The position numbers and the translations under genes were made by a program. DNA of 64,000 nt from Chaetoderma sp. LZ-2023a (taxonomy: Eukaryota; Mollusca; Caudofoveata; Chaetodermatida; Chaetodermatidae): positions 1 through 64,000 of the forward strand of contig JAVVLW010001576.1 in assembly GCA_034401795.1 (NCBI GenBank). Reading direction: 5' to 3'. Below are positions 1-64,000 of the stretch, piece by piece. A model generated the notes under the pieces. It did not search any database. It was not told the origin of the DNA and saw only the letters and a list, made by a program, of their open reading frames with translations. Position 1 is the stretch's first letter. Each line of letters opens with the position of its first letter.

Positions 1-1247
1 ACCTTCTAATTTACGTCAACCAATATCATTAGTCTATCCTTGCTCCACTGAATGATCGTACTATTATGCTCATGTCTTCCATGGACATGTAGCGCCAGCT
101 AACATTTTTGAAGGTGGATAAGCAGCATTTTCTTTGGTGTTCCAGTGCTCGGACAAAATCCCACCCGGACAAAATCCCAATTCCACTGGATAGATTCATG
201 CCAGGATGTCTTTAGACTGTGGCCGCTCTACCAGTCCCCCCCCCCCCCCCCCGATTCCATCACATGTTACTTTCTAACCCTCTCATTACTTTATACTTCT
301 TCCAATATATACATTATTCTGATATCTTGAGCTCTGGCTATACATCCCATAGAGGAGCACCACATTATGTGTAAAATGAATTTCATCTGGATACACTATA
401 CACACTATAAAGTTACTAAGTTTTAAGTAACAGTTACTAAATACACAATACTAAGCAGTTACTAGGGTAAGTAGTTTAAGTCTTTTGCAGAGTACCTGCC
501 TTGCAACACTTTCGACATCCTCTTAGGAGTATATGCAAATCAGTTTGGTGCAGTCCAAGATAAACAAATACTGATTATTCAGGTCTGTGTGTGAACAGAT
601 TTTGACCGCTGTTCATTCAAATTTAATGGCCTATAAATACAAATAAATACAAACGCATCCGACCGGAACCTTCAAATCCAGTGTTATGAAATTCTAAGTT
701 ATAAATAATACAGTTGTTCAGTACTTTGAAGCAGATTTGTATGACTGGCAACAATTGCTCCCAAGCAAATTAGTTTCAGTATACTCAAGTGTATCATAAT
801 AGTACTATTACTATTTCCGCATTAAATATGTCACTATGGAATGTTGACCTCTGATTTAAAGCTACTAACTAAACGTATCACTGACTGTACTGTGCTGGCA
901 GACTCGGATCTTCTTCCCAATGATCACACTTTGCTGTGTAACATTCAAAACCACAGTAGAGGGTTATGCTACAGTATGCCCTGTGGCGGGACATACATTT
1001 CTAACCCGCAGTCATAGTTTCCGATACTCTCCAGTCCTGATTCATGTACTAGGCTTGTTTGATTTGAATGCATATTATTCTAATCATGCAATGTGTATTT
1101 TATTGTTTGTTCATTTAACCATGTATGCTACTTTATTTTATTTTAATCTACTTATTGTCTCTTAGACCTCTCGGTTACTAGTAGTTTTAGTAAAAACATT
1201 TTACCACTGTTGCGGGTGCTCCAAATTATTGGAGGATTATCCTCAGT
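1..1247. other. Non-coding stretch, no gene recognised
   Basis: AT-rich sequence with no convincing coding region. The open frames here are short and look random. The only notable feature is a run of 17 C at 236-252. Confidence 0.6.
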
Positions 1248-1258
1248 CGACGACGACG

Positions 1259-1333
<75 letters not shown>
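1248..1333 (+). repeat. (CGA)n-(CAA)n trinucleotide microsatellite
   Basis: A short CGA run changes into about 24 uninterrupted CAA units. One frame through it would encode polyasparagine, but the flanks show no coding character, so it is treated as a simple repeat. Confidence 0.95.
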
Positions 1334-1564
1334 GTACTGCAACTTACACATACTTACTGGTAGCAACTATTTTTAAATGGAGGGGGGTGGGTCATGATGA
1401 GCGCACAGATTGACATGAGCCTCATCCAACCCCATTTCCACCCCACCCACACCAATTCCTAATAGTTCAGCAAGATAATATTGCAAGATAGCTGAATCCT
1501 TAAATTGAAATCTGAAGATGCATTGTTGATTAATAGGGACAATGAGAAACGTTAACAAGAGGGC

Positions 1565-2700
1565 CAAGTGGCCTGTGGCCTGTATCGTTCACCTGGAACA
1601 TAGGCACTTCAACTAGAAAGGCCATCAGCTATAAGTAGACCTCTAAGGAGTTGACCAAAATTGTAACTAGAACACAGTGGCCATGTTTCTTTATGTATCA
1701 ACTTCCCGTGATCAAATTTAAATGGGGCTTACTCCCTGATCATATCTCACGAATTTCTCTCCGATCCGCTCAGTGGTTCGAGAGTAGGTTTTGCAAAAAC
1801 TAGGTCATTCAAGATGGCCACCGAACCATTTCGTCAATCAAGTTCTCTTGAACAAACTTGGCTTAGCTCTTGCCCTAGATGACGTTTCATCAGTTTTGAA
1901 TCGATTCGCCAAGCCATTTCGGAGAGGATTTTTAAAGACGTTTTGGTCAAATTGGCCCATCGCCTTCCTTTGAACAAACTTGGATCTCTATGCCCTAAGG
2001 ATTCTTCTTGCCAAATATAATTGAAATCGGGTGAGAGGTTCTCGAGAAGACATTGTAAATTTCCCATTGCTTTAGTATGGGAGTTTCCGGCGGGGAAAAA
2101 GGTCCAAGATGGCCGCCAAACCGTTTATCCGACAGTTCGTAAGTGGAAATTTGAAATTAGCACACCCAACAACATATATAAAACCAATTTCGGGTTCAAA
2201 AGCCCTCAAATAATGTTGGTTCACGGCGGTCATGTTTATGACGCATCAACTTCCCTTGAGCAAACTCTAATGACCCTTAGTCCTTAATCGTATCTCCCAA
2301 ATTTCAGCCTGATCCATTCAGCGGTTCTGTAGATATCTTTTTCGAGAAAACTAGATCATCTAAGATGGCCGTCGAACTATTTGGCCAATCAAGTTCCCTT
2401 GAACCAACTTGATTCAGCTCTTGCCCTAGATGATATTTCATAAGTTTTAAATCGATCCCCAAGAGGTTTCGGAGATCTTTCTTTAAAATCGGCCAACATT
2501 CTAGATGGCCGTCGGCCAAATTGGCCAATCAGCTTCCTTTGAACAAATTTGGATCTCTATGCACTAGGGATCCATGCCAAATATAATTGAAATTGGCCCA
2601 GTGGTTCTTGAGAGAGGCCATTTAAAGAAAAGCTTGATGTAAAGATGACAGCCAGACGACGGAGAGTTGCCATGGCATAAGCTCACATGGCCTTTCAAGC
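1565..2700 (+). repeat. Complex dispersed repeat with AAGATGGC monomers (block 1)
   Basis: Diverged copy of the most abundant repeat family in the window. It opens with a 'ggcctgtatcg..cacctgga' head and ends with a 'catggcataagctcac..ggcc' tail. Between them lie monomers with recurring phrases: 'aagatggccgcc', 'gaacaaacttgg', 'gccctagatga', 'ccaaatataattgaaat'. Equivalent phrases recur about 550 bp apart here (near 1811 and 2364). No protein is encoded. Other blocks are at 8755-9390, 10348-12620, 25378-26295, 26288-28110 and 38330-40215. Confidence 0.85.
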
Positions 2701-3785
2701 CAGTTGAGCGAATAAAAAATTTAACCACAAAATAACACAAATATTCTTAAGACAAAAATCGTGAAAGAATTAAAAGAACTCCAAAAATTGTATACTGGAA
2801 ATGATGAAGATGGTGTCTCTACATTGTCGAAAACACCTCTGTTATGTTTCTTTGAAATATAAAACAAAATTTTAACCAGAAAAATGCTACAAATATCCAA
2901 AACCGTGAAATAAATTCAAAAATTAAAAAAAAAATCCGAAATGTGTGGATTCTATCACTACATTGCATAGAACACCTCTGTTAAAGAGGCATTACCTCCA
3001 AGCTAACATTAATTTTGGAAATTTTAAATATTTGTATTGCAATGTGACGAGCTTAGTATACTATTAATGCATACTAATTATTTTACACAAATTCTGACTA
3101 TGTCACCCATATTTGTTACGCTATTGTTGCTCTGGATTAATAGACACGCCCGCACCGGTTTCTTACCTTTGTTTACCGATCACTCGGATTGGAAGGAACT
3201 CAGAAAATCCTAAATGTGTCTAGACAGTCACCGAAAATAGTATCGCCAGCGTGCCGCGAACACACACTGCCCCCCCCCCCCCCCCACCCCGCGCAACCTC
3301 AAAGAACAAAGCCTAACAGCGATGAGCGCTGAACAACACTAATTTATCAAAAATCAAAACGAATTTATCAGTTGTCGACATCGCTATGATTACACAACAC
3401 AACAGCACCCGGGCCTACTAAATACCCTGCCATTATGTGAAATTTGTAATTTCTGTTTATGTTTGCAATTTTAATACTTGTGAAATTCATAATTTGTATC
3501 CTTTTTACTATAACGTGGTCGCGTGTATAAGAAACGCTGTTCAAGTGCGGGTATTTCCACACTAGAACCGTTTTATCCACATACTTTAAAATTTTGAGAT
3601 TTACTAGGTATTGGGTCTTTAAGTGTCATTGAAATCTGAAAAGGCATCAATTGGTGACAAATGAAAAACTTTAAAACAAAACTGTTAACCGCAAAAATGT
3701 TAGATATTCCAAAGCCGTAAAATAAGTTTCCAAAATTTATAATGCAAATAATGGAGGTTGCAGCTCTACAATGAAGAGAACACCT
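2701..3785. other. Non-coding stretch between repeats
   Basis: AT-rich sequence without a recognisable gene. It contains a run of 16 C at 3270-3285. Short phrases such as 'aacacctctgtt' recur, suggesting decayed repeat material. Confidence 0.5.
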
Positions 3786-5468
3786 CGGTTTCTGCTAATA
3801 GCATTTCACAATTCGGGATTCTGCTAATACCATTTCACAATTCAGGTTTCTGCTAATACCATTTCATAATTCAGGTTTCTGCTAATAGCATTTCACAATT
3901 CGGGATTCTGCTAATACCATTTCACAATTCGCGATTCTGCTAATACCAGTTCACAATTCGCGATTCTGCTAATACCATTTCACAATTCGGGTTTCTGCTA
4001 ATAGCATTTCACAATTCGGGTTTCTGCTAATAGCATTTCACAATTCGGGTTTCTGCTAATAGCATTTCACAATTCGGGATTCTGCTAATACCATTTCACA
4101 ATTCGGGTTTCTGCTAATAGCATTTCACAATTCGCGATTCTGCTAATACCATTTCACAATTCGCGATTCTGCTAATACCATTTCACAATTCGCGATTCTG
4201 CTAATACCATTTCACAATTCGGGATTCTGCTAATACCATTTCACAATTCGGGATTCTGCTAATACCATTTCACAATTCGGGATTCTGCTAATACCATTTC
4301 ACAATTCGCGATTCTGCTAATACCATTTCACAATTCGCGATTCTGCTAATACCATTTCACAATTCGGGTTTCTGCTAATAGCATTTCACAATTCGGGTTT
4401 CTGCTAATAGCATTTCACAATTCGGGTTTCTGCTAATAGCATTTCACAATTCGGGATTCTGCTAATACCATTTCACAATTCGGGTTTCTGCTAATAGCAT
4501 TTCACAATTCGCGATTCTGCTAATACCATTTCACAATTCGCGATTCTGCTAATACCATTTCACAATTCGCGATTCTGCTAATACCATTTCACAATTCGGG
4601 ATTCTGCTAATACCATTTCACAATTTGGGATTCTGCTAATACCATTTCACAATTCGGGATTCTGCTAATACCATTTCACAATTCGCGATTCTGCTAATAC
4701 CATTTCACAATTCGGGATTCTACTAATACCATTTCACAATTCGCGATTCTGCTAATACCATTTCACAATTCGCGATTCTGCTAATACCATTTCACAATTC
4801 GGGATTCTGCTAATACCATTTCACAATTCTGGATTCTGCTAATACCATTTCACAATTCGGGATTCTGCTAATACCATTTCACAATTCGGGATTCTGCTAA
4901 TACCATTTCACAATTCGCGATTCTGCTAATACCATTTCACAATTCGCGATTCTGCTAATACCATTTCACAATTCGGGTTTCTGCTAATAGCATTTCACAA
5001 TTCGGGTTTCTGCTAATAGCATTTCACAATTCGGGTTTCTGCTAATAGCATTTCACAATTCGGGATTCTGCTAATACCATTTCACAATTCGGGTTTTTGC
5101 TAATAGCATTTCACAATTCGCGATTCTGCTAATACCATTTCACAATTCGCGATTCTGCTAATACCATTTCACAATTCGCGATTCTGCTAATACCATTTCA
5201 TAATTCGGGATTCTGCTAATACCATTTCACAATTCGGGATTCTGCTAATACCATTTCACAATTCGGGATTCTGCTAATACCATTTCACAATTCGCGATTC
5301 TGCTAATACCATTTCACAATTCGGGATTCTACTAATACCATTTCACAATTCGCGATTCTGCTAATACCATTTCACAATTCGCGATTCTGCTAATACCATT
5401 TCACAATTCGGGATTCTGCTAATACCATTTCACAATTCGGGATTCTGCTAATACCATTTCACAATTCG
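3786..5468 (+). repeat. 29-bp minisatellite, about 58 units, with higher-order structure
   Basis: Head-to-tail 29-bp units with core 'ctgctaata(c/g)catttcac' followed by 'aattc'. Three main variants differ at the junction (gggttt..tag, gggatt..tacc, gcgatt..tacc). Their order is not random: the run A-A-A-B-A-C-C-C-B-B-B-C starts at 3989, 4366 and 4975. These starts are 377 bp (13 units) and 609 bp (21 units) apart. This indicates block duplication on top of unit-by-unit amplification. No open frame or spacer structure is present. Confidence 0.97.
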
Positions 5469-6706
5469 GGATGTATGCTTATTGCTCGTTGTTCACTTCG
5501 ATCCAATAGTTTCAATTCCCTGCTAACACTATATACACACTGCCGCCATTACTGCTCTCCTGGGGCAATCCTCTAGAGGTGGTAGAACATCCACCACAGC
5601 TCAGCCTAGCATACCAACAAGAATGTTTTTTTATGATGTAAGGAATATTCTGTTGAATATTTTGAAATTAATTTAACTTGGATCTATTGATACATAAGGC
5701 AGCATCAAATAGGCAAAGACGATGAAATATGCTGAATATTTATTTTAAGATTAATTTGACATCTTCCATTAAAATAATTTTAAAATGCCATAAAGGATTT
5801 CTGGTCGTTACACTTAGAGAGCATGGTTACAAATAACGTCACATTTCAATGTTGACAGTTTCAAGAATTAGGTTATCACTCACTAATATCAGGCAGATGT
5901 CAGTTCGCACGTGTTTTAGGCTATCAGCTACTAAATACAGACAGATAAATATTCTGTTTAATGATGCACAATCTTGTGGTTGAATTTACTCCATATCAGT
6001 AGCAGAAACACTTAAACATGAACACACGCACGCACGTGCATGCGCCACATATCCGCAAACACACAGAGCAGATTAATGTAGCATTAAAGGAAGGGAAAGG
6101 GGAAATCACAAACGATGATTATTGGTAATGCCATACAATATTAAATACACTACCACCGGTAAAAACGGAAATGAATCGGTGTTATTTGAGAAAAAGCATT
6201 TACTAAATCTATGAGCACTTAACTTGGAACCAATTAGTGACGTAGCTGGTGCTTGGCACTCAGCCGTGTGCCAACTGTATGTGCAGGTATACCGCATACT
6301 CGAATATAACAAAAGCACACCAAAATAGTTTCGTAAACGGTATGTATAGTATTCCCTATAGGCTCCGATGCAGAGCGATTAACTCGCTACTGTTAGTTCA
6401 CTATTGATCCTTTAGAAAACATTATATTTGAAAGTCACTGTTTCAGGTGGAAAGCAATGAGTTTCGGTCAAAATGTGCATCTAGTCATGTTGCAACCTGT
6501 TTTGCAATTGCATCTTACCACCTCCGTAGGTGAAAGGTCCGTTTCTATAGGGACTAACCTACCCTCACTAACTCCATCCCCATTCGTCTGTCTGCCCTTG
6601 TCCAGCGTTAACCTTCCACGCCTGAAGTTGGATGTACACTCTAAGGCTGTGATACTGAGTAGCCGCTGATGTTGATGTCAAGCTATGAGCCTCAATACAT
6701 TGTCCC
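5469..6706. other. Non-coding stretch downstream of the minisatellite
   Basis: No gene recognised. A short stretch near 5645-5690 resembles the repeat at 9850-10110 ('ttgaatattttgaaattaa'). An ACGCACGC-type dinucleotide-rich patch lies near 6020-6050. Confidence 0.5.
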
Positions 6707-7915
6707 TCACATGCTAAATAAATTGTCCTGGTCTGGGTGTAGGTAACTTTTTACATTGAGCAAAGCTCCGCTTCTTTCGAATTTCTGGACCTTGGCATAT
6801 GAACATCCGAATCCATGTTTATGAAGCGTGTCTACAATAAACTTTGAGGCGAAGTGATAGTGCATTTCGGCTGCAAGGCCAAATTGCAAAGGTGCTAGGA
6901 TGATTCTTGGCCTGGTTTCTTGTATGATGGCTTCTATTGATGCCAGCTTTACATCTGTCTTGTCCAACAAACACATTTTTCGTAAGGCAAGCGGCGATGG
7001 TGGGATGAACTTTATTGCCGCCTCAGGTGAAGACATTTGTTCGCTCGATGGATATGTAGTGCTAAATGTATCAACAGACTTAATTTCATTCTTGATAAGT
7101 TGGGCAGCTGACTCTATCATTTGACGTATCTCTGTGTCTGGATTTTCTTTCTTCTGTTGCTGATAAAGTTCGTGGTGAATCAATGCGGCAGTTTTACAAA
7201 ATGTCATGACATTTGGCTTGCCCTTCAACTCGAGAATTAAAATTCTATTGTCGAAATGTTTCTCTAATTGCATTTTCATGTATATGATGCTGTATGGCTT
7301 GTATTCTGAACTTTGTATAAAAATCTCCATTCCTTTATTAGCTATGCCATGGTTATCTGTTCATTGTCATTTTCCTGTAAGTACTTGGTAACCATGATAA
7401 ATGCTTCATTTCTTTCTGTTTCATCTGACCGACCGTGCTTTCGCTTTTTGGCACTATTATCTGAATCAGAGAAATATTGTTGCGGAATCTGCTTGCCAGT
7501 CCTAAAGTTGACACTGCAACTCTGATGGGAAACACTGAGCTGCATTAAGGCCTTGAACATAGGCAAGTCTACCTGCAACTAACTTTGACCAGTTGTCTTT
7601 CTTTTCTTCACATATACGGCAGATACTATCTTGAAAACCTTCAGTTCTAACAGGGAGAACATCAAAACCACTCTTTCTTCCTTCATATTTAGCTGGTTGG
7701 TCACATAACTATATACGGGAGATACTATCTTGACAGCCTTCAGTTCTAACAAGGATAACGTCAAAACCACTCTTTCTCCCTTCATATTTAGCTGGGTGGC
7801 CATAGAACAAAGTTTGTCGAAAGTAAACTGTACTCTCTGAGCGAAGAACGCGGATTGAAAGCAGCTCAGATACTGTTATTCTTCTCTGTTCAATGGCTTC
7901 ATTTCGTGGATTCAT
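6707..7915 (-). pseudogene. N-terminal remnant of a multi-copy orphan invertebrate protein family
   Basis: Read on the minus strand, pieces in different frames join into one protein-like sequence. It begins near 7915, then reads 'RICEEKKDNW' and 'AGRLAYVQGL', then (after a frame change) 'HQSCSVNFRTGKQIP' near 7510, then 'KYLQENDNEQIT' near 7350. After another frame change comes a 207-aa open stretch (7330-6707) with 'RPRIILAPLQFGLAAEMH' and 'FIVDTLHKHGFGCSY'. From memory of annotated marine invertebrate proteomes these motifs belong to a large uncharacterised family, possibly spread with mobile DNA; no search was run. At least two frameshifts and one in-frame 99-bp duplication that introduces a stop mark it as dead. 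Two other fragments lie at 24179-24379 and 29610-30012. Confidence 0.65.
7612..7809 (-). repeat. 99-bp tandem duplication inside the orphan-family pseudogene
   Basis: Two copies start at 7612 and 7711 ('atatacgg(c/g)agatactatc'). They differ at several positions, so the duplication is not recent. The length is exactly 33 codons, but at the junction the minus-strand frame reads 'cgt ata tag'. The duplication therefore introduced a stop codon. Confidence 0.85.
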
Positions 7916-7939
7916 AAATAGTCACATGCACTCTTGTCC

Positions 7940-8340
7940 TTTCGGAGTACTTATACTACTTTGACGTGCCTGACTCAGAATCAGCTCTCTTGTTGCGTCG
8001 ATCACATGCATACTGCCATGTCGGAAATGTCTGGCCGGACCTGCACATTTCCAGGAAGACGGCTGATCGTTTGTGTGGGGGGGGGGGGGGGAGCCCGAAC
8101 CTTGCATCAAGGGGACGGCGTCGCAAGCCCCGAGACCAGGACAGATACCAGAGAGTAGTTCCGGAGGGCTCACGGGTGTGGACAGCCGCCGCCTTGGCAG
8201 ACCGACCTTGCTCAACTGACGTCTCAGCCCGGAGCGGAGAGGGGGACTTGCATGACAACCAGCCACCCGGCCCCTCAGACAGGGACAGGCACGGGACGGT
8301 GGCCGCCCAGCCACACCATATTGACAGGCAGAAAAAAGCA
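7940..8340. other. GC-rich patch with a poly-G run
   Basis: About 400 bp markedly richer in GC than its surroundings, with a run of 15 G at 8077-8091. Several frames are open on both strands, as expected for GC-rich DNA. None matches a family I know. It may be an insertion or a CpG-rich island. Confidence 0.4.
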
Positions 8341-8754
8341 AATTCTTGTCCTTACATCATTAGTCCTGCCAAAGTCATGACTTATTAACATTAGTCATTG
8401 TCCAGTTCTTTCCTATCAGAGATACATCCATGGAATAGAGCAAGCTCAAAATCGAGATGTGTCAGAAATAGTATAATAACAATGTAGTCTTATAAATGAA
8501 TGACATTTTGGTCCTGCCTGATGCTTGTTCTCTTGTTGAGACCAAAAGTCTGAAACTTTTGTGTCAGAAATAGGTATTTAAGAACTCCAAATCTTGACAT
8601 TTGGCCACAAAATCAAGGAAAATTTGAGACAAAATGACAATCTTCCACCCAAGATTGTTGGAAGATCGCTACAGTAGAACTCTAGTTATTGCGCCACTCA
8701 CTTACTCACTCATTCTTTTCATCCCTCCCTGCAGATGAAAAAAGGTGGGCTGGA
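8341..8754. other. Non-coding stretch
   Basis: AT-rich; no gene seen. The end (8650-8700) carries a 'gttggaagatc..agtagaactctagttat' phrase related to the 137-bp repeat at 12629-13320. Confidence 0.5.
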
Positions 8755-9390
8755 TGGATCACCTGGAACATAGGCATTTCAACTAGACAAGCCATCAGCT
8801 GTAAGTAGAACCGCAAGGTTTTGGCAGAATTCCAACACAACCAAGGATGCACCCTACTAAATTTGGTTAAAATCGACCAAGTTGTTCGCGAGAAGATATT
8901 TTAAATTTTAATGGTAGCAATGTTTTTAATGTACAAACTGACTCTTGAACAAACTAAAATGGCCCTAATCATACTTCCCAGATTTCAGCCCAATCCCTTT
9001 AGCTGTTCGAAAGAAGTCATTGTCATGACTCCAAGGTGGTCGTTGAGTATTTGTCTAATCAAGTTCCCTTGAACAAACTTGGTTTAGCACATGCCCTAGA
9101 TGACGCTTCATGAGTTTCAAACTAATCCCCGAAGAGGTTTCGGAGAAGAATTTTAAAGATATTTCGAAAAATCAGCCAAAATCAAAGATGACTACCGACC
9201 ACATTGGCAGTTCGGCATCATTTGAACAAACTTGGATATCTATGCCCTAAGAATGCTTCTTGCTAAATATAATTGAAATCGGCCAAGTGGTTCTTGAGCA
9301 GTCGTTTAAAGAATAACTTGACAGACAAACGGATAATGGATGGTTGCCATGTTATACGCTTCCTTGGCCTTTCTGGCCATGCGAGCTAAC
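8755..9390 (+). repeat. Complex AAGATGGC-type dispersed repeat (block 2)
   Basis: Shorter, more diverged copy of the family described at 1565-2700. The head reads 'cacctggaacataggcattt'. The tail near 9340-9390 reads 'ggttgccatgttatacgct' followed by 'ggcc..gcgagctaac'. It contains about one monomer. Confidence 0.8.
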
Positions 9391-9552
9391 AAATGGTAAC
9401 ACCTCCCTCAGTAGTCAACTTCGTTTTTATCTCCACATGAATTTCTACCATTATTATCCAAACTACATTAATGGCCAAACATCTGCCCCAGAATGTCACA
9501 TATCCAACATGAATATCATTTTGCATCCAAGAGCTATGCTGTTGATAAACAC

Positions 9553-9579
9553 CAGACAGACAGACAGACAGACAGATGG
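9553..9579 (+). repeat. (CAGA)n microsatellite
   Basis: Short perfect run of CAGA units. Confidence 0.9.
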
Positions 9580-9849
9580 AAGTGACCACAATACTCATAG
9601 CGGCCTTCAATGGCATGAATCATAAGTAAATAATTACTGCAATAATAAGTGAAAGTTAATAACTTATATGTTAGTTTTTGTATATAATGTCAGCCCTACA
9701 ACTGATGGAGCTTTGACCTTAGATAGGTTGCACATTAGGGCCACTCGCTGATGACAGCACAATACAAATGTGTATGAGAATGGAGGAGTCCAGTTTCTCA
9801 GTTAATCATGATGTCATAAACAACTACGCCATGAAACTCGATTTAGTCC

Positions 9850-10110
9850 ATCTTAAACAATTAATAGTCTGTCAGGTTGTACGAATTCTGTGTCTTTACT
9901 ATTCAATAAACATGCTGTTAAATATTTTGAAACTAATTTGACTGGGCGCTTCCAGTCAAATTAGTTTCAAAATATTCAACAGCTTACCTGTATAGTTTTC
10001 TGGAAATTGATAGCCAGGGTGTTCATTGATCCCATCATGGGTGAAGTGAGGGTGGAGCTTCACTAATAATGGTCAGGGCATAGCTAAAACAGGATTCCTC
10101 CATTAAGAAA
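9850..10110 (+). repeat. Dispersed repeat with an embedded 31-bp-arm palindrome
   Basis: This segment is homologous, in reverse complement, to 43780-44050. Shared phrases include 'tttactattcaataaacatg' and 'gtatagttttctggaaattg'. In this copy the centre is a hairpin: arms 9915-9945 and 9952-9982 (31 bp, one mismatch) around a 6-base loop 'gcgctt'. The 43.8 kb copy has unrelated sequence in place of part of one arm. No protein is encoded. Confidence 0.75.
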
Positions 10111-10347
10111 TTGTGGAATGACTCCTAGCATAATGGCACCCGGATGCTCCATGTTAAACCACTATGTAGATATGCATTACACTACCTTATACTGTTTGCA
10201 ACCAATAGTACTTGTTATGCTAATTCATGACTAGTCATCAGAGATGGCTAATTGCTAAAGTATGCCCCCAATCCCCCTAGCACAACCTCCTGCCCAAAAT
10301 TGGCAGAGATCTCTTCAATAGAACTCGAGTTATTATCTGGAAATGCA
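10111..10347. other. Non-coding spacer
   Basis: No gene seen. The end carries another 'tcttcaatagaactcgagtt' phrase of the 137-bp repeat family. Confidence 0.5.
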
Positions 10348-12620
10348 ACACATGAGGCCCAAGGGGCCTGTATCGCTCACCTGGACCATAGGCATTTCAA
10401 CTAGAATGGTCATTAACAATAAGTATAACTCTAATGAGTTGAGCAGACTTGTAACAAGAAAACTGAGGCCATGTTTCTTTATGTATCAACTTCCATTGAA
10501 CAAACCTTTATGGCCCTTAGTCATCAATATCACATCTCCCAAATTTCGGCCCAATCTGTTCAACGGCTCTGGAGACAACGTTAGCTTTCATGAAAACCAG
10601 GCCATCAAAGATGGCTGCCCAACCATTTGGCCAATCAAGTCCCCTTGAACAAACTTGGCTCAGCTCTTGCCCTAGATCATATTTCATGAGGTTTGCATCG
10701 ATCCCCCAAGCAGTTTCGGAGATTTTTAAAGACGCTTCTAAAAATCAGACAAAATCCAAGCTGGCCAACAGTTTCGAAAATTGCAAATTTGAGATCAGAC
10801 TACCCAAAAACACATAAAACCAATTTCGGCATCAAAATTCATCAAATAAAAAAATCAAATATGAATGCCAAACCCGCTATATATTGATTGGCCCATGGCG
10901 GCCATGTTTTTTGACTATCAACTGTCCTTGAGCAAACTTTAATGACCCGTAGTCCATAATCACATCTGCCAAATTTTGGCCCGATCCCTTCAGCGGTTCT
11001 GGAGGTCGTTTTCGTTACTAGATCAACCAAGATGGCCGCCGAACCATTTGACCAATCACGTTTCTTTGAACAAGCTTCGTTCAGCCCTTGCCCTAGATCA
11101 TATTTCATGAGGTTTGCATCAATCCCCCGAGCGCTTTCGGAGATTTTTAAAGATGTTTCTAAAAATCAGCCGAAATCCAAGATGGCCACCGGCCCAATTG
11201 GCCGATCGTCTTCCTTTGAAAAAGACTTGAATCTCTATTCCCTAAGGATGCTTCCTGTCAAATATAATTGAAATCGGCACAGTAGCTCTCGAGAAAACAA
11301 AAGATTTCCCATTGCTTTAGTATGGGAGCTTTGGCCCGGAAAATGATCCAAGATGGCCGCCAAACCATTTAACCGACAGTTTCGAAAACTGTAAATTTGA
11401 GATCAGACTACCCAAAAACACATAAAACCAATTTCGGCATCAAAATTCATCAAATAAAAAAATCCAATATGGCCGCTAAACACGCTATAAATTTGGTCAA
11501 TGGCGGCCATGTTTTTTGACTGATCAACTTCCCTTGAACAAAGTTTAATGGCCCTTAGTCCCTAATCATATCTACCAAATTTCAGCCCTATCCGTTTAGC
11601 GGTTCTGGAGAAGTTGTTTTCCTTACAACTAGGAAAACCAAGATAGGCGCCGAACCATTTGACCAATTATGTTCCTTTGAACAAACTTGGTTCAGCACTT
11701 GCCCTAGATCATATTTCATGAGGTTTGCATCAATCCCCCAAGCGGTTTCGGAGAAGATTTTTTAAAGACGTTTCTAAAAATCGGCCAAAATCCAAGATGG
11801 CCACCGGCCCAATTGACCGATCGGTTTCGTTTTGAACAAACTTGAATCACTAAGCCCTAAGGGTGCCTCCTGTAAAATATAATTGAAATCTGCCCAGTAA
11901 TTCTCAAAAAGAAAACATTTATAATTTCCCATTGCTTTAGTATGGGAGCTTTTGGCGGGAAAATGATCCAAGATGATCACCAAACCGTTTATCTGACAGT
12001 TTTGAAAATTGCAAATTTGAGATCAGATTACCCAAAAACACGTATATAAAACAAATTTCGGCATCAAAATCCATCAAATAAAAAAATCCAATATGGCCGC
12101 CAAACACGCTATATTTTGATTGGCTAATGGCGGCCATATTCGTTGACTGATCAACTTCCCTTGAACAAACATTAATGGCCCTTCGTCCCTAATCATATCT
12201 ACCAAATTTTGGCCCGATCCCTTCAGCGGTTCTGGAGAAGAAGTCGTTTTCGCTACAACTAGGTCAACCAAGATGGCCGCCCAAGCATTTGACCAATCAA
12301 GTTCCTTTGAACAAACTTGGTTCAGGTCTTGCCCTAGATCATATTTGAAGAGGTTTGCATCAGTCCCACAAGCGCTTTCAGATTTTTAAAGACGTTTCTA
12401 AAAATCGGACAAAATCTAAGATGGCCGCCGGCCCAATTGGCCAATTGGCTTCCTTTGAAAAAACTTGAATCTCTATATCCTAAGGATGCTTCCTGCTAAA
12501 TATAATTGAAATCAGCCCTGTGGTTCTTGAGAAGTCGCTTAAAGAAAAAGTTGACAGACAGATGACGGACTCCGGACGGTCGCCACAGCATAAGCTCACT
12601 TGGCCATTCTGGCCAGGTGA
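10348..12620 (+). repeat. Complex AAGATGGC-type repeat, about three tandem monomers (block 3)
   Basis: The best-preserved block of this family. The head at 10355-10390 reads 'ggcctgtatcgctcacctgg'. Equivalent 'aagatggccgccgaaccatt' phrases occur at about 10604, 11027, 11637 and 12266, so the full monomer is roughly 610-630 bp and the first is shortened. The tail at 12590-12625 forms a hairpin: 'agctcacttggcca' pairs with 'tggccaggtgagct' (one wobble), followed directly by CTAA. That resembles a Helitron-type 3' end (hairpin then CTRR), but no Rep/helicase coding is present. It is a non-autonomous element at most. Confidence 0.85.
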
Positions 12621-12628
12621 GCTAATAA

Positions 12629-13320
12629 TGTCATTAATTGGGTCACCGTGACCTTGACCGTTGACCCAAAAATCGATAGGGCTATTCGGAACGCGAAGGA
12701 CAATCTCCCACCCAAGATTGGTAAAGATCCCTTCAATAGAACTCGAGTTTTCATCTGGAAATGCAATATTACGTCATTAATTAGGTCACCTTGACGTTTG
12801 ACCCGAAAATCAATAGGGTTCTTCTGACCACCAAGGACAAGCTCCCACGCCACATTGGTAACCATCCCTTCAATAGAACTCGAGTTTTCATCCAGAAATG
12901 CAATATTACGTTATTAATTAGGTTTCGTGATCTCTGACTCCAAAATCGATAGGGTTCTTCGGACCACCCACACACGCTCCCATGCCAGATTGGCAATGAT
13001 CCCTTCAATAGAACTCTAGTTATTATCCTGGAACTCAATATTACATCATTAATTATGTCACTGTGACCTTGATCTTTAGCCCCAAAATCAATAGGGTTCT
13101 TCGGACCACCAAGAACAAGCTCCCACATCAAATTGCTAACGACCCTTCAATAGAACTGGTTATCATCCGGAAACAATATTACATCATAAATTAGGTCATT
13201 GTGACCTTGACCTCCGACATAAAAATGTATAGGGCTGTGCGGACACCCAAAACAAAGCTTCAAATCAAGTTTAGTTAAAGTTGTTCCAGTAGAGCTACAG
13301 TTATCTCACCAGACGGATGG
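12629..13320 (+). repeat. 137-bp tandem repeat, about five units, with AGGTCA half-sites
   Basis: Units start near 12629, 12773, 12910, 13046 and 13183, each with '(gt)cattaatt(a/g)ggtca', then 'gtgaccttgacc', 'aaaatc(g/a)atagggtt' and 'cttcaatagaactcgag'. Each unit thus carries TGACC half-sites like those bound by nuclear receptors. Related single units occur at 8650-8700, 10290-10345 and 47860-48210. Confidence 0.85.
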
Positions 13321-14628
13321 ACATAGCAAATACTATCCCCATATGGTGGGGGGGGGGGATAATTAGCAAGCCAGCCTATGGTAGATGCAGGATGTAGATT
13401 TTGCCAAAAAACAAAGAATAAACCAGCCCTGTCCTATAATTTAGCTGTGATTGACTCGCATAGAAAAATCACGCAAAATGAAAGCACACACGCCCACGCA
13501 CGCACGCACGCACACACACAGTTTAAGCTACATGTGTAATGTGCTGTTCCATAAATATAATAATATGTAGTACATGTACATATGAGAAATTAACAAAAAG
13601 GTCTAATATCAGCCTCTCAGTATGTTCCAATATTTATTTTAAAACAGCACTTTTCAATCGATAATTAGGTACTTATTTATACATATGTATGGACAATAAG
13701 ATAATTATATTGCACTGATTCCTTATTCTGCTTAATAATCATGAATCCATGGATGGCTCCCCTGTCTTGCAACTCGGCTGTGAAAAGAAAAAGAGCAAAT
13801 ATTAATCATTTAGTTGGAAAAGCCATCTAAAACTGGCCGCCGAAGTGGGCTTCATCAATGTCCATTTGCAAGCAAATGAGACTATTTAAAAAAATTTACC
13901 AATGGAATGTCTGGCTAAATAATCGAGACAGTAATTCCTGTAGTAATTTTTGGAGAAAGTTTAAATTTTCCTTACCAAATCTGACCTTTAGAGTTCACAA
14001 ACTGAATATTGTGAACACAGAATTTGCCCGGTAATGGTCAATCTGGACAAAAACTGTTTATGCTGGGGGTCATGTGAGTGTCCATGAGAATATTTTAGAA
14101 ACTTTATTCCTGGCTGTCTGTCTGTCTATCTAACCAGGTCTGGCATTTCAATGGTAAGTTTTCTCAAATATTCTCCTGGTCTGCAAATGGACATTCTATG
14201 AGAAAATCTATATATTCTTTAGCAGGTGTGACCATTAAACTGCAAAAAAATATATTCTGAAATGTATAATCTAGAAATCTTGCATGCAATTCTACTGTTG
14301 TGAGATAGAGTCAAACTGGTTTAAGGGACTACCATCCTAAAGGTGCCACAACATAGTGCTTCATCAAGACAGGTGAGAGGAAAAATAACTGTCCTAATAA
14401 ATCACCAGCTTCTTGACACAAATCAAAGAAACTGTCACCTTTGCTTTTTCATGAAGATAATCGAATGCTTAATTGCTTATACCATCAAATACTCTACCAT
14501 ACCACCACCACTGTCATCTCATCATCACCACCAACACCTCCCCCAATATCATAGTCCAGCTCCTGTGTGAAGAACGATGTTTTAGGGTCTTCCCAAAATT
14601 CACTTACTGTTTTTATAACTACGTTATA
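13321..14628. other. Non-coding stretch with simple repeats and a foldback remnant
   Basis: Contains a poly-G run (13348-13358), a (CACG/CA)n patch near 13483-13520, and a degraded copy of the 'gtccatttgca' foldback family between about 13855 and 14205. An ACC/ATC-rich simple stretch lies at 14495-14545. No gene seen. Confidence 0.55.
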
Positions 14629-14630
14629 TA

Positions 14631-16285
14631 CACCTGTGCAAAAGTTAAGCACCAGCAAAAACAATAGAACGTAGAAACATGATGGTACAACTAGGCTGCC
14701 ATACTTTTTGTCCCCGCGTTAGCTGACATAATTCCAAGTACGAAATGCACATGCATGCATGACTTCACGCCGCTTGATGTCCGTGCGTGGCGGGAAACAG
14801 CACACGTGTTCAGTTATGTAAAAGTCCAGTTTGAGGTGTAGAACATTACATACAGATTTAGGCTACAAGATTAAGAATTTTGTGTTCATGACCGTGGTTT
14901 ATTTGTACAGAGAGAATTAGCTCTTGATTGTGAACCGCTATGGCAAGACGAAGGTTAAGTGATCGTGTGAAATGGCAAATCATAGGCATGCATACCACTG
15001 GTATGTCATGCAGAGAGATTGGCAGACAGCTGAACATTAACCATACTGTAATCAGTCGTTTGATTGCAAAACATGGGCAAACTAACGAGGTGAACGACAG
15101 GCCTAGATCTGGAAGACCGAAGAAGACTACTGCCCGTGATGATCGAGCCCTAGTACGCCTTGTTAGGAGATCTCCATTCACCAACAACAGAGTGCTCAGC
15201 CAGCAATGGGAAACGCGCAATAGAGTGTCAATGTCTACCGTCAAAAGGAGACTGTATGCTGCTGGCATGAAAGCTAGGAGACCTGTCAGACATCCTCTCC
15301 TCACTGCACACCACAAAGAGGAGCGTCTGAGGTGGTGCAACGAAAGAAGACACTGGAACATGAGATCCTGGAGACGGGTACACTGTTCCGATGAAAGTCG
15401 GTTCCTGCTTCATGCCACAGATGGTCGAACTCGTGTATGGAGGTCCAGACGCACGGCGTACGACCAACGTAACATCATGGAAGAAGTTCCATTTGGTGGA
15501 GGTTCCGTTATGATATGGGGGTGCATCTCATTTGATTGTAAGCTGGATCTGTTGACTGTACCTGGAACACTAAATGGACAAAGATATCAAGATTCCATAC
15601 TGGATAGAGTTGTGGTCCCTCATTTTGTAAATCATGCACCTGGAACCCACCCTATATTCATGGATGACAACGCCCGACCACATCGTGCTAGAGCTGTGCA
15701 TGAATACCTCCGCCAGAATGCCATCGAAACCCTACCATGGCCAGCAAGGAGCCCTGACATGAACCCTATTGAGCATATCTGGGACATTCTGGGAAACATG
15801 GTGAGAAGGAGGGATCCTCCTGTGCAGAACCTACAGGAATTAACAGACGCACTCCATCTTGAATGGCAACGAATACCACAATGGCGTATCAGTCGGTTGG
15901 TGACCAGCATGAGACGTCGTATCCAGGCCGTCATCCAGGCACACGGTGGATATACCCGGTATTAATAATGACAGTCTCAAACTCGTGCACAGATGTTAAA
16001 CTTCGTTTTCAGACACCATTAATGACAATCTAGCCACGTGTGTCAACTGTAGGGCAATAGTTGTCAGTTGTGTCAACGTAACCATATTCAGGCCTCGTTT
16101 TTAAGTTCAAACAAAAACATAGTGTTTCCCCACCATCATAATCAGCATTCCTCTAGTTGCATTATTACCTCTTGCACTAAGATGGATGGGTACATAAATG
16201 TTTATGCTATTGCTTTCTTCATAGCACATGAATATACCCTCGCATGTGCGTAAAAATAGGGTGGTGCTTAACTTTTGCACAGGTG
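14631..16285 (+). mobile_element. Tc1-family DNA transposon, copy 1 (1655 bp)
   Basis: Perfect 24-bp terminal inverted repeats lie at 14631-14654 and 16262-16285 (starting 'cacctgtgcaaaagttaagc'). Both are flanked by TA (14629-14630 and 16286-16287), the target duplication expected for Tc1/mariner. One open transposase gene lies between them. A copy of the same length, about 99% identical by eye, is at 30483-32137. The small divergence suggests recent activity of the family. Confidence 0.97.
14940..15965 (+). CDS. Tc1-like DDE transposase, full length
   Basis: Complete 341-aa reading frame starting at ATG inside an element with intact ends. The N-terminal half holds a bipartite helix-turn-helix DNA-binding region (about residues 1-115) with a GRP-type AT-hook-like link at 58-62 (GRPKK). 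The catalytic core has D151 (CSDES), D243 (MDDNARPH) and E278 (SPDMNPIEHIWD). The spacing of 34 residues between the second D and the E gives DD34E, the Tc1 signature. It would cut and paste its own element at TA dinucleotides in the nucleus. Oddity: residue 149, just before the first catalytic block, is Cys where the sister copy and most Tc1 proteins have Trp. Full length is normal for the family, but activity may be impaired. Confidence 0.95.
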   Translation: MARRRLSDRVKWQIIGMHTTGMSCREIGRQLNINHTVISRLIAKHGQTNEVNDRPRSGRPKKTTARDDRALVRLVRRSPFTNNRVLSQQWETRNRVSMSTVKRRLYAAGMKARRPVRHPLLTAHHKEERLRWCNERRHWNMRSWRRVHCSDESRFLLHATDGRTRVWRSRRTAYDQRNIMEEVPFGGGSVMIWGCISFDCKLDLLTVPGTLNGQRYQDSILDRVVVPHFVNHAPGTHPIFMDDNARPHRARAVHEYLRQNAIETLPWPARSPDMNPIEHIWDILGNMVRRRDPPVQNLQELTDALHLEWQRIPQWRISRLVTSMRRRIQAVIQAHGGYTRY

Positions 16286-16287
16286 TA

Positions 16288-16607
16288 TATGTTGATAAAA
16301 AAATCAGACAAGTGCCACTTTCGCATGCCACAAGCTTGGGGAAGTTTTTTATGAGCATGTTAAATGGCACTTTGACTCGTCCCTTCTGAACAGTTAAAAA
16401 ATGCAATATATCTTTAATCCTTTATCATATTGCATATCAAACTGACAGAACGATTTCCCATAACCCAGATCCACAATTCTGGCAAAGATCGGAGAATCAG
16501 GAAACAAACGTGCGATCTGCCAAAGATCGGAGAATCAGGAAACAAACGTGCTAGGAATAAACAACATAAATACTGAATATTGCACAACATTCTAGTATTG
16601 GACAGAC
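16288..16607. other. Spacer between Tc1 copy 1 and DIRS-A1
   Basis: No gene seen. A 37-38-bp tandem duplication lies at about 16477-16551 (unit contains 'aaagatcggagaatcagg'). Confidence 0.6.
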
Positions 16608-16645
16608 TCAAAAAAGCATCCGCTTTTGTTTCTACGAGAATTCTT

Positions 16646-16805
16646 AATACTTACCAGATGTACTATTATGATAATGTCTATTATCTAGTCTAGCTCAAAA
16701 TAAACAATTAAAACTCCGCACTCTCCTGGTCCTGCCCATACTGTGTCCGGGAATACCATAGCCGCAGGTACCGAGTCAATTCCCAATCACAGTCAGATTC
16801 GTCTT
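16646..16805. repeat. DIRS-A1 inverted terminal repeat, 3' side
   Basis: About 160 bp, reverse complement of 23226-23385 with only a few differences. On the minus (sense) strand its outer edge reads 'catctg|gtaagtatta', a near-consensus splice donor. Outside it, 16608-16645 is a unique terminal extension that is copied only in the ICR. Confidence 0.9.
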
Positions 16806-16872
16806 ATATTTGCCTTGGCAAACTGCGAAAGCAGCTCAGCCTCACCTCAGCGAGGCGGCTGAGGCAGGGCCA

Positions 16873-16974
16873 TAGTACATCTGGTAAGTATTAAGAATTC
16901 TCGTAGAAACAAAAGCGGATGCTTTTTTGATTCTACTTCGAATAATACTTACCAGATGTACTATTATGATAAAC
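16873..16974. repeat. DIRS-A1 internal complementary region (ICR)
   Basis: First part (about 16873-16928): reverse complement of the 3' terminus 16608-16664. Second part (about 16929-16974): reverse complement of the 5' terminus near 23350-23397. The two ends are thus stored head to tail internally, the layout proposed in DIRS-1 to template the junction of the circular DNA intermediate. It shows the exact element ends independently of the flanks. Confidence 0.9.
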
Positions 16975-17580
16975 TCCGGATTTCGACAGCCAGGAAATGC
17001 CGGTGGGAGGAGGTGAGGCTCGAACCAGCACTCACCAAAACATCCAACAGAGAAGGTTGTGAAGAGACTAAAACCCTGGCATACGCTTGGGTTCTGCTAT
17101 CTGACTCATAGAGTGCTAAACTTCCATGGTCTAGACCGCGCTCCCCCCCTCTTTTGTCCGCACAAAACCAGAGGGATGTCCATGGGGATGCAACACCCAC
17201 CAGACCCGTGTCAGCTCCAAGTCTCAGCTAGGGCAGTCCAGTAGAGTGCAAAGAAGCTACTACAACTTCAATCTTTGAAAAAAACTATCAGTATATCGAT
17301 TAGATTTTCAAATTGGAATGAGTCTCATGTCTGTATGAGAGGATAAATATACTCTTGTACCAGACTATTCACTTACTCAGTCTGGTATTTCGACTGGAAG
17401 TAAACATATTTATAGTCACTTAATTAATGTAAACACTCACCATTTTTGAGTGGTTGATCTGTTCTTGATCATCACAGGAGCTAGGCCCAATCCACGGTCG
17501 TACTCAGTCATGTGCATAGCGCTTGGTAAGTGTAGGCGGAAGACTTTTGTGATGTGTGCGAAGTAGTGGTCGGACGTGGC
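16975..17580 (-). other. DIRS-A1 3' untranslated region
   Basis: Sequence between the recombinase stop and the ICR. It contains short ORFs on both strands but none conserved with DIRS-B. A parallel segment is at 48787-49394 in DIRS-A2. Confidence 0.6.
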
Positions 17581-20500
17581 TTAGTTTAGGTTTGACAGAT
17601 TGGCGACGGCTACTGGATTAAGTGTGCTGGAGATGTCGCGAAGGTAGAAATCAGTGAATGACGACTCGGCATGCCATTGTGCTACAGACATCACCTGCTC
17701 TAATGAGACACGCTTATAAAGGGCCGATGATGCTGCTAGTGCTCGGACCTCATGGGCATTCGCACGATCAATCTGCTTTCCTGTAGCGATCTTGTGCGAC
17801 ATCTGAATAGCGTCAACTATCCAACGAGAAATAGTATCTTTCGAAGCACGTAAATGGGGAGCTTTGAGACATAACCACAGAGATTTCGGGTCGTCTCTCC
17901 ACTCAGAAGTACGTTTCTTATACATCTTCAGACATCTGACAGGACACCAAGCACAAGAATTTGGGTCATGTCTAGTTAAACTTGGCAAATTGATCGGCTG
18001 TCCTGGATATTTAAGTGACTGATTCTTTGCCAGGAAACAAAGACGTGGAAGTAATCTTAAACCTTCACCCGTGACGACAAAACGGTCTTGTTCGGCAGAA
18101 AGCGCATGAATCTCGCTTCTCCTTCTCGCCGACGCTGCTGCAACCAAGAAAACTGATTTAATAGTTAACAGTTTAATGTCAATAGATCTAATCGGTTCAA
18201 AGGGAGCATGCCCTAAAACCTGTAGAACAAGAGATAGATTCCATGATGGGATAGGAATTGGCTGTCTGGGTCGCAGATTGCTCATTCCTTTGATAACTTC
18301 ATTCAAGGTGTCATTCTCCACTCCCTCAATGGTGAGACTAGGAATGACCGAAGCTAATGCAGACTTATATGCTGCTAGGGTAGAAGGTACAAGTTTGTCA
18401 ACTTCGTATAAATGACAGATAAAATCTGCTACGTGTTGAACAGATGCAGAAAAGGGATCAATATCTCTTCTCTCACACCACTGTGCAAATTTGTTGATTC
18501 TATAATTATGTCTTTGTGGTTGAAACTCTTCTGCCTGAAGCAACAAACTTCGCTGCTTGCTCAGAAAAGCCACCCTCAATTGCACACTGCTTGACAACAT
18601 CCATGCAGTCAATTTGAACATTTCTGGTCTGTCGTGAAGGTACAGACCCTTGTTCTGAGAGATTACATCTCTTGTGTCTGGAAGAGGGATTGGACTGCAG
18701 ACCAGAAGGTCCAGCAGATCCGTAAACCATGATCGGCCTGGCCAATAAGGGGCGATCAGTAGTACTTGGCACATCCCCTCTCTTATCTTTGCCAGAACTT
18801 TCGGGATGAGAATTGTTGGAGGATACGCATACGCGTACATTCCCTTCCAACTTATCGCCAGTGCGTCTACTGCTAGAGCTAACGGGTCCGGGATCGGTGA
18901 CACGTAAGTAACCATCTTTGCGTTTTGATTCATCGCAAACAGGTCGACATTTGGCTTGCCCCATTGTTTGAATAGAACCTCTGCTACCACTTGGTTGAGC
19001 TGCCATTCCGTCGGACGACAAACCGTCCTTCGACTGAGAGCATCCGCTAAGATGTTCAATCTTCCTGGAATGTGTGCTGCCCGAAGAATAATATTCCTCT
19101 CTTGGCACCACAGCAGAAGGTTCCAAACCATCATACACAACTCTGGTGATCTCGTCCCGCCTTGGCGGTTCAAATAAGACACCACTGTTGAGTTGTCTGT
19201 CCTTACTAGGACAATCTTGTCTTGAATTAGACTCTCGAACTTCTGCAGTGCAAATACCACCGCTAATAGCTCGAGCACATTGATATGTTTCTGCGCATTG
19301 GTCCGATCCCATTCCCCTGACACTGACTGATTGTCCAATACCGCTCCCCAACCTGTCAACGATGCATCCGTGAATATGGACATCTGAGGTTGAGGAGGTT
19401 GTAGAGGAACACCTCGCAGGAGATTCTGTTCTGATAACCACCACTGAAGGTGGAATATCAATGGTTCTTTTACTGGTATCCTCAGAGATAACGAATCTGT
19501 TCTCTGTGACCAGAACGACATCAAATACATCTGAATCGGCCTGCGCCTGAGTGCCGCATATGGCACCACCTTCTCCAGAGATACTAGCAAACCCAGTATT
19601 CTGAGAAATTGACGCGCCGTCAGATAGGCTCCTAGAGAAACCGACTCCAACACTGCAATCAGGCTTCTGACTCTGCTCTCCGCCGGAAAAGCTACGCCGT
19701 CCCTGAGATTGAAGAAAATTCCCAGATAAACAAACTCCTGGGATGGAGTCAGTTCTGATTTCTCTAGATTCACAATCCATCCTAGCTTTTTCAACAAGTC
19801 TAGGACTACTATCAGATTGCTGCGCAGAGTGACTGGATTCCCCGCCTTTAGCAGCCAGTCGTCTATGTAAGTGTGAACAGCTATGTTTCTCCTGCGAAGT
19901 AAAGAAGTCATGGCGAGAACCACCTTGGTGAAGACCCTCGGCGCCGTGGTCAGGCCGAAGGGAAGAGCATTGAATTCCCAAACATTGTCTTGGAAGGCAA
20001 ATCGCAGGTACTTCTGAAAAGGAATTGACATTGGAATATGAAAATAAGCATCCTTCAGATCTATCGATACCGCCCACATGCCTTTCCTCAGCCCTGTCAT
20101 TACCGCTGCTACCGTCTCCATCTGAAATCTGGGAGAAAGAATAAATTTGTTCAACGGTTTGAGATTGAGAATTGGTCTCCACCCTCCGGTACGCTTCGGA
20201 ACTAGGAACATGATCGAATAGAAGCCCAGCGATGACTGATTGGTGACTAGGTGAATCGCATTCTTCTGACGAAGCGATTCTATCTCTGACTGAATGGCGA
20301 CTAGACGGTCTAATTCCCTTGGAATAGGAGTCCATATTGGAGTCGAGGTTAACGGAACTAACGATTGATGGATGAGCCAGTCCGGATCGTAGCCGTTTCT
20401 TATCCACTGACAGACTAAACAGTCGCGCACGACCTGTTCCCATTGGTTTAGGAATAGCTGAAGTCTGCCTCCGACGGAAGGAATCTGCACACAGTTGTCG

Positions 20501-20934
20501 GTCGAGATTAGCCGACAAGACGCTAAATCGCTTGGGTGAAGATTCTTGACTCCATTTGTTTCCAAAGCCGCCGGTATTGGTTCCGCCGGAAACCCGTCAG
20601 GAACGAGCCCCACGGCCGCCCCGCGGCTTCTTGTGGTATGACGGTCTGGAACCGCCGCCACGGCTATCCTTACGGTAGCCGCCTCGGCCCGAACCGCCAC
20701 CCTTCCTGTCGTCCTCATACGGCCTCTTACTAGAGGGCTTGTATGCGGACGAACGGCCAGGCCCTTGTGCTCAGGATGGCCTATGGGCATCACGGGCAGA
20801 AGGACGGAAGGGCGATCTAGGACGCTGTCTCTGCTGCTCCTGCCTATGCTGACGGTAGGACTGTTGCGGCTGAGTCCTCTTGGTCGACTTCCACGACTTG
20901 CCGACCACTTCTTGCTCCGCCACCATTGACGCAA
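17581..20934 (-). CDS. DIRS reverse transcriptase/RNase H fused in frame to tyrosine recombinase
   Basis: 1117-codon open frame. The N-terminal part overlaps gag. RT occupies about 230-450: SIDLKDAY with D292, LPFGLTTAPRVF, and the YIDD active site at 356-359. RNase H follows: D523 (FTDAS), E555, D580 (RTDNSTVV), D631 (LADALSR). Residues 640-745 form a conserved segment (VDLFA..YVSPIPDP..YAYPP) typical of metazoan DIRS. The tyrosine recombinase (about 810-1117) has R near 938 (ASARRRSEIHAL), HEVR 1061-1064, WH 1087-1088 and Y1097. RT copies the RNA; the recombinase inserts the circle without target duplication. The fusion is not ancestral: DIRS-A2 and DIRS-B keep two extra bases near 18509 that put the recombinase in the other frame. 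The first codon of the open frame is TTG, so the true start is unknown. Confidence 0.9.
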   Translation of the reverse strand: MRQWWRSKKWSASRGSRPRGLSRNSPTVSIGRSSRDSVLDRPSVLLPVMPIGHPEHKGLAVRPHTSPLVRGRMRTTGRVAVRAEAATVRIAVAAVPDRHTTRSRGAAVGLVPDGFPAEPIPAALETNGVKNLHPSDLASCRLISTDNCVQIPSVGGRLQLFLNQWEQVVRDCLVCQWIRNGYDPDWLIHQSLVPLTSTPIWTPIPRELDRLVAIQSEIESLRQKNAIHLVTNQSSLGFYSIMFLVPKRTGGWRPILNLKPLNKFILSPRFQMETVAAVMTGLRKGMWAVSIDLKDAYFHIPMSIPFQKYLRFAFQDNVWEFNALPFGLTTAPRVFTKVVLAMTSLLRRRNIAVHTYIDDWLLKAGNPVTLRSNLIVVLDLLKKLGWIVNLEKSELTPSQEFVYLGIFFNLRDGVAFPAESRVRSLIAVLESVSLGAYLTARQFLRILGLLVSLEKVVPYAALRRRPIQMYLMSFWSQRTDSLSLRIPVKEPLIFHLQWWLSEQNLLRGVPLQPPQPQMSIFTDASLTGWGAVLDNQSVSGEWDRTNAQKHINVLELLAVVFALQKFESLIQDKIVLVRTDNSTVVSYLNRQGGTRSPELCMMVWNLLLWCQERNIILRAAHIPGRLNILADALSRRTVCRPTEWQLNQVVAEVLFKQWGKPNVDLFAMNQNAKMVTYVSPIPDPLALAVDALAISWKGMYAYAYPPTILIPKVLAKIREGMCQVLLIAPYWPGRSWFTDLLDLLVCSPIPLPDTRDVISQNKGLYLHDRPEMFKLTAWMLSSSVQLRVAFLSKQRSLLLQAEEFQPQRHNYRINKFAQWCERRDIDPFSASVQHVADFICHLYEVDKLVPSTLAAYKSALASVIPSLTIEGVENDTLNEVIKGMSNLRPRQPIPIPSWNLSLVLQVLGHAPFEPIRSIDIKLLTIKSVFLVAAASARRRSEIHALSAEQDRFVVTGEGLRLLPRLCFLAKNQSLKYPGQPINLPSLTRHDPNSCAWCPVRCLKMYKKRTSEWRDDPKSLWLCLKAPHLRASKDTISRWIVDAIQMSHKIATGKQIDRANAHEVRALAASSALYKRVSLEQVMSVAQWHAESSFTDFYLRDISSTLNPVAVANLSNLN
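18506..20518 (-). CDS. Overprinted frame upstream of the tyrosine recombinase (DIRS-A1)
   Basis: A second frame stays open for 670 codons across the RT/RNase H region. It is rich in Ser, Arg, Gly and Gln and has no known fold. It ends with 'ARF-like' text leading into 'RRVSTTKT', directly where the recombinase N-terminus (NYRINKFAQWC) would follow if the 2-bp deletion were absent. In DIRS-B the same frame runs uninterrupted into the recombinase. DIRS-1 of Dictyostelium also has its recombinase ORF overlapping RT/RH. Whether the overprinted protein is made, or only its end, cannot be told from sequence alone. Confidence 0.5.
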   Translation of the reverse strand: MSANLDRQLCADSFRRRQTSAIPKPMGTGRARLFSLSVDKKRLRSGLAHPSIVSSVNLDSNMDSYSKGIRPSSRHSVRDRIASSEECDSPSHQSVIAGLLFDHVPSSEAYRRVETNSQSQTVEQIYSFSQISDGDGSSGNDRAEERHVGGIDRSEGCLFSYSNVNSFSEVPAICLPRQCLGIQCSSLRPDHGAEGLHQGGSRHDFFTSQEKHSCSHLHRRLAAKGGESSHSAQQSDSSPRLVEKARMDCESREIRTDSIPGVCLSGNFLQSQGRRSFSGGEQSQKPDCSVGVGFSRSLSDGASISQNTGFASISGEGGAICGTQAQADSDVFDVVLVTENRFVISEDTSKRTIDIPPSVVVIRTESPARCSSTTSSTSDVHIHGCIVDRLGSGIGQSVSVRGMGSDQCAETYQCARAISGGICTAEVRESNSRQDCPSKDRQLNSGVLFEPPRRDEITRVVYDGLEPSAVVPREEYYSSGSTHSRKIEHLSGCSQSKDGLSSDGMAAQPSGSRGSIQTMGQAKCRPVCDESKRKDGYLRVTDPGPVSSSSRRTGDKLEGNVRVCVSSNNSHPESSGKDKRGDVPSTTDRPLLARPIMVYGSAGPSGLQSNPSSRHKRCNLSEQGSVPSRQTRNVQIDCMDVVKQCAIEGGFSEQAAKFVASGRRVSTTKT

Positions 20935-22573
20935 CCTTAGAGAGCGCTTGTCGTGGCGAGCCGCCGAACAAGCCTGGACCTATGAAAGGCGCAGAAGATA
21001 ACTCAGCCCTCATCTCTGGTCCTGGTTCTACACAATCGAGAACCATTCTCCGTCGCTCTGCCAAAGTTCTCGTGATTACCCTGGCCAGGCAATCCTGAGA
21101 CAGGCGCATGGTGTCCCGAACAACTCCGGGAGCAGCCTCTGGCACCTGTCCGCCTTCCGCCGTGCAGTCCAGCATACCCTGCAAGACGGTACACCCGTGC
21201 GACAGCGCAGCCATGGCTGCCCTAGCCGCATCTTCAATGAGCGTGAGCTCATTGAACGGGTCTTTGTTGGTCTGAGAAACCAAAGGACGTGACCGCCCCT
21301 TGGCCTTCCCAGCCAACGGCCTATTCAGCGCCTCACGTTCCTCAACGGAAAGCCGTGGAACCCTGGCGTACTGATGATAAGCCTGCTCCGGAAACCGGAC
21401 CCTACTCCTTATCCCCTTCGGGGCCTTGGGCAACGCATAGTCTGGCTGAACCAGACGGTATGCCGCAACTTCCAACATGTCAGAAGTCTGCGTGTCCAGA
21501 GGGAGTGTAGGCATGGCAGAAGAGCCACTGGACAGAGCGCTAGCCGCACGCTCTGACATCCGTTCCATCGCCGGATCGCGCTGAGATCCTAGATCAGATG
21601 CCAACCCGAGACGATTGGTCATCCATCCAAGAACCTGCACCCATTCAGCTTCGGTGCAGAAAGCGGAATCGTCCATCAAAGAACTCCCGTTTTCATCCTC
21701 CCTCTCTCCCTTAGATGAGAGGGCCACCGACGATCCTTGCTGAACGCTACGATATATGCCTCTGCCATGACAGAGCGCATCCGTAGCGCGACTACCAGCG
21801 GCACCAGTATCCAACGAATCGCCAGATACGGATTCGCCGCAGTCCATCGGCTCCAACACGGGATCCGGGACTCCGACGGCCTCAATTACGGCCGGCACTG
21901 TCACTCCGATAGGAGCCGCACCTAAGGCCGCCGGGATAGCCGCAGGAACCGCAAACCACGGCTCCGCCGGCATATCCGGTTGCACAAAACGGGGATGAAA
22001 AATGCCCGACGGAACGTCGACATCACCATCCGCCTGGCAAACCCGTACAAATCCCGAGGGCGACCCCTGGGACGTACTAGGCATCGCCGTCATTGAAAGA
22101 TCCGGCATGCCGGAATCTTCCCTCAGCAGCAAATCTTCCTCCTCTATCGTCGGCTCTTGAGCCAAGGACAGAGAAAGGGCAGGTGCATGCCCCTCAGCAG
22201 AGCTAGCCGGACCACCTAATGGTTGTCCTGCACCAGCTTGCTTCACCGGGACCGTGGACTGCAACGAGTCAAACATAGCCTTGAACTGGGCCGCCCATAC
22301 GCCCAGTGCTGAATCCATCCTCTCATTCAGCCGACCTTCCAGTCCCAGCAAGGAAACCTGCTGCAGCTTCACTGCCTTGTCCTTCTCGATACGCTCCAGC
22401 CTCGCCCGTCGATCCTTGTCAAACTCAGCCACCAATTCCGACGACCACTTGACGCACACGTCACAAGGGCTCCCGACCTTACACTTAGCGCATGCCACAC
22501 AGTGATGATCCAGGTACTTGCGCTTCATGAACCTGTTGCACTTTCGGCACAACGAGTCCGAGTTCTTCGGTTT
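20771..22573 (-). CDS. DIRS gag-like protein (DIRS-A1), zinc-finger N-terminus, truncated C-terminus
   Basis: Structural/nucleic-acid-binding protein of the element. Near the N-terminus is a Cys-rich finger (CRKCNRF..HHCVACAKC..PCDVCVKW), then a charged coiled segment (EFDKDRRARLERIEKDK), a long variable region, and a conserved block (GIRSRVRFPEQAYHQYAR). The open frame begins further upstream with TTG, and no ATG occurs before the first finger cysteines. An acceptor-like sequence 'tctctgtgttcgcag' ends at 22574, so I set the start there as an exon boundary; the initiator would be in an upstream exon. C-terminal oddity: a TGA ends the frame after 'DAHRPS', whereas DIRS-A2 continues for 66 codons of RGG-rich tail. 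It overlaps the RT frame by 164 bp. Confidence 0.8.
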   Translation of the reverse strand, partial: KPKNSDSLCRKCNRFMKRKYLDHHCVACAKCKVGSPCDVCVKWSSELVAEFDKDRRARLERIEKDKAVKLQQVSLLGLEGRLNERMDSALGVWAAQFKAMFDSLQSTVPVKQAGAGQPLGGPASSAEGHAPALSLSLAQEPTIEEEDLLLREDSGMPDLSMTAMPSTSQGSPSGFVRVCQADGDVDVPSGIFHPRFVQPDMPAEPWFAVPAAIPAALGAAPIGVTVPAVIEAVGVPDPVLEPMDCGESVSGDSLDTGAAGSRATDALCHGRGIYRSVQQGSSVALSSKGEREDENGSSLMDDSAFCTEAEWVQVLGWMTNRLGLASDLGSQRDPAMERMSERAASALSSGSSAMPTLPLDTQTSDMLEVAAYRLVQPDYALPKAPKGIRSRVRFPEQAYHQYARVPRLSVEEREALNRPLAGKAKGRSRPLVSQTNKDPFNELTLIEDAARAAMAALSHGCTVLQGMLDCTAEGGQVPEAAPGVVRDTMRLSQDCLARVITRTLAERRRMVLDCVEPGPEMRAELSSAPFIGPGLFGGSPRQALSKVASMVAEQEVVGKSWKSTKRTQPQQSYRQHRQEQQRQRPRSPFRPSARDAHRPS

Positions 22574-22893
22574 CTGCGAACACAGAGAAGAATTAAAACG
22601 CTGCACATGACAAGCAATGACGAGCAATATGCACAATAGACTTGCTAGTTAAGATTTCTTAAACACATTAACTTTCTCTCAATTTAATGATAACAAGTCT
22701 TAGGCAGGAAATATTTGAAACTTTTTTGAGTGAAATTTTTTTTTAAAAACACAACTCAGCCTTTAACTAACGTTAAATAACCAAGAATAACTCGCCGATC
22801 ACTACAAACACCCTCGACAACTAAGCGAGAGCTAAAATCGGCGACAACAGAGTGCCTGGATACACCAAGCCAAGAACGACATAAATCATGGGC

Positions 22894-22908
22894 GCCGCCA
22901 TCTTGGCC
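22894..22908 (-). promoter_or_regulatory. YY1-type motif in the DIRS-A1 5' leader
   Basis: Plus strand 'gccgccatcttggcc', minus strand 'ggccaagatggcggc'. This matches the vertebrate YY1 consensus (AAGATGGCGGC). It lies about 490 bp inside the 5' end, in the untranslated leader, next to ATG codons at 22922 and 22903. The DIRS-A2 counterpart at 54720-54734 has one change. Function is inference. Confidence 0.45.
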
Positions 22909-23225
22909 AAGGACGCATCCATCTTAGAGGAACCGAGTCGCAAGAGAAAATTAACCGAGTACCCGAATTAAAACTAAAAGTCAACGGGTACAGAAGCGAC
23001 TCCAACAATGGCTATCATTATAAAAAATGTGCCAATTTAAGGAAATTTCAAACAGTCATTATGGCACGAATGTATAAATTCTAGATTGATACAACCTGCC
23101 CCTGTGATGATTTCCCGAGTTCCTCCATGAATCCAGCGATGTAATTGAATAACACAACCGATTAACTGCTTAAATTGCAAAATTTGAGCACTCTAAAAAA
23201 CACGACTTTGAAAAAGCGCAAAATA

Positions 23226-23385
23226 GACGAATCTGACTGTGATTGGGAATTGACTCGGTACCCTGCGGCTATGGTATTCCCGGACACAGTATGGGCAGGA
23301 CCAAGAGAGTGCGGAGTTTTAATTGTTTATTTTGAGCTAGACTAGATAATAGACATTATCATAATAGTACATCTGGTAAGTATTA
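23226..23385. repeat. DIRS-A1 inverted terminal repeat, 5' side
   Basis: Reverse complement of 16646-16805. As the 5' end of the element it probably contains or lies near the promoter. The outer 12 bases (to 23397) are the unique terminus recorded in the ICR. Confidence 0.9.
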
Positions 23386-23397
23386 TTCGAAGTAGAA

Positions 23398-24178
23398 CCG
23401 CCTTTCGGCAAAAATAATAATTCTTGATATATCATCTAAAAATGTGTTATATAGGATTCTAGAAATTGCTCCACTGGTGTTATTTATTTATTTTGGCATA
23501 TATTTATCCTGTACTAGGGTTTAAAGATGTCAAATTCTCACGAGAGGTAACTCCTTATCGGAAAGAGAACTATTTGGAAGCAAATAAAAATGTTTTTTGC
23601 TGTATTGTACTGCTATTACTGGTTCATTAAATCGGCCAGTAACATTAGTAAAGACTTTCAAAATGCATTTCCTCGTCTCATAACGGGTTATTTTGACACT
23701 GACATGTGTGATGGATAAAGGGTAAATATATATCTGTAACAAAAACTTTGAGCTACTGGACAATGTATTCCAGACACATGCTAGTTTGACTCCTCTTTTT
23801 GTTCACCATCATCAAGATGTTCCTGCTTATCTACTGAGCAGATTCTATGCTAGTACATTTATTCCTGCAGTCATCAGCTCCATGGCAACGACAAAATGCA
23901 GAGCAAGAGTTAAGCAACCACATCTTGCCATTGAGCATGGTTGTGTAGAGGAGCATCCACACCTTATCATATGCAATACATCAAGTGGTTTGGCTTACAT
24001 ATCCGGTGTAAATGTGTTAGTTAAGAACGATTATTCAGTGTCATTACTTGTCCATCCATAAAAAGCAGGTGGCTCATTCTCCAAAGATGACATCCAGATC
24101 ATAACTTGATAATGTGATCTGTGTATATGCTTTTTAAAGCCTTCAGTGGTGTGAAGGTGGTGCCTTCAGTTTCGGTGC
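23398..24178. other. Non-coding stretch
   Basis: No confident gene. An open frame on the plus strand at 23786-24061 has no recognisable motif and is probably chance. Confidence 0.45.
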
Positions 24179-24379
24179 TCACGATAGCTTTGGTTTAGCC
24201 ATTTTTGATGACCAAACGTCATATGGGACTGTGGATATCCTTTGCTTCAATTTAGATCCGTAATATGCAGATATGAATGCAGTAACGTCACAAATTATGC
24301 CATCCAAAATCCTTTTCTTTTTTTCCAAGTTTATTGATGGAAGTATATTCACAACAGTACCTTTCCCAATGCCATACAT
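24179..24379 (-). pseudogene. C-terminal fragment of the orphan invertebrate family
   Basis: Short open stretch reading 'MYGIGKGTVVNIL..' then 'DVTAFISAYYGSKLKQR..PYDVW'. These motifs resemble the C-terminal third of the same uncharacterised family whose N-terminal part lies at 6707-7915, where a 'GCDTTS.(L/M)(F/Y)GIGKG' motif is usual (recalled, not searched). A stop just upstream of MYG shows decay. Confidence 0.5.
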
Positions 24380-24659
24380 ATATCAGTGTATGACATGCAG
24401 AGACTCGCAGAGGGCTTTTATACTGTGGTCTTGACGTCCACTACAATTCTATCAGGTTTGGTGCCTGACATTGTTAGGTCACATGTCAGTTGTTATTGGG
24501 AGTAGAAATGAACAAGAAGTACAACCACTATTGTGTCATCACATACTACATTAATCTCTATTGGAACAGGCTCACTGCATGTTACAACAAGCATTCTGTA
24601 AGTATTGCTTTGCAATACATGTCCCCCACCTGGTGATATAAATATTTAGATTGACAGTC

Positions 24660-25300
24660 AAAAACTCCATTAAAAATTGACAGAAGCAGCCGATTCTTGA
24701 ACTTGATCTGTAACTTCTCATAACATAGCAATAAACCAAGTTTCAGTTATATATGGTGAAGGAGAACGAAAAAGTCTTGAAAGCCGATATGTTTGTATTT
24801 CATAAGTCGAAAGGGGACATAACTCCATCCAAAATTGAGGCAAACACCTGAAACTCGAACATGCTCTCTAATTTCTCATAACAAAGCAACATACCAATTC
24901 TCAGTTGAATATCTTGAAAGACTGTTAGAAAACGTGCGGAAAACTAATATTTTTCGTATTTCATAGGGGGGGGGGGGGGGGCATAACACCATGAACAACT
25001 GACGAAAATGTCTGAAACTCGAACCTGCTCTGTGACTTCTTATACTAAAGCGACGCACCAATTTTTGCTTAAATATCTTGAAGGAGTGCGAAAAAAAGTG
25101 TGCAAAGCTGATATTTTTTGTATTTCTTAAGTCGAAATGGGTCATAACTACATCCAAAATTGAGGCAAACACCTGAAACTCGAACTTGGTCTGTAACTTC
25201 TCATAACAAAGCAATGTACCAACTCTCAGTTGAATACCTTGAAGGACTGCGAAAAAAAGTGCAGAAAACCCACTGCGACAGAGATAGACAGACAGATGGA
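24660..25300 (+). repeat. About 160-bp tandem repeat, four units
   Basis: Phrases 'taacttctcataaca' recur at about 24712, 24871, 25033 and 25194, each followed by 'caattctcagttgaatat' and 'cttgaagga'. Unit 2 carries a run of 16 G (24966-24981). The array ends with 'gacagacagatggacgg'. Confidence 0.8.
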
Positions 25301-25377
25301 CGGATGGAATGCAAACCTATTGTTCCCCTCCCCCCAACACCCCCCACCCCCGGTTTTACCGATAGGGGACTAATAAG

Positions 25378-26295
25378 AGGTCCAAGGGCCTGTGGTGCTC
25401 ACCTGGACCATTAGCATTTGAACCATTTGCATTTAAATAGATATGATGGATAATTTTCAGAAAATTCAAGATGGCCACCGAAAGAATTGACCAAACAAAA
25501 TTCTATATATATATACGTTCTGACGCCTACCGACCTAGGGTCCTTCCAGCTGAGCTTGTCTGAAATCTGCCAAGCTGTTAATGAGATGTAAGCTTTTAAT
25601 TGATTTACCAACACTTTTGGAGAATCCAAGATGGCGACCCAAAAATTAACCAATCAAAATTCTGCACATAAGGTCTGAAGCCCGCTACCATAGGGTCCTT
25701 CCATCCAAGTCTGATTCAAATCGCCAAAGCAGTTAATGAGGAGTAGCATTTTAAATGATATCCGGTAAATTTTCATAAAATTCCAGATTTTGGGCAAAAA
25801 ACTTACCAATCAGAATTCTGTATACAAGTTCTGAACCCTACACCCATAGGATCCTTCCAGGCAAACTATATTGAAATTCGCCAAGCAGTTAATGAGGCAT
25901 TTTAACAATTTGGTTCAAATATGTCAAGTAGTTAAAGAGGAGTAGCATTTTGACACTATCTCGCAACTTTTTCATAAAATCTAGGATTTTCAGCCAAAAA
26001 ATTGATCAATCAAAATTCCTAATACAAGTTCTAGAGCCTATCACCATAGATTCTATCTAATCACATTTGATTGAAATATATCAAGAAGCTAAGGAGGAGT
26101 AATATTCTGGCCATTTCCAGTAAGTTTTTCATAAAATCAAAACACTGACCCATCAAAATTCTGAAAAACAGGCTGGAGGATATAAGCATAGGATCCTTCC
26201 AGCCAAATTTGGTTGAAACAGGTCAACTTGTTAAGGAGAAAAAGCGATTTGACAGACGACGGATGGCCGCACTGGCATAAGCTCACTAACAAGAG
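25378..26295 (+). repeat. Dispersed repeat related to the AAGATGGC family (block 4)
   Basis: Head 'gggcctgtggtgctcacctgg', tail 'cggatggccgcactggcataagctcactaac'. The interior differs from other blocks: about 110-130-bp subunits with 'aagatggc', 'ccaatcaaaattctg', 'taggatccttcca' and 'gttaatgagg'. The tail abuts the head of block 5. Confidence 0.75.
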
Positions 26296-28110
26296 GCCAA
26301 GGGGCTTACCTGGAATTATTAGCCACTGGCACAAATGAACAAAATGAGATGACCACTGGAAAAATTTACCAATCTCAATTTCGTGAAGACAAGTTTTGTT
26401 AAAATTGGCCCAGTGGTTAATGAGTAGTCTTTTATTTTATTTTTTCAGTAATTTTCAGAAAATCCAAGATGGCCGTCAAAGAAGCTTAAATTTTGATTGA
26501 TTCATGGTGCCATTGTTTATTTATGTATCACCTTTCCATGGACAGACTTTAATGGCCCTTAGTCAATAATCATATCACCCAAACTTCAGGTTGATCCGTT
26601 TAGTGGTACTAGAGAAGTCGTTTTCGCTAAAACTAGGTCACCCAAGATGGCTACCAAAACATTTGGCTGATCAAATTAGCTTGAACAAACTTGGATCAGC
26701 TGTTGCTCCCGATGACTTATTTCATGAGTTCTGAATCGATCCCCAAGCCTTTTTGGAGATCTTTAAAGACGTTTCTAAATAAAAGCCAAAATCAAAGATG
26801 GCAGAGATGGCTTCATTTGAACAAACTTGGATCTCTATGGCCTAAGGAAGCTTTCTACCAAACATAATTGATATCATCCCAGAGGGTCTCAAGAAGACAT
26901 TTTAATTTTCTTATTGCCTTAGGTATGGGAGTTTTTGGCAGGAAAACAATCCAAGATGGCTGCCAAACCGTTGATCTGCCAGTCTCAGAAGTGGTAAATT
27001 TGAAATCAGCATACCCAAAAACCTATATAAAACCAATTTCAGCTTGAAAATAAATCAAATAAAAAAATAATCCAATATGACTGCCGAAATGGTCCAAGAC
27101 GGTCATGTTTTGTGATGTATCAACTTCCCATAAACACGCTTTAATGCCTCTTAGTCCCTAATGATATCTCCTAAATTTCGGCCCAATCAGTTCAACAGTT
27201 CTGGAGAAGCAATTTTCATGAAAACCAGATCATCCAAGATGGCTGCCAAAGCATTTGGCCAATTAAGATCTCTTGAATAAACTTGGTTCAGCTGTTGCCC
27301 TAGATGATGTTTCTTGAGTTTTGAATCGATCTGCCAAGCGGTTTTGGAGATCTTTAGACATTTCTAAAAATCGGACCAAATCCAAGATGGGAGCCGGCCA
27401 AATTGGCTGATCGACTTCATTTGTACAAAGCTGGATCTCCATGCCCTAAGGATTGGATCTCCATGCCCTAAGGATGTTGAATATAATTGCTCGGTCTCGT
27501 GGTTCTCGAGATTTTCCTATTGCCTTAGTATGCGAGGGTTTGGCGGGAAAACGATCCAAGATGTGCGCCAAACTGTTTATCATACACATTCAAAAGTGAT
27601 AAATTTGAAATCAGCACACACAAAAAATCTATATAAAAATAATTTCGACATGAAAATCAATCAAATAAAAAAACCCAATATGACCACCAAACATGCTATA
27701 TTTTGATTGGTCCACGGCAGCCACGTTATTTTACGCATCAACTTCCCTTGAACAAACTTTAATGGCTCTTAATCCCTAATCATATCTTCCAAATTTCGGC
27801 CCGACCTGTTCAGCGGTTCTGGAGAACACATCATTTTCATGAAAACCAAGTCAACCAAGATGGCCAACGAAGCATTTGGCCAATTTAATTCCCTTGAACA
27901 AACTTGGTTCAGCTGTTACCCTGTTGGAGGGCAAGATTTTTAGACATTTCTAAAAATCAGCCAAAATCCAAGATGGCTGCCGGCCAAATTGGCTTCGTTT
28001 GAACAAGCTTGGATCTCCTTGCCCTAAGGATGTTTCCTGCCAAATATAATTGAAATCGGCCCAGTGATTCTTGAGTTGTTTAAAACAAAAGTTGACTGAC
28101 AGATGGACAG
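26288..28110 (+). repeat. Complex AAGATGGC-type repeat (block 5)
   Basis: Monomers repeat with 'aagatggct..aagcatttggc' at about 26641, 27234 and 27855 (593 and 621 bp apart). The head overlaps the end of block 4, so the two elements are arranged head to tail. Confidence 0.85.
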
Positions 28111-29609
28111 ACAAACGATGGATGTGCTTTTTTGGGAAAGCCATCGTAACTACTCTCTTAGAAAGTGTACTATTGAACACTTTGGGCCAAGTAGGCTCAT
28201 ATACCTGCATCAGGGGTCCATTTAGGAGCGCAAACATTTTCCGTTCGCCGAACAATTGTTAGGTCATTTGGTACGGTCGCCCTCCTGAATGGGCTGTTTG
28301 TTCACCGAATGTTTCGCGATGAATGTTTTGTGGCGAGGAAAACAACTTTATAGGTGACTCAACATGATTTGCCGTCAAATCCAAGATGGCGGCAAAATAT
28401 ACAGTATCGTCAATTGTGACACATTGAATGTCAATTTAACCATAAATAATGCATACCAATGCGTACTTAGCGATCGTAGTATTATGTTAGTCTTCACCAA
28501 ATAAGTGTATGCTTGTAGATTGTTTCTGAGACTGATATTCATTATGACGTAATAAATATGACATCATAATGCATCGCATCTGACAAAAGGTTAACTCCCA
28601 TAATCTATCACGTGACGTTATAAAAGAATGCTCGTCGAAGCTACGCGTAACAATTTTTTCACCGATCATTTACGCTCCTGAACTCACCCCTCTTGTTTGT
28701 CTATGTTGACAGCTGAGTCTGCATTTACAGGATGTGGACCAATCCTCCCAGTGACAATAATGATGATACCAACGTATCCAATGGGTCTAGTAAGCATGCT
28801 AAATTTTTTCGTAGCTTTGCCCTATACTGGGTATCTGTTACCACACGTGAATGTATCTGCTCCTTATCGATTGTGTTTTGAAGTTTACTGTTAGTATCCT
28901 TCATTGCTTCTACAATATTGACGAGTTCACTAGTAAAGTGCCCATCTTGACAAAGCGGATAGCTCGAGGGTGATTCCTATGATGCCTCCTGATCCATGTC
29001 CATAACTCATAAATGTGGTTTTAGTGTACATATCAGACCAAATTGGAATCCAAATGACAGGTATGTAACGTATCATATGGTTGCCTTGTAGAAACTCTAT
29101 CAAGTATCAACATTTCATTGAGAAGATTTTCCATGCACCTTAGATAATAGAGACTATACCTGGCACTATATGACAGGAATTATACACATTATATGACTTA
29201 TACATTTGGTACACATCAAGGGAAGTGTCCATTTTAGGTAGGTCACTGTTAATGTCACAAACTAATGATTCAAATCTGATAACAGCTGTATGTTCTGTAG
29301 GAGGTGCAAAAAAATAGTTTCAATAGCTCACTCTGTTAGAGTGCTCTGTAACAAGACTATTCTTTGCAGAATGATGTTTACGAAGAAAATGGCATCCCAG
29401 CATCCTTTGCGCGATACGCTTATGACATAAAGAATGTCTCTGTGATGTTTGACGTTGTTTCGTGTGCAATTACATCACAGATTAAAAACATGTTTTGTTT
29501 TTCGCATGTCACCTCCAAACATGTTTCGTGAATTGGCAGAGCGCTCTAACAAAACCTATCGTTCCATAGGAGAAATATGTTTCTGCAGAGCTATTCTAGC
29601 ACAGCACTC
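28111..29609. other. Non-coding stretch
   Basis: No convincing gene. A further 'ccaagatggcggcaaaat' motif stands at 28380-28397 outside the repeat blocks. Short open frames at 28697-28894 and nearby have no known motif. Confidence 0.45.
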
Positions 29610-30012
29610 TTAAGTTTTCCTTACAGAACGAGCTCCAGGATCTCTTAGTGATTGATGGGCATTAACCTTAGCTGCTGAAGCAATGGACCCAGAAGCCATA
29701 AAGTTCACCTTACAGTCCTGATGGTACTGTACGTCCGCCACATGAAGATCACTAACTGTTATGTGCACCACAACATGCACTCAATGAGCAATATCATCAT
29801 TATATCTATAATAGCTTCTCTAAATGTTTTCTTATCTGACCCATGGTTACTGTATCCTCTGCACAAAAAATACAATCCTGCTTAAAGTCAAACACTGGTA
29901 ACTCTAGACGCCGAATTCCTCTTTGAGCATGGCCTTCACACTCATTACTGTAGATACCCTTTGAAGACAAGTACCGTTTGATATGTATTTTGGACACGTA
30001 AATCATCACCTC
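29610..30012 (-). pseudogene. Second N-terminal remnant of the orphan family
   Basis: Minus-strand reading gives 'VFDFKQDCIFCAEDT' (Cys pair), then after a frame change 'VSDLHVADVQYHQDCKVNFM'. The second motif parallels 'HQSCSVNFRTG' of the pseudogene at 6707-7915. The pieces are in different frames with stops between them. The sequence is clearly diverged from the 7 kb copy, so these are separate old insertions or duplications. Confidence 0.55.
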
Positions 30013-30482
30013 CCTGTTTACTGGCTTCGATTACACTGTTCATTTTGACAAATCCAGCAGCTATTATTTTTTTAACACTATCATGAACTAACAACTACGT
30101 TCTATTGGAAATTCCTCAGGCGATGCCATTCAAGGGCAAGAGATATTATTACTACACAATATAGACTCATAATATTAAACTAAAATCAGAGAATGGGAAA
30201 ATGTGTTTGCTAGGGCATGTGATTTAAATGTCACATATATTCATAGAAAGACTTAATAATACAAGCAGATGACAAAAGATTTGTTACAAATTCAAATAGA
30301 AAGCAAAAACAAATCTGTTTTTACTTCTATAACGAGTTTCTAAAATTATTTGAAAAATGCATAAACAAATAGTTGTGCATCAAATACTGTCATATAACCT
30401 ATAATCACTGAAGGAAGTGTTATGTAATATTAGCTTTCAATAGACATGGGGAGCATGCACTTAATTTCTTAAGATATATATA
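30013..30482. other. AT-rich spacer
   Basis: No gene seen; ends in a (TA)n run that received the Tc1 element. Confidence 0.6.
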
Positions 30483-32137
30483 CACCTGTGCAAGAGTTAA
30501 GCACCAGCAATAACAATAGAACGTAGAAACATGATGGTACAACTAGGCTGCCATACTTTTTGTCCCCGCGTTAGCTGACATAATTCCAAGTACGAAATGC
30601 ACATGCATGCATGACTTCACGCCGCTTGATGTCCGTGCGTGGCGGGAAACAGCACACGTGTTCAGTTATGTAAAAGTCCAGTTTGAGGTGTAGAACATTA
30701 CATACAGATTTAGGCGACAAGATTAGGAATTTTGTGTTCATGACCGTGGTTTATTTGTACAGAGAGAATTAGCTCTTGATTGTGAACCGCTATGGCAAGA
30801 CGAAGGTTAAGTGATCGTGTGAAATGGCAAATCATAGGCATGCATACCACTGGTATGTCATGCAGAGAGATTGGCAGACAGCTGAACATTAACCATACTG
30901 TAATCAGTCGTTTGATTGCAAAACATGGGCAAACTAACGAGGTGAAGGACAGGCCTAGATCTGGAAGACCGAAGAAGACTACTGCCCGTGATGATCGAGC
31001 CCTAGTACGCCTTGTTAGGAGATCTCCATTCACCAACAGCAGAGTGCTCAGCCAGCAATGGGAAACGCGCAATAGTGTCAATGTCTACCGTCAAAAGGAG
31101 ACTGTATGCTGCTGGCATGAAAGCTAGGAGACTTGTCAGACGTCCTCTCCTCACTGCACACCACAAAGAGGAGCGTCTGAGGTGGTGCAACGAAAGAAGA
31201 CACTGGAACATGAGATCCTGGAGACGGGTACACTGGTCCGATGAAAGTCGATTCCTGCTTCATGTCACAGATGGTCGAACTCGTGTATGGAGGTCCAGAC
31301 GCACGGCGTACGACCAACGTAACATCATGGAAGAAGTTCCATTTGGTGGAGGTTCCGTTATGATATGGGGGTGCATCTCATTTGATTGTAAGCTGGATCT
31401 GTTGACTGTACCTGGAACACTAAATGAACAAAGATATCAAGATTCCATACTGGATAGAGTTGTGGTCCCTCATTTTGTAAATCATGCACCTGGAACCCAC
31501 CCTATATTCATGGATGACAACGCCCGACCACATCGTGCTAGAGCTGTGCATGAATACCTCCGCCAGAATGCCATCGAAACCCTACCATGGCCAGCAAGGA
31601 GCCCTGACATGAACCCTATTGAGCATATCTGGGACATTCTCGGAAACATGGTGAGAAGGAGGGATCCTCCTGTGCAGAACCTACAGGAATTAACAGACGC
31701 ACTCCATCTTGAATGGCAACGAATACCACAATGGCGTATCAGTCGGTTGGTGACCAGCATGAGACGTCGTGTCCAGGCCGTCATCCAGGCACAAGGTGGA
31801 TATACCCGGTATTAATAATGACAGTCTCAAACTCGTGCACAGATGTTAAACTTCGTTTTCAGACACCATTAATGACAATCTAGCCACGTGTGTCAACTGT
31901 AGGGCAATAGTTGTCAGTTGTGTCAACGTAACCATATTCAGGCCTCGTTTTCAAGTTCAAACAAAAACATACAGTGTTTCCCCACCATCATAATCAGCAA
32001 TCCTCTAGTTGCATTATTACCTCTTGCACTAAGATGGATGGGTACATAAATGTTTATGCTATTGCTTTCTTCATAGCACATGAATATACCCTCGCATGTG
32101 CGTAAAAATAGGGTGGTGCTTAACTTTTGCACAGGTG
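30483..32137 (+). mobile_element. Tc1-family DNA transposon, copy 2 (1655 bp)
   Basis: Same ends as copy 1 with one mismatch in the left repeat ('gcaagagtt' for 'gcaaaagtt'). Inserted in a TATATA tract. It has a 2-bp deletion in the transposase and a 2-bp gain ('acatacagtgtt') in the 3' flank, so total length equals copy 1 by coincidence. Confidence 0.97.
30792..31815 (+). pseudogene. Tc1-like transposase, frameshifted
   Basis: Starts at the same ATG as copy 1 and is almost identical. Two bases are missing near 31072-31078 ('cgcaatagtgtcaat' for 'cgcaatagagtgtcaat'). This breaks the frame after about 94 codons, between the DNA-binding and catalytic regions. The second part stays open to the natural stop and keeps all catalytic residues, including the usual Trp (HWSDES) that copy 1 has lost. 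Autonomous activity is unlikely. Confidence 0.95.
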
Positions 32138-32199
32138 TATATATATAATAGAAAAATATTATTTTGCTTAGTGCGATCTATGAGAGAATAACAGATCTA

Positions 32200-32560
32200 A
32201 ACAAGAGAAAGTCAGCTGGAGGCTGACAATACCATCTCCCCCCCCCCCCACCCCCCTTGCATCCCCAACATGTGTACATCCCCGTCTTTTGGATGTGTCC
32301 AATCTTCTTGCCAAGTTTCATCCAATTCCCTCTGTAACTGCGGGGGTTGCAGCGACACGGTTTTCGGGATGTATGGACAGACGACGTACGGCCCACAAAA
32401 TCAGTCATGCATGACTGATGAAACTTTTTTTCATTAGGCACATCTTTGGGTGGTGTACATTCATCCTACCAAGTTACAGCCAATTCCCTCTGTAACTGTA
32501 GGAGTTGCAGCGACAAGATTTTCGGGACATACATACGTACAGGACGAAAGCATAATATGG
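32200..32560 (-). repeat. Two diverged units of a tandem repeat
   Basis: Phrases 'ccaattccctctgtaactg' and '(g/a)ggttgcagcgaca' recur at about 32320 and 32490. A C-rich run lies at 32238-32256. Related to the repeats at 34850-36370 ('gtaggagttgcgttgacaag'). Confidence 0.65.
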
Positions 32561-32642
32561 TGGTGGGGGGAGGTGATGTGTATAATTACCAGTGAAACCA
32601 TCTAAATGGAATACTAACCTTATTCAGGATATAAAAATAATG

Positions 32643-33328
32643 TTAAAATGTAAATGTGCCTTGAAAATACATTAATTGTTTGTTTTTCTTTTTAACCCTT
32701 TTGTGATTTTCTTCCTCGTGTTGATCTTGGCCAAACATGTCTTGTGAAAGGTCATTTTTAAGGCTTTTTGAAGCATCCACAGGAGTTGATACAAGTAGTT
32801 CAGATTCAGTGATGTCAAGTGGTACTTTACTGACATCCAGAAATTCATCAGTAAAGCTGCTTAACATGGTTTGCAATGCATTCAGCTTTTCAGTGCTTTT
32901 ATCTAACTCTATATTGAGTAATGAATTCTGGGACAAAAGATGTGAATTCTCTTTCATTAGTTTTTCAACTTTTGATTCCAGTTCCTTGATTTTAAGTTTT
33001 AACTCACTTGTTTGTGATTCATTTGCACAAATGTTTTTCTTAGCTCAGTGCACTTATAATTCGCTGATAAAGCATTTGCCTTAATTTTCATTGCCATGCT
33101 TTCCAACTCCTTTCGCGTTTCCTCAGTAAAAGCGTTTCTAATTTTATACAAAGTTCCTAATATCCCACATTCTGTAGCCTTAATCTCAGAAATGCTCTTT
33201 CCTATCTGCTCACTCAGTTTAATATTGTCGTTGACTCTATCAAGAAAAGTAAAACGGAATTTTATGATTATATTGTAGGCCTGCAGAAATTGCGTAACCC
33301 ATTTTTTATTTGCGCAAAGGTTATGCAA
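32643..33328 (-). pseudogene. Coiled-coil protein coding remnant, unidentified
   Basis: Two adjacent minus-strand open stretches differ by one frame. The upstream one (33328-32999, first codon TTG) reads '..IGKSISEIKATECGILGTL..EETRKELESMAMKIKANALS'. The second frame, read from about 33050, gives 'TSELKLKIKELESKVEKLM' and then 'KENSHLLSQNSLLNIELDKS', with heptad spacing of Leu/Ile as in a coiled coil, and ends in a Lys-rich tail. A frameshift or very short intron near 33040 would join them. I do not recognise the family. The composition looks like a real protein rather than chance. Confidence 0.4.
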
Positions 33329-33383
33329 ATATCTTTAGCAGAACACTTTTGCTAGAATACATAAAGATTAGAGTAATGGAAAA

Positions 33384-33701
33384 TTGATGGATGTGTTCAA
33401 TAGCATAAGCTCAGATTGAGAAATGACGGATGTGCACCATAGCATAAGCTCAGATTGAGAAATGATGGATGTGCACAATAGCATAAGCTCAGATTGAGAA
33501 ATGACGGATGTGCACCATAGCATAAGCTCAGATTGAGAAATGATGGATGTGCACCAAAGCATAAGTTCAGGTGGAGAAATGATGGATGTGCACCATAGCC
33601 TAAGCTCAGGTGGAGAAATGACGGATGTGCACCATAGCATAAGCTCAGATTGAGAAATCACGGATGTGCACCATAACATAAGCTCAGATGGAGAAATGAA
33701 A
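33384..33701 (-). repeat. 39-bp minisatellite, about eight units
   Basis: Unit contains 'gcataagctcagattgaga' and 'atgatggatgtgcacca'. Because 39 is a multiple of three, the minus strand stays open and would read a 13-residue repeat (LMLWCTSVISQSE). No flanking coding supports expression. Confidence 0.9.
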
Positions 33702-34345
33702 AACACGTGAAATTTCTTTAGCAATGATGAGCAATTGCATCTCTACCGTGAAGTCTCATTGAAATCTGATGACCCCTTGTTGAATAATCAGGCTGATGCA
33801 AAACTTTAACGCAAATATTTGCCAAATTATTCTAAGTCCAAAAACCATGAAAACCATAGAAAAACAGGTGAAATTTAAAAGAAATCTCCTTAGCAATGAT
33901 GAGCAATTGCATCTCTACCTTGCATACAATAAGTCTGTGAAGCTTAATTGAAATCTGACGAGCCATTTTTGAATAATAAGGCTGATGAAAAACTTTAACA
34001 CAAATGACACGCCACTGCGGACGATGACACCAAAGGTAACCCCATTCATTGTCTCGCTTTCCCTACGGGGAGAGACTAAAACTTTAACATTTACCTGATT
34101 TTTGTTGGAAAATAGACCAAGTTCAGATTTGGAAAAAATTGAAAATCATTTTGCTGATGATGAAGACTAGATGCCATGATGGTATAGATCATATCTGTAT
34201 AATTTCGTCAAGCTCGGATAAGTTTTTAATGAATCAAATGTACATTTAAAAACTTTAACACAAATGACACACCGCCGCGGACGATGACGCGGATGACGAC
34301 ACCTAAGGTAACCCCATTGTCTCGCTTTCCCTACGGGGCGAGACA
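33702..34345 (+). repeat. Duplicated repeat unit ending in a hairpin
   Basis: 'gatgagcaattgcatctcta' occurs near 33727 and 33897. A tail of 'aaggtaaccccatt' plus 'gtctcgctttccctacgggg' occurs at about 34036-34078 and 34297-34339. In the second tail 'gtctcgc' pairs with 'gcgagac', a 7-bp stem around a 12-base loop. Confidence 0.65.
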
Positions 34346-34849
34346 AAAACTAATCAATGAAAAATGAAATCCTGACACTTAATCTTGCCTTAAAGAAAGA
34401 TAGATTTGTAAGTGCAGGTTCAATTCCGTTCAACTTTTATGCCCGGACAAGACAATTTTGGTGAATTTTAAGTTTTTCAAGGGAGATAACTCAGGAAAAT
34501 ACGGATGAATTTCTTCAAAATGGAATCATAGCACTGCTTCTTCAAGTAATATATTCAGTGACAAAGGAATTGAGAGCATAGGTTCAAAGTTCTTCAAGAT
34601 CTGACATGAACAAGACAATTTTGATAATTTTTTCAGGGGAGATAATGACCACAGACACGCCTACGGCTGGTCTGTCATTTTATTTACCACATAAACATAC
34701 TTATCGTTCAATCACTACTTGCTAAATAAATCTACTTAGATTTAGCGCCAGATTTCTAATCTTGCATTTAATGCCTTCTAATGCAAGAACCACAACTCTC
34801 TACTCTACTCCAGGTTTCTGGATGCAGTAGACTCCCTTAATGTTAATCA
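34346..34849. other. Non-coding spacer
   Basis: Repeat-like phrases ('caagacaattttg', 'gggagataa') but no gene. Confidence 0.5.
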
Positions 34850-36370
34850 CGCAGAGATTTCTGGAATCGTAACTAACCTCTAGTTGTGTTGACATCTTGA
34901 AATGATTTTCAGAGATGGACAAACTGACGCATGGATGTACAGGCATACGGATAGCACATCTTCAAGTGGTAATGAGAACCTGTACTAAGTTTCAAAAGAA
35001 TCACAGCTAAATTGTAGTTGTGTTGACAAGAAATGATTGGTACTGCAGTTTATGTATCGGCTTAAAGGTATTTAAAGGGGGAGAACTCTGTAATGAATAA
35101 TTTTCTGGCCGCGAAGAAAAGCACATGCACATCTTCAGATGGTAATGACTAGATTTAACACGTTTCAAAAGAATTGTAACTAAACTGTAGGAGTTGTGTT
35201 GACAAGGATGGACCGACAGACGAACATACATTTGGGACAGACGGATGGACATACAAGTATATGGATAGCACATACACATCTTCATGTCGTAATGATAACA
35301 CTTACTAAGTTTCAAAAGAATCGCAGCTAAACTGTAGGAGTTGCGTTGACAAGAAATGATTGGTACCGCAGTTTATGTATCGGCTTAGTGTTTAAAAGGG
35401 GATAACTCTGTAATGAATAATTTTCTGGCTGCGAAGAGAAGCACATGCACATCTTCAGATGGTAATGACTTCTTCTTCTTTTCATTCGCTGATCATACCG
35501 CCAGTCCTGTAAGTGACTATCGACATGATCATAAGCGTTAAGTGCGTGGATCCATGGTTTATTAGAGTGCACCGTGCGGCCTGGAACCTCCGTCTTCAGC
35601 ACTCGAGGTTTCTGTCAGGGTTACCTCACCCGTACCTCCTTTAGTCGCCTCTTACGACACGCAGATGATACGGAAGGTGTATTCTAAGCCCCACCTACAG
35701 GGCAAGGTAATGACTAGCTTTACCAAGTTTCAAAAGAATTGTAACTAAGCTGTAGAGTTGCATCGACAAGGATGGAGCGACAGATGAACATACATTTAGG
35801 ACAGATGGATGGACGTACAAGTATCCGGATAGCACATGATAGTTATCATGTCAATAATTATCATGTCGTAATGATAACACTTACCAAGTTTCATTTAGTG
35901 GATGTACCGACAGACGGACATACATACATTTTGGACAGACGGATGGACTTACAGGTATACTGATAGCACATACACACCTTCATGTGGTAATGATAACACT
36001 TATCAAGTTTCAAAAGAATCGGAGCTAAACTGTAGGAGGAGTTGCGTTGACAAGAAATGATTGGCAATGCAGTTTATGTATCGGCTTTAAGATATTTAAA
36101 GGGGGATAACTCTGTAATGAACAATTTTTTGGCAGCGAAAAAAGAACATGCACATCTGCATATGATACTGATAATGTGGACGAAATTTTAAGATAATCCA
36201 TTGAGATCTCTGGGAGGAGTTGCGTTGACAAGAAATGATTGTCAGAGATGGATGGACTGACAGATGGACATACATAGATTTTGGACAGACAGATGGACGT
36301 ACAGGTATAGGGATAGCATATGCACACATTCATGTCATAACTGTAGGAGTTGCGTTAAAATAAATGATTC
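34850..36370 (+). repeat. Tandem repeat of roughly 300-bp units
   Basis: 'gagttg(c/t)gttgacaagaaatg' recurs near 35017, 35337, 36037 and 36217. Other recurring phrases are 'gcagtttatgtatcggctt', 'gataactctgtaatgaa' and 'atggacatacaagtat'. A SINE-like insertion interrupts it at 35471-35705. Confidence 0.75.
35471..35705 (-). mobile_element. Probable SINE insertion, 235 bp
   Basis: A foreign, more GC-rich segment splits the surrounding tandem repeat. It is flanked by a perfect 10-bp direct repeat 'ggtaatgact' (35461-35470 and 35706-35715), a target-site duplication. On the minus strand it ends in an (AAG)n tail, typical of a retroposed element. It contains 'ggttccaggcc', close to a tRNA-type B box (GGTTCRANNCC) with one mismatch. 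No protein is encoded. Confidence 0.7.
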
Positions 36371-36996
36371 TCAATGCAGTTTATAGGGGTGGAGTGGGGT
36401 GGGTGGGGGAGAGGAAAAAATCCTTAACACAGCCAAGAACCATAATCAGGATATAAATTGCATGCAAATCAGCACTAAAATAGATAAAGTTCAAACGCTG
36501 AAAAAATCTGGGAAAAATTTGAAAGTCGATTAGTTTTTGACATGGACTGGGCCTAAGCATGGTATAGAACGAATTTGTGAAGGTTTTTTAAAATCGGATA
36601 ACCCCGTGTGGGTGAAAATGTCGTTTTAAAAAACTTTAACACAGACAAGAAAGATAACTCTTGACACATAAAATACTCTATGTTCAAACATGATAAAAGC
36701 ATGGAACAAATTATAAGATCATTATAATTTTGATGCAGGCTAGTCCTAACATGCCATAGAACACATCTGTGTAATTCTTTTTCAAATCGGATAACCACAA
36801 ATGTCATTTTAATAAGATTAACCTGTCTGGAAGCCGACGCCAACATTTTTTACCCCTCTCCCAAAATCTCTTTTTTCAACTTCGTGAAAATGCGAGATAA
36901 AAACAGTAAAAACATTTTGGGAGCATGCTAAAATACGCCAAAATTAGTATCTGGTAACCGGTCTATCATCGTCAAAATCATCTTTATTATTATTAC
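36371..36996. other. Non-coding stretch downstream of the last TRAPPC11 exon found
   Basis: Lies 3' of exon 36997-37164 on the gene's strand. The short terminal exon of TRAPPC11 was looked for here and further down but not recognised. A G-rich patch lies at 36384-36412. Confidence 0.4.
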
Positions 36997-37164
36997 CTTA
37001 ATAAAAATATGTGAAGGAAGCATTTTTCTGACTGGTTCTTCCATAGTATCCGGATAGCGTACCATATCCAGATGCAGCTTGGGAAGCATCACATGACCAG
37101 GAATTAAAGGATACAGATTGTACGTCAATTTGTGGTTACTGCTCGGTAACAGACGGAATCGTAA
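36997..37164 (-). CDS. TRAPPC11: TRAPPC11 exon (near the C-terminus, 56 codons)
   Basis: Acceptor 'gtctttatag' precedes 37164; donor 'aag|gtaata' follows 36997. The exon is 168 bp, phase 0 at both ends. It reads 'LRFRLLPSSNHKLTYNLYPL' and ends 'RKMLPSHIFIK', matching the conserved end of TRAPPC11 in animals (pattern KQ-[IL]R.R.LP..........YN.YPL). It continues directly from exon 41743-41977, which ends 'NKQ'. TRAPPC11 is a subunit of the TRAPP III tethering complex, acting in ER-to-Golgi transport and autophagy. The family normally adds a short tail after this point. Confidence 0.85.
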
Positions 37165-38329
37165 CTATAAAGACAACAAATACATTTAGTGGAGTGGCAG
37201 AATCCGAAAATGGGACAGTCACATGCAGTAGTTAGTACAGTATGTCATCTATGCTAGTTGCATTATATAGGTCATTGGGAACATCATTAAGTTGGACGAG
37301 ATTTTTTTTGCTCTTGGGTCATTTGGGGGGGGGGGGGGGGTCGAAATTAGGCCATGATCATCCATTCTGAGCAGTGGCCACTAGCAATAGTAGTCTCATC
37401 ATTTGTCGAGTCTAAAACTAAATTTGGAGCATCTATCTGTAGTGACATTGTCTATTAGAAGGATGAAAATACATGGTCAAAAATTACAGTTGTGACCATT
37501 GCATTTAAAGTATTTGATCCTATGGGAAATAAATGTGTGGCTCCTTTTGGTATTCTTCATTGTATTAATTCTAATCTTTGGGATATTGTTGTTATTAGCA
37601 ACGTTTCAGGCTGGTGAGAATCGTGTTATATTGTCTATATATTAGTGTTACATCCCCTTATTGATTTGAAGTCAGGCATATTGAGGTCTATGAGAAAAAT
37701 GCGAAAAGGAAAATAATTTGTTTATTTCCTTATCTATTTAAACCAAACTTGGTGTGTGGGCACGTTTACATATAGGCTACCAGCCATATATAAAGTAGGT
37801 CATTTTCATTCAGAAATAATAATGATATGACAAAAGTGATATTTGATTATTTTACTATTGATTACAATAGGGAAAATATACCTTTGGCATATATTCTCCA
37901 GAAACTAGGTCAAACTGACCTAGTTTATATACAGCTGGTAGATTGTGTTGAGATTCTCACCCACCAAATTTGGTTCAAATACATAAAGAAATAAACAAAT
38001 TATTTTCCTTTGTTTCCATAGACATCAATGCCTAAAATAAGAGGATGTAACTCTACAAAATGTTGATAATTTAACACGATTCACACCAACCTTATGGCTA
38101 ATATCAACAATCTCCCAAAGTTTAACATTCCTGTATTACATAATCCGAAAAGGACCCACAAATGCATTTCCAATAGGATTCCATACATTAAAAATCCCAT
38201 AGGTTTCGAAACAGCTAAAGTGTGTAATGGTGTTAACATAATTTTTTTAGTAGGTGTGGAAAAATTTACCAATAAGGTTCTGTGAAGAGGGTTTAGCTAA
38301 GTTTTATTAAAATTGGCCCAGTTGTTAAC
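37165..38329 (-). other. TRAPPC11 intron sequence
   Basis: No coding. It contains a run of 16 G at 37325-37340 and an inverted pair of similar segments: 'aaaggaaaataatttgttta' near 37710 and its complement near 37985-38010. Confidence 0.6.
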
Positions 38330-40215
38330 GAGAGGGACAAAAGGCTTGTATCGCTCACCTGCAATTATTGGCCACTGGCAAAACTGAAGAAAATGAGATG
38401 ACCACTGGAAAAATTTACTCATAAAATTTCTGTGAAGAAGGTTTAGCTAAGTTTTATTAAAATTGGCCCCGTGGTTACTAAGTTTTTTATGATTTTCTCA
38501 GAAATGTGCAGAAAATACAAGATATCCGCCAAAAACGCTAAATGTTGATTGATTCATGGCGGACACGTTTTTTTGACATACCAACTTTCCATGGACAAAT
38601 TTTAATGGCATTTCGGCTCTAATCATATCTGTCAAATTTTGCCCCAACCCCGACAGCAGTTCTGGGGAAGAAGTCGTATTCATGAAAACTAGGTCATCCA
38701 AGATCGCGGCCGAACTATTTGGCCAATCAATTTCGCTTGAACAAACTTGGTTCAACTTTTCCCCACGATCATATTTATAAGTTTTGAATCGATGCTACCA
38801 AGCGGTTTTGGAGATTTTTAAAGATATTTCTAAAGAGCGGCCAAAACCCAAGATGGCTGCCAGCCAAATTGGGTGATCGGGTTCCTTTGAACAAAAGTGA
38901 ATCTATATGCGCTAAAGATTTTTCCTGCCGCATATAATTGAAATCGGCCCAGTGGTTCTCGAGAAGACATTTAAAATTTCCCATTGCTTAAGTATGGGAG
39001 TTTTTGGATGGAAAAAGATCCATGATGGCTGCCAAACTGTTTATCTGACAGTTTTGAAAATGGCAAATATGAAATCAAAATACCCAAAAGCATATATAAA
39101 ACCAATTTTTGGCCTCAAAATCCATCAAACAAAAAAATTCATTATGCCTGCCAAACATGCGACATATTGATTGGACCACGGCGACCATGTTTTTTTTATG
39201 GATCAACTTCGTTTGAACAAATTTTAATGGCACAGTCTCTAATCATATCTCCCAAATTTTGGCCTGATCACTTCAGTGGTTCTACAGGTCGTTTTATTGA
39301 AAACTAGGATGGCCGCCAAACCATTTGGTCAATCAAGTTCTCTTGAACAATCTTGACTTAGCTCTAATCCTAGATGATATATCATGAGTCTTGAATCAGT
39401 CCCTGAGGTGGTTTCGGATATTTTTAAAAACAAAATTCCAACCGATCCGCTTCATTAGGACAAACTTGAATCTCTATACTTCCTGCCAAATACAACTGAA
39501 ATTGGTCTAGCAGTTCTCGAGACATTTTGAATTTCCCATTGCTTTAGTATTGGATCTTTTGGCGGGAAAATAATTGCAGATGGCTGCCAAACCGTTTATC
39601 CCACAGTTTCGAAAATGGCAAATTTGAGATCAGAATACATAAAAAGATATAAAACCAATTTCTGCCTCAAAATCTATCAAATTAAAAATCCAATATGGCT
39701 GCCAAACACGCTACATTTTGATTGGCCCACAGCGGCCATGTTTTTTGATGGATCAACCTTGAACAAACTTTAATGGCCCTTAGTCCGTAATCATATCTCC
39801 AAAAATGAGACCTGATCACGGCCTTCAGCGGTTCTGGCAAAGTTATTTTCAGGAAAACTAGGTCATCCAAGATGGCCGCCAAACTATTTGCCCAATCAAG
39901 TTCCCTTGAGCAAACTTGGTTCATCTCTTTCCCAAGATCATATTCATGAGTTTTGAATTGATTCCCCCAAGCGGTTTCTGATATTTTTAGACATTTATAA
40001 TTCAGCCGAAATCAAAGATGGCTGCAGGCCAAATTCGCTGATTGGCTTCGTTTAAACAAATTTGAAACTCTATACCCTAAGGATGCTTCCTGCCAAATAT
40101 AATTGAAATCAGCCCAGTGGTTCTTGAGAAGTCGTTTAAAGGAAAGGTTGATGGACGGTGCATGGACAGTCGCCATGGCATACGCTCATTTAGCCTTTCA
40201 GGTCAGGTGAGCTAA
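38330..40215 (+). repeat. Complex AAGATGGC-type repeat within the TRAPPC11 intron (block 6)
   Basis: Head 'ggcttgtatcgctcacctgc' at 38345-38365. Monomer phrases 'ggccgccaaac(c/t)atttg' occur near 38700, 39307 and 39867. The tail at 40170-40215 reads 'catggcatacgctcattt', then 'cagg' and 'gtgagctaataa'. It lies antisense to the gene. Confidence 0.85.
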
Positions 40216-41742
40216 TAACGTCAAGAGGGACATGTTTGCCAAACTTAGTTTTAAACCATCAACAAATGATGAGCTGTGCTACTATTGCTAACCAATGCTG
40301 CTGGAGAATGGAGTCATGACCTAATGTCGACCTCCAAATGACCCCGGGATAGAAACAAAGGTGTCATCCACCATATATGGCAACAAACATGGGTGACACG
40401 GTGTACTAAATATCGCAAGTCCATCTGTTTTAAGGAATCGTTCTGAATTCTGCCACTCCACTATTTCATCAAAGAAGTATTACATAGAGGCCAATTGACA
40501 TGTTCAATACGTTTTCTGGTATCTTGGATGTATTTTGACCACTTTTCTGAAGCAATAGCTTTAAATCACGGTAATACTGATACAAGCATGCTATAGCTTC
40601 TGATATGCTAACAACTGATATGGTTGTTAGATCTGAGCCATCTCACTCGGAATTTAGAAATAAACATTGCTGGAATTTTATTAACAGAATGTTATTACGA
40701 ACATTGTTTCAATGGTATAATGTTGACAATAGCTTTAATATAATCCAGTAATGGACAAATCGGTCCAAACCATGTCTCTGTATTAGTCTTGGGAAATGTC
40801 CATTTGCAGGACAAGAAACAATTTTTTAAAATTTAGCGCTTGAATAATTGGCGTGATAATCATCAGTAATTTCAATAAAAAATTTTCAAAAATAGTCTTC
40901 TCTTGGCTTGTAAATGGACATTTACTAAGCAAAAGTTTCGATTTACTGGACAAATTTTGAGCATTAAATGGTTAATACTGTAATATTCTAATACTCTAGA
41001 ACTTGAAATTGTGTATGATTTTAATTCTTTTCCACCACATCCAATATTGTGATTTGGGTGTGAATTTTCATAAAACAAGATTAAATTGGTCTAGCCTAAC
41101 AATTCAAATTAACATTTATTTAACTTTTTAATGGTCAAGATTTTTCACAAAAATTGAAATTTTCATCAGTCTATGTCTATTTGCAGGTCAAAATAAGAAT
41201 TTTTGAAAATTTATCACTGGTAATGGTCAATTAAAAAAATAATAGTCTGGTCTGTAGATGGACATTCCTCAAGACAACTGCAGATGCTGTTTTGTCTGGT
41301 TTGTCCATTAAGTGCTTAATGTTCATGTGCACAGGCATCAGCATAGGTACAAGAAAGTGTGCATATATAGATATCCTAATAATTAATTTTTCCAAACTTT
41401 GTTTTTTAACGCGAATCATACCGTGAGAGCAAACAGATAACAAACAGAAAGCATTCAGTTTTGTATTAGCTGGTGGAGGAAAGTGGATGTATGTCTTTTA
41501 GATCAGTGTTGCTAGAATCTGGTGCTGTCATTGTAATAATACACAGCAACACTATATTCAAAGCATACAGCAGCTAACTGATTAATGTGAAGAATGAAAG
41601 CTGAAAACTTAACTGTATACGGGTTAATAGTACCAAGTACTAACAGGTTAAACTAATACTCTCTATCCATGCCATGCATATATGTGTCTGTCTGTCTGTC
41701 CATCCATCCATCTTATTTGCTGTTCAGTCTTTGTGTTTATAC
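40216..41742 (-). other. TRAPPC11 intron sequence with foldback copies
   Basis: No exon seen. Arms of the 'gtccatttgcagg' foldback family occur at about 40795-40925 and 41165-41275. (TGTC)n/(CATC)n simple repeats lie at 41690-41713. Confidence 0.6.
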
Positions 41743-41977
41743 CTGTTTATTTCCTGCAAACATGAAGCTATCAGTGTGCTCCATGTTAACATCTATCTCT
41801 TGAATATAACATGTCCTGTTTTCTATGGTGTATACAATAGGCAGTAAACTCTTCACCGTTCCATATGCGGGTAGATCACAGCTAATATACACAGGAATGT
41901 GCTCGACTGACAGCGTCGGCAGCCGGAATGATGTTGTCACTGACGGGATACCTTCAGTATTCTCAGCATCTGATTTC
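41743..41977 (-). CDS. TRAPPC11: TRAPPC11 exon (235 bp)
   Basis: Acceptor 'cactgtttgcag' precedes 41977; donor 'cag|gtataaac' follows 41743. The first base completes a codon begun in exon 44146-44191. It reads 'KSDAENTEGIPSVTTSFRLP', then 'HIPVYISCDLPAYGTVKSLL', and ends 'TDSFMFAGNKQ'. The arrangement DLP.YG..K..LP..Y...N.T..(V/I)Q(D/E).......(D/E).FMF.G.KQ is the TRAPPC11 C-terminal domain as I know it. Confidence 0.88.
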
Positions 41978-42166
41978 CTGCAAACAGTGCAAAGACTTAT
42001 ATGTAATTGTAAGCTCTGCCTGCTGTGGAATCTTCCATTTTCAGTACTTCATTTATCATGCTAACTGGTGCTGATCGTTTAGATGGTGGTTCTAAACTGT
42101 CTTTAACAGAAGCAGCTTTCATCAACACCACTCATAAACTCAATACCTATATTTGTTCCACAAATA

Positions 42167-42899
42167 CTTGTGATGTTTGCTTTCAGAGTGCTTGTGTTGC
42201 TTGCTTTCAGAGTGCATGCTTTAAGAGTGCCTGTGATGTTTGCTTTCAGAGTGCCTGTGATGTTTGCTTTCAGAGTGCTTGTGATGTTTGCTTTCATAGT
42301 GCCAGTGATGTCTGCTTTCAGAGTGCTTGTGATGTTTGCTTTCAGAGTGCCTCTGATGTTTGCTTTCAGTGCGCTTGTGATGTTTGCTTTCAGAGTGCTT
42401 GTGATGTTTGCTTTTAGTGTGCCTGTGATGTTTGCTTTCAGTGTGCCTGTGATGTTTGCTTTCAGTGTACCTGTGATGTTTGCTTTCAGGGTGTGTGTGA
42501 TGTTTGCTTTCAGAGTGCCTGTGATGCTGGCTTTCAGAGTGCCTGTGATGATTGCTTTTAGTGTGCCTGTGATGTGTGCTTTCAGTGTGCCTGTGATGTT
42601 TGCTTTCAGTGTGCCTGTGATGTTTGCTTTCAGGGTGTGTGTGATGTTTGCTTTCAGTGTGCCTGTGACATTTGCTTTCAGTGTGCCTGTGATGTTTGCT
42701 TTCAGTGTACCTGTGAAGTTTGCTTTCAGTGTGCCTGTGATGTCTGCTTTCAGTGTGCCTCTGATGTTTGCTTTCAGTGTGCCTGTGATGTTTGCTTTCA
42801 GTGTGCCTGTGATGTTTGCTTTCAGAGTGCCTGTGATGTTTTCTTTCAGTGTGCCTCTGATGTTTGCTTTCAGTGTGCCTCTGATATTTGCTTTCAGTG
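42167..42899 (+). repeat. 24-bp minisatellite, about 30 units
   Basis: Unit 'tgtgatgtttgctttcag' plus '(a/t)gtgcc'. The unit length is a multiple of three, so long repetitive open frames exist on both strands (plus DVCFQCAC, plus MFAFSVPV, minus TESKHHRH). They are side effects of the periodicity. The array sits in a TRAPPC11 intron. Confidence 0.95.
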
Positions 42900-42909
42900 T
42901 ACACTAATA

Positions 42910-43345
42910 ACAATGATTAACCCTTTAGTGGTCGAGCCAGTCAAAACTGGATTCTGCAGTGCTTTTGAAGAATATCCATTTGCAGGCCAAGAAACCTTTT
43001 GAAAATTCATTACTGGAATGTCTGGTGCAATAATTGAGCCAGTAATTCCAGTGATTTTTAAAAAGAATCTTAGCCCGCAAACGAGTCATTAAGCAATTTT
43101 TTTTTCCCTGAGCAATTATGACTCTTTCATGATGAAGCCGGCCAAAACCGGCCTCTGCAGTGGTCTTGAACAATGTCGCGTTGTGGCCCAAGAATATTTT
43201 TGAAAATTTATCAGTGGAGTGACTGGCTCAATAACTGAGCCAGTCATTCCAGTGATAAATTTTCAAAAGTAGTCTTCTCTTGGCCTGCAAATGGACAGCC
43301 AAGATGCAAACATCTTGATAGTCTTGACCAAATTTAGCCATGAAC
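42910..43345. repeat. Foldback (MITE-like) repeat, two adjacent copies
   Basis: Copies near 42920-43100 and 43110-43345. The second has arms 43200-43230 and 43236-43266 (31 bp, two mismatches) around loop 'ataac', nested in longer imperfect arms ending 'ggcctgcaaatggaca'. The flanks contain 'gg(c/t)caaaac(t/c)gg'. Confidence 0.75.
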
Positions 43346-43779
43346 GGGTTACAGGACTAAGACATAACACCAGCTAGATAATCCTCAGTAGATTATAGTT
43401 TTACTAGACTTCAGAAAAATATTTCAATCCTACTACTACATGTGGTAAATGGGATGACAGTAACTATAGGTGTATACATGAATTATTTAACAAGGAGAAG
43501 AATTAACAGTGACATATCAACTCTTTTCCAGATCACAGCCCAAATTATAGAATTTATACTGAACCACTTATGGGAAAGGAAAACCTATTTTTGAAAACAT
43601 TTTTCTGATATGATTTTCTTGCTGAGAGCCAGTAAGATAAGCAGAAAATTATCATAAATATATTTTGCTTCCTTCTAAATTGTTATAATCGTGTCAGCAG
43701 ACTTCTCTCTATCAGTGATGACATATGTGACAACTCCAAGCAAGACAAAGTACAACATGGTAGATATATAAATAACGGA
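43346..43779 (-). other. TRAPPC11 intron, nothing recognised
   Basis: AT-rich, no exon or clear repeat seen. Confidence 0.5.
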
Positions 43780-44050
43780 CCTTTCCAGTTTTAGCCTTGC
43801 CACGCTCCCACCTCACTCGTGTTGCGATTGATCAATCCCTGAACTCCCACACTATCAATTTCCAGAAAACTATATAGGTAAGCTGTTGAATATTTTGCCT
43901 ATGGCAGCAACAGCGCCAAGTTAAATTAGTTTCAAAACATTCAACCGCATGTTTATTAAACAGTAAAGACATACAATTCGTACAATGCATAGTCCGTCAC
44001 CAATTAAGCATTTATGATGTCATTGATTATTAAATCATCCTACACATCAC
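43780..44050 (-). repeat. Second copy of the 9.9 kb dispersed repeat, reverse orientation
   Basis: Its reverse complement aligns with 9850-10110 along most of its length ('cagcttacct(a/g)tatagtt', 'tttactgtttaataaacatg'). The central hairpin of the 9.9 kb copy is absent; 'ctgttgctgccatag' occupies that place. Confidence 0.7.
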
Positions 44051-44145
44051 ATAGTTGATTATTATGTCATATGCTGGATGGATAAACTAGAAATGTCCAT
44101 TACAGTGATGACAGTTTATTTTATGAAAGTGAAAATGGTATTAAC

Positions 44146-44191
44146 CTTTTCCAGTGTACATTATATGATCCTAGTGGCAGAGTCCATGGAG
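44146..44191 (-). CDS. TRAPPC11: TRAPPC11 short exon (46 bp)
   Basis: Acceptor 'tgtttgcttgacag' precedes 44191; donor 'aaaag|gttaat' follows 44146. It takes one base from the preceding exon and gives two to the next, reading 'APWTLPLGSYNVHWKR'. This joins to 'KSDAEN..' in exon 41743-41977, corresponding to the Y.(I/V).WKR motif of TRAPPC11. The phase fit with both neighbours is the main support. Confidence 0.78.
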
Positions 44192-45386
44192 CTGTCAAGC
44201 AAACACACTCAGCAGCACACTCAGACTTCTTCAAACACACTGAAACACAGGACACAAAAACAAACATGATTGATTATTACACATAGCTGGAGCGATAACA
44301 CAAATACAGGTAACAGGCCATTCCACATATTTCTTTAAAAGTATTAATTTCAAAGAACCTATGTAACTAAGCTTATTAATGTTTGAAAACAATTCAACTA
44401 GAAACTGATATTGATCTAGATAGGAACAGGTTCATGAGACACATCAACAGAATATTTCTTACATTAGGAGGAGTTTGTGATATACATGTATGGTTTTTAA
44501 AGTTGAAATAACAAAATAACAAACTGCTATCAAATAGTATTATTACTGGAAATATCTATAAAGGTACATATGTAATACAAGGATGTTGCAACAGCTCCCA
44601 GTCAAATTACTTTCAACATATTCAACATAATGTTAAAACAATAATTCTGTGTAAATAAATGTCTCGGCTGTGTCCACTTTATCACAGTGACGTTGACCTT
44701 TGAGCTTGTGACCTCAATCTCATCATGCCGATTCCTAAACTTATAGCTAGGTATGTACCCAAGTTTAGTTTCAACAAATCCTGGTATATAAGCTGAGAAA
44801 TATTGCGAAATAGAAAAAAATAACTTTTGAAAAGTTTACTATCAAGACCTTGACATTTGACCTTGTGACCTCATTATAATAATGCTTCTTCCTAAAAGCA
44901 TTATGGGCAGGAAAATTTTGTTGGAAAAGGATTAATGGATCCTGAAATATAAGCTCATAAATTTTGTTAAACACAAAAACACAACATTGTTGATGCCAGT
45001 CAGTCAGTCACAAAAATTTATTCCGGGCTGTCATTTCAAGTTCCTCGTCTACAGTAATCAAACTTGGTGTAGGCATGCATTGTAGGTTTACTCGTACGTA
45101 GCGTAACAAAAGTAGGTCAGTGTGACCTCGGCGTCACCTACTTTTCATACTTCACCTACAGCTAACAAGATTCTATTGACTACTTCACAAATGACAGTTT
45201 CATACCTCTCTGTCCACATGTAGAAAATATATAAAAACCATTACTAGTAATCTGATTTACCTACCCTAATATACGTAACATGATACTGCTGTGTAGAAGT
45301 ATTGCTTATCACTAAAGGAACTTACTATACATATAATGAATACATAGCAAACAGGTGATTATTACTCAGTAACATATTGCTCATAC
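44192..45386 (-). other. TRAPPC11 intron sequence
   Basis: No exon seen. It contains AGGTCA-type half-sites ('gacgttgacctttgagc', 'gaccttgacatttgacc', 'caaaagtaggtcagtgtgacctc') at 44690-45125 and a fragment of the 9.9 kb repeat at 44585-44645. Confidence 0.55.
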
Positions 45387-45435
45387 CTTGTTGTATCTGT
45401 GACGGGTACTCACCACACGTCTTCACCACTTCATT
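45387..45435 (-). CDS. TRAPPC11: TRAPPC11 micro-exon (49 bp), tentative
   Basis: Acceptor 'ttattgtag' precedes 45435; a good donor 'caag|gtatgag' follows 45387. It reads NEVVKTCGEYPSQIQQ and leaves one base, which fits the phase of exon 44146-44191 and of exon 46710-46817 upstream. Similarity to the family here is weak (VV..TGE), so it rests mainly on splice sites and phase. Confidence 0.6.
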
Positions 45436-45459
45436 CTACAATAACACAGATCTTATCAT

Positions 45460-45710
45460 TCAAACATTTAATCCATTAATGGCTAAATTTGATCAAAGAA
45501 TTAAATTAGTTGCTTATTGAATGTCCATTTGCTGGACAAGAGAAGACTATTTTTTGAAAATTTAGCACTGGAATGACTGGCTCGATTACACAGCCAGTCA
45601 TTCCAGTGCTAAGTTTTCAAAAATAGTCTTCTCTTTGCCTGTAAATGGATATTCTTGAAGACCACTAAAGATGCCAGTTTTGGACAGTTTCACCATGAAA
45701 GGGGTAATGG
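45460..45710. repeat. Foldback element with about 60-bp arms
   Basis: Arms 45522-45582 and 45592-45651 are near-complementary ('gcactggaatgactggct' against 'agccagtcattccagtgc') around a 9-base loop. Same family as the copies at 42910-43345. Flanking phrases 'aatggctaaatttgatca' and 'gacagtttcaccatgaaa' may be the outer ends. Confidence 0.8.
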
Positions 45711-46709
45711 TAAAAGCTGGGCACGTATTCTCCATTATTCTTGGGCAATGTCAACTTATAGATCAAGAGAATATTTGTTAAAACTCACCACTGGCCTGTC
45801 TGGCTCTGTATAAGTAGAGCCCATGATTTCAGCATCAATAAGCTTTCAAAAATATTCACTTGCTCTGTTATTTGATCTTTTACATGAGAAAGTTTTTCAT
45901 AGAGAACAGAAAGTTAGTATGAGACAGACTGAAGACTAAACGATAACTATCAGTTCGTCCACCTCTCACCACACTACTAATAGATGGGCAAATGACAAAA
46001 AAATAAAGTTCAAAGCTTGAAGAAAAGTAGGAAAGGTTTCAAAATCAACAGACAGACAGACTAGATTTAAGCAGCAAACAAATAGAATGAATCAGAAGTT
46101 TTACATACCGTTTCACTGGTCAAACCTGCTAAACTTGGCCTCTGCAGCGGTCTTGAGGATGGTCCATTTACAGGCCAAGAGATTGTTTTGAATCAGAATG
46201 CCTGGCTCGATCATTGTGCCAGTAATTCCAATTGTAAATTTTCAAACAATTGTTTCTTGGCCTGCAAATGGACATCTAGTGCGCAAAAATTTAGATTTTC
46301 GTGGACATTAACGTGTTCAATTGGATAAATCTTTGTTTATTTACATTTGAAAAAAGTTTACCCACAGCAAAAAGGTTAACGGGGGAACCTAAACAATCTT
46401 TGTTCAAATGCTTTGTTCAAATGTTGTAAAATATAGAAGAATTTAGAAAATCAGTCTTTTTGTTTCGATGCAGACCATTTGTAATCATCGCGCAGAAAAA
46501 AGCAGTGAAGTTTATTGAAATCTGAGTACTCTCTTTTATCAAAATTGTGATTTGAAAAAAGATTACAGCAAAAAGCTTAACTTGGAGCTCTAAAATTATT
46601 CAGTGATGTTTCAAACACTGTTTGAATAGCTAAATGAATGAATATGATACACTGATCACAAGGGAAGCTTCATAAAATCTTCTGTTTTGCTCAGACATGA
46701 CGCACTTAC
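45711..46709 (-). other. TRAPPC11 intron sequence with a further foldback copy
   Basis: A decayed foldback copy lies at about 46110-46290 and a partial one at 45740-45870. No exon seen, although a small one cannot be excluded. Confidence 0.55.
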
Positions 46710-46817
46710 CAGAGCAAACTGACTGCCTGTCAGGATTACAGGCCACGGTGAAGTGGAGCGTATTTCTGTCATCACGATCACTGGCTCATCTGTGTATGCA
46801 GATTCAACAGCTTCCAA
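46710..46817 (-). CDS. TRAPPC11: TRAPPC11 exon (108 bp)
   Basis: Acceptor 'tgttttctccacag' precedes 46817; donor 'ctg|gtaagtgcg' follows 46710. 36 codons, phase 0 at both ends: begins 'LEAVESAYTDEPVIVMTEIR', ends 'WPVILTGSQFAL'. In TRAPPC11 this block follows '(T)PF.VS.K...TK' directly, which is exactly how exon 62541-62669 ends. The two are consecutive exons separated by a 15.7 kb intron filled with DIRS elements. Confidence 0.85.
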
Positions 46818-47175
46818 CTGTGGAGAAAACATTCAACATTTCCTGCTTACATCCATTCAAGATAGGTAACTCTTGATCAAAGAATGAAGAAGATTAAAGT
46901 CTGAGCGAGTCATGTTAGTGAAGTTTTCAGATAGCTTTTTATAAATCATAATTAGTTCTTTTCCATGCGAGCTGATGCACCCATTTACATGTAGACAATC
47001 AGGTTTCTACTGACTTCACATGCATGGCAAATGATATCATCTGGTATGTACATGAAATAACCATAATATATGTGATTCAATCAATATAAATAAAATCAGA
47101 TATGGCGATAACAAGTAACAATGGGGCTGGTGGAAGATTTGTAATTGTCTGTTCCAAGGATCTTATAATGAACAT

Positions 47176-47324
47176 AGTCAAAACTGGATTCAAAGGTAGT
47201 ACCATTTAAGACTACCATAGTTTATTTTCATGAGCTTTTGCACATAAATGTCATCACCTGATGAAGCACATTTATGTGCGTAAGGTGGTCTTAAATGGTA
47301 CTACCTTTGAATCCAGTTTTGACT
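47176..47324. repeat. Foldback element with perfect 37-bp arms
   Basis: Arms 47176-47212 and 47288-47324 are exact reverse complements (starting 'agtcaaaactggattcaaag'). An inner 11-bp pair ('gcacataaatg' / 'catttatgtgc') stacks the loop further. It has no relation to the other foldback family. It may be a recent MITE or a structured RNA source. Confidence 0.85.
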
Positions 47325-47570
47325 GTCTATACAAACTAACATGGCTACCTAATTTTCTTATAATGAGGATAGTAACATTAATATCTAGTGTTTACTAAGT
47401 TATTATTCTTGGTGCTTTATACACACAGACGATATGAAATATCTGTATTTGCATCTTGTATTTGTTAATATTTAATTTTAATTCTTATATAATTTGGACT
47501 TATGAGAAATCAAACGAATCTGGGCTGGACTCAATACTGAATTTTTTAAATTTTTACGACAATATTTCTT

Positions 47571-47605
<35 letters not shown>

Positions 47606-47606
47606 T
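47571..47606 (+). repeat. (TAA)n microsatellite
   Basis: About 12 uninterrupted units. Confidence 0.95.
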
Positions 47607-47859
47607 CACCTTTAACCAAAGATTACCTATTTTTCTGAGAGTAACTTATCATGAGATTAATCAAATATACCCATCACGTGCTATTAGCTAAATTATTCAT
47701 CAGTCGCTAGGATAACAAGAACAATCACAGATTACTAAAATTTATGCAACCAACAACACAACCCCGCCCCTGTTCCCCACCTCCCACCCGAACACCACTG
47801 CCCTCCCCAACAGAAACAGAATTTATGTAATTAAGTAACCACAACTTTTGACGCCAAAT

Positions 47860-48210
47860 TAGTTCCACGGAGGCCTCAGTCTGATCCAAGTTTGGGAAAG
47901 ATCACCTCAGTAGACATTTGGGTTATCATCCAGAAACATAACGCAATTTCCTTAATTGCACCAGCATGACCTTTGGACACCAAAATCGATAGGCTTTTTA
48001 AGACCATAGAGGGCAAGGTCCATCGAAGCTTGGGTAAGATTCCTTCAATAGAACTAGAGTTATCATTTGGAAATGCAACACAATTTCAGAAAAGTAATAG
48101 GGCTACTTGGAGACCTGATAATAACCTGGTACCATACTCTGGGAGAAATCCCTTCAGTCGAGCTTGAGGTATCCAGAAATATAACACAATGTCCTTAATC
48201 ATATCATATT
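47860..48210 (+). repeat. Diverged units related to the 137-bp repeat
   Basis: Phrases 'aaaatcgataggc', 'ccttcaatagaactagagtt' and 'atcatttggaaatgcaacac' match the array at 12629-13320. Two to three degraded units. Confidence 0.65.
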
Positions 48211-48460
48211 GGAGCACCATGAACCTTGGGCATATTCATACCAATGATCCTTACAGCTGAGATGGAGATATCATCCCCCACCCAGCACCAACCCAACCGT
48301 CACAGACCTCCAACATCCACCCCCACCCCCCCAAAAAAAAAAGATAGAGAAGAATTCAGTGCTATATACCACACCACATATATCTATAGGTGTGGGATAA
48401 TAACTGGTGCTTATTTGGCGACTCAAAAAAGCATCCGCTTTTGTTTCTACGAGAATTCTT

Positions 48461-48619
48461 AATACTTACCAGATGTACTATTATGATAATGTCTATTATC
48501 TAGTCTAGCTCAAAATAAACAATTAAAACTCCGCACTCTCCTGGTCCTGCCCCTACTGTGTCCGGGAATACCATAGCCGCAGGTACCGAGTCAATTCCCA
48601 ATCACAGTCAGATTCGTCT
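48461..48619. repeat. DIRS-A2 inverted terminal repeat, 3' side
   Basis: Reverse complement of about 55053-55212. Confidence 0.9.
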
Positions 48620-48687
48620 TATGTTTGCCTTGGCAAACTGCGAAAGCAGCTCAGCCTCACCTCAGCGGGGCGGCTGAGGCAGGGCCA

Positions 48688-48786
48688 TAGTACATCTGGT
48701 AAGTATTAAGAATTCTCGTAGAAACAAAAGCGGATGCTTTTTTGATTCTACTTCGAATAATACTTACCAGATGTACTATTATGATA
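48688..48786. repeat. DIRS-A2 internal complementary region
   Basis: Same head-to-tail copy of both termini as in DIRS-A1 (16873-16974); nearly identical sequence. Confidence 0.9.
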
Positions 48787-49394
48787 AACTCCGGATTTCG
48801 ACAGCCAGAAAATGCCGGTGGGAGGAGGTGAGGCTCGAACCAGCACTCAACTACCATCCAACAGAGAAGGTTGTGAAGAGACTAGAACCCTGGCATACGC
48901 TTGGGTTCTGCTATCTGACTCATAGAGTGCTAAACTTCCATGGTCTAGACCGCGCTCCCCCCCCCTCTTTTGTCCGCACAAAATTAAGAGGGCTGTCACT
49001 GGGGATGCAACACCCACCAGACCCGTGTCAGCCCCAAGTCTCAGCTAGGGCAGTCCAGTAGAGTGCAAAGAAGCTACTACAACTTCTAACTTAAAAAAAA
49101 TATCAGTATATCGACTAGATTTTCAAATTGGAATGAGTCTAATGTCTGGTTGATAGGATAAGAATACTCTTGTACCAGACTATTTACCTAAGCAGTCTGA
49201 TATTTCGACTGTAAGTAAATATATTTATAGTCACTTATTTAACGTAAACACTCACCATTGTGAGTGCTTGATCTTTTCTTGATCATCACAGGAGCTCGGC
49301 CCAATCCACGGTCGTACTCAGTCATGTGCATAGCGTTTGTTCAGTGCAGGCGGAAGACTTTAGTGATGTGTGCGAAGTAGTGGTCGGACGTGGC

Positions 49395-52300
49395 TTAGTT
49401 TAGGTTTGACAGATTGGCGACGGCTACCGGATTAAGTGAGCTGGAGATGTCGCGAAGGTAGAAATCAGTGAATGACGACTCGGCATGCCATTGTGCTACA
49501 GACATCACCTCCTCTAATGAGACACCCTTATAAAGGGCCGATGATGCTGCTAGTGCTCGGACCTGATGGGCATTCGCATGATCAATTTGCTTTCCTGTAG
49601 CGATTTTGTGTGACATCTTAATAGCGTCAACTATCCAACGAGAAATAGTATCTTTCGAGGCACGTAAATGGGGAGCTTTGAGACATAACCACAGAGATTT
49701 CGGGTCGTCTCCACTCATTAGTACGTTTCTTATACATTTTAAGACATCTGACAGGACACCAAACAGAAGAGTTTGGGTCATGTCTAGTTAAACTTGGCAA
49801 ATTGATCGGCTGTCCTGGATATTTAAGTGACTGATTCTTTGCCAGGAAACAAAGACGTGGAAGTAGTCTTAAACCTTCACCCGTGACGACAAAACGGTCT
49901 TGTTCGGCAGAAAGCGCATGAATTTCGCTTCTCCTTCTCGCCGACGCTGCTGCAACCAAGAAAACTGATTTAATAGTTAACAGTTTAATATCAATAGATC
50001 TAATCGGTTCAAAAGGAGCCTGTCCTAAAACCTGTAGAACAAGATATAGATTCCATGATGGGATAGGAATTGGCTGTCTAGGTCGCAGATTGCTCATTCC
50101 TTTGATAACTTCATTCAAGGTGTCATTCTCCACCCCTTCAACAGTGAGACTGGGAATGACTGAAGCTAATGCAGACTTATATGCTGCTAGGGTAGAAGGT
50201 ACAAGTTTGTCAACTTCGTATAAATGACAGATAAAATCTGCTACGTGTTGAACAGATGCAGAAAAGGGATTAATATCTCCTCTCTCACACCACTGTGCAA
50301 ATTTGTTGATTCTATAATTATATGTCTTTGTGGTTGAAACTCTTCTGGCTGAAGCAACAAACTTCGCTGCTTGCTCAGAAAAGCCACCCTCAATTGCACG
50401 CTGCTTGACAACATCCATGCAGTCAATTTGAACATTTCCGGTCTGTCGTGGAGGTACAGACCCTTGTTCTGAGAGATTAGATCTCTTGCGTCTGGCAGAG
50501 AGACTGGATTGCAGACCAGAAGGTCCAGCAGATCCGTAAACCATGATCAGCCTGGCCAATAGGCCAGGGGCAGGGGGGGGGGCGATCAGTAGTACCTGGC
50601 ACTCCCCCTCTCTTATTTTTGCCAGAACTTTCGGGATGAGAATTGTTGGAGGGTACGCATACGCGTACATTCCCTCCCAACTTATTGCCAGTGCGTCTAC
50701 TGCTAAGGCTAGCGGGTCCGGGATCGGTGACACGTAAGTGACCATCTTTGCGTTTTGATTCATCGCAAACAGGTCGACATTTGGCTTGCCCCATTGTTTG
50801 AATAGAACCTCCGCTACCGATTGGTTGAGCTGCCATTCCGTCGGACGACAAACCGTCCTTCGACTGAGAGCATCCGCTAGGATGTTCAATCTTCCTGGAA
50901 TGTGTGCTGCCCGAAGAATAATATTCTTCTCTTGGCACCACAGCAGAAGGTTCCAAACCATCATACACAACTCTGGTGATCTCGTCCCGCCCTGGCGGTT
51001 CAAATAAGACACCACTGTCGAGTTGTCTGTCCTTATTAGGACAACTTTGCCTTGAATTAGGCTCTCGAACTTTCGAAGTGCAAATACCACCGCTAATAGT
51101 TCGAGCACATTGATATGTTTCTGCGCATTGGTCCGATCCCATTCCCCTGACACTGACTGATTGTCCAATACCGCTCCCCAACCCGTCAACGATGCATCCG
51201 TAAAGATGGACATCTGAGGTTGAGGAGGTTGTAGAGGAACACCTTGCAGGAGATTCTGTTCGGATAACCACCACTGAAGGTGGAATATCAATGGTTCTTT
51301 GACTGGAATCCTCAGAGATAACGGATCCGTTTTCTGAGACCAGAATGACATTAGATACATCTGAATTGGCCTGCGCCTGAGTGCGGCATATGGAACCACC
51401 TTCTCCAGAGATACTAGTAACCCCAGTATCCTGAGAAACTGGCGCACCGTCAGATAGGCTCCTAGAGAAACAGACTCCAAAACTGCAATCAGGCTTTTGA
51501 CTCTGCTCTCCGCCGGAAAAGCTACACCGTCCCTGAGATTGAAAAAGATTCCCAGATAGACAAACTCCTGGGATGGAGTCAGTTCTGATTTCTCTAGATT
51601 TACAATCCACCCTAGATCCTTTAATAAGGCTAGGACTATCTGCAGATTGCTGCGCAGAGTGACTGGATTCCCCGCCTTCAGCAGCCAGTCGTCTATGTAC
51701 GTGTGAACAGCTATGTTTCTCCTGCGAAGTAAAGAAGTCATGGCGAGAACCACCTTGGTGAAAACCCTCGGAGCTGTGGTCAGGCCGAATGGGAGAGCAT
51801 TGAATTCCCAAACATTGTCTTGGAATGCAAAGCGAAGGTACTTCTGAAAAGGAATTGACATTGGAATATGAAAATATGCATCCTTCAGATCTATCGACAC
51901 TCCCCACATGCCTTTCCTCAGCCCTGTCATCACTGCTGCAACTGTCTCCATCTGAAATTTGGGAGAAAGAATAAACTTGTTCAACGGTTTGAGATTGAGA
52001 ATTGGTCTCCATCCTCCGGTACGCTTCAGAACGAGGAACATGATCGAATAGAAGCCCAGAGAAGACTGATCCTTGACTAAATGAATGGCCTTCTCCTGAT
52101 GAAGAGATTGTATTTCTGACCGAATGGCGTCTAGACGATCTGATTCCCTTGGAACAGGAGTCCATATTGGAGTCGAGGTTAACGGAACTAACGATTGATG
52201 GATGAGCCAGTCCGGATCGTAGCCGTTTCTTATCCACTGACAAACTAAACAGTCGCGCACGACCTGTTCCCATTGGCTTAGGAATAATTGAAGTCTGCCT

Positions 52301-52764
52301 CCGACGGATGGCATCTGCACACAGCTGTCGGTCAAGATTGGCCGATAAGACGCTAAGTCGCTTGGGTGAAGATTCTCGACTCCATCTGTCTCCAAAACCA
52401 TCGGTAGTGGTTCCGCCGGAAACCCGTCAGGAACGAGCCCCACGGCCGCCCCGCGGCTTCTTGTGGTACGACGGTCCGGAACCGCCGCCACGGCTATCCT
52501 TACGGTAGCCGCCTCGGCCCGAACCGCCACCCTTCCTGTCTTCCTCATACGGCCTCTTACTAGAGGACTTGTATGAGGATGAACGGCCAGGTCCCTGTGA
52601 TCCGGATGGCCTATGGGCATCACGGCCAGAAGGACGGAAGGGCGATCTAGGACGCTGCCTCTGCTGCTCCTGTCTATGTTGACGGTAGGACTGTTGCGGC
52701 TGAGTCCTCTTAGTCGACTTCCACGACTTGCCGACCACTTCTTGCTCCACCACCATTGACGCAA
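49395..52764 (-). pseudogene. DIRS RT/RNase H and tyrosine recombinase, frameshifted (DIRS-A2)
   Basis: A 1045-codon open frame (52764-49627; first codon TTG) carries RT (SIDLKDAYFHIP, YIDD) and RNase H (FTDAS, RTDNSTVV, LADALSR). It then enters the recombinase frame through a 16-bp G-rich insertion near 50562-50582, skipping the normal end of the RT/RH ORF (still visible, ending at 50241). The recombinase is broken again near 49711, where 'tctccactc' replaces 'tctctccactc'. The catalytic HQVR and Tyr (FTDFYLRD) lie in a separate open stretch, 49781-49395. Not functional as it stands. Confidence 0.88.
50477..52273 (-). CDS. Overprinted frame across RT/RNase H (DIRS-A2)
   Basis: 598 codons open in the frame that normally leads into the recombinase. 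Clearly homologous to the 18506-20518 frame of DIRS-A1 (MGTGRARLFSLSVDKKRLRS..). It is cut off by the same insertion that breaks the RT frame. Confidence 0.45.
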   Translation of the reverse strand: MGTGRARLFSLSVDKKRLRSGLAHPSIVSSVNLDSNMDSCSKGIRSSRRHSVRNTISSSGEGHSFSQGSVFSGLLFDHVPRSEAYRRMETNSQSQTVEQVYSFSQISDGDSCSSDDRAEERHVGSVDRSEGCIFSYSNVNSFSEVPSLCIPRQCLGIQCSPIRPDHSSEGFHQGGSRHDFFTSQEKHSCSHVHRRLAAEGGESSHSAQQSADSPSLIKGSRVDCKSREIRTDSIPGVCLSGNLFQSQGRCSFSGGEQSQKPDCSFGVCFSRSLSDGAPVSQDTGVTSISGEGGSICRTQAQANSDVSNVILVSENGSVISEDSSQRTIDIPPSVVVIRTESPARCSSTTSSTSDVHLYGCIVDGLGSGIGQSVSVRGMGSDQCAETYQCARTISGGICTSKVREPNSRQSCPNKDRQLDSGVLFEPPGRDEITRVVYDGLEPSAVVPREEYYSSGSTHSRKIEHPSGCSQSKDGLSSDGMAAQPIGSGGSIQTMGQAKCRPVCDESKRKDGHLRVTDPGPASLSSRRTGNKLGGNVRVCVPSNNSHPESSGKNKRGGVPGTTDRPPPCPWPIGQADHGLRICWTFWSAIQSLCQTQEI

Positions 52765-54399
52765 CCTTGGAGAGCGCTTGCCGTGCCGAGCCGCCGAACA
52801 AGCCTGGACCTATGAAGGGCGCAGAAGATAATGCAGCCCTCATTTCCGGTCCTGGTTCTACACAATCGAGAACCATTCTCCGTCGCTCTGCCAACGTTCT
52901 AGTGATCACCCTGGCCAGGCAATCCTGAGACAGGCGCATGGTGTCCCGAACAATTCCGGGAGCAGCCTCTGGCACCTGTCCGCCTTCCGCCGTGCAGTCC
53001 AGCATACCCTGCAAGACGGTACACCCGTGCGACAGCGCAGCCATGGCTGCCCTCGCCGCATCCTCAATGAGCGTGAGCTCATTGAACGGGTCTTTGTTGG
53101 TCTGAGAAACCAAAGGACGTGACCGCCCCTTAGCCTTCCCAGCCAACGGCCTATTCAGCGCCTCTCGTTCCGCAACGGAAAGCCGTGGAACCCGGGCGTA
53201 CTGATGATAAGCCAGCTCCGGAAAACGGACCCTACTCCTTATCCCCTTCGGGGCCTTTGGTAACGCAGTCTGGCTGAACCAGACGGGTATGTCACAACTT
53301 CCAACATGTCAGAAGTCTGCGTATCCAATGGGAGTGTCGGCATGGCAGAAGAGCCACTTGACAGAGCGCTAGCCGCACGCTCTGACATCCGTTCCATCGC
53401 CGGATCGCGCTGAGATCCTAGATCAGATGCCAACCCGAGACGATTGGTCATCCATCCAAGGACCTGCACCCATTCAGCTTCGGTGCAGAAAACGGACTCG
53501 TCCATCAAAGAACTGCCGTTCTCATCCTCCCTCTCTCCCTTAGATGAAAGGGCCACCGACGATCCCTGCTGAACGCTATGATATGCGTCTCTGCCAGGAC
53601 AGAACGCATCCATAACGCGACTACCAGCGGCACCGGTGTCTAACGAATCGCCAGACCCGGATTCCCCGCAGTCCATCGGCTCCCGCACGGGATCCGGAAC
53701 TACGGCCGCCTGAACTACGGCTGGTACCGTCACTCCGATAGGAGCCGCACCTAACGCCGCCGGGATACCAGCAGGAACCGCAAAACACGGCTCCGCCGGC
53801 ATCTCTGGTTGCACAAACAGCGGATGGAATATGCCTGACGGAACGTCGACATCACCATCCGCCTGGCAAACCCGTACAAATCCCGAGGGCGACCCCTGGG
53901 ACGTACTAGGCCTTGCCGTCATCGAAATATCCGGCATGCCGGAATCTTCCATTAGCAGCAGATCTTCCTCCTCTATCGTCGGCTCTTGAGCCAAGGACAG
54001 AGAAGGGGCAGGTGCATGACCCTCAGCAGAACTAGCCGGACCACCTAATGGTTGTCCTGCACCAGCTTGCCTCACCGGGACCGTGGACTGCAACGAGTCA
54101 AACATCGCCTTGAACTGGGCCGCCCATACGCCCAGCGCTAAATCCATTCGTTCATTCAGACGACCTTCAAGTCCCATAAGAGACGCCTGCTGCAATTTCG
54201 CTGCCTTGTCCTTCGCGATCCTCTCCAGCCTCGCCCGTCGATCCCTGTCAAACTCTGCCACCATTGCCGACGACCACTTCACGCACACATCACAAGTGCT
54301 GCCGACCTTACACTGAGCGCACGCCACACAGTGATGTCCCAAGTACTTCCGCTTCATGAACCTGTTGCACTTCTGGCACGTGTCCGGATTCTTCGGTTT
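52427..54399 (-). pseudogene. DIRS gag-like protein, frameshifted (DIRS-A2)
   Basis: N-terminal part (54399-53239) with the Cys-rich finger (CQKCNRF..HHCVACAQC..TCDVCVKW) runs out of frame near 53262-53290: two bases are lost ('gcagtc' for 'gcatagtc') and one G gained. The C-terminal part (53146-52427) keeps the conserved region and the complete RGG/GRG-rich tail (RKGGGSGRGGYRKDSRGGG) that DIRS-A1 lacks. An acceptor 'ctctgtgttcgcag' ends at 54400, and no ATG precedes the finger. Confidence 0.85.
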
Positions 54400-55052
54400 C
54401 TGCGAACACAGAGAAAAATTACAACGCTGCACATGACAAATGATGACGAGCAATACGCACAATTGACTTGATAGTTAAGATTTCTTAAACACATTAACTT
54501 TCTCTTAAATTAATGATAATCAAGTTCTTAGGCAGGAAATATTTGAAACTTTTTTGAGTGAAAATTAAAAAAAACCACAACTCAGCCTTTAACTAACGTT
54601 AAATAACCAAGGCTACATCGCCGATCGCTACAAACACCCTCGACAATGAAGCGAAAGCTAATATCGGCGATAAACAGAGTGCATAGACACACCAAGCCAA
54701 GAACGACATAATTCATGGGCACCGCCATCTTGGCCAAGGGCGCATCCATCTTAAGAGGAACCGAGTCGCAAGAGAAAATTAACCGAGTACCCGAATTAAA
54801 CTAAACGTTAACGGGTACAGAAGCGACTCCAACAATGGCTAACATTTTAAAACAATGTGCCAATTTAAGGAAATTTCAAACAGTCATTATGGCACGAATG
54901 TATAAATTCTAGATTGATACAACCTGCCCCTGTGATGATTTTCCTTTTTCCTCCATGATGCCAACAATAACCCACTCCAACAACGCTTAAATTCGGTTAA
55001 AATTGAAAATTTTAAGAGCTTGAAAAAACGTGACTCTCTCAAGTCGCAAAAT

Positions 55053-55212
55053 AGACGAATCCGACTGTGATTGGGAATTGACTCGGTACCTGCGGCTATG
55101 GTATTCCCGGACACAGTAGGGGCAGGACCAGGAGAGTGCGGAGTTTTAATTGTTTATTTTGAGCTAGACTAGATAATAGACATTATCATAATAGTACATC
55201 TGGTAAGTATTA
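55053..55212. repeat. DIRS-A2 inverted terminal repeat, 5' side
   Basis: Reverse complement of 48461-48619. Confidence 0.9.
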
Positions 55213-55224
55213 TTCGAAGTAGAA

Positions 55225-55481
55225 AGGTGATGCACAAATGTGTTGAGGCTAGTACATCATCACCAGTCTCAAGTGGAACACAAGTCTTCATTCAGTAATG
55301 ATAGCGACACTTCACATTTGTCTCCAGTAGCATATTGACCAAATGGTCTGCTATATACTTGTATGTCAGTTCTTAGTTATGACTCACACCAGTAGTAGCT
55401 GGTTTGTCAGTCAGTCTGTCACATATTTGACATTTCTGACAACATTGTCTATGTCATAAATATAGCAAGTTGCCTTAGTTT
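55225..55481. other. Host spacer between DIRS-A2 and DIRS-B
   Basis: 257 bp of original intron sequence separating the two elements. Nothing coding. Confidence 0.7.
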
Positions 55482-55519
55482 AAACGAAATCTAGGATTTC
55501 TTTTTTCACGAGAGAGTTG

Positions 55520-55680
55520 ATACTTACCTCCCTAATACTTTTGATATTGCTAAATATTGGCTTTCACTCAATAAACACTCAGATTAAAAACAGTTAGGTG
55601 CCCCTACTGGGCAGGGAGTCAGAGCGTAGTCTGGCGGATGCCAGCCCCACCACCGCGCATGCGCAGACTAGCACTTCCTC
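55520..55680. repeat. DIRS-B inverted terminal repeat, 3' side
   Basis: About 160 bp, reverse complement of 62355-62516 with almost no differences. It includes 'gcgcatgcgc'. On the sense strand its outer edge reads 'agggag|gtaagtat', a strong donor-like sequence. Confidence 0.9.
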
Positions 55681-55765
55681 TGACTAGATTATTGGCTGAC
55701 ACACATGCAACTATTAAGAGCCTGAAGACCGAGCCTCTGTGGGGTGGAGAGGCCGGGTCCGTATC

Positions 55766-55864
55766 TAGGGAGGTAAGTATCAACTCTCTCGTGAAAAAAG
55801 AAATCCTAGATTTTGTTTATTTCACTTCAAGAGTATACTTACCTCCCTAATACTTTTGATATTG
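55766..55864. repeat. DIRS-B internal complementary region
   Basis: First part is the reverse complement of the 3' terminus (55485-55530, 'ctctctcgtgaaaaaag..'). Second part is the reverse complement of the 5' terminus (62495-62531, 'ttcacttcaagagtatac'). It fixes the element ends. Confidence 0.9.
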
Positions 55865-56397
55865 CCAGAATTCGAAAGTGAATCTGGCGGGAGGGAGGCG
55901 AGGTCAAAAGACCAGCTCATCCCTATACGCTTTTCTGCGTTTAAGGCACTTAAACTTCTGAAACTGTACGAAAAACAATCAGGATTTGACTAACCATCGG
56001 ATAACACCACCGATGTGAGAGAGATGACCGAATGTCATATGCGCTCCCCCCCCCTCCTTCCTGGGAGGAAGAGTCGACTGACCTCAATGTCCTATACGCT
56101 CTCTACGTACAAGTGCCATGTACTACAGGACAGAGACGAAAAAGCTCCATTTTCGTAAACTCTCAACAATGAACCACACAAATACACAAACCATCACCAT
56201 ATTAATAACGGGTAACGTGACAATACAATCAACAACGGACAACCCATGAACAAGACTGACCTTGTTGAAAATGGCTGCTGACATCATCTTCCCATTGGTG
56301 AAGACTGATGCAGGCCCAAAAAAGTGGGTGTTTCCATAAATTAATTGTGAAATATATAAGCAATGAGGAAAAACCTCCTCAAAAAATATAAACCGAG

Positions 56398-59295
56398 TTA
56401 TTTTTTCAAAATCGACAAGGCGAGAGGATTAGAGGTGTCACGGAGATAATGGTCTGTAAAACTGGACTCACAGTGCCATTGAGCCACCGACATAATATCA
56501 TCCACAGGGACCCCATTAAATAGGGCAGTGGATGTCACTACGCCGCGGACACTGTGAGCCTTGGCCACGTCAACCTGCTTCCCGGTGGCGGATTTATGGC
56601 AAAACTGAATGCATTCTACAATCCACCTTGAAATGGTGTCCTTAGAAGCCCTGCCATGGGGTTCAATATATGACAACCATAACGCTGACTGGTCGGTGCG
56701 CCACTCCGCCGTACGTTGTTTGTACCGGCGCAGCGCCCGGACGGGACACCATGCTTTAGAATTAGGATCATATCTAGTTAAAGCAGGCAAAATAATAGGT
56801 TGACCTGGATATTTCAACGACTGATTTTTAGCCAAGAAATTAATCCTAGGTAGCAGCTTAAGGCCTTCCCCTGAAACCACAAAACGGTCATCCTCGGCTG
56901 ATAAGGCATGAATTTCACTCCTACGCCTAGCCGAGGCCGCAGCAATTAAAAACACAGTCTTCAGTGTTAGTAGTTTCATAGAAATGGAACTAAGTGGTTC
57001 AAAAGGCTTATCACCTAGTACTTGAAGCACTAGCGATAAACTCCAAGACGGAATCACAGGTGGATTCCTTGGTCTTAGATTGCCCATGCCTTTAATTAAT
57101 ACATTTAATGTATTTACTTCATCACTTCCCCTCTTAGCCAAGCAAGGAATAACAGACATTAATGCTGACTTATAACCAGCAATAGAGTTAGGCTTGAGGC
57201 TATAGGCATCATAGAGGTGACAGAGGAAATCAGCTACTACTTGAATAGATGAACCCATTGGATCAATACATCTTTTTGAGCACCATTCTGCAAATCTGTT
57301 GATTTTATAATTATATGCTCTGGAGGTTGACCCCCTCCTGGCTTTGGCCATAAACATGGCTGCTTGCTCAGAAAAGCCCTCCTTAATTCTAGATTCCTTG
57401 ACAACATCCACGCAGTCAATCTGAACATTGACGGATTGTTGTGAAGGGCCTTGCCCTGGAAGATAATATCGTCCATCAGAGGCAGAGGAACCGGATTGCA
57501 GACCAGAAGGTCCAGCAGATCCGTATACCATGATCGGCTTGGCCAATCCGGGGCGATCAGAAGCACTTGGCATTCCTCTTGTCTGATTTTCTGAAGAATT
57601 TTTGGAATCAGGATTGCTGGAGGGAATGCGTATGCATACATTCTCCCCCAGCTGATAGCTAACGCATCTGTTGCGAAAGCGCTTGGATCCGGAATCGGAG
57701 AGACGTACGTCGTCATCTTCGCATTCTTCTTCGTTGCGAACAAATCGATGTTGGGTTTCCCCCAATGGTCGAACAGACGATCCGCCACACATTGATTTAG
57801 TTGCCATTCCGTGGGTAAAACACTCATCCTTCGGCTCAATGAGTCTGCTAGCAGGTTTAACCTTCCCGGAATATGAACTGCTTTCAAGGTAATCTGGTGA
57901 TCCAGACACCAACAAAGCAGTTTCCATGTCATCATACAGAGACTGGGCGACTTCGTTCCGCCCTGGCGGTTTATGTAAGTCACAACTGTTGAGTTGTCTG
58001 AACGAATAAGAACAATCTTGCCCTGAACTTTCTGTAAGAAATGTTCCAGGCCCAGGACTACTGCTCTTAGCTCCAGTAGATTTATATGTTCCTTTGACTG
58101 TTCCAGATTCCAAAGCCCTGATATCGTGGACTCTTCCAGGCAAGCTCCCCAGCCCTCCATCGATGCATCTGTATACACAGTCACCTGAGGGTGGGGAGGG
58201 GTTAGCATAACCCCCACCAAGAGATTCTCTGTGTCCAACCACCATTGCAGGTGATGAATCAGAGGCGCCAACACTGACACATTCGAGTCCAGCGAACCTG
58301 TACTCTGGGTCCATTGTGTCATGAGAAATAACTGGATCGGCCGCCTGCGTAAGGCGGCCTGAGGAATGACTGGTTCCAATGAAACCATCAACCCCAGCAT
58401 TCTCAAGTAAACCCGTGCCAGGACATGACGACTGTCGCACACTGACTGAATTAATGAGATGAGTTTCTGAACTCTCTCCTGAGTAGGATAAACATATCCT
58501 GTCTCTAGATCGAAGAACATCCCCAGGTAAACAAACTTCTGGGATGGAGTCAGCTCTGATTTTGGGAAATTGATCATCCAGCCTAAGTCTGTGAGAGTTT
58601 TCAAAACAATCTCCAGACTGGCCGACAAACTTTCCCGGGTGTGCGCTTTCAACAGCCAGTCGTCTATGTACATGTGGACTGCTATGCTTCTCCTGCGGAG
58701 GTATGCGGTGATCGCAAGAACCACACGGGTGAACACCCGAGGAGCCGTGGAAATTCCGAAGGGCAACACCCTGAATTCCCACTGTCTGCCCTGGAATGCA
58801 AATCTCAGGAAGCGACAGAAACTCCCGTGGATGGGGATGTGGAAATAAGCGTCCTTCAAATCTATCGACGCCGTCCACATCCCCCTCTCCAACCCCGCCA
58901 ACACCGAGCGCACCGTTTCCATCTTGAAACTGGGCGTCTCGATGAACTTGTTCAATGGCTTGAGGTTGAGAATCGGTCTCCACCCTCCGGTGCGTTTTGT
59001 TACTAAGAAGAGGGTTGAATAGAAGCCCGGACACCTTTGTGCCGGCTGAATAGCTCCCTTTTGTACGAGGGAATCTATCTCCTCCTCGATACACAACCTT
59101 TGCTCTGGATCTCTCGGAATGGGAGTCCAGACTGGCACTAGAGACAGTCGCGACGGCGGGCCTGTCATCCACTCTGGATGATACCCGACGGAAAGCCATC
59201 GCAAGACTAAACGGTCCTGAGTTAACCGTTCCCACTCTTGCATGTGGTCGGCTAGCCGGCCTCCCACCGGTCCACCTAGGGACAGAGGTGGACAC
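56398..59295 (-). CDS. DIRS tyrosine recombinase ORF with long overprinted N-terminus (DIRS-B)
   Basis: 965 codons, first codon GTG, so the true start is uncertain. The C-terminal third is a phage-type tyrosine recombinase: ASARRRSEIHAL (catalytic Arg), H914 and R917 (HSVR), W940-H941, and nucleophile Y950 (FTDHYLRD). It would resolve and insert the circular DNA without duplicating the target. The first roughly 650 codons lie over the RT/RNase H ORF in another frame and have no recognisable fold. The same overprinted frame is open in DIRS-A1 and DIRS-A2. The overlap copies the DIRS-1 gene order, in which the recombinase ORF overlaps RT/RH. Confidence 0.85.
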   Translation of the reverse strand: MSTSVPRWTGGRPASRPHARVGTVNSGPFSLAMAFRRVSSRVDDRPAVATVSSASLDSHSERSRAKVVYRGGDRFPRTKGSYSAGTKVSGLLFNPLLSNKTHRRVETDSQPQAIEQVHRDAQFQDGNGALGVGGVGEGDVDGVDRFEGRLFPHPHPREFLSLPEICIPGQTVGIQGVALRNFHGSSGVHPCGSCDHRIPPQEKHSSPHVHRRLAVESAHPGKFVGQSGDCFENSHRLRLDDQFPKIRADSIPEVCLPGDVLRSRDRICLSYSGESSETHLINSVSVRQSSCPGTGLLENAGVDGFIGTSHSSGRLTQAADPVISHDTMDPEYRFAGLECVSVGASDSSPAMVVGHRESLGGGYANPSPPSGDCVYRCIDGGLGSLPGRVHDIRALESGTVKGTYKSTGAKSSSPGPGTFLTESSGQDCSYSFRQLNSCDLHKPPGRNEVAQSLYDDMETALLVSGSPDYLESSSYSGKVKPASRLIEPKDECFTHGMATKSMCGGSSVRPLGETQHRFVRNEEECEDDDVRLSDSGSKRFRNRCVSYQLGENVCIRIPSSNPDSKNSSENQTRGMPSASDRPGLAKPIMVYGSAGPSGLQSGSSASDGRYYLPGQGPSQQSVNVQIDCVDVVKESRIKEGFSEQAAMFMAKARRGSTSRAYNYKINRFAEWCSKRCIDPMGSSIQVVADFLCHLYDAYSLKPNSIAGYKSALMSVIPCLAKRGSDEVNTLNVLIKGMGNLRPRNPPVIPSWSLSLVLQVLGDKPFEPLSSISMKLLTLKTVFLIAAASARRRSEIHALSAEDDRFVVSGEGLKLLPRINFLAKNQSLKYPGQPIILPALTRYDPNSKAWCPVRALRRYKQRTAEWRTDQSALWLSYIEPHGRASKDTISRWIVECIQFCHKSATGKQVDVAKAHSVRGVVTSTALFNGVPVDDIMSVAQWHCESSFTDHYLRDTSNPLALSILKK

Positions 59296-59618
59296 GAGGC
59301 ATGCAAGAGCGGCACTGTCCCCGTCGCCATAAACACCGGAGTGGTTCTTACCGCGGTAACCGTCCCGTCAGGACCGATAACCACGCCCAGATCCTCGCGC
59401 GCCCCGCCCCGCCCCGCGCGCACCTCGGTGCGCGGGCGGCTGCCTGGCTGACGGCGCCTGAGGAACCTGCGCCCCCCTCGCTGCTGGCCGAATCGCACGC
59501 GGCCGAGGCCGACGCTGCGACGGTGGCTGGCCTCTGACTTGGCCAGCACCACCTCGAGCCTGCAGGGGACGATACGCAGGGGGCGCGGCGCGAACGTTAG
59601 CACGACGCAGCACCTCAA
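57237..59618 (-). CDS. DIRS reverse transcriptase/RNase H (DIRS-B)
   Basis: 793-codon open frame, first codon TTG; the first ATG is codon 97. The basic N-terminal region overlaps gag by about 250 bp. RT at about 195-410: SIDLKDAYFHIP with D253, LPFGISTAPRVF, YIDD 317-320. RNase H: D484 (YTDAS), E516, D541 (RSDNSTVV), D592 (LADSLSR). A conserved segment follows (IDLFATKKNAK..YVSPIPDP..YAFPP). All catalytic residues are present. How it is initiated is not visible; frameshifting or reinitiation from gag is possible. Confidence 0.92.
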   Translation of the reverse strand: MRCCVVLTFAPRPLRIVPCRLEVVLAKSEASHRRSVGLGRVRFGQQRGGRRFLRRRQPGSRPRTEVRAGRGGAREDLGVVIGPDGTVTAVRTTPVFMATGTVPLLHASCPPLSLGGPVGGRLADHMQEWERLTQDRLVLRWLSVGYHPEWMTGPPSRLSLVPVWTPIPRDPEQRLCIEEEIDSLVQKGAIQPAQRCPGFYSTLFLVTKRTGGWRPILNLKPLNKFIETPSFKMETVRSVLAGLERGMWTASIDLKDAYFHIPIHGSFCRFLRFAFQGRQWEFRVLPFGISTAPRVFTRVVLAITAYLRRRSIAVHMYIDDWLLKAHTRESLSASLEIVLKTLTDLGWMINFPKSELTPSQKFVYLGMFFDLETGYVYPTQERVQKLISLIQSVCDSRHVLARVYLRMLGLMVSLEPVIPQAALRRRPIQLFLMTQWTQSTGSLDSNVSVLAPLIHHLQWWLDTENLLVGVMLTPPHPQVTVYTDASMEGWGACLEESTISGLWNLEQSKEHINLLELRAVVLGLEHFLQKVQGKIVLIRSDNSTVVTYINRQGGTKSPSLCMMTWKLLCWCLDHQITLKAVHIPGRLNLLADSLSRRMSVLPTEWQLNQCVADRLFDHWGKPNIDLFATKKNAKMTTYVSPIPDPSAFATDALAISWGRMYAYAFPPAILIPKILQKIRQEECQVLLIAPDWPSRSWYTDLLDLLVCNPVPLPLMDDIIFQGKALHNNPSMFRLTAWMLSRNLELRRAFLSKQPCLWPKPGGGQPPEHIIIKSTDLQNGAQKDVLIQWVHLFK

Positions 59619-61428
59619 ACTGCTCGCGCAGCGCCCTCTGGTTATTCACCAGGGTGACCGTCTCCTGGAGGTGTCGACATCCCTCACCTCCAAAAAGACC
59701 AGGACCCGTCATAGGCGTATGCAGTAGCCTATTGTACAGGTCCTGAGACGGGCACAGATTGTCCAGGGCAAACGTGCGTCTTGCCCGGACACTCCTGGTC
59801 ACCGCCCGAGTCATACAGTCCAGCGCCAGGTTAATACCATCCTGGATGGCTCGCTGGACCGTGACCGGACTTGGCTGGCGCGATGCGGATGCCGTTACTA
59901 CCCCCTGTAACAGCTGGGAGACGTGGGACAGAGCAGCAATCGAAGCCCTCCCACTCTCCTCCGCATCACGCAACGCGGTATTCGCCGAACGCAACGCGTT
60001 CGAGCACAAGACCCCCGTGTCAGAACGGGAGCCTGGCCGCGCATCCTCACCCAAAGCCGCGCGGTCATCCACGCTGGGCTTGGGTACCACACCGTACCGC
60101 TGGTAATCCAGGGGCACGATGCGACAACGCCTGGCCACCTCGCGAGGGGCCTTTGCGAGACGTCCACTCGACTTAATGGACGACTCCGCCGCCTCGAACA
60201 TGTCAACGACATGCTCCGCCAGCGGCAGAGAAGGCATAGCGTTAGCAGTCGGTTTCCCCGCTAACCACGGCCTGTGGTCACGCTGGCTAGCCGACTGCTC
60301 CACGGGCAGATCAGGCAGAACGCTCACCAACCACTGGCAAGCGTCAGACCAATCCTCCTCCGTGGCTAACTGCGAGCGCTCTACAAGACGGGGGCCTTCG
60401 TCTTCCTCCTGAGCGCAAGCAGTAGAGCATGACGGCGGGTACGCTGATACACCTGGCAAGCCAGGGAAAACATGCGGGCCTGACAGCACCGGCATGACAA
60501 TATCACTGGTTTGACCAGGAGCAGGCGCCGTGGTAGAGCGCTGGGCACATACCGCCCCACCACGGGCCCGGCCAGCACCAGCAACACCCTCGGCAAGCCG
60601 AGGTATGCGGTACCGCTGGCCATCAGCAGCGCCCTTGGCCACCACCTGAGCCGCGGACTCTACTCCAGGGTGAGTAAAACCGTGGAAGAAGCCGCCCGTA
60701 TTCCCCGCGAGGGGTGCACAAACGTCTTCATCCATGTCCACGTCGTCAGACGGCGACCCTAGCAGGTAATCCTCATCACCCTGGTCAGAAAGATTAGACC
60801 CCGGGTCAGCAAAGAGAGCTAACCCGGGCTGACCAGGAACGGTGCCATAGGAGGTACTGGCCACCGCGGCGTGCGGATACCCCTGGACTGATAAGCAGCC
60901 CGCGGGTTCCAGCGACAACCGTCCACGGTCCCCTATCGGCGCGGCAATAAGCCTGCTGCCAGGGTCGTGGAACGCCCCCTCTAATGGGGCCACCTCTGAA
61001 TCGTCGAACAACGGAAGCGGTCTAAGGAAAACCGATCCAGAGGCGGGGATTACCTGCTCCGAAGCCGATGATGAGGACAGTAAAGGATTTGGTCCAGGAA
61101 GCATGCCACGAAGCAACCCTGGAACCAAATCCTTTAATGTCCTCTTCATCTCTCCCAACATCTCGGTCCGGAAGGCCTCCATATCCACCGCGGACGAGGC
61201 CTTCCCCTTACCCTTCCTACTTACAACCTCTCGTTTCCGCTTCTTCTTCTTCTCCTCCTCTACCACCTTGTCCGTCGCCTGCAAGCACAAGAATTCGGAC
61301 ATTAACTCGCCCCCCCAGTGCTTACATATCTCACAATTACCCGATGGACCACAAGGGCTACATTGATAGCAAAGATGAGGCAAGAACTTATCATGCAGAA
61401 ATCGTCCACAGGACGCGCAACCCGGTCC
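59368..61428 (-). CDS. DIRS gag-like protein (DIRS-B)
   Basis: Begins with the same finger pattern as DIRS-A (CASCGRF..HLCYQCSPC..NCEICKHW), then a Lys-rich stretch (EEEKKKKRKREVV), an acidic variable region, a conserved block near the middle, and a Gly/Arg-rich C-terminus (GARGAGRGARGSGRGYRS). The frame is open upstream only to a TTG, and no ATG precedes the finger. A good acceptor 'tttgccctgtttcag' ends at 61429, so the protein start must come from an upstream exon. A candidate is ATG at 62237 (17 codons to donor 'cag|gtgact' at 62186), which joins in phase. The GC content is far above the flanks. Confidence 0.85.
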   Translation of the reverse strand, partial: GPGCASCGRFLHDKFLPHLCYQCSPCGPSGNCEICKHWGGELMSEFLCLQATDKVVEEEKKKKRKREVVSRKGKGKASSAVDMEAFRTEMLGEMKRTLKDLVPGLLRGMLPGPNPLLSSSSASEQVIPASGSVFLRPLPLFDDSEVAPLEGAFHDPGSRLIAAPIGDRGRLSLEPAGCLSVQGYPHAAVASTSYGTVPGQPGLALFADPGSNLSDQGDEDYLLGSPSDDVDMDEDVCAPLAGNTGGFFHGFTHPGVESAAQVVAKGAADGQRYRIPRLAEGVAGAGRARGGAVCAQRSTTAPAPGQTSDIVMPVLSGPHVFPGLPGVSAYPPSCSTACAQEEDEGPRLVERSQLATEEDWSDACQWLVSVLPDLPVEQSASQRDHRPWLAGKPTANAMPSLPLAEHVVDMFEAAESSIKSSGRLAKAPREVARRCRIVPLDYQRYGVVPKPSVDDRAALGEDARPGSRSDTGVLCSNALRSANTALRDAEESGRASIAALSHVSQLLQGVVTASASRQPSPVTVQRAIQDGINLALDCMTRAVTRSVRARRTFALDNLCPSQDLYNRLLHTPMTGPGLFGGEGCRHLQETVTLVNNQRALREQFEVLRRANVRAAPPAYRPLQARGGAGQVRGQPPSQRRPRPRAIRPAARGAQVPQAPSARQPPAHRGARGAGRGARGSGRGYRS

Positions 61429-62186
61429 CTGAAACAGGGCAAAGGACAAGGAGTATGAGCAAACTAGTTAAGCTTAGACACTCAAACCAACTCAAAGAGA
61501 AGGAAAACGATCATAAAGATCAATATACATCAGAAACCAGCATTGCAACTTAAATTGCTGATAAATACATAGCCAGGCTGATTATGACGTCATTAATCCC
61601 GTGACAGGAAAAAATCGATCCCAACAAACATCCAAGTGCGAGGACGAATTGTATGCTGAATGGATACGTCGACTACACAACCATCAGATACACATAGATA
61701 ACTCTTTTCTGGCAAAAATGTTAATTATCTCCCTTTGCTTACTATAATTAACATCACCACATTATCAATAACTAGATACCTGACACCTTGTATAGACAAA
61801 CCATCCAACGTGACGAACTGGAGTACTCCACCACCTGCACGCCTCTTAACTCTCTCCACCTCATGGGGAAGGAATTGGATCAAGAGGGCAAAGCGAGAAG
61901 ACCTTTATACTAGGCCTCCAACTCACTGGACATAAATCATTTGGTTAGATAACCTAACAGTGTTAGTAGGAAATGGAACCATGGTGGAGAGAAAACTAAC
62001 TCTCTGCTGCTGTGATGCCACCACCTAGCGTCATACAGACCTGTGGACATAAACAGAAAGAGAAATTAGCCTTAGGTAGCACCGAGTTGACATAAACCAA
62101 CTAACCAAGGCGCTTATCACGGTAAATGCGAGTCCCGGAAACACAATACACCGGGCAAAAAACTCGCTAATTTTACTAGAAGTCAC

Positions 62187-62237
62187 CTGATTCAAAGGTC
62201 CTAGGTCCCCCTTTGGCGAAGTGATCCTTCCTGCCAT
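62187..62237 (-). CDS. Candidate first exon of DIRS-B gag
   Basis: ATG in good context ('aggatgg'), 17 codons beginning MAGRITSPKG, ending 'aatcag' before 'gtgact'. Splicing to 61428 would be in phase 0 and place the start directly before the zinc finger. This is a prediction from splice-site fit only. Confidence 0.4.
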
Positions 62238-62354
62238 CCTAATCAGTGACTATCACTCCAAAATAACACAACCAAGTTATGAAAACAGTTTAAGAGCAAG
62301 GAAAAGCTATTGCACAAAAAAACATGTGTGATCCCTCTGCCAATAATCTAGCAA

Positions 62355-62516
62355 AGAGGAAGTGCTAGTCTGCGCATGCGCGGTGGTGGGGCTGGCATCC
62401 GCCAGACTACGCTCTGACTCCCTGCCCAGTAGGGGCACCTAACTGTTTTTAATCTGAGTGTTTATTGAGTGAAAGCCAATATTTAGCAATATCAAAAGTA
62501 TTAGGGAGGTAAGTAT
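62355..62516. repeat. DIRS-B inverted terminal repeat, 5' side
   Basis: Reverse complement of 55520-55680. Confidence 0.9.
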
Positions 62517-62540
62517 ACTCTTGAAGTGAAACAGCGATAC

Positions 62541-62669
62541 CTTAGTGTTAGCGAGCTTGATTGACACCTCAAAAGGTGTGACAATATGCAATGAGAATGT
62601 CTCTTCTTTGAAGCATGTACAGGTGATGGTCTGCTGGCCAGGAATGTCCACCTCAATGTCATACTGAAC
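62541..62669 (-). CDS. TRAPPC11: TRAPPC11 exon (129 bp)
   Basis: Acceptor 'gtggaataaacag' precedes 62669; donor 'aag|gtatcgctg' follows 62541. 43 codons, phase 0 at both ends: begins VQYDIEVDIPGQQTITCTCF, ends HIVTPFEVSIKLANTK. The PF.VS.K...TK motif and its continuation into exon 46710-46817 identify TRAPPC11. Only nine intron bases remain before DIRS-B begins, so donor recognition now depends on transposon sequence from position +10. Upstream exons are outside the window or unrecognised. Confidence 0.83.
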
Positions 62670-64000
62670 CTGTTTATTCCACAAATACAAAATAAAGGTA
62701 TTAAAGAATAAATCTACATAACCAACTTGTTATAAAAACCTACATTTTATAAACTTACAACAGAGCAAGCAAGTAAGTAAGAAGTGTTGTGACATCCAGA
62801 GAGACAATTCTCAGCAAAATGTTAGTTAGAACTGAGCAACCCAACCCCTATATACTAACCAAATTGTTGCTCAATGGTACTGTTCCTATAAAACCTGTTT
62901 ATAATATATCGGCTCATATATACATTGTATAATCTTTCAACAGGTACTGATGTGACTCAAATAAACAAACGAGAGCTATTGCAAGTACCAGTCAATCTGC
63001 TATCTTGTAACAAGTCGGCTCTCTCATCATGCAGCCATTGGATTATTGCTTTATGCATGAAATGTGTCCAATATAATGCTTAAATTCATAATATCTACAG
63101 CATTATATGCTAAGAAATCATGAAAGTCCATGAAAGGGAACATGGAAGCGTGTTCTGTAAAGTTAATTCACTCAGCTCATTAGAATAAAATAAGCTGATA
63201 ACGCAATCTCTCTTGAAAAATATTTTTGGAATTCAGAATAAAACCTATCAGTGAGTTATGTTTAAGTCAAGACAAATAATTTAATAAATTTCACAAGCAG
63301 AAAACACTTGTAAAAAGTACAAGAATGCGGTTGCAATGCAACTATGAAGCTTGTCTTTATGACGTTGCAATGATCTATGAAACTCAACTTCAAAATACAA
63401 TATTACTTACATAGACAGAGGCTAACTAGAGAAGGCCTATTAATACACCCATCATTGACCATTACGTTTGGCTTTTTTTACCCTAAAGTCATTGTGCCAT
63501 GCCTTCTTATTATAAGTGAGGGATATGTCCAAGTTTGAGTCGAGTATGTTTAACCAACGCTGAGATATAAATACACAATGTTATTGTTGAAAAGAAGTGT
63601 TTACCAAGGACAAGGTGACTTGACTTTTTTACAAGGTCATTGTGCCATACCCTCTCACTACAGGGAGACATGTGTCCAACTTTGGGTGTAATTTGATTAA
63701 CCATGACAAGATATGAACCCTTAACATAAAGGCTTTTTTTATTATTACACTGAATTTGACCTTCGACATTTTGGGTGGCATGGTGATTATGTCATGTCCA
63801 CTTGTTATCGGTGTTCTGTCCGACTACTGAAGGGTACAAAGAACGACAGACAGTTAACCTCTGCATGCATGAGTATCGACTTTATTAGATTTCAAACACG
63901 ATGGATGCGTATACACTAATCTGTTGAGTGCATGTTGCGAGTGCATGAAAGCGTTGATTACGTTCGTTGCGTGTGTTCATGGAAACATGGATGCGTGGAT
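62670..64000 (-). other. TRAPPC11 upstream intron sequence
   Basis: No exon recognised. A two-unit repeat of about 150 bp lies at 63480-63720 ('aagtcattgtgccatgcc' / 'aggtcattgtgccatacc'). Confidence 0.5.

Follow-up and report, generated by a model that had tools for sequence, protein, structure and literature searches.

The long open frame that overprints RT/RNase H in the DIRS elements of the window (the whole 64,000-nt stretch of Chaetoderma sp. contig JAVVLW010001576.1 that was analysed) is probably, as judged from its sequence, a translated pass-through that links Gag to the recombinase (YR) by readthrough of a UGA codon, whereas RT would be reached by +1 frameshifting at that codon or close to it. 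In families A and B gag and the overprint occupy one frame with a single UGA between them, and the frame of B extends into YR. Because gag and YR thus share a frame across one UGA, the openness of the overprint gets a reason.

All three copies of the window (DIRS-A1, DIRS-A2 and DIRS-B; Table 1) lie on the minus strand, and their RT frame is +1 relative to the gag/overprint/YR frame. A single frame runs in DIRS-B from 61467 to 56400 with one stop only, the UGA at 59370 (699 codons, UGA, 989 codons); L044, L053, L058 and L055 are organized likewise (690–699 codons, UGA, 982–989 codons). Measured from stop to stop, the YR frame of DIRS-B spans 56398–59367 (989 codons) and its RT frame 57237–59645, with an overlap of ~2.13 kb (709 codons), while the overprints of DIRS-A1 and DIRS-A2 span 18506–20596 (696 codons) and 50477–52426 (649 codons). 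The initial annotation had recognized these frames as open but too short (~2.06 kb; 670 codons at 18506–20518; 598 codons at 50477–52273), and its boundary at 59618 coincides with neither DIRS-B ORF end (59367, 59645). It did not mention that gag lies in the YR frame one UGA away. DIRS-A has the same gag-to-overprint order and frame as DIRS-B. An indel near the YR start of DIRS-A1 and DIRS-A2 shifts YR into the RT frame, so that the overprint is not continuous with YR and this region is considered decayed; gag of DIRS-A1 carries an additional nonsense codon at 20771–20773. Copies intact over their whole length make up only a part of the set: an indel costs L042 the frame ahead of YR, the frame of L056 stops at 896 codons, gag of L046 is broken and L007 has a stop within gag, 378 codons upstream.

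Table 1. Features of the DIRS copies in the window (positions on the 64,000-nt stretch).
Feature	Position	Strand	Remarks
DIRS-B inverted terminal repeat, arm 1	55520..55681		162 nt, 100% complementary to 62355-62516
DIRS-B inverted terminal repeat, arm 2	62355..62516		Partner of 55520-55681
DIRS-B internal complementary region	55766..55865		55766-55819 pairs with one terminus, 55820-55865 with the other
DIRS-B gag frame	59371..61467	-	699 codons stop to stop; first Met is codon 56
DIRS-B proposed recoding site UCC UGA CGG G	59364..59373	-	UGA 59370-59368; identical 10 nt in DIRS-A
DIRS-B RT/RNase H/MT frame via putative +1 shift at UGA	57240..59369	-	First codon GAC; open up to 59645
DIRS-B overprinted putative pass-through, codons 1-480 after UGA	57928..59367	-	Stop-free; amino acids unconstrained
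DIRS-B overlap with constraint in both frames	57240..57927	-	C-terminal RT/MT and N-terminal YR
DIRS-B YR-only part	56401..57239	-	Stop 56398-56400
DIRS-B conserved RNA helix, 5' arm	59300..59312	-	+56 to +68 after UGA; 13 bp in B
DIRS-B conserved RNA helix, 3' arm	59232..59244	-	+124 to +136 after UGA
DIRS-A1 site UCC UGA CGG G	20593..20602	-	UGA 20599-20597
DIRS-A1 overprinted frame	18509..20596	-	696 codons; indel ends frame before YR
DIRS-A1 13-bp stem, 5' arm	20581..20593	-	3 nt past UGA; 3' arm 20467-20479
DIRS-A2 site UCC UGA CGG G	52423..52432	-	UGA 52429-52427
DIRS-A2 overprinted frame	50480..52426	-	649 codons

The elements have the hallmarks of DIRS1-like retrotransposons: RT and RNase H, a long pol/YR overlap and, in DIRS-B only, inverted terminal repeats and an internal complementary region (54 nt at 98% and 46 nt at 100% complementarity). 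RVT_1 scores over the cut-off in DIRS-B (E = 2.2e-22) and DIRS-A1 (1.7e-22), and RT_RNaseH does so in DIRS-A1, its match in DIRS-B (1.2e-4) being just below. Dam matches are below the cut-off in both (0.0054 in DIRS-B, 0.092 in DIRS-A1), as are all but 7 of 143 in this genome. Only SAM-like N-domain models score in the YR part of DIRS-B (Phage_int_SAM_1, E = 9.5e-4, below cut-off), whose YR-only part is 62.5% identical to the A1 recombinase. The gag frame of DIRS-B, named from its position, has stretches 29–40% identical to A gag and gave no match in a Pfam search.

Not one stop is found in the 709 (DIRS-B), 696 (A1) and 649 (A2) overprint codons, a region delimited by the open frame itself but reaching, with next to nothing left out, from the gag stop into the YR overlap. 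Synonymous shuffles preserving protein and codon usage gave means of 25.2, 28.5 and 24.9 stops (sd 3.7–3.9), with 13–15 as the fewest among 2000 shuffles. The other sense frame has 54–63 stops and the antisense frames 24–43. Codons 1–480 alone have no stop versus 15–21 expected, in each of six copies tested. The same relative frame is interrupted at close to the expected rate in two distant controls, L040, an RT element of the same genome (49 stops in 586 codons versus 55.4), and L017 (39 versus 43.8). The initial annotation had held chance to be unlikely unless codon bias or selection keeps the frame open. Neither chance nor codon bias accounts for the openness, and the frame looks to be under selection.

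Searches of viral contigs and of genome contigs yielded no DIRS relative, and the usable copies came from the genome of the window. The copy table has 28 rows (25 of 58 loci plus the three window copies, some places being entered twice) and required an RT alignment of at least 550 codons at 50% identity or more, below which 33 of the 58 loci fell. The diverged A-like L039 (~60%) was judged decayed and dropped. The criterion by which most copies had been chosen was openness of the RT frame and not that of the overprint. RT is free of stops in 23 of the 28 rows and the overprint in 21 of these 23 (11 of 13 when L001–L008 and L027/L028 are left out). The exceptions, L048 and L054, have one overprint stop each despite an intact RT; in L048 the stop comes early, 80 nt from where the RT core begins, and in L054 the UGA is missing as well. 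No RT-silent change creating an overprint stop separates A1 from A2, B from L055 or B from L044 (~31.6, 30.8 and 29.8 sites). The pair B–L046 gives 4.5 counts in this class under a single-base classification, with adjacent bases differing too, and neither sequence has an actual overprint stop. That chance, codon bias or shared ancestry holds the frame open is extremely unlikely. Families A and B are related (~66% DNA identity over RT) and hence their copies are not independent, but shuffles with the same protein and codon usage predict 15–28 stops where none is seen, RT-silent changes to stops are missing in the three pairs named and the two controls carry stops in the same relative frame.

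In codons 1–480 the amino acids of the overprint evolve close to neutrality (SN/SS 1.08, 0.70–2.15; NN/NS 1.05, 0.82–1.36) while the RT frame is constrained (0.25); from codon 480 to the end the overprint value is 0.37 (0.19–1.64), these limits being wide because few sites are silent in both frames. Constraint sets in at about codons 500–540, together with YR; in the last part of the overlap the SN rate drops and overprint identity climbs to ~0.85–0.9. The constrained portion is thus only the last ~150–200 codons, which are part of YR. The first ~480 codons are subject to stop exclusion only, with no detectable amino-acid constraint. The initial annotation had suggested that the overprint could be a genuine domain, rich in Ser, Arg and Gly and joined to the recombinase. 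Compared with shuffles, Ser is enriched (13.6 versus 9.2% in B, 17.6 versus 11.4% in A1), but Arg is not (8.2 versus 9.6%, 8.9 versus 8.9%) and Gly barely (11.3 versus 10.1%, 9.5 versus 9.4%). That the overprint encodes a low-complexity domain with a function on which selection acts at the protein level, as the Ser enrichment and the constrained end of the overlap would favour, is very unlikely: besides the neutral rates, the overprint found no Pfam or PHROG family match and its B–L046 identity before codon 540 is 0.43–0.72, against 0.82 for RT over the overlap. The proposal is not supported for most of the length. Selection on bulk composition alone is possible.

The UGA is retained in 21 of the 22 copies where the site could be read and the context NCC-UGA-Y in 20 of 22, including L045 that shows CC only; L001–L008 are additional to these counts, all as in B, and loci without a match covering the site are omitted. 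Families A and B have UCC-UGA-CGG. The P-site codon is UCC in A, B and B', and GCC or ACC in B2, B3 and B4. CGG follows the UGA in A and B only, being absent from B', B2, B3 and B4; the triplet outside A and B is CAG, UGG, UGC or, in the decayed L037, AGG. RT of B2 (L044, L053, L058) is open for only 36 codons upstream of the UGA and its first ATG is found at +448, inside RT, so that the RT core can hardly be AUG-initiated. RT-frame constraint is weak directly after the UGA, and therefore selection does not fix the +1 shift point. Pairwise alignments beside the UGA are good for B–L044 and the A pairs only, the latter with too few differences, and poor for B–L046, L044–L046 and B–L052. All families compared belong to one genome.

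An RNA helix of 13 bp lies 55 nt after the UGA in B and covaries in B2, B3 and B4. When 3641 aligned columns were scanned for helices of at least 8 bp, spanning no more than 140 and paired in each of B, L044, L052 and L046, it ranked first. This top one of 14 candidates (+58/+129 from the UGA) has four pairs changed on both sides and the next one two. Pairing holds in 96.8% of cells and covariation is 0.330 versus 0.168 in shuffled alignments (0 of 500 reached it), slid versions giving at most 0.114. The helix starts at +56 or +65/+67 in the B clade and at +4 in A, whose stem is spaced by 3 nt from the UGA and bears no covariation information. Stretches of 68 and 148 nt downstream of the UGA fold with unexceptional energies (z +0.67 to −1.85), and when only stem length is considered, 2–48 of 100 shuffles reach it. 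Covariation is more telling than energy-based folding at this junction.

Gag would end at a weak, recodable UGA where most ribosomes terminate. A minority would insert an amino acid and stay in frame 0, traversing ~480 codons whose sequence is immaterial barring stops before entering YR, to yield a Gag-linker-recombinase fusion; another minority would move into the +1 frame on the UGA or immediately ahead of it, giving RT/RNase H/MT as a Gag-Pol fusion. The RNA structure 3' of the UGA would tune the balance between the two events, and the overprint would have no message of its own. The pass-through reading rests on stop exclusion as the only signal in the first ~480 codons and on constraint that starts with YR; neutral codons opposite a constrained RT are what a spacer that must be translated predicts. 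We infer that readthrough and frameshifting do occur, with stimulation by the helix, and that their fusion products are the working proteins. The stronger proposal, that one UGA acts as a three-way switch between termination (Gag), +1 shift (Gag-Pol) and readthrough across ~480 stop-free codons (Gag-recombinase), may hold with a chance somewhat short of even.

Other routes to YR were weighed. An internal start, such as the AUG at overprint codon ~521, could be used by reinitiation, an IRES or a shorter transcript, leaving the upstream overprint untranslated. Amino-acid constraint indeed begins near there and G-M-A at codons 520–522 is identical in A and B, but that AUG sits where RT encodes Glu-Trp and may be preserved by RT, and the absence of the 15–21 stops expected in codons 1–480 would be left unexplained. 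This is an unlikely explanation of the overprint; an internal start could also be a second route. Termination at the gag UGA followed by frame-0 reinitiation at a nearby AUG, which would have the overprint translated but unfused to Gag, is quite unlikely. Frame-0 AUGs are present (in the B clade at +171 or +183, with +75 in some copies; in A at +156), and the stop-free first 56 overprint codons are weak evidence alone (P 0.05–0.50), so that ribosomes may enter the frame a little past the UGA. However, the AUGs of A and B are not at matching places relative to the RT core, and gag in the YR frame and the retained UGA would be coincidences. Splicing of Gag to YR was also considered, but would not require an open overprint, as was selenocysteine incorporation at the UGA.

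The antizyme of ornithine decarboxylase is produced by a +1 frameshift at UCC_UGA with a 3' pseudoknot and a polyamine response. The DIRS site resembles it by the P-site UCC followed by UGA in A, B and B', a wanted product in the +1 frame and a 3' RNA helix. It differs by GCC or ACC before the UGA in B2, B3 and B4, and by frame 0 past the UGA being also open and leading to another enzyme. Type II readthrough, in the available text of a plant RNA virus paper (PMC11166343), takes place at UGA-CGG or UGA-CUA with an RNA structure 6–12 nt 3'. UGA-CGG in A and B and the 3' helix are similar, but CGG is not kept in the other families and the UGA is separated from the helix by 55 nt in B and by 3 nt in A. 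By analogy, UCC-UGA-CGG in A and B joins an antizyme-like +1 site with a type II-like readthrough context. UGA_CUA increased readthrough and decreased frameshifting, as given in the accessible part of PMC9841425, and since it moved them oppositely the two events compete. Tca2 of Candida albicans (gag-UGA-pol; PMC2194720, available part) is likewise a retroelement with its next gene beyond the gag UGA; that gene is pol, whereas here it is a frame that overprints pol and leads to the recombinase.

ORF overlap had been described by the initial annotation as known for DIRS-1, and it is known in DIRS elements: in the consulted text of PMC3266345 half of 28 DIRS1-like elements have a long pol/YR overlap. 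Gag, RT/RH with a putative MT, a putative YR, inverted terminal repeats and the internal complementary region are shared with those elements, as is the location of the (here putative) catalytic part of YR at the 3' end, beyond the overlap. In that text the overlap is listed without a proposed mechanism, whereas in the present elements one UGA is all that interrupts the common frame of gag and YR, and the overprint acts over most of its length like a spacer. A literature search covering few of the subscription papers and none of the older ones on DIRS showed, among the papers listed, no account of DIRS elements using readthrough or frameshifting, and the accessible portions of the YR-retrotransposon literature held no statement on how DIRS express pol and recombinase. 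The overlap itself being already known, what looks new is the reason proposed for it, the frame shared by gag and YR across the UGA.

The long-known ORF overlap thereby becomes a testable recoding model. It offers an example in which a long overlapping frame is seemingly selected for openness rather than for encoded content, and a caution for methods that treat openness as evidence for a protein domain. If the three-way switch is real, a single codon, acting beneath a single RNA structure, would be where a DIRS element sets the ratio between its structural protein, polymerase and recombinase.

Three DIRS-type retrotransposon copies, all on the minus strand, are found in the window: A1 and A2, which share 93% DNA identity, and B, about 66% identical to A over the reverse transcriptase (RT) and tyrosine recombinase (YR) regions. 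Gag and the open frame that overprints RT/RNase H (RH) are one frame, as found by reading outwards from the overprint. In B a single stop precedes the frame end, and in DIRS-A the gag stop lies at the matching junction and is directly followed by the open overprint. The 10-nt junction UCC UGA CGG G is identical in A and B. Further copies were collected from the same genome by a Dam-domain search and from one batch of 20 regions. The UGA is kept in 21 of the 22 copies whose site was read and NCC-UGA-Y in 20 of them (L045 being counted with only CC visible); the exceptions are L054, which has a sense codon, and the decayed copy L037 (UGA-A). Seven copies were followed from gag to the end of YR. 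In five of them (window B, L044, L053, L058 and L055) the UGA is the only interruption; gag is broken in L046, and L049 is truncated. Other copies carry a break at some point.

Features of the window and related loci, and sequence at the gag stop
Copy or region	Positions	Feature
DIRS-B frame	61467 to 56400	single stop, UGA at 59370-59368
DIRS-B gag	61067-61150	27-nt inverted repeat (93%), 30-nt gap
DIRS-B overprint	57805-57807	Met of G-M-A, codon 521
A1, A2	17584-20979, 49630-52809	RT and YR in one frame
Window	14934-15962, 31006-31812	Tc1/mariner-type transposase ORFs (HTH_Tnp_Tc3_2, DDE_3), one of 343 codons, one of 269
Window	42103-42916	long ORFs in three frames, both strands; only implausible domain matches; possibly a repeat array
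L040	2597-6430	gag-like ORF with CCHC-like motif (by eye); RT overlaps it by about 50 nt
L054 (B3 copy)	3246-3475	Gag and overprint joined without stop at the gag UGA position; overprint has a stop
B' (L042, L055)		UCC UGA CAG
B2 (L044, L053, L058, L048, L057)		GCC UGA UGG
B3 (L046, L049, L056, L051)		GCC UGA UGC
B4 (L052)		ACC UGA CAG
L022 (near B3)		GCC UGA UGG
L041 (near B3)		ACC UGA UGG
L013		GCC UGA UGG
L001-L008		all match the B site

The inverted terminal repeats of DIRS-B are perfect over 162 nt, and the element also contains an internal complementary region. It carries a gag frame, an RT/RH frame with a weak match to Dam-like methyltransferases (MT), and a YR-like end. Among 3118 first-look candidates in the host genome, at least 40 match it at 99-100% identity, counting the copy in the window, which makes it a young element. 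Both A copies have decayed through indels close to where YR starts, and the A1 gag has a nonsense codon besides. These indels, different in the two copies, fuse RT and YR, so the apparent ORFs of 1132 and 1060 codons are decay products and not fused enzymes.

The overprint frame lies one base behind RT, each of its codons combining the third base of an RT codon with the first two bases of the one after. It has no stop over 709 (B), 696 (A1) and 649 (A2) codons, while synonymous shuffles that held the RT protein and codon usage constant gave means of 25.2, 28.5 and 24.9 stops, respectively, and never fewer than 13 in 2000. In the remaining sense frame 54-63 stops occur. Codons 1-480 alone (numbered from the gag UGA) are free of overprint stops in each of six copies tested, against 15-21 expected. 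The distant RT element L040 of the same genome (28% identity) served as no-overlap control: over 586 codons its corresponding frame contains 49 stops, where 55.4 would be expected. In L017, compared by stop count only, the figures are 39 stops over 478 codons and 43.8 expected. The openness is thus not a product of codon bias. A separate downstream ORF of L040, which matched no Pfam model, may be its recombinase.

Every possible and observed substitution was classed by its effect in both frames, pooling A1-A2, B-L044 and B-L046. Over codons 1-480 the per-site ratio of RT-silent, overprint-altering changes to changes silent in both frames is 1.08 (95% limits 0.70-2.15) and, among RT-altering changes, that of overprint-altering to other changes is 1.05 (0.82-1.36); RT is constrained (0.25). 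The overprint ratio goes down to 0.37 from codon 480 onward (0.19-1.64), and B-L046 overprint identity is at the YR-only level from about codon 540. The limits are wide throughout, owing to the few sites silent in both frames. The first ~480 codons seem to be kept free of stops, not for the sequence they encode, and the YR protein proper probably starts near codon 500-540. This is the pattern expected if ribosomes must cross the segment in frame 0 to make YR. The Met at codon 521, near the onset of YR constraint, is identical in A and B; it is possibly a second YR start, or forced by Glu-Trp in RT.

RT lies in the +1 frame relative to gag. This frame is open for just 36 codons before the UGA in L044, L053 and L058, and its first ATG (+448, in nt after the UGA) is inside RT, whose core starts at about +100. 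This argues that RT would most simply be entered by recoding from gag within the short stretch ending at the UGA. Over the final 36 gag codons, B and L044 differ by 4, 2 and 9 substitutions at codon positions 1, 2 and 3, in keeping with the gag reading frame; differences within the A pairs are too few for this comparison. The shift would lie at or near the UGA, as RT constraint is weak for some 60 codons downstream of it. UCC_UGA is described as the site at which most antizyme genes shift +1 (PMC5009743), and a C after the antizyme UGA lowered termination, with compensating changes in +1 shifting and readthrough (PMC9841425).

A helix 3' of the UGA stays paired through both-side changes in 14 B-clade copies (12 distinct), with 96.8% of cells paired and both sides changed at 3 of 8 pairs. 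No shuffle out of 500 reached its covariation of 0.330 (0.168 in shuffles), and slid versions stayed at or below 0.114; by the number of both-side-changed pairs alone, 320 of 500 shuffles equalled it. The helix was first picked by eye. A scan for helices of at least 8 bp shared by B, L044, L052 and L046 (3641 aligned columns) found 14, among which this one ranks first (10 bp, four both-side-changed pairs, +58/+129); the next has two. In DIRS-A the stem is another one, of 13 bp, with a 3-nt spacer from the UGA, and covariation gives no information on it. Folding energies after the UGA are not exceptional, and the length of the stem, taken by itself, is often equalled in shuffles. The 55-nt spacing in DIRS-B is unlike type II readthrough, whose structure lies 6-12 nt 3' of the stop (excerpts of PMC11166343).

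The best reading of these sequences is that Gag would end at a recodable UGA; frame-0 readthrough would then yield Gag-spacer-YR, and Gag-RT/RH/MT would come from a +1 shift there or close by. The sequences themselves show the frame geometry, the pattern of selection and the conservation of the helix, from which both recoding events and the part played by the helix are inferred. A long pol/YR overlap is already known in half of 28 DIRS elements, the catalytic portion of YR lying in the end that does not overlap (PMC3266345). The sections read of that paper and of PMC9210276, PMC5633606, PMC3783388 and PMC6681497 make no mention of Gag-YR readthrough or a UCC_UGA site in DIRS, and searches covering mostly openly accessible literature returned no report of either. 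YR retrotransposons are described as lacking an aspartic protease (sections of PMC3783388), so the Gag fusion proteins might stay uncut.
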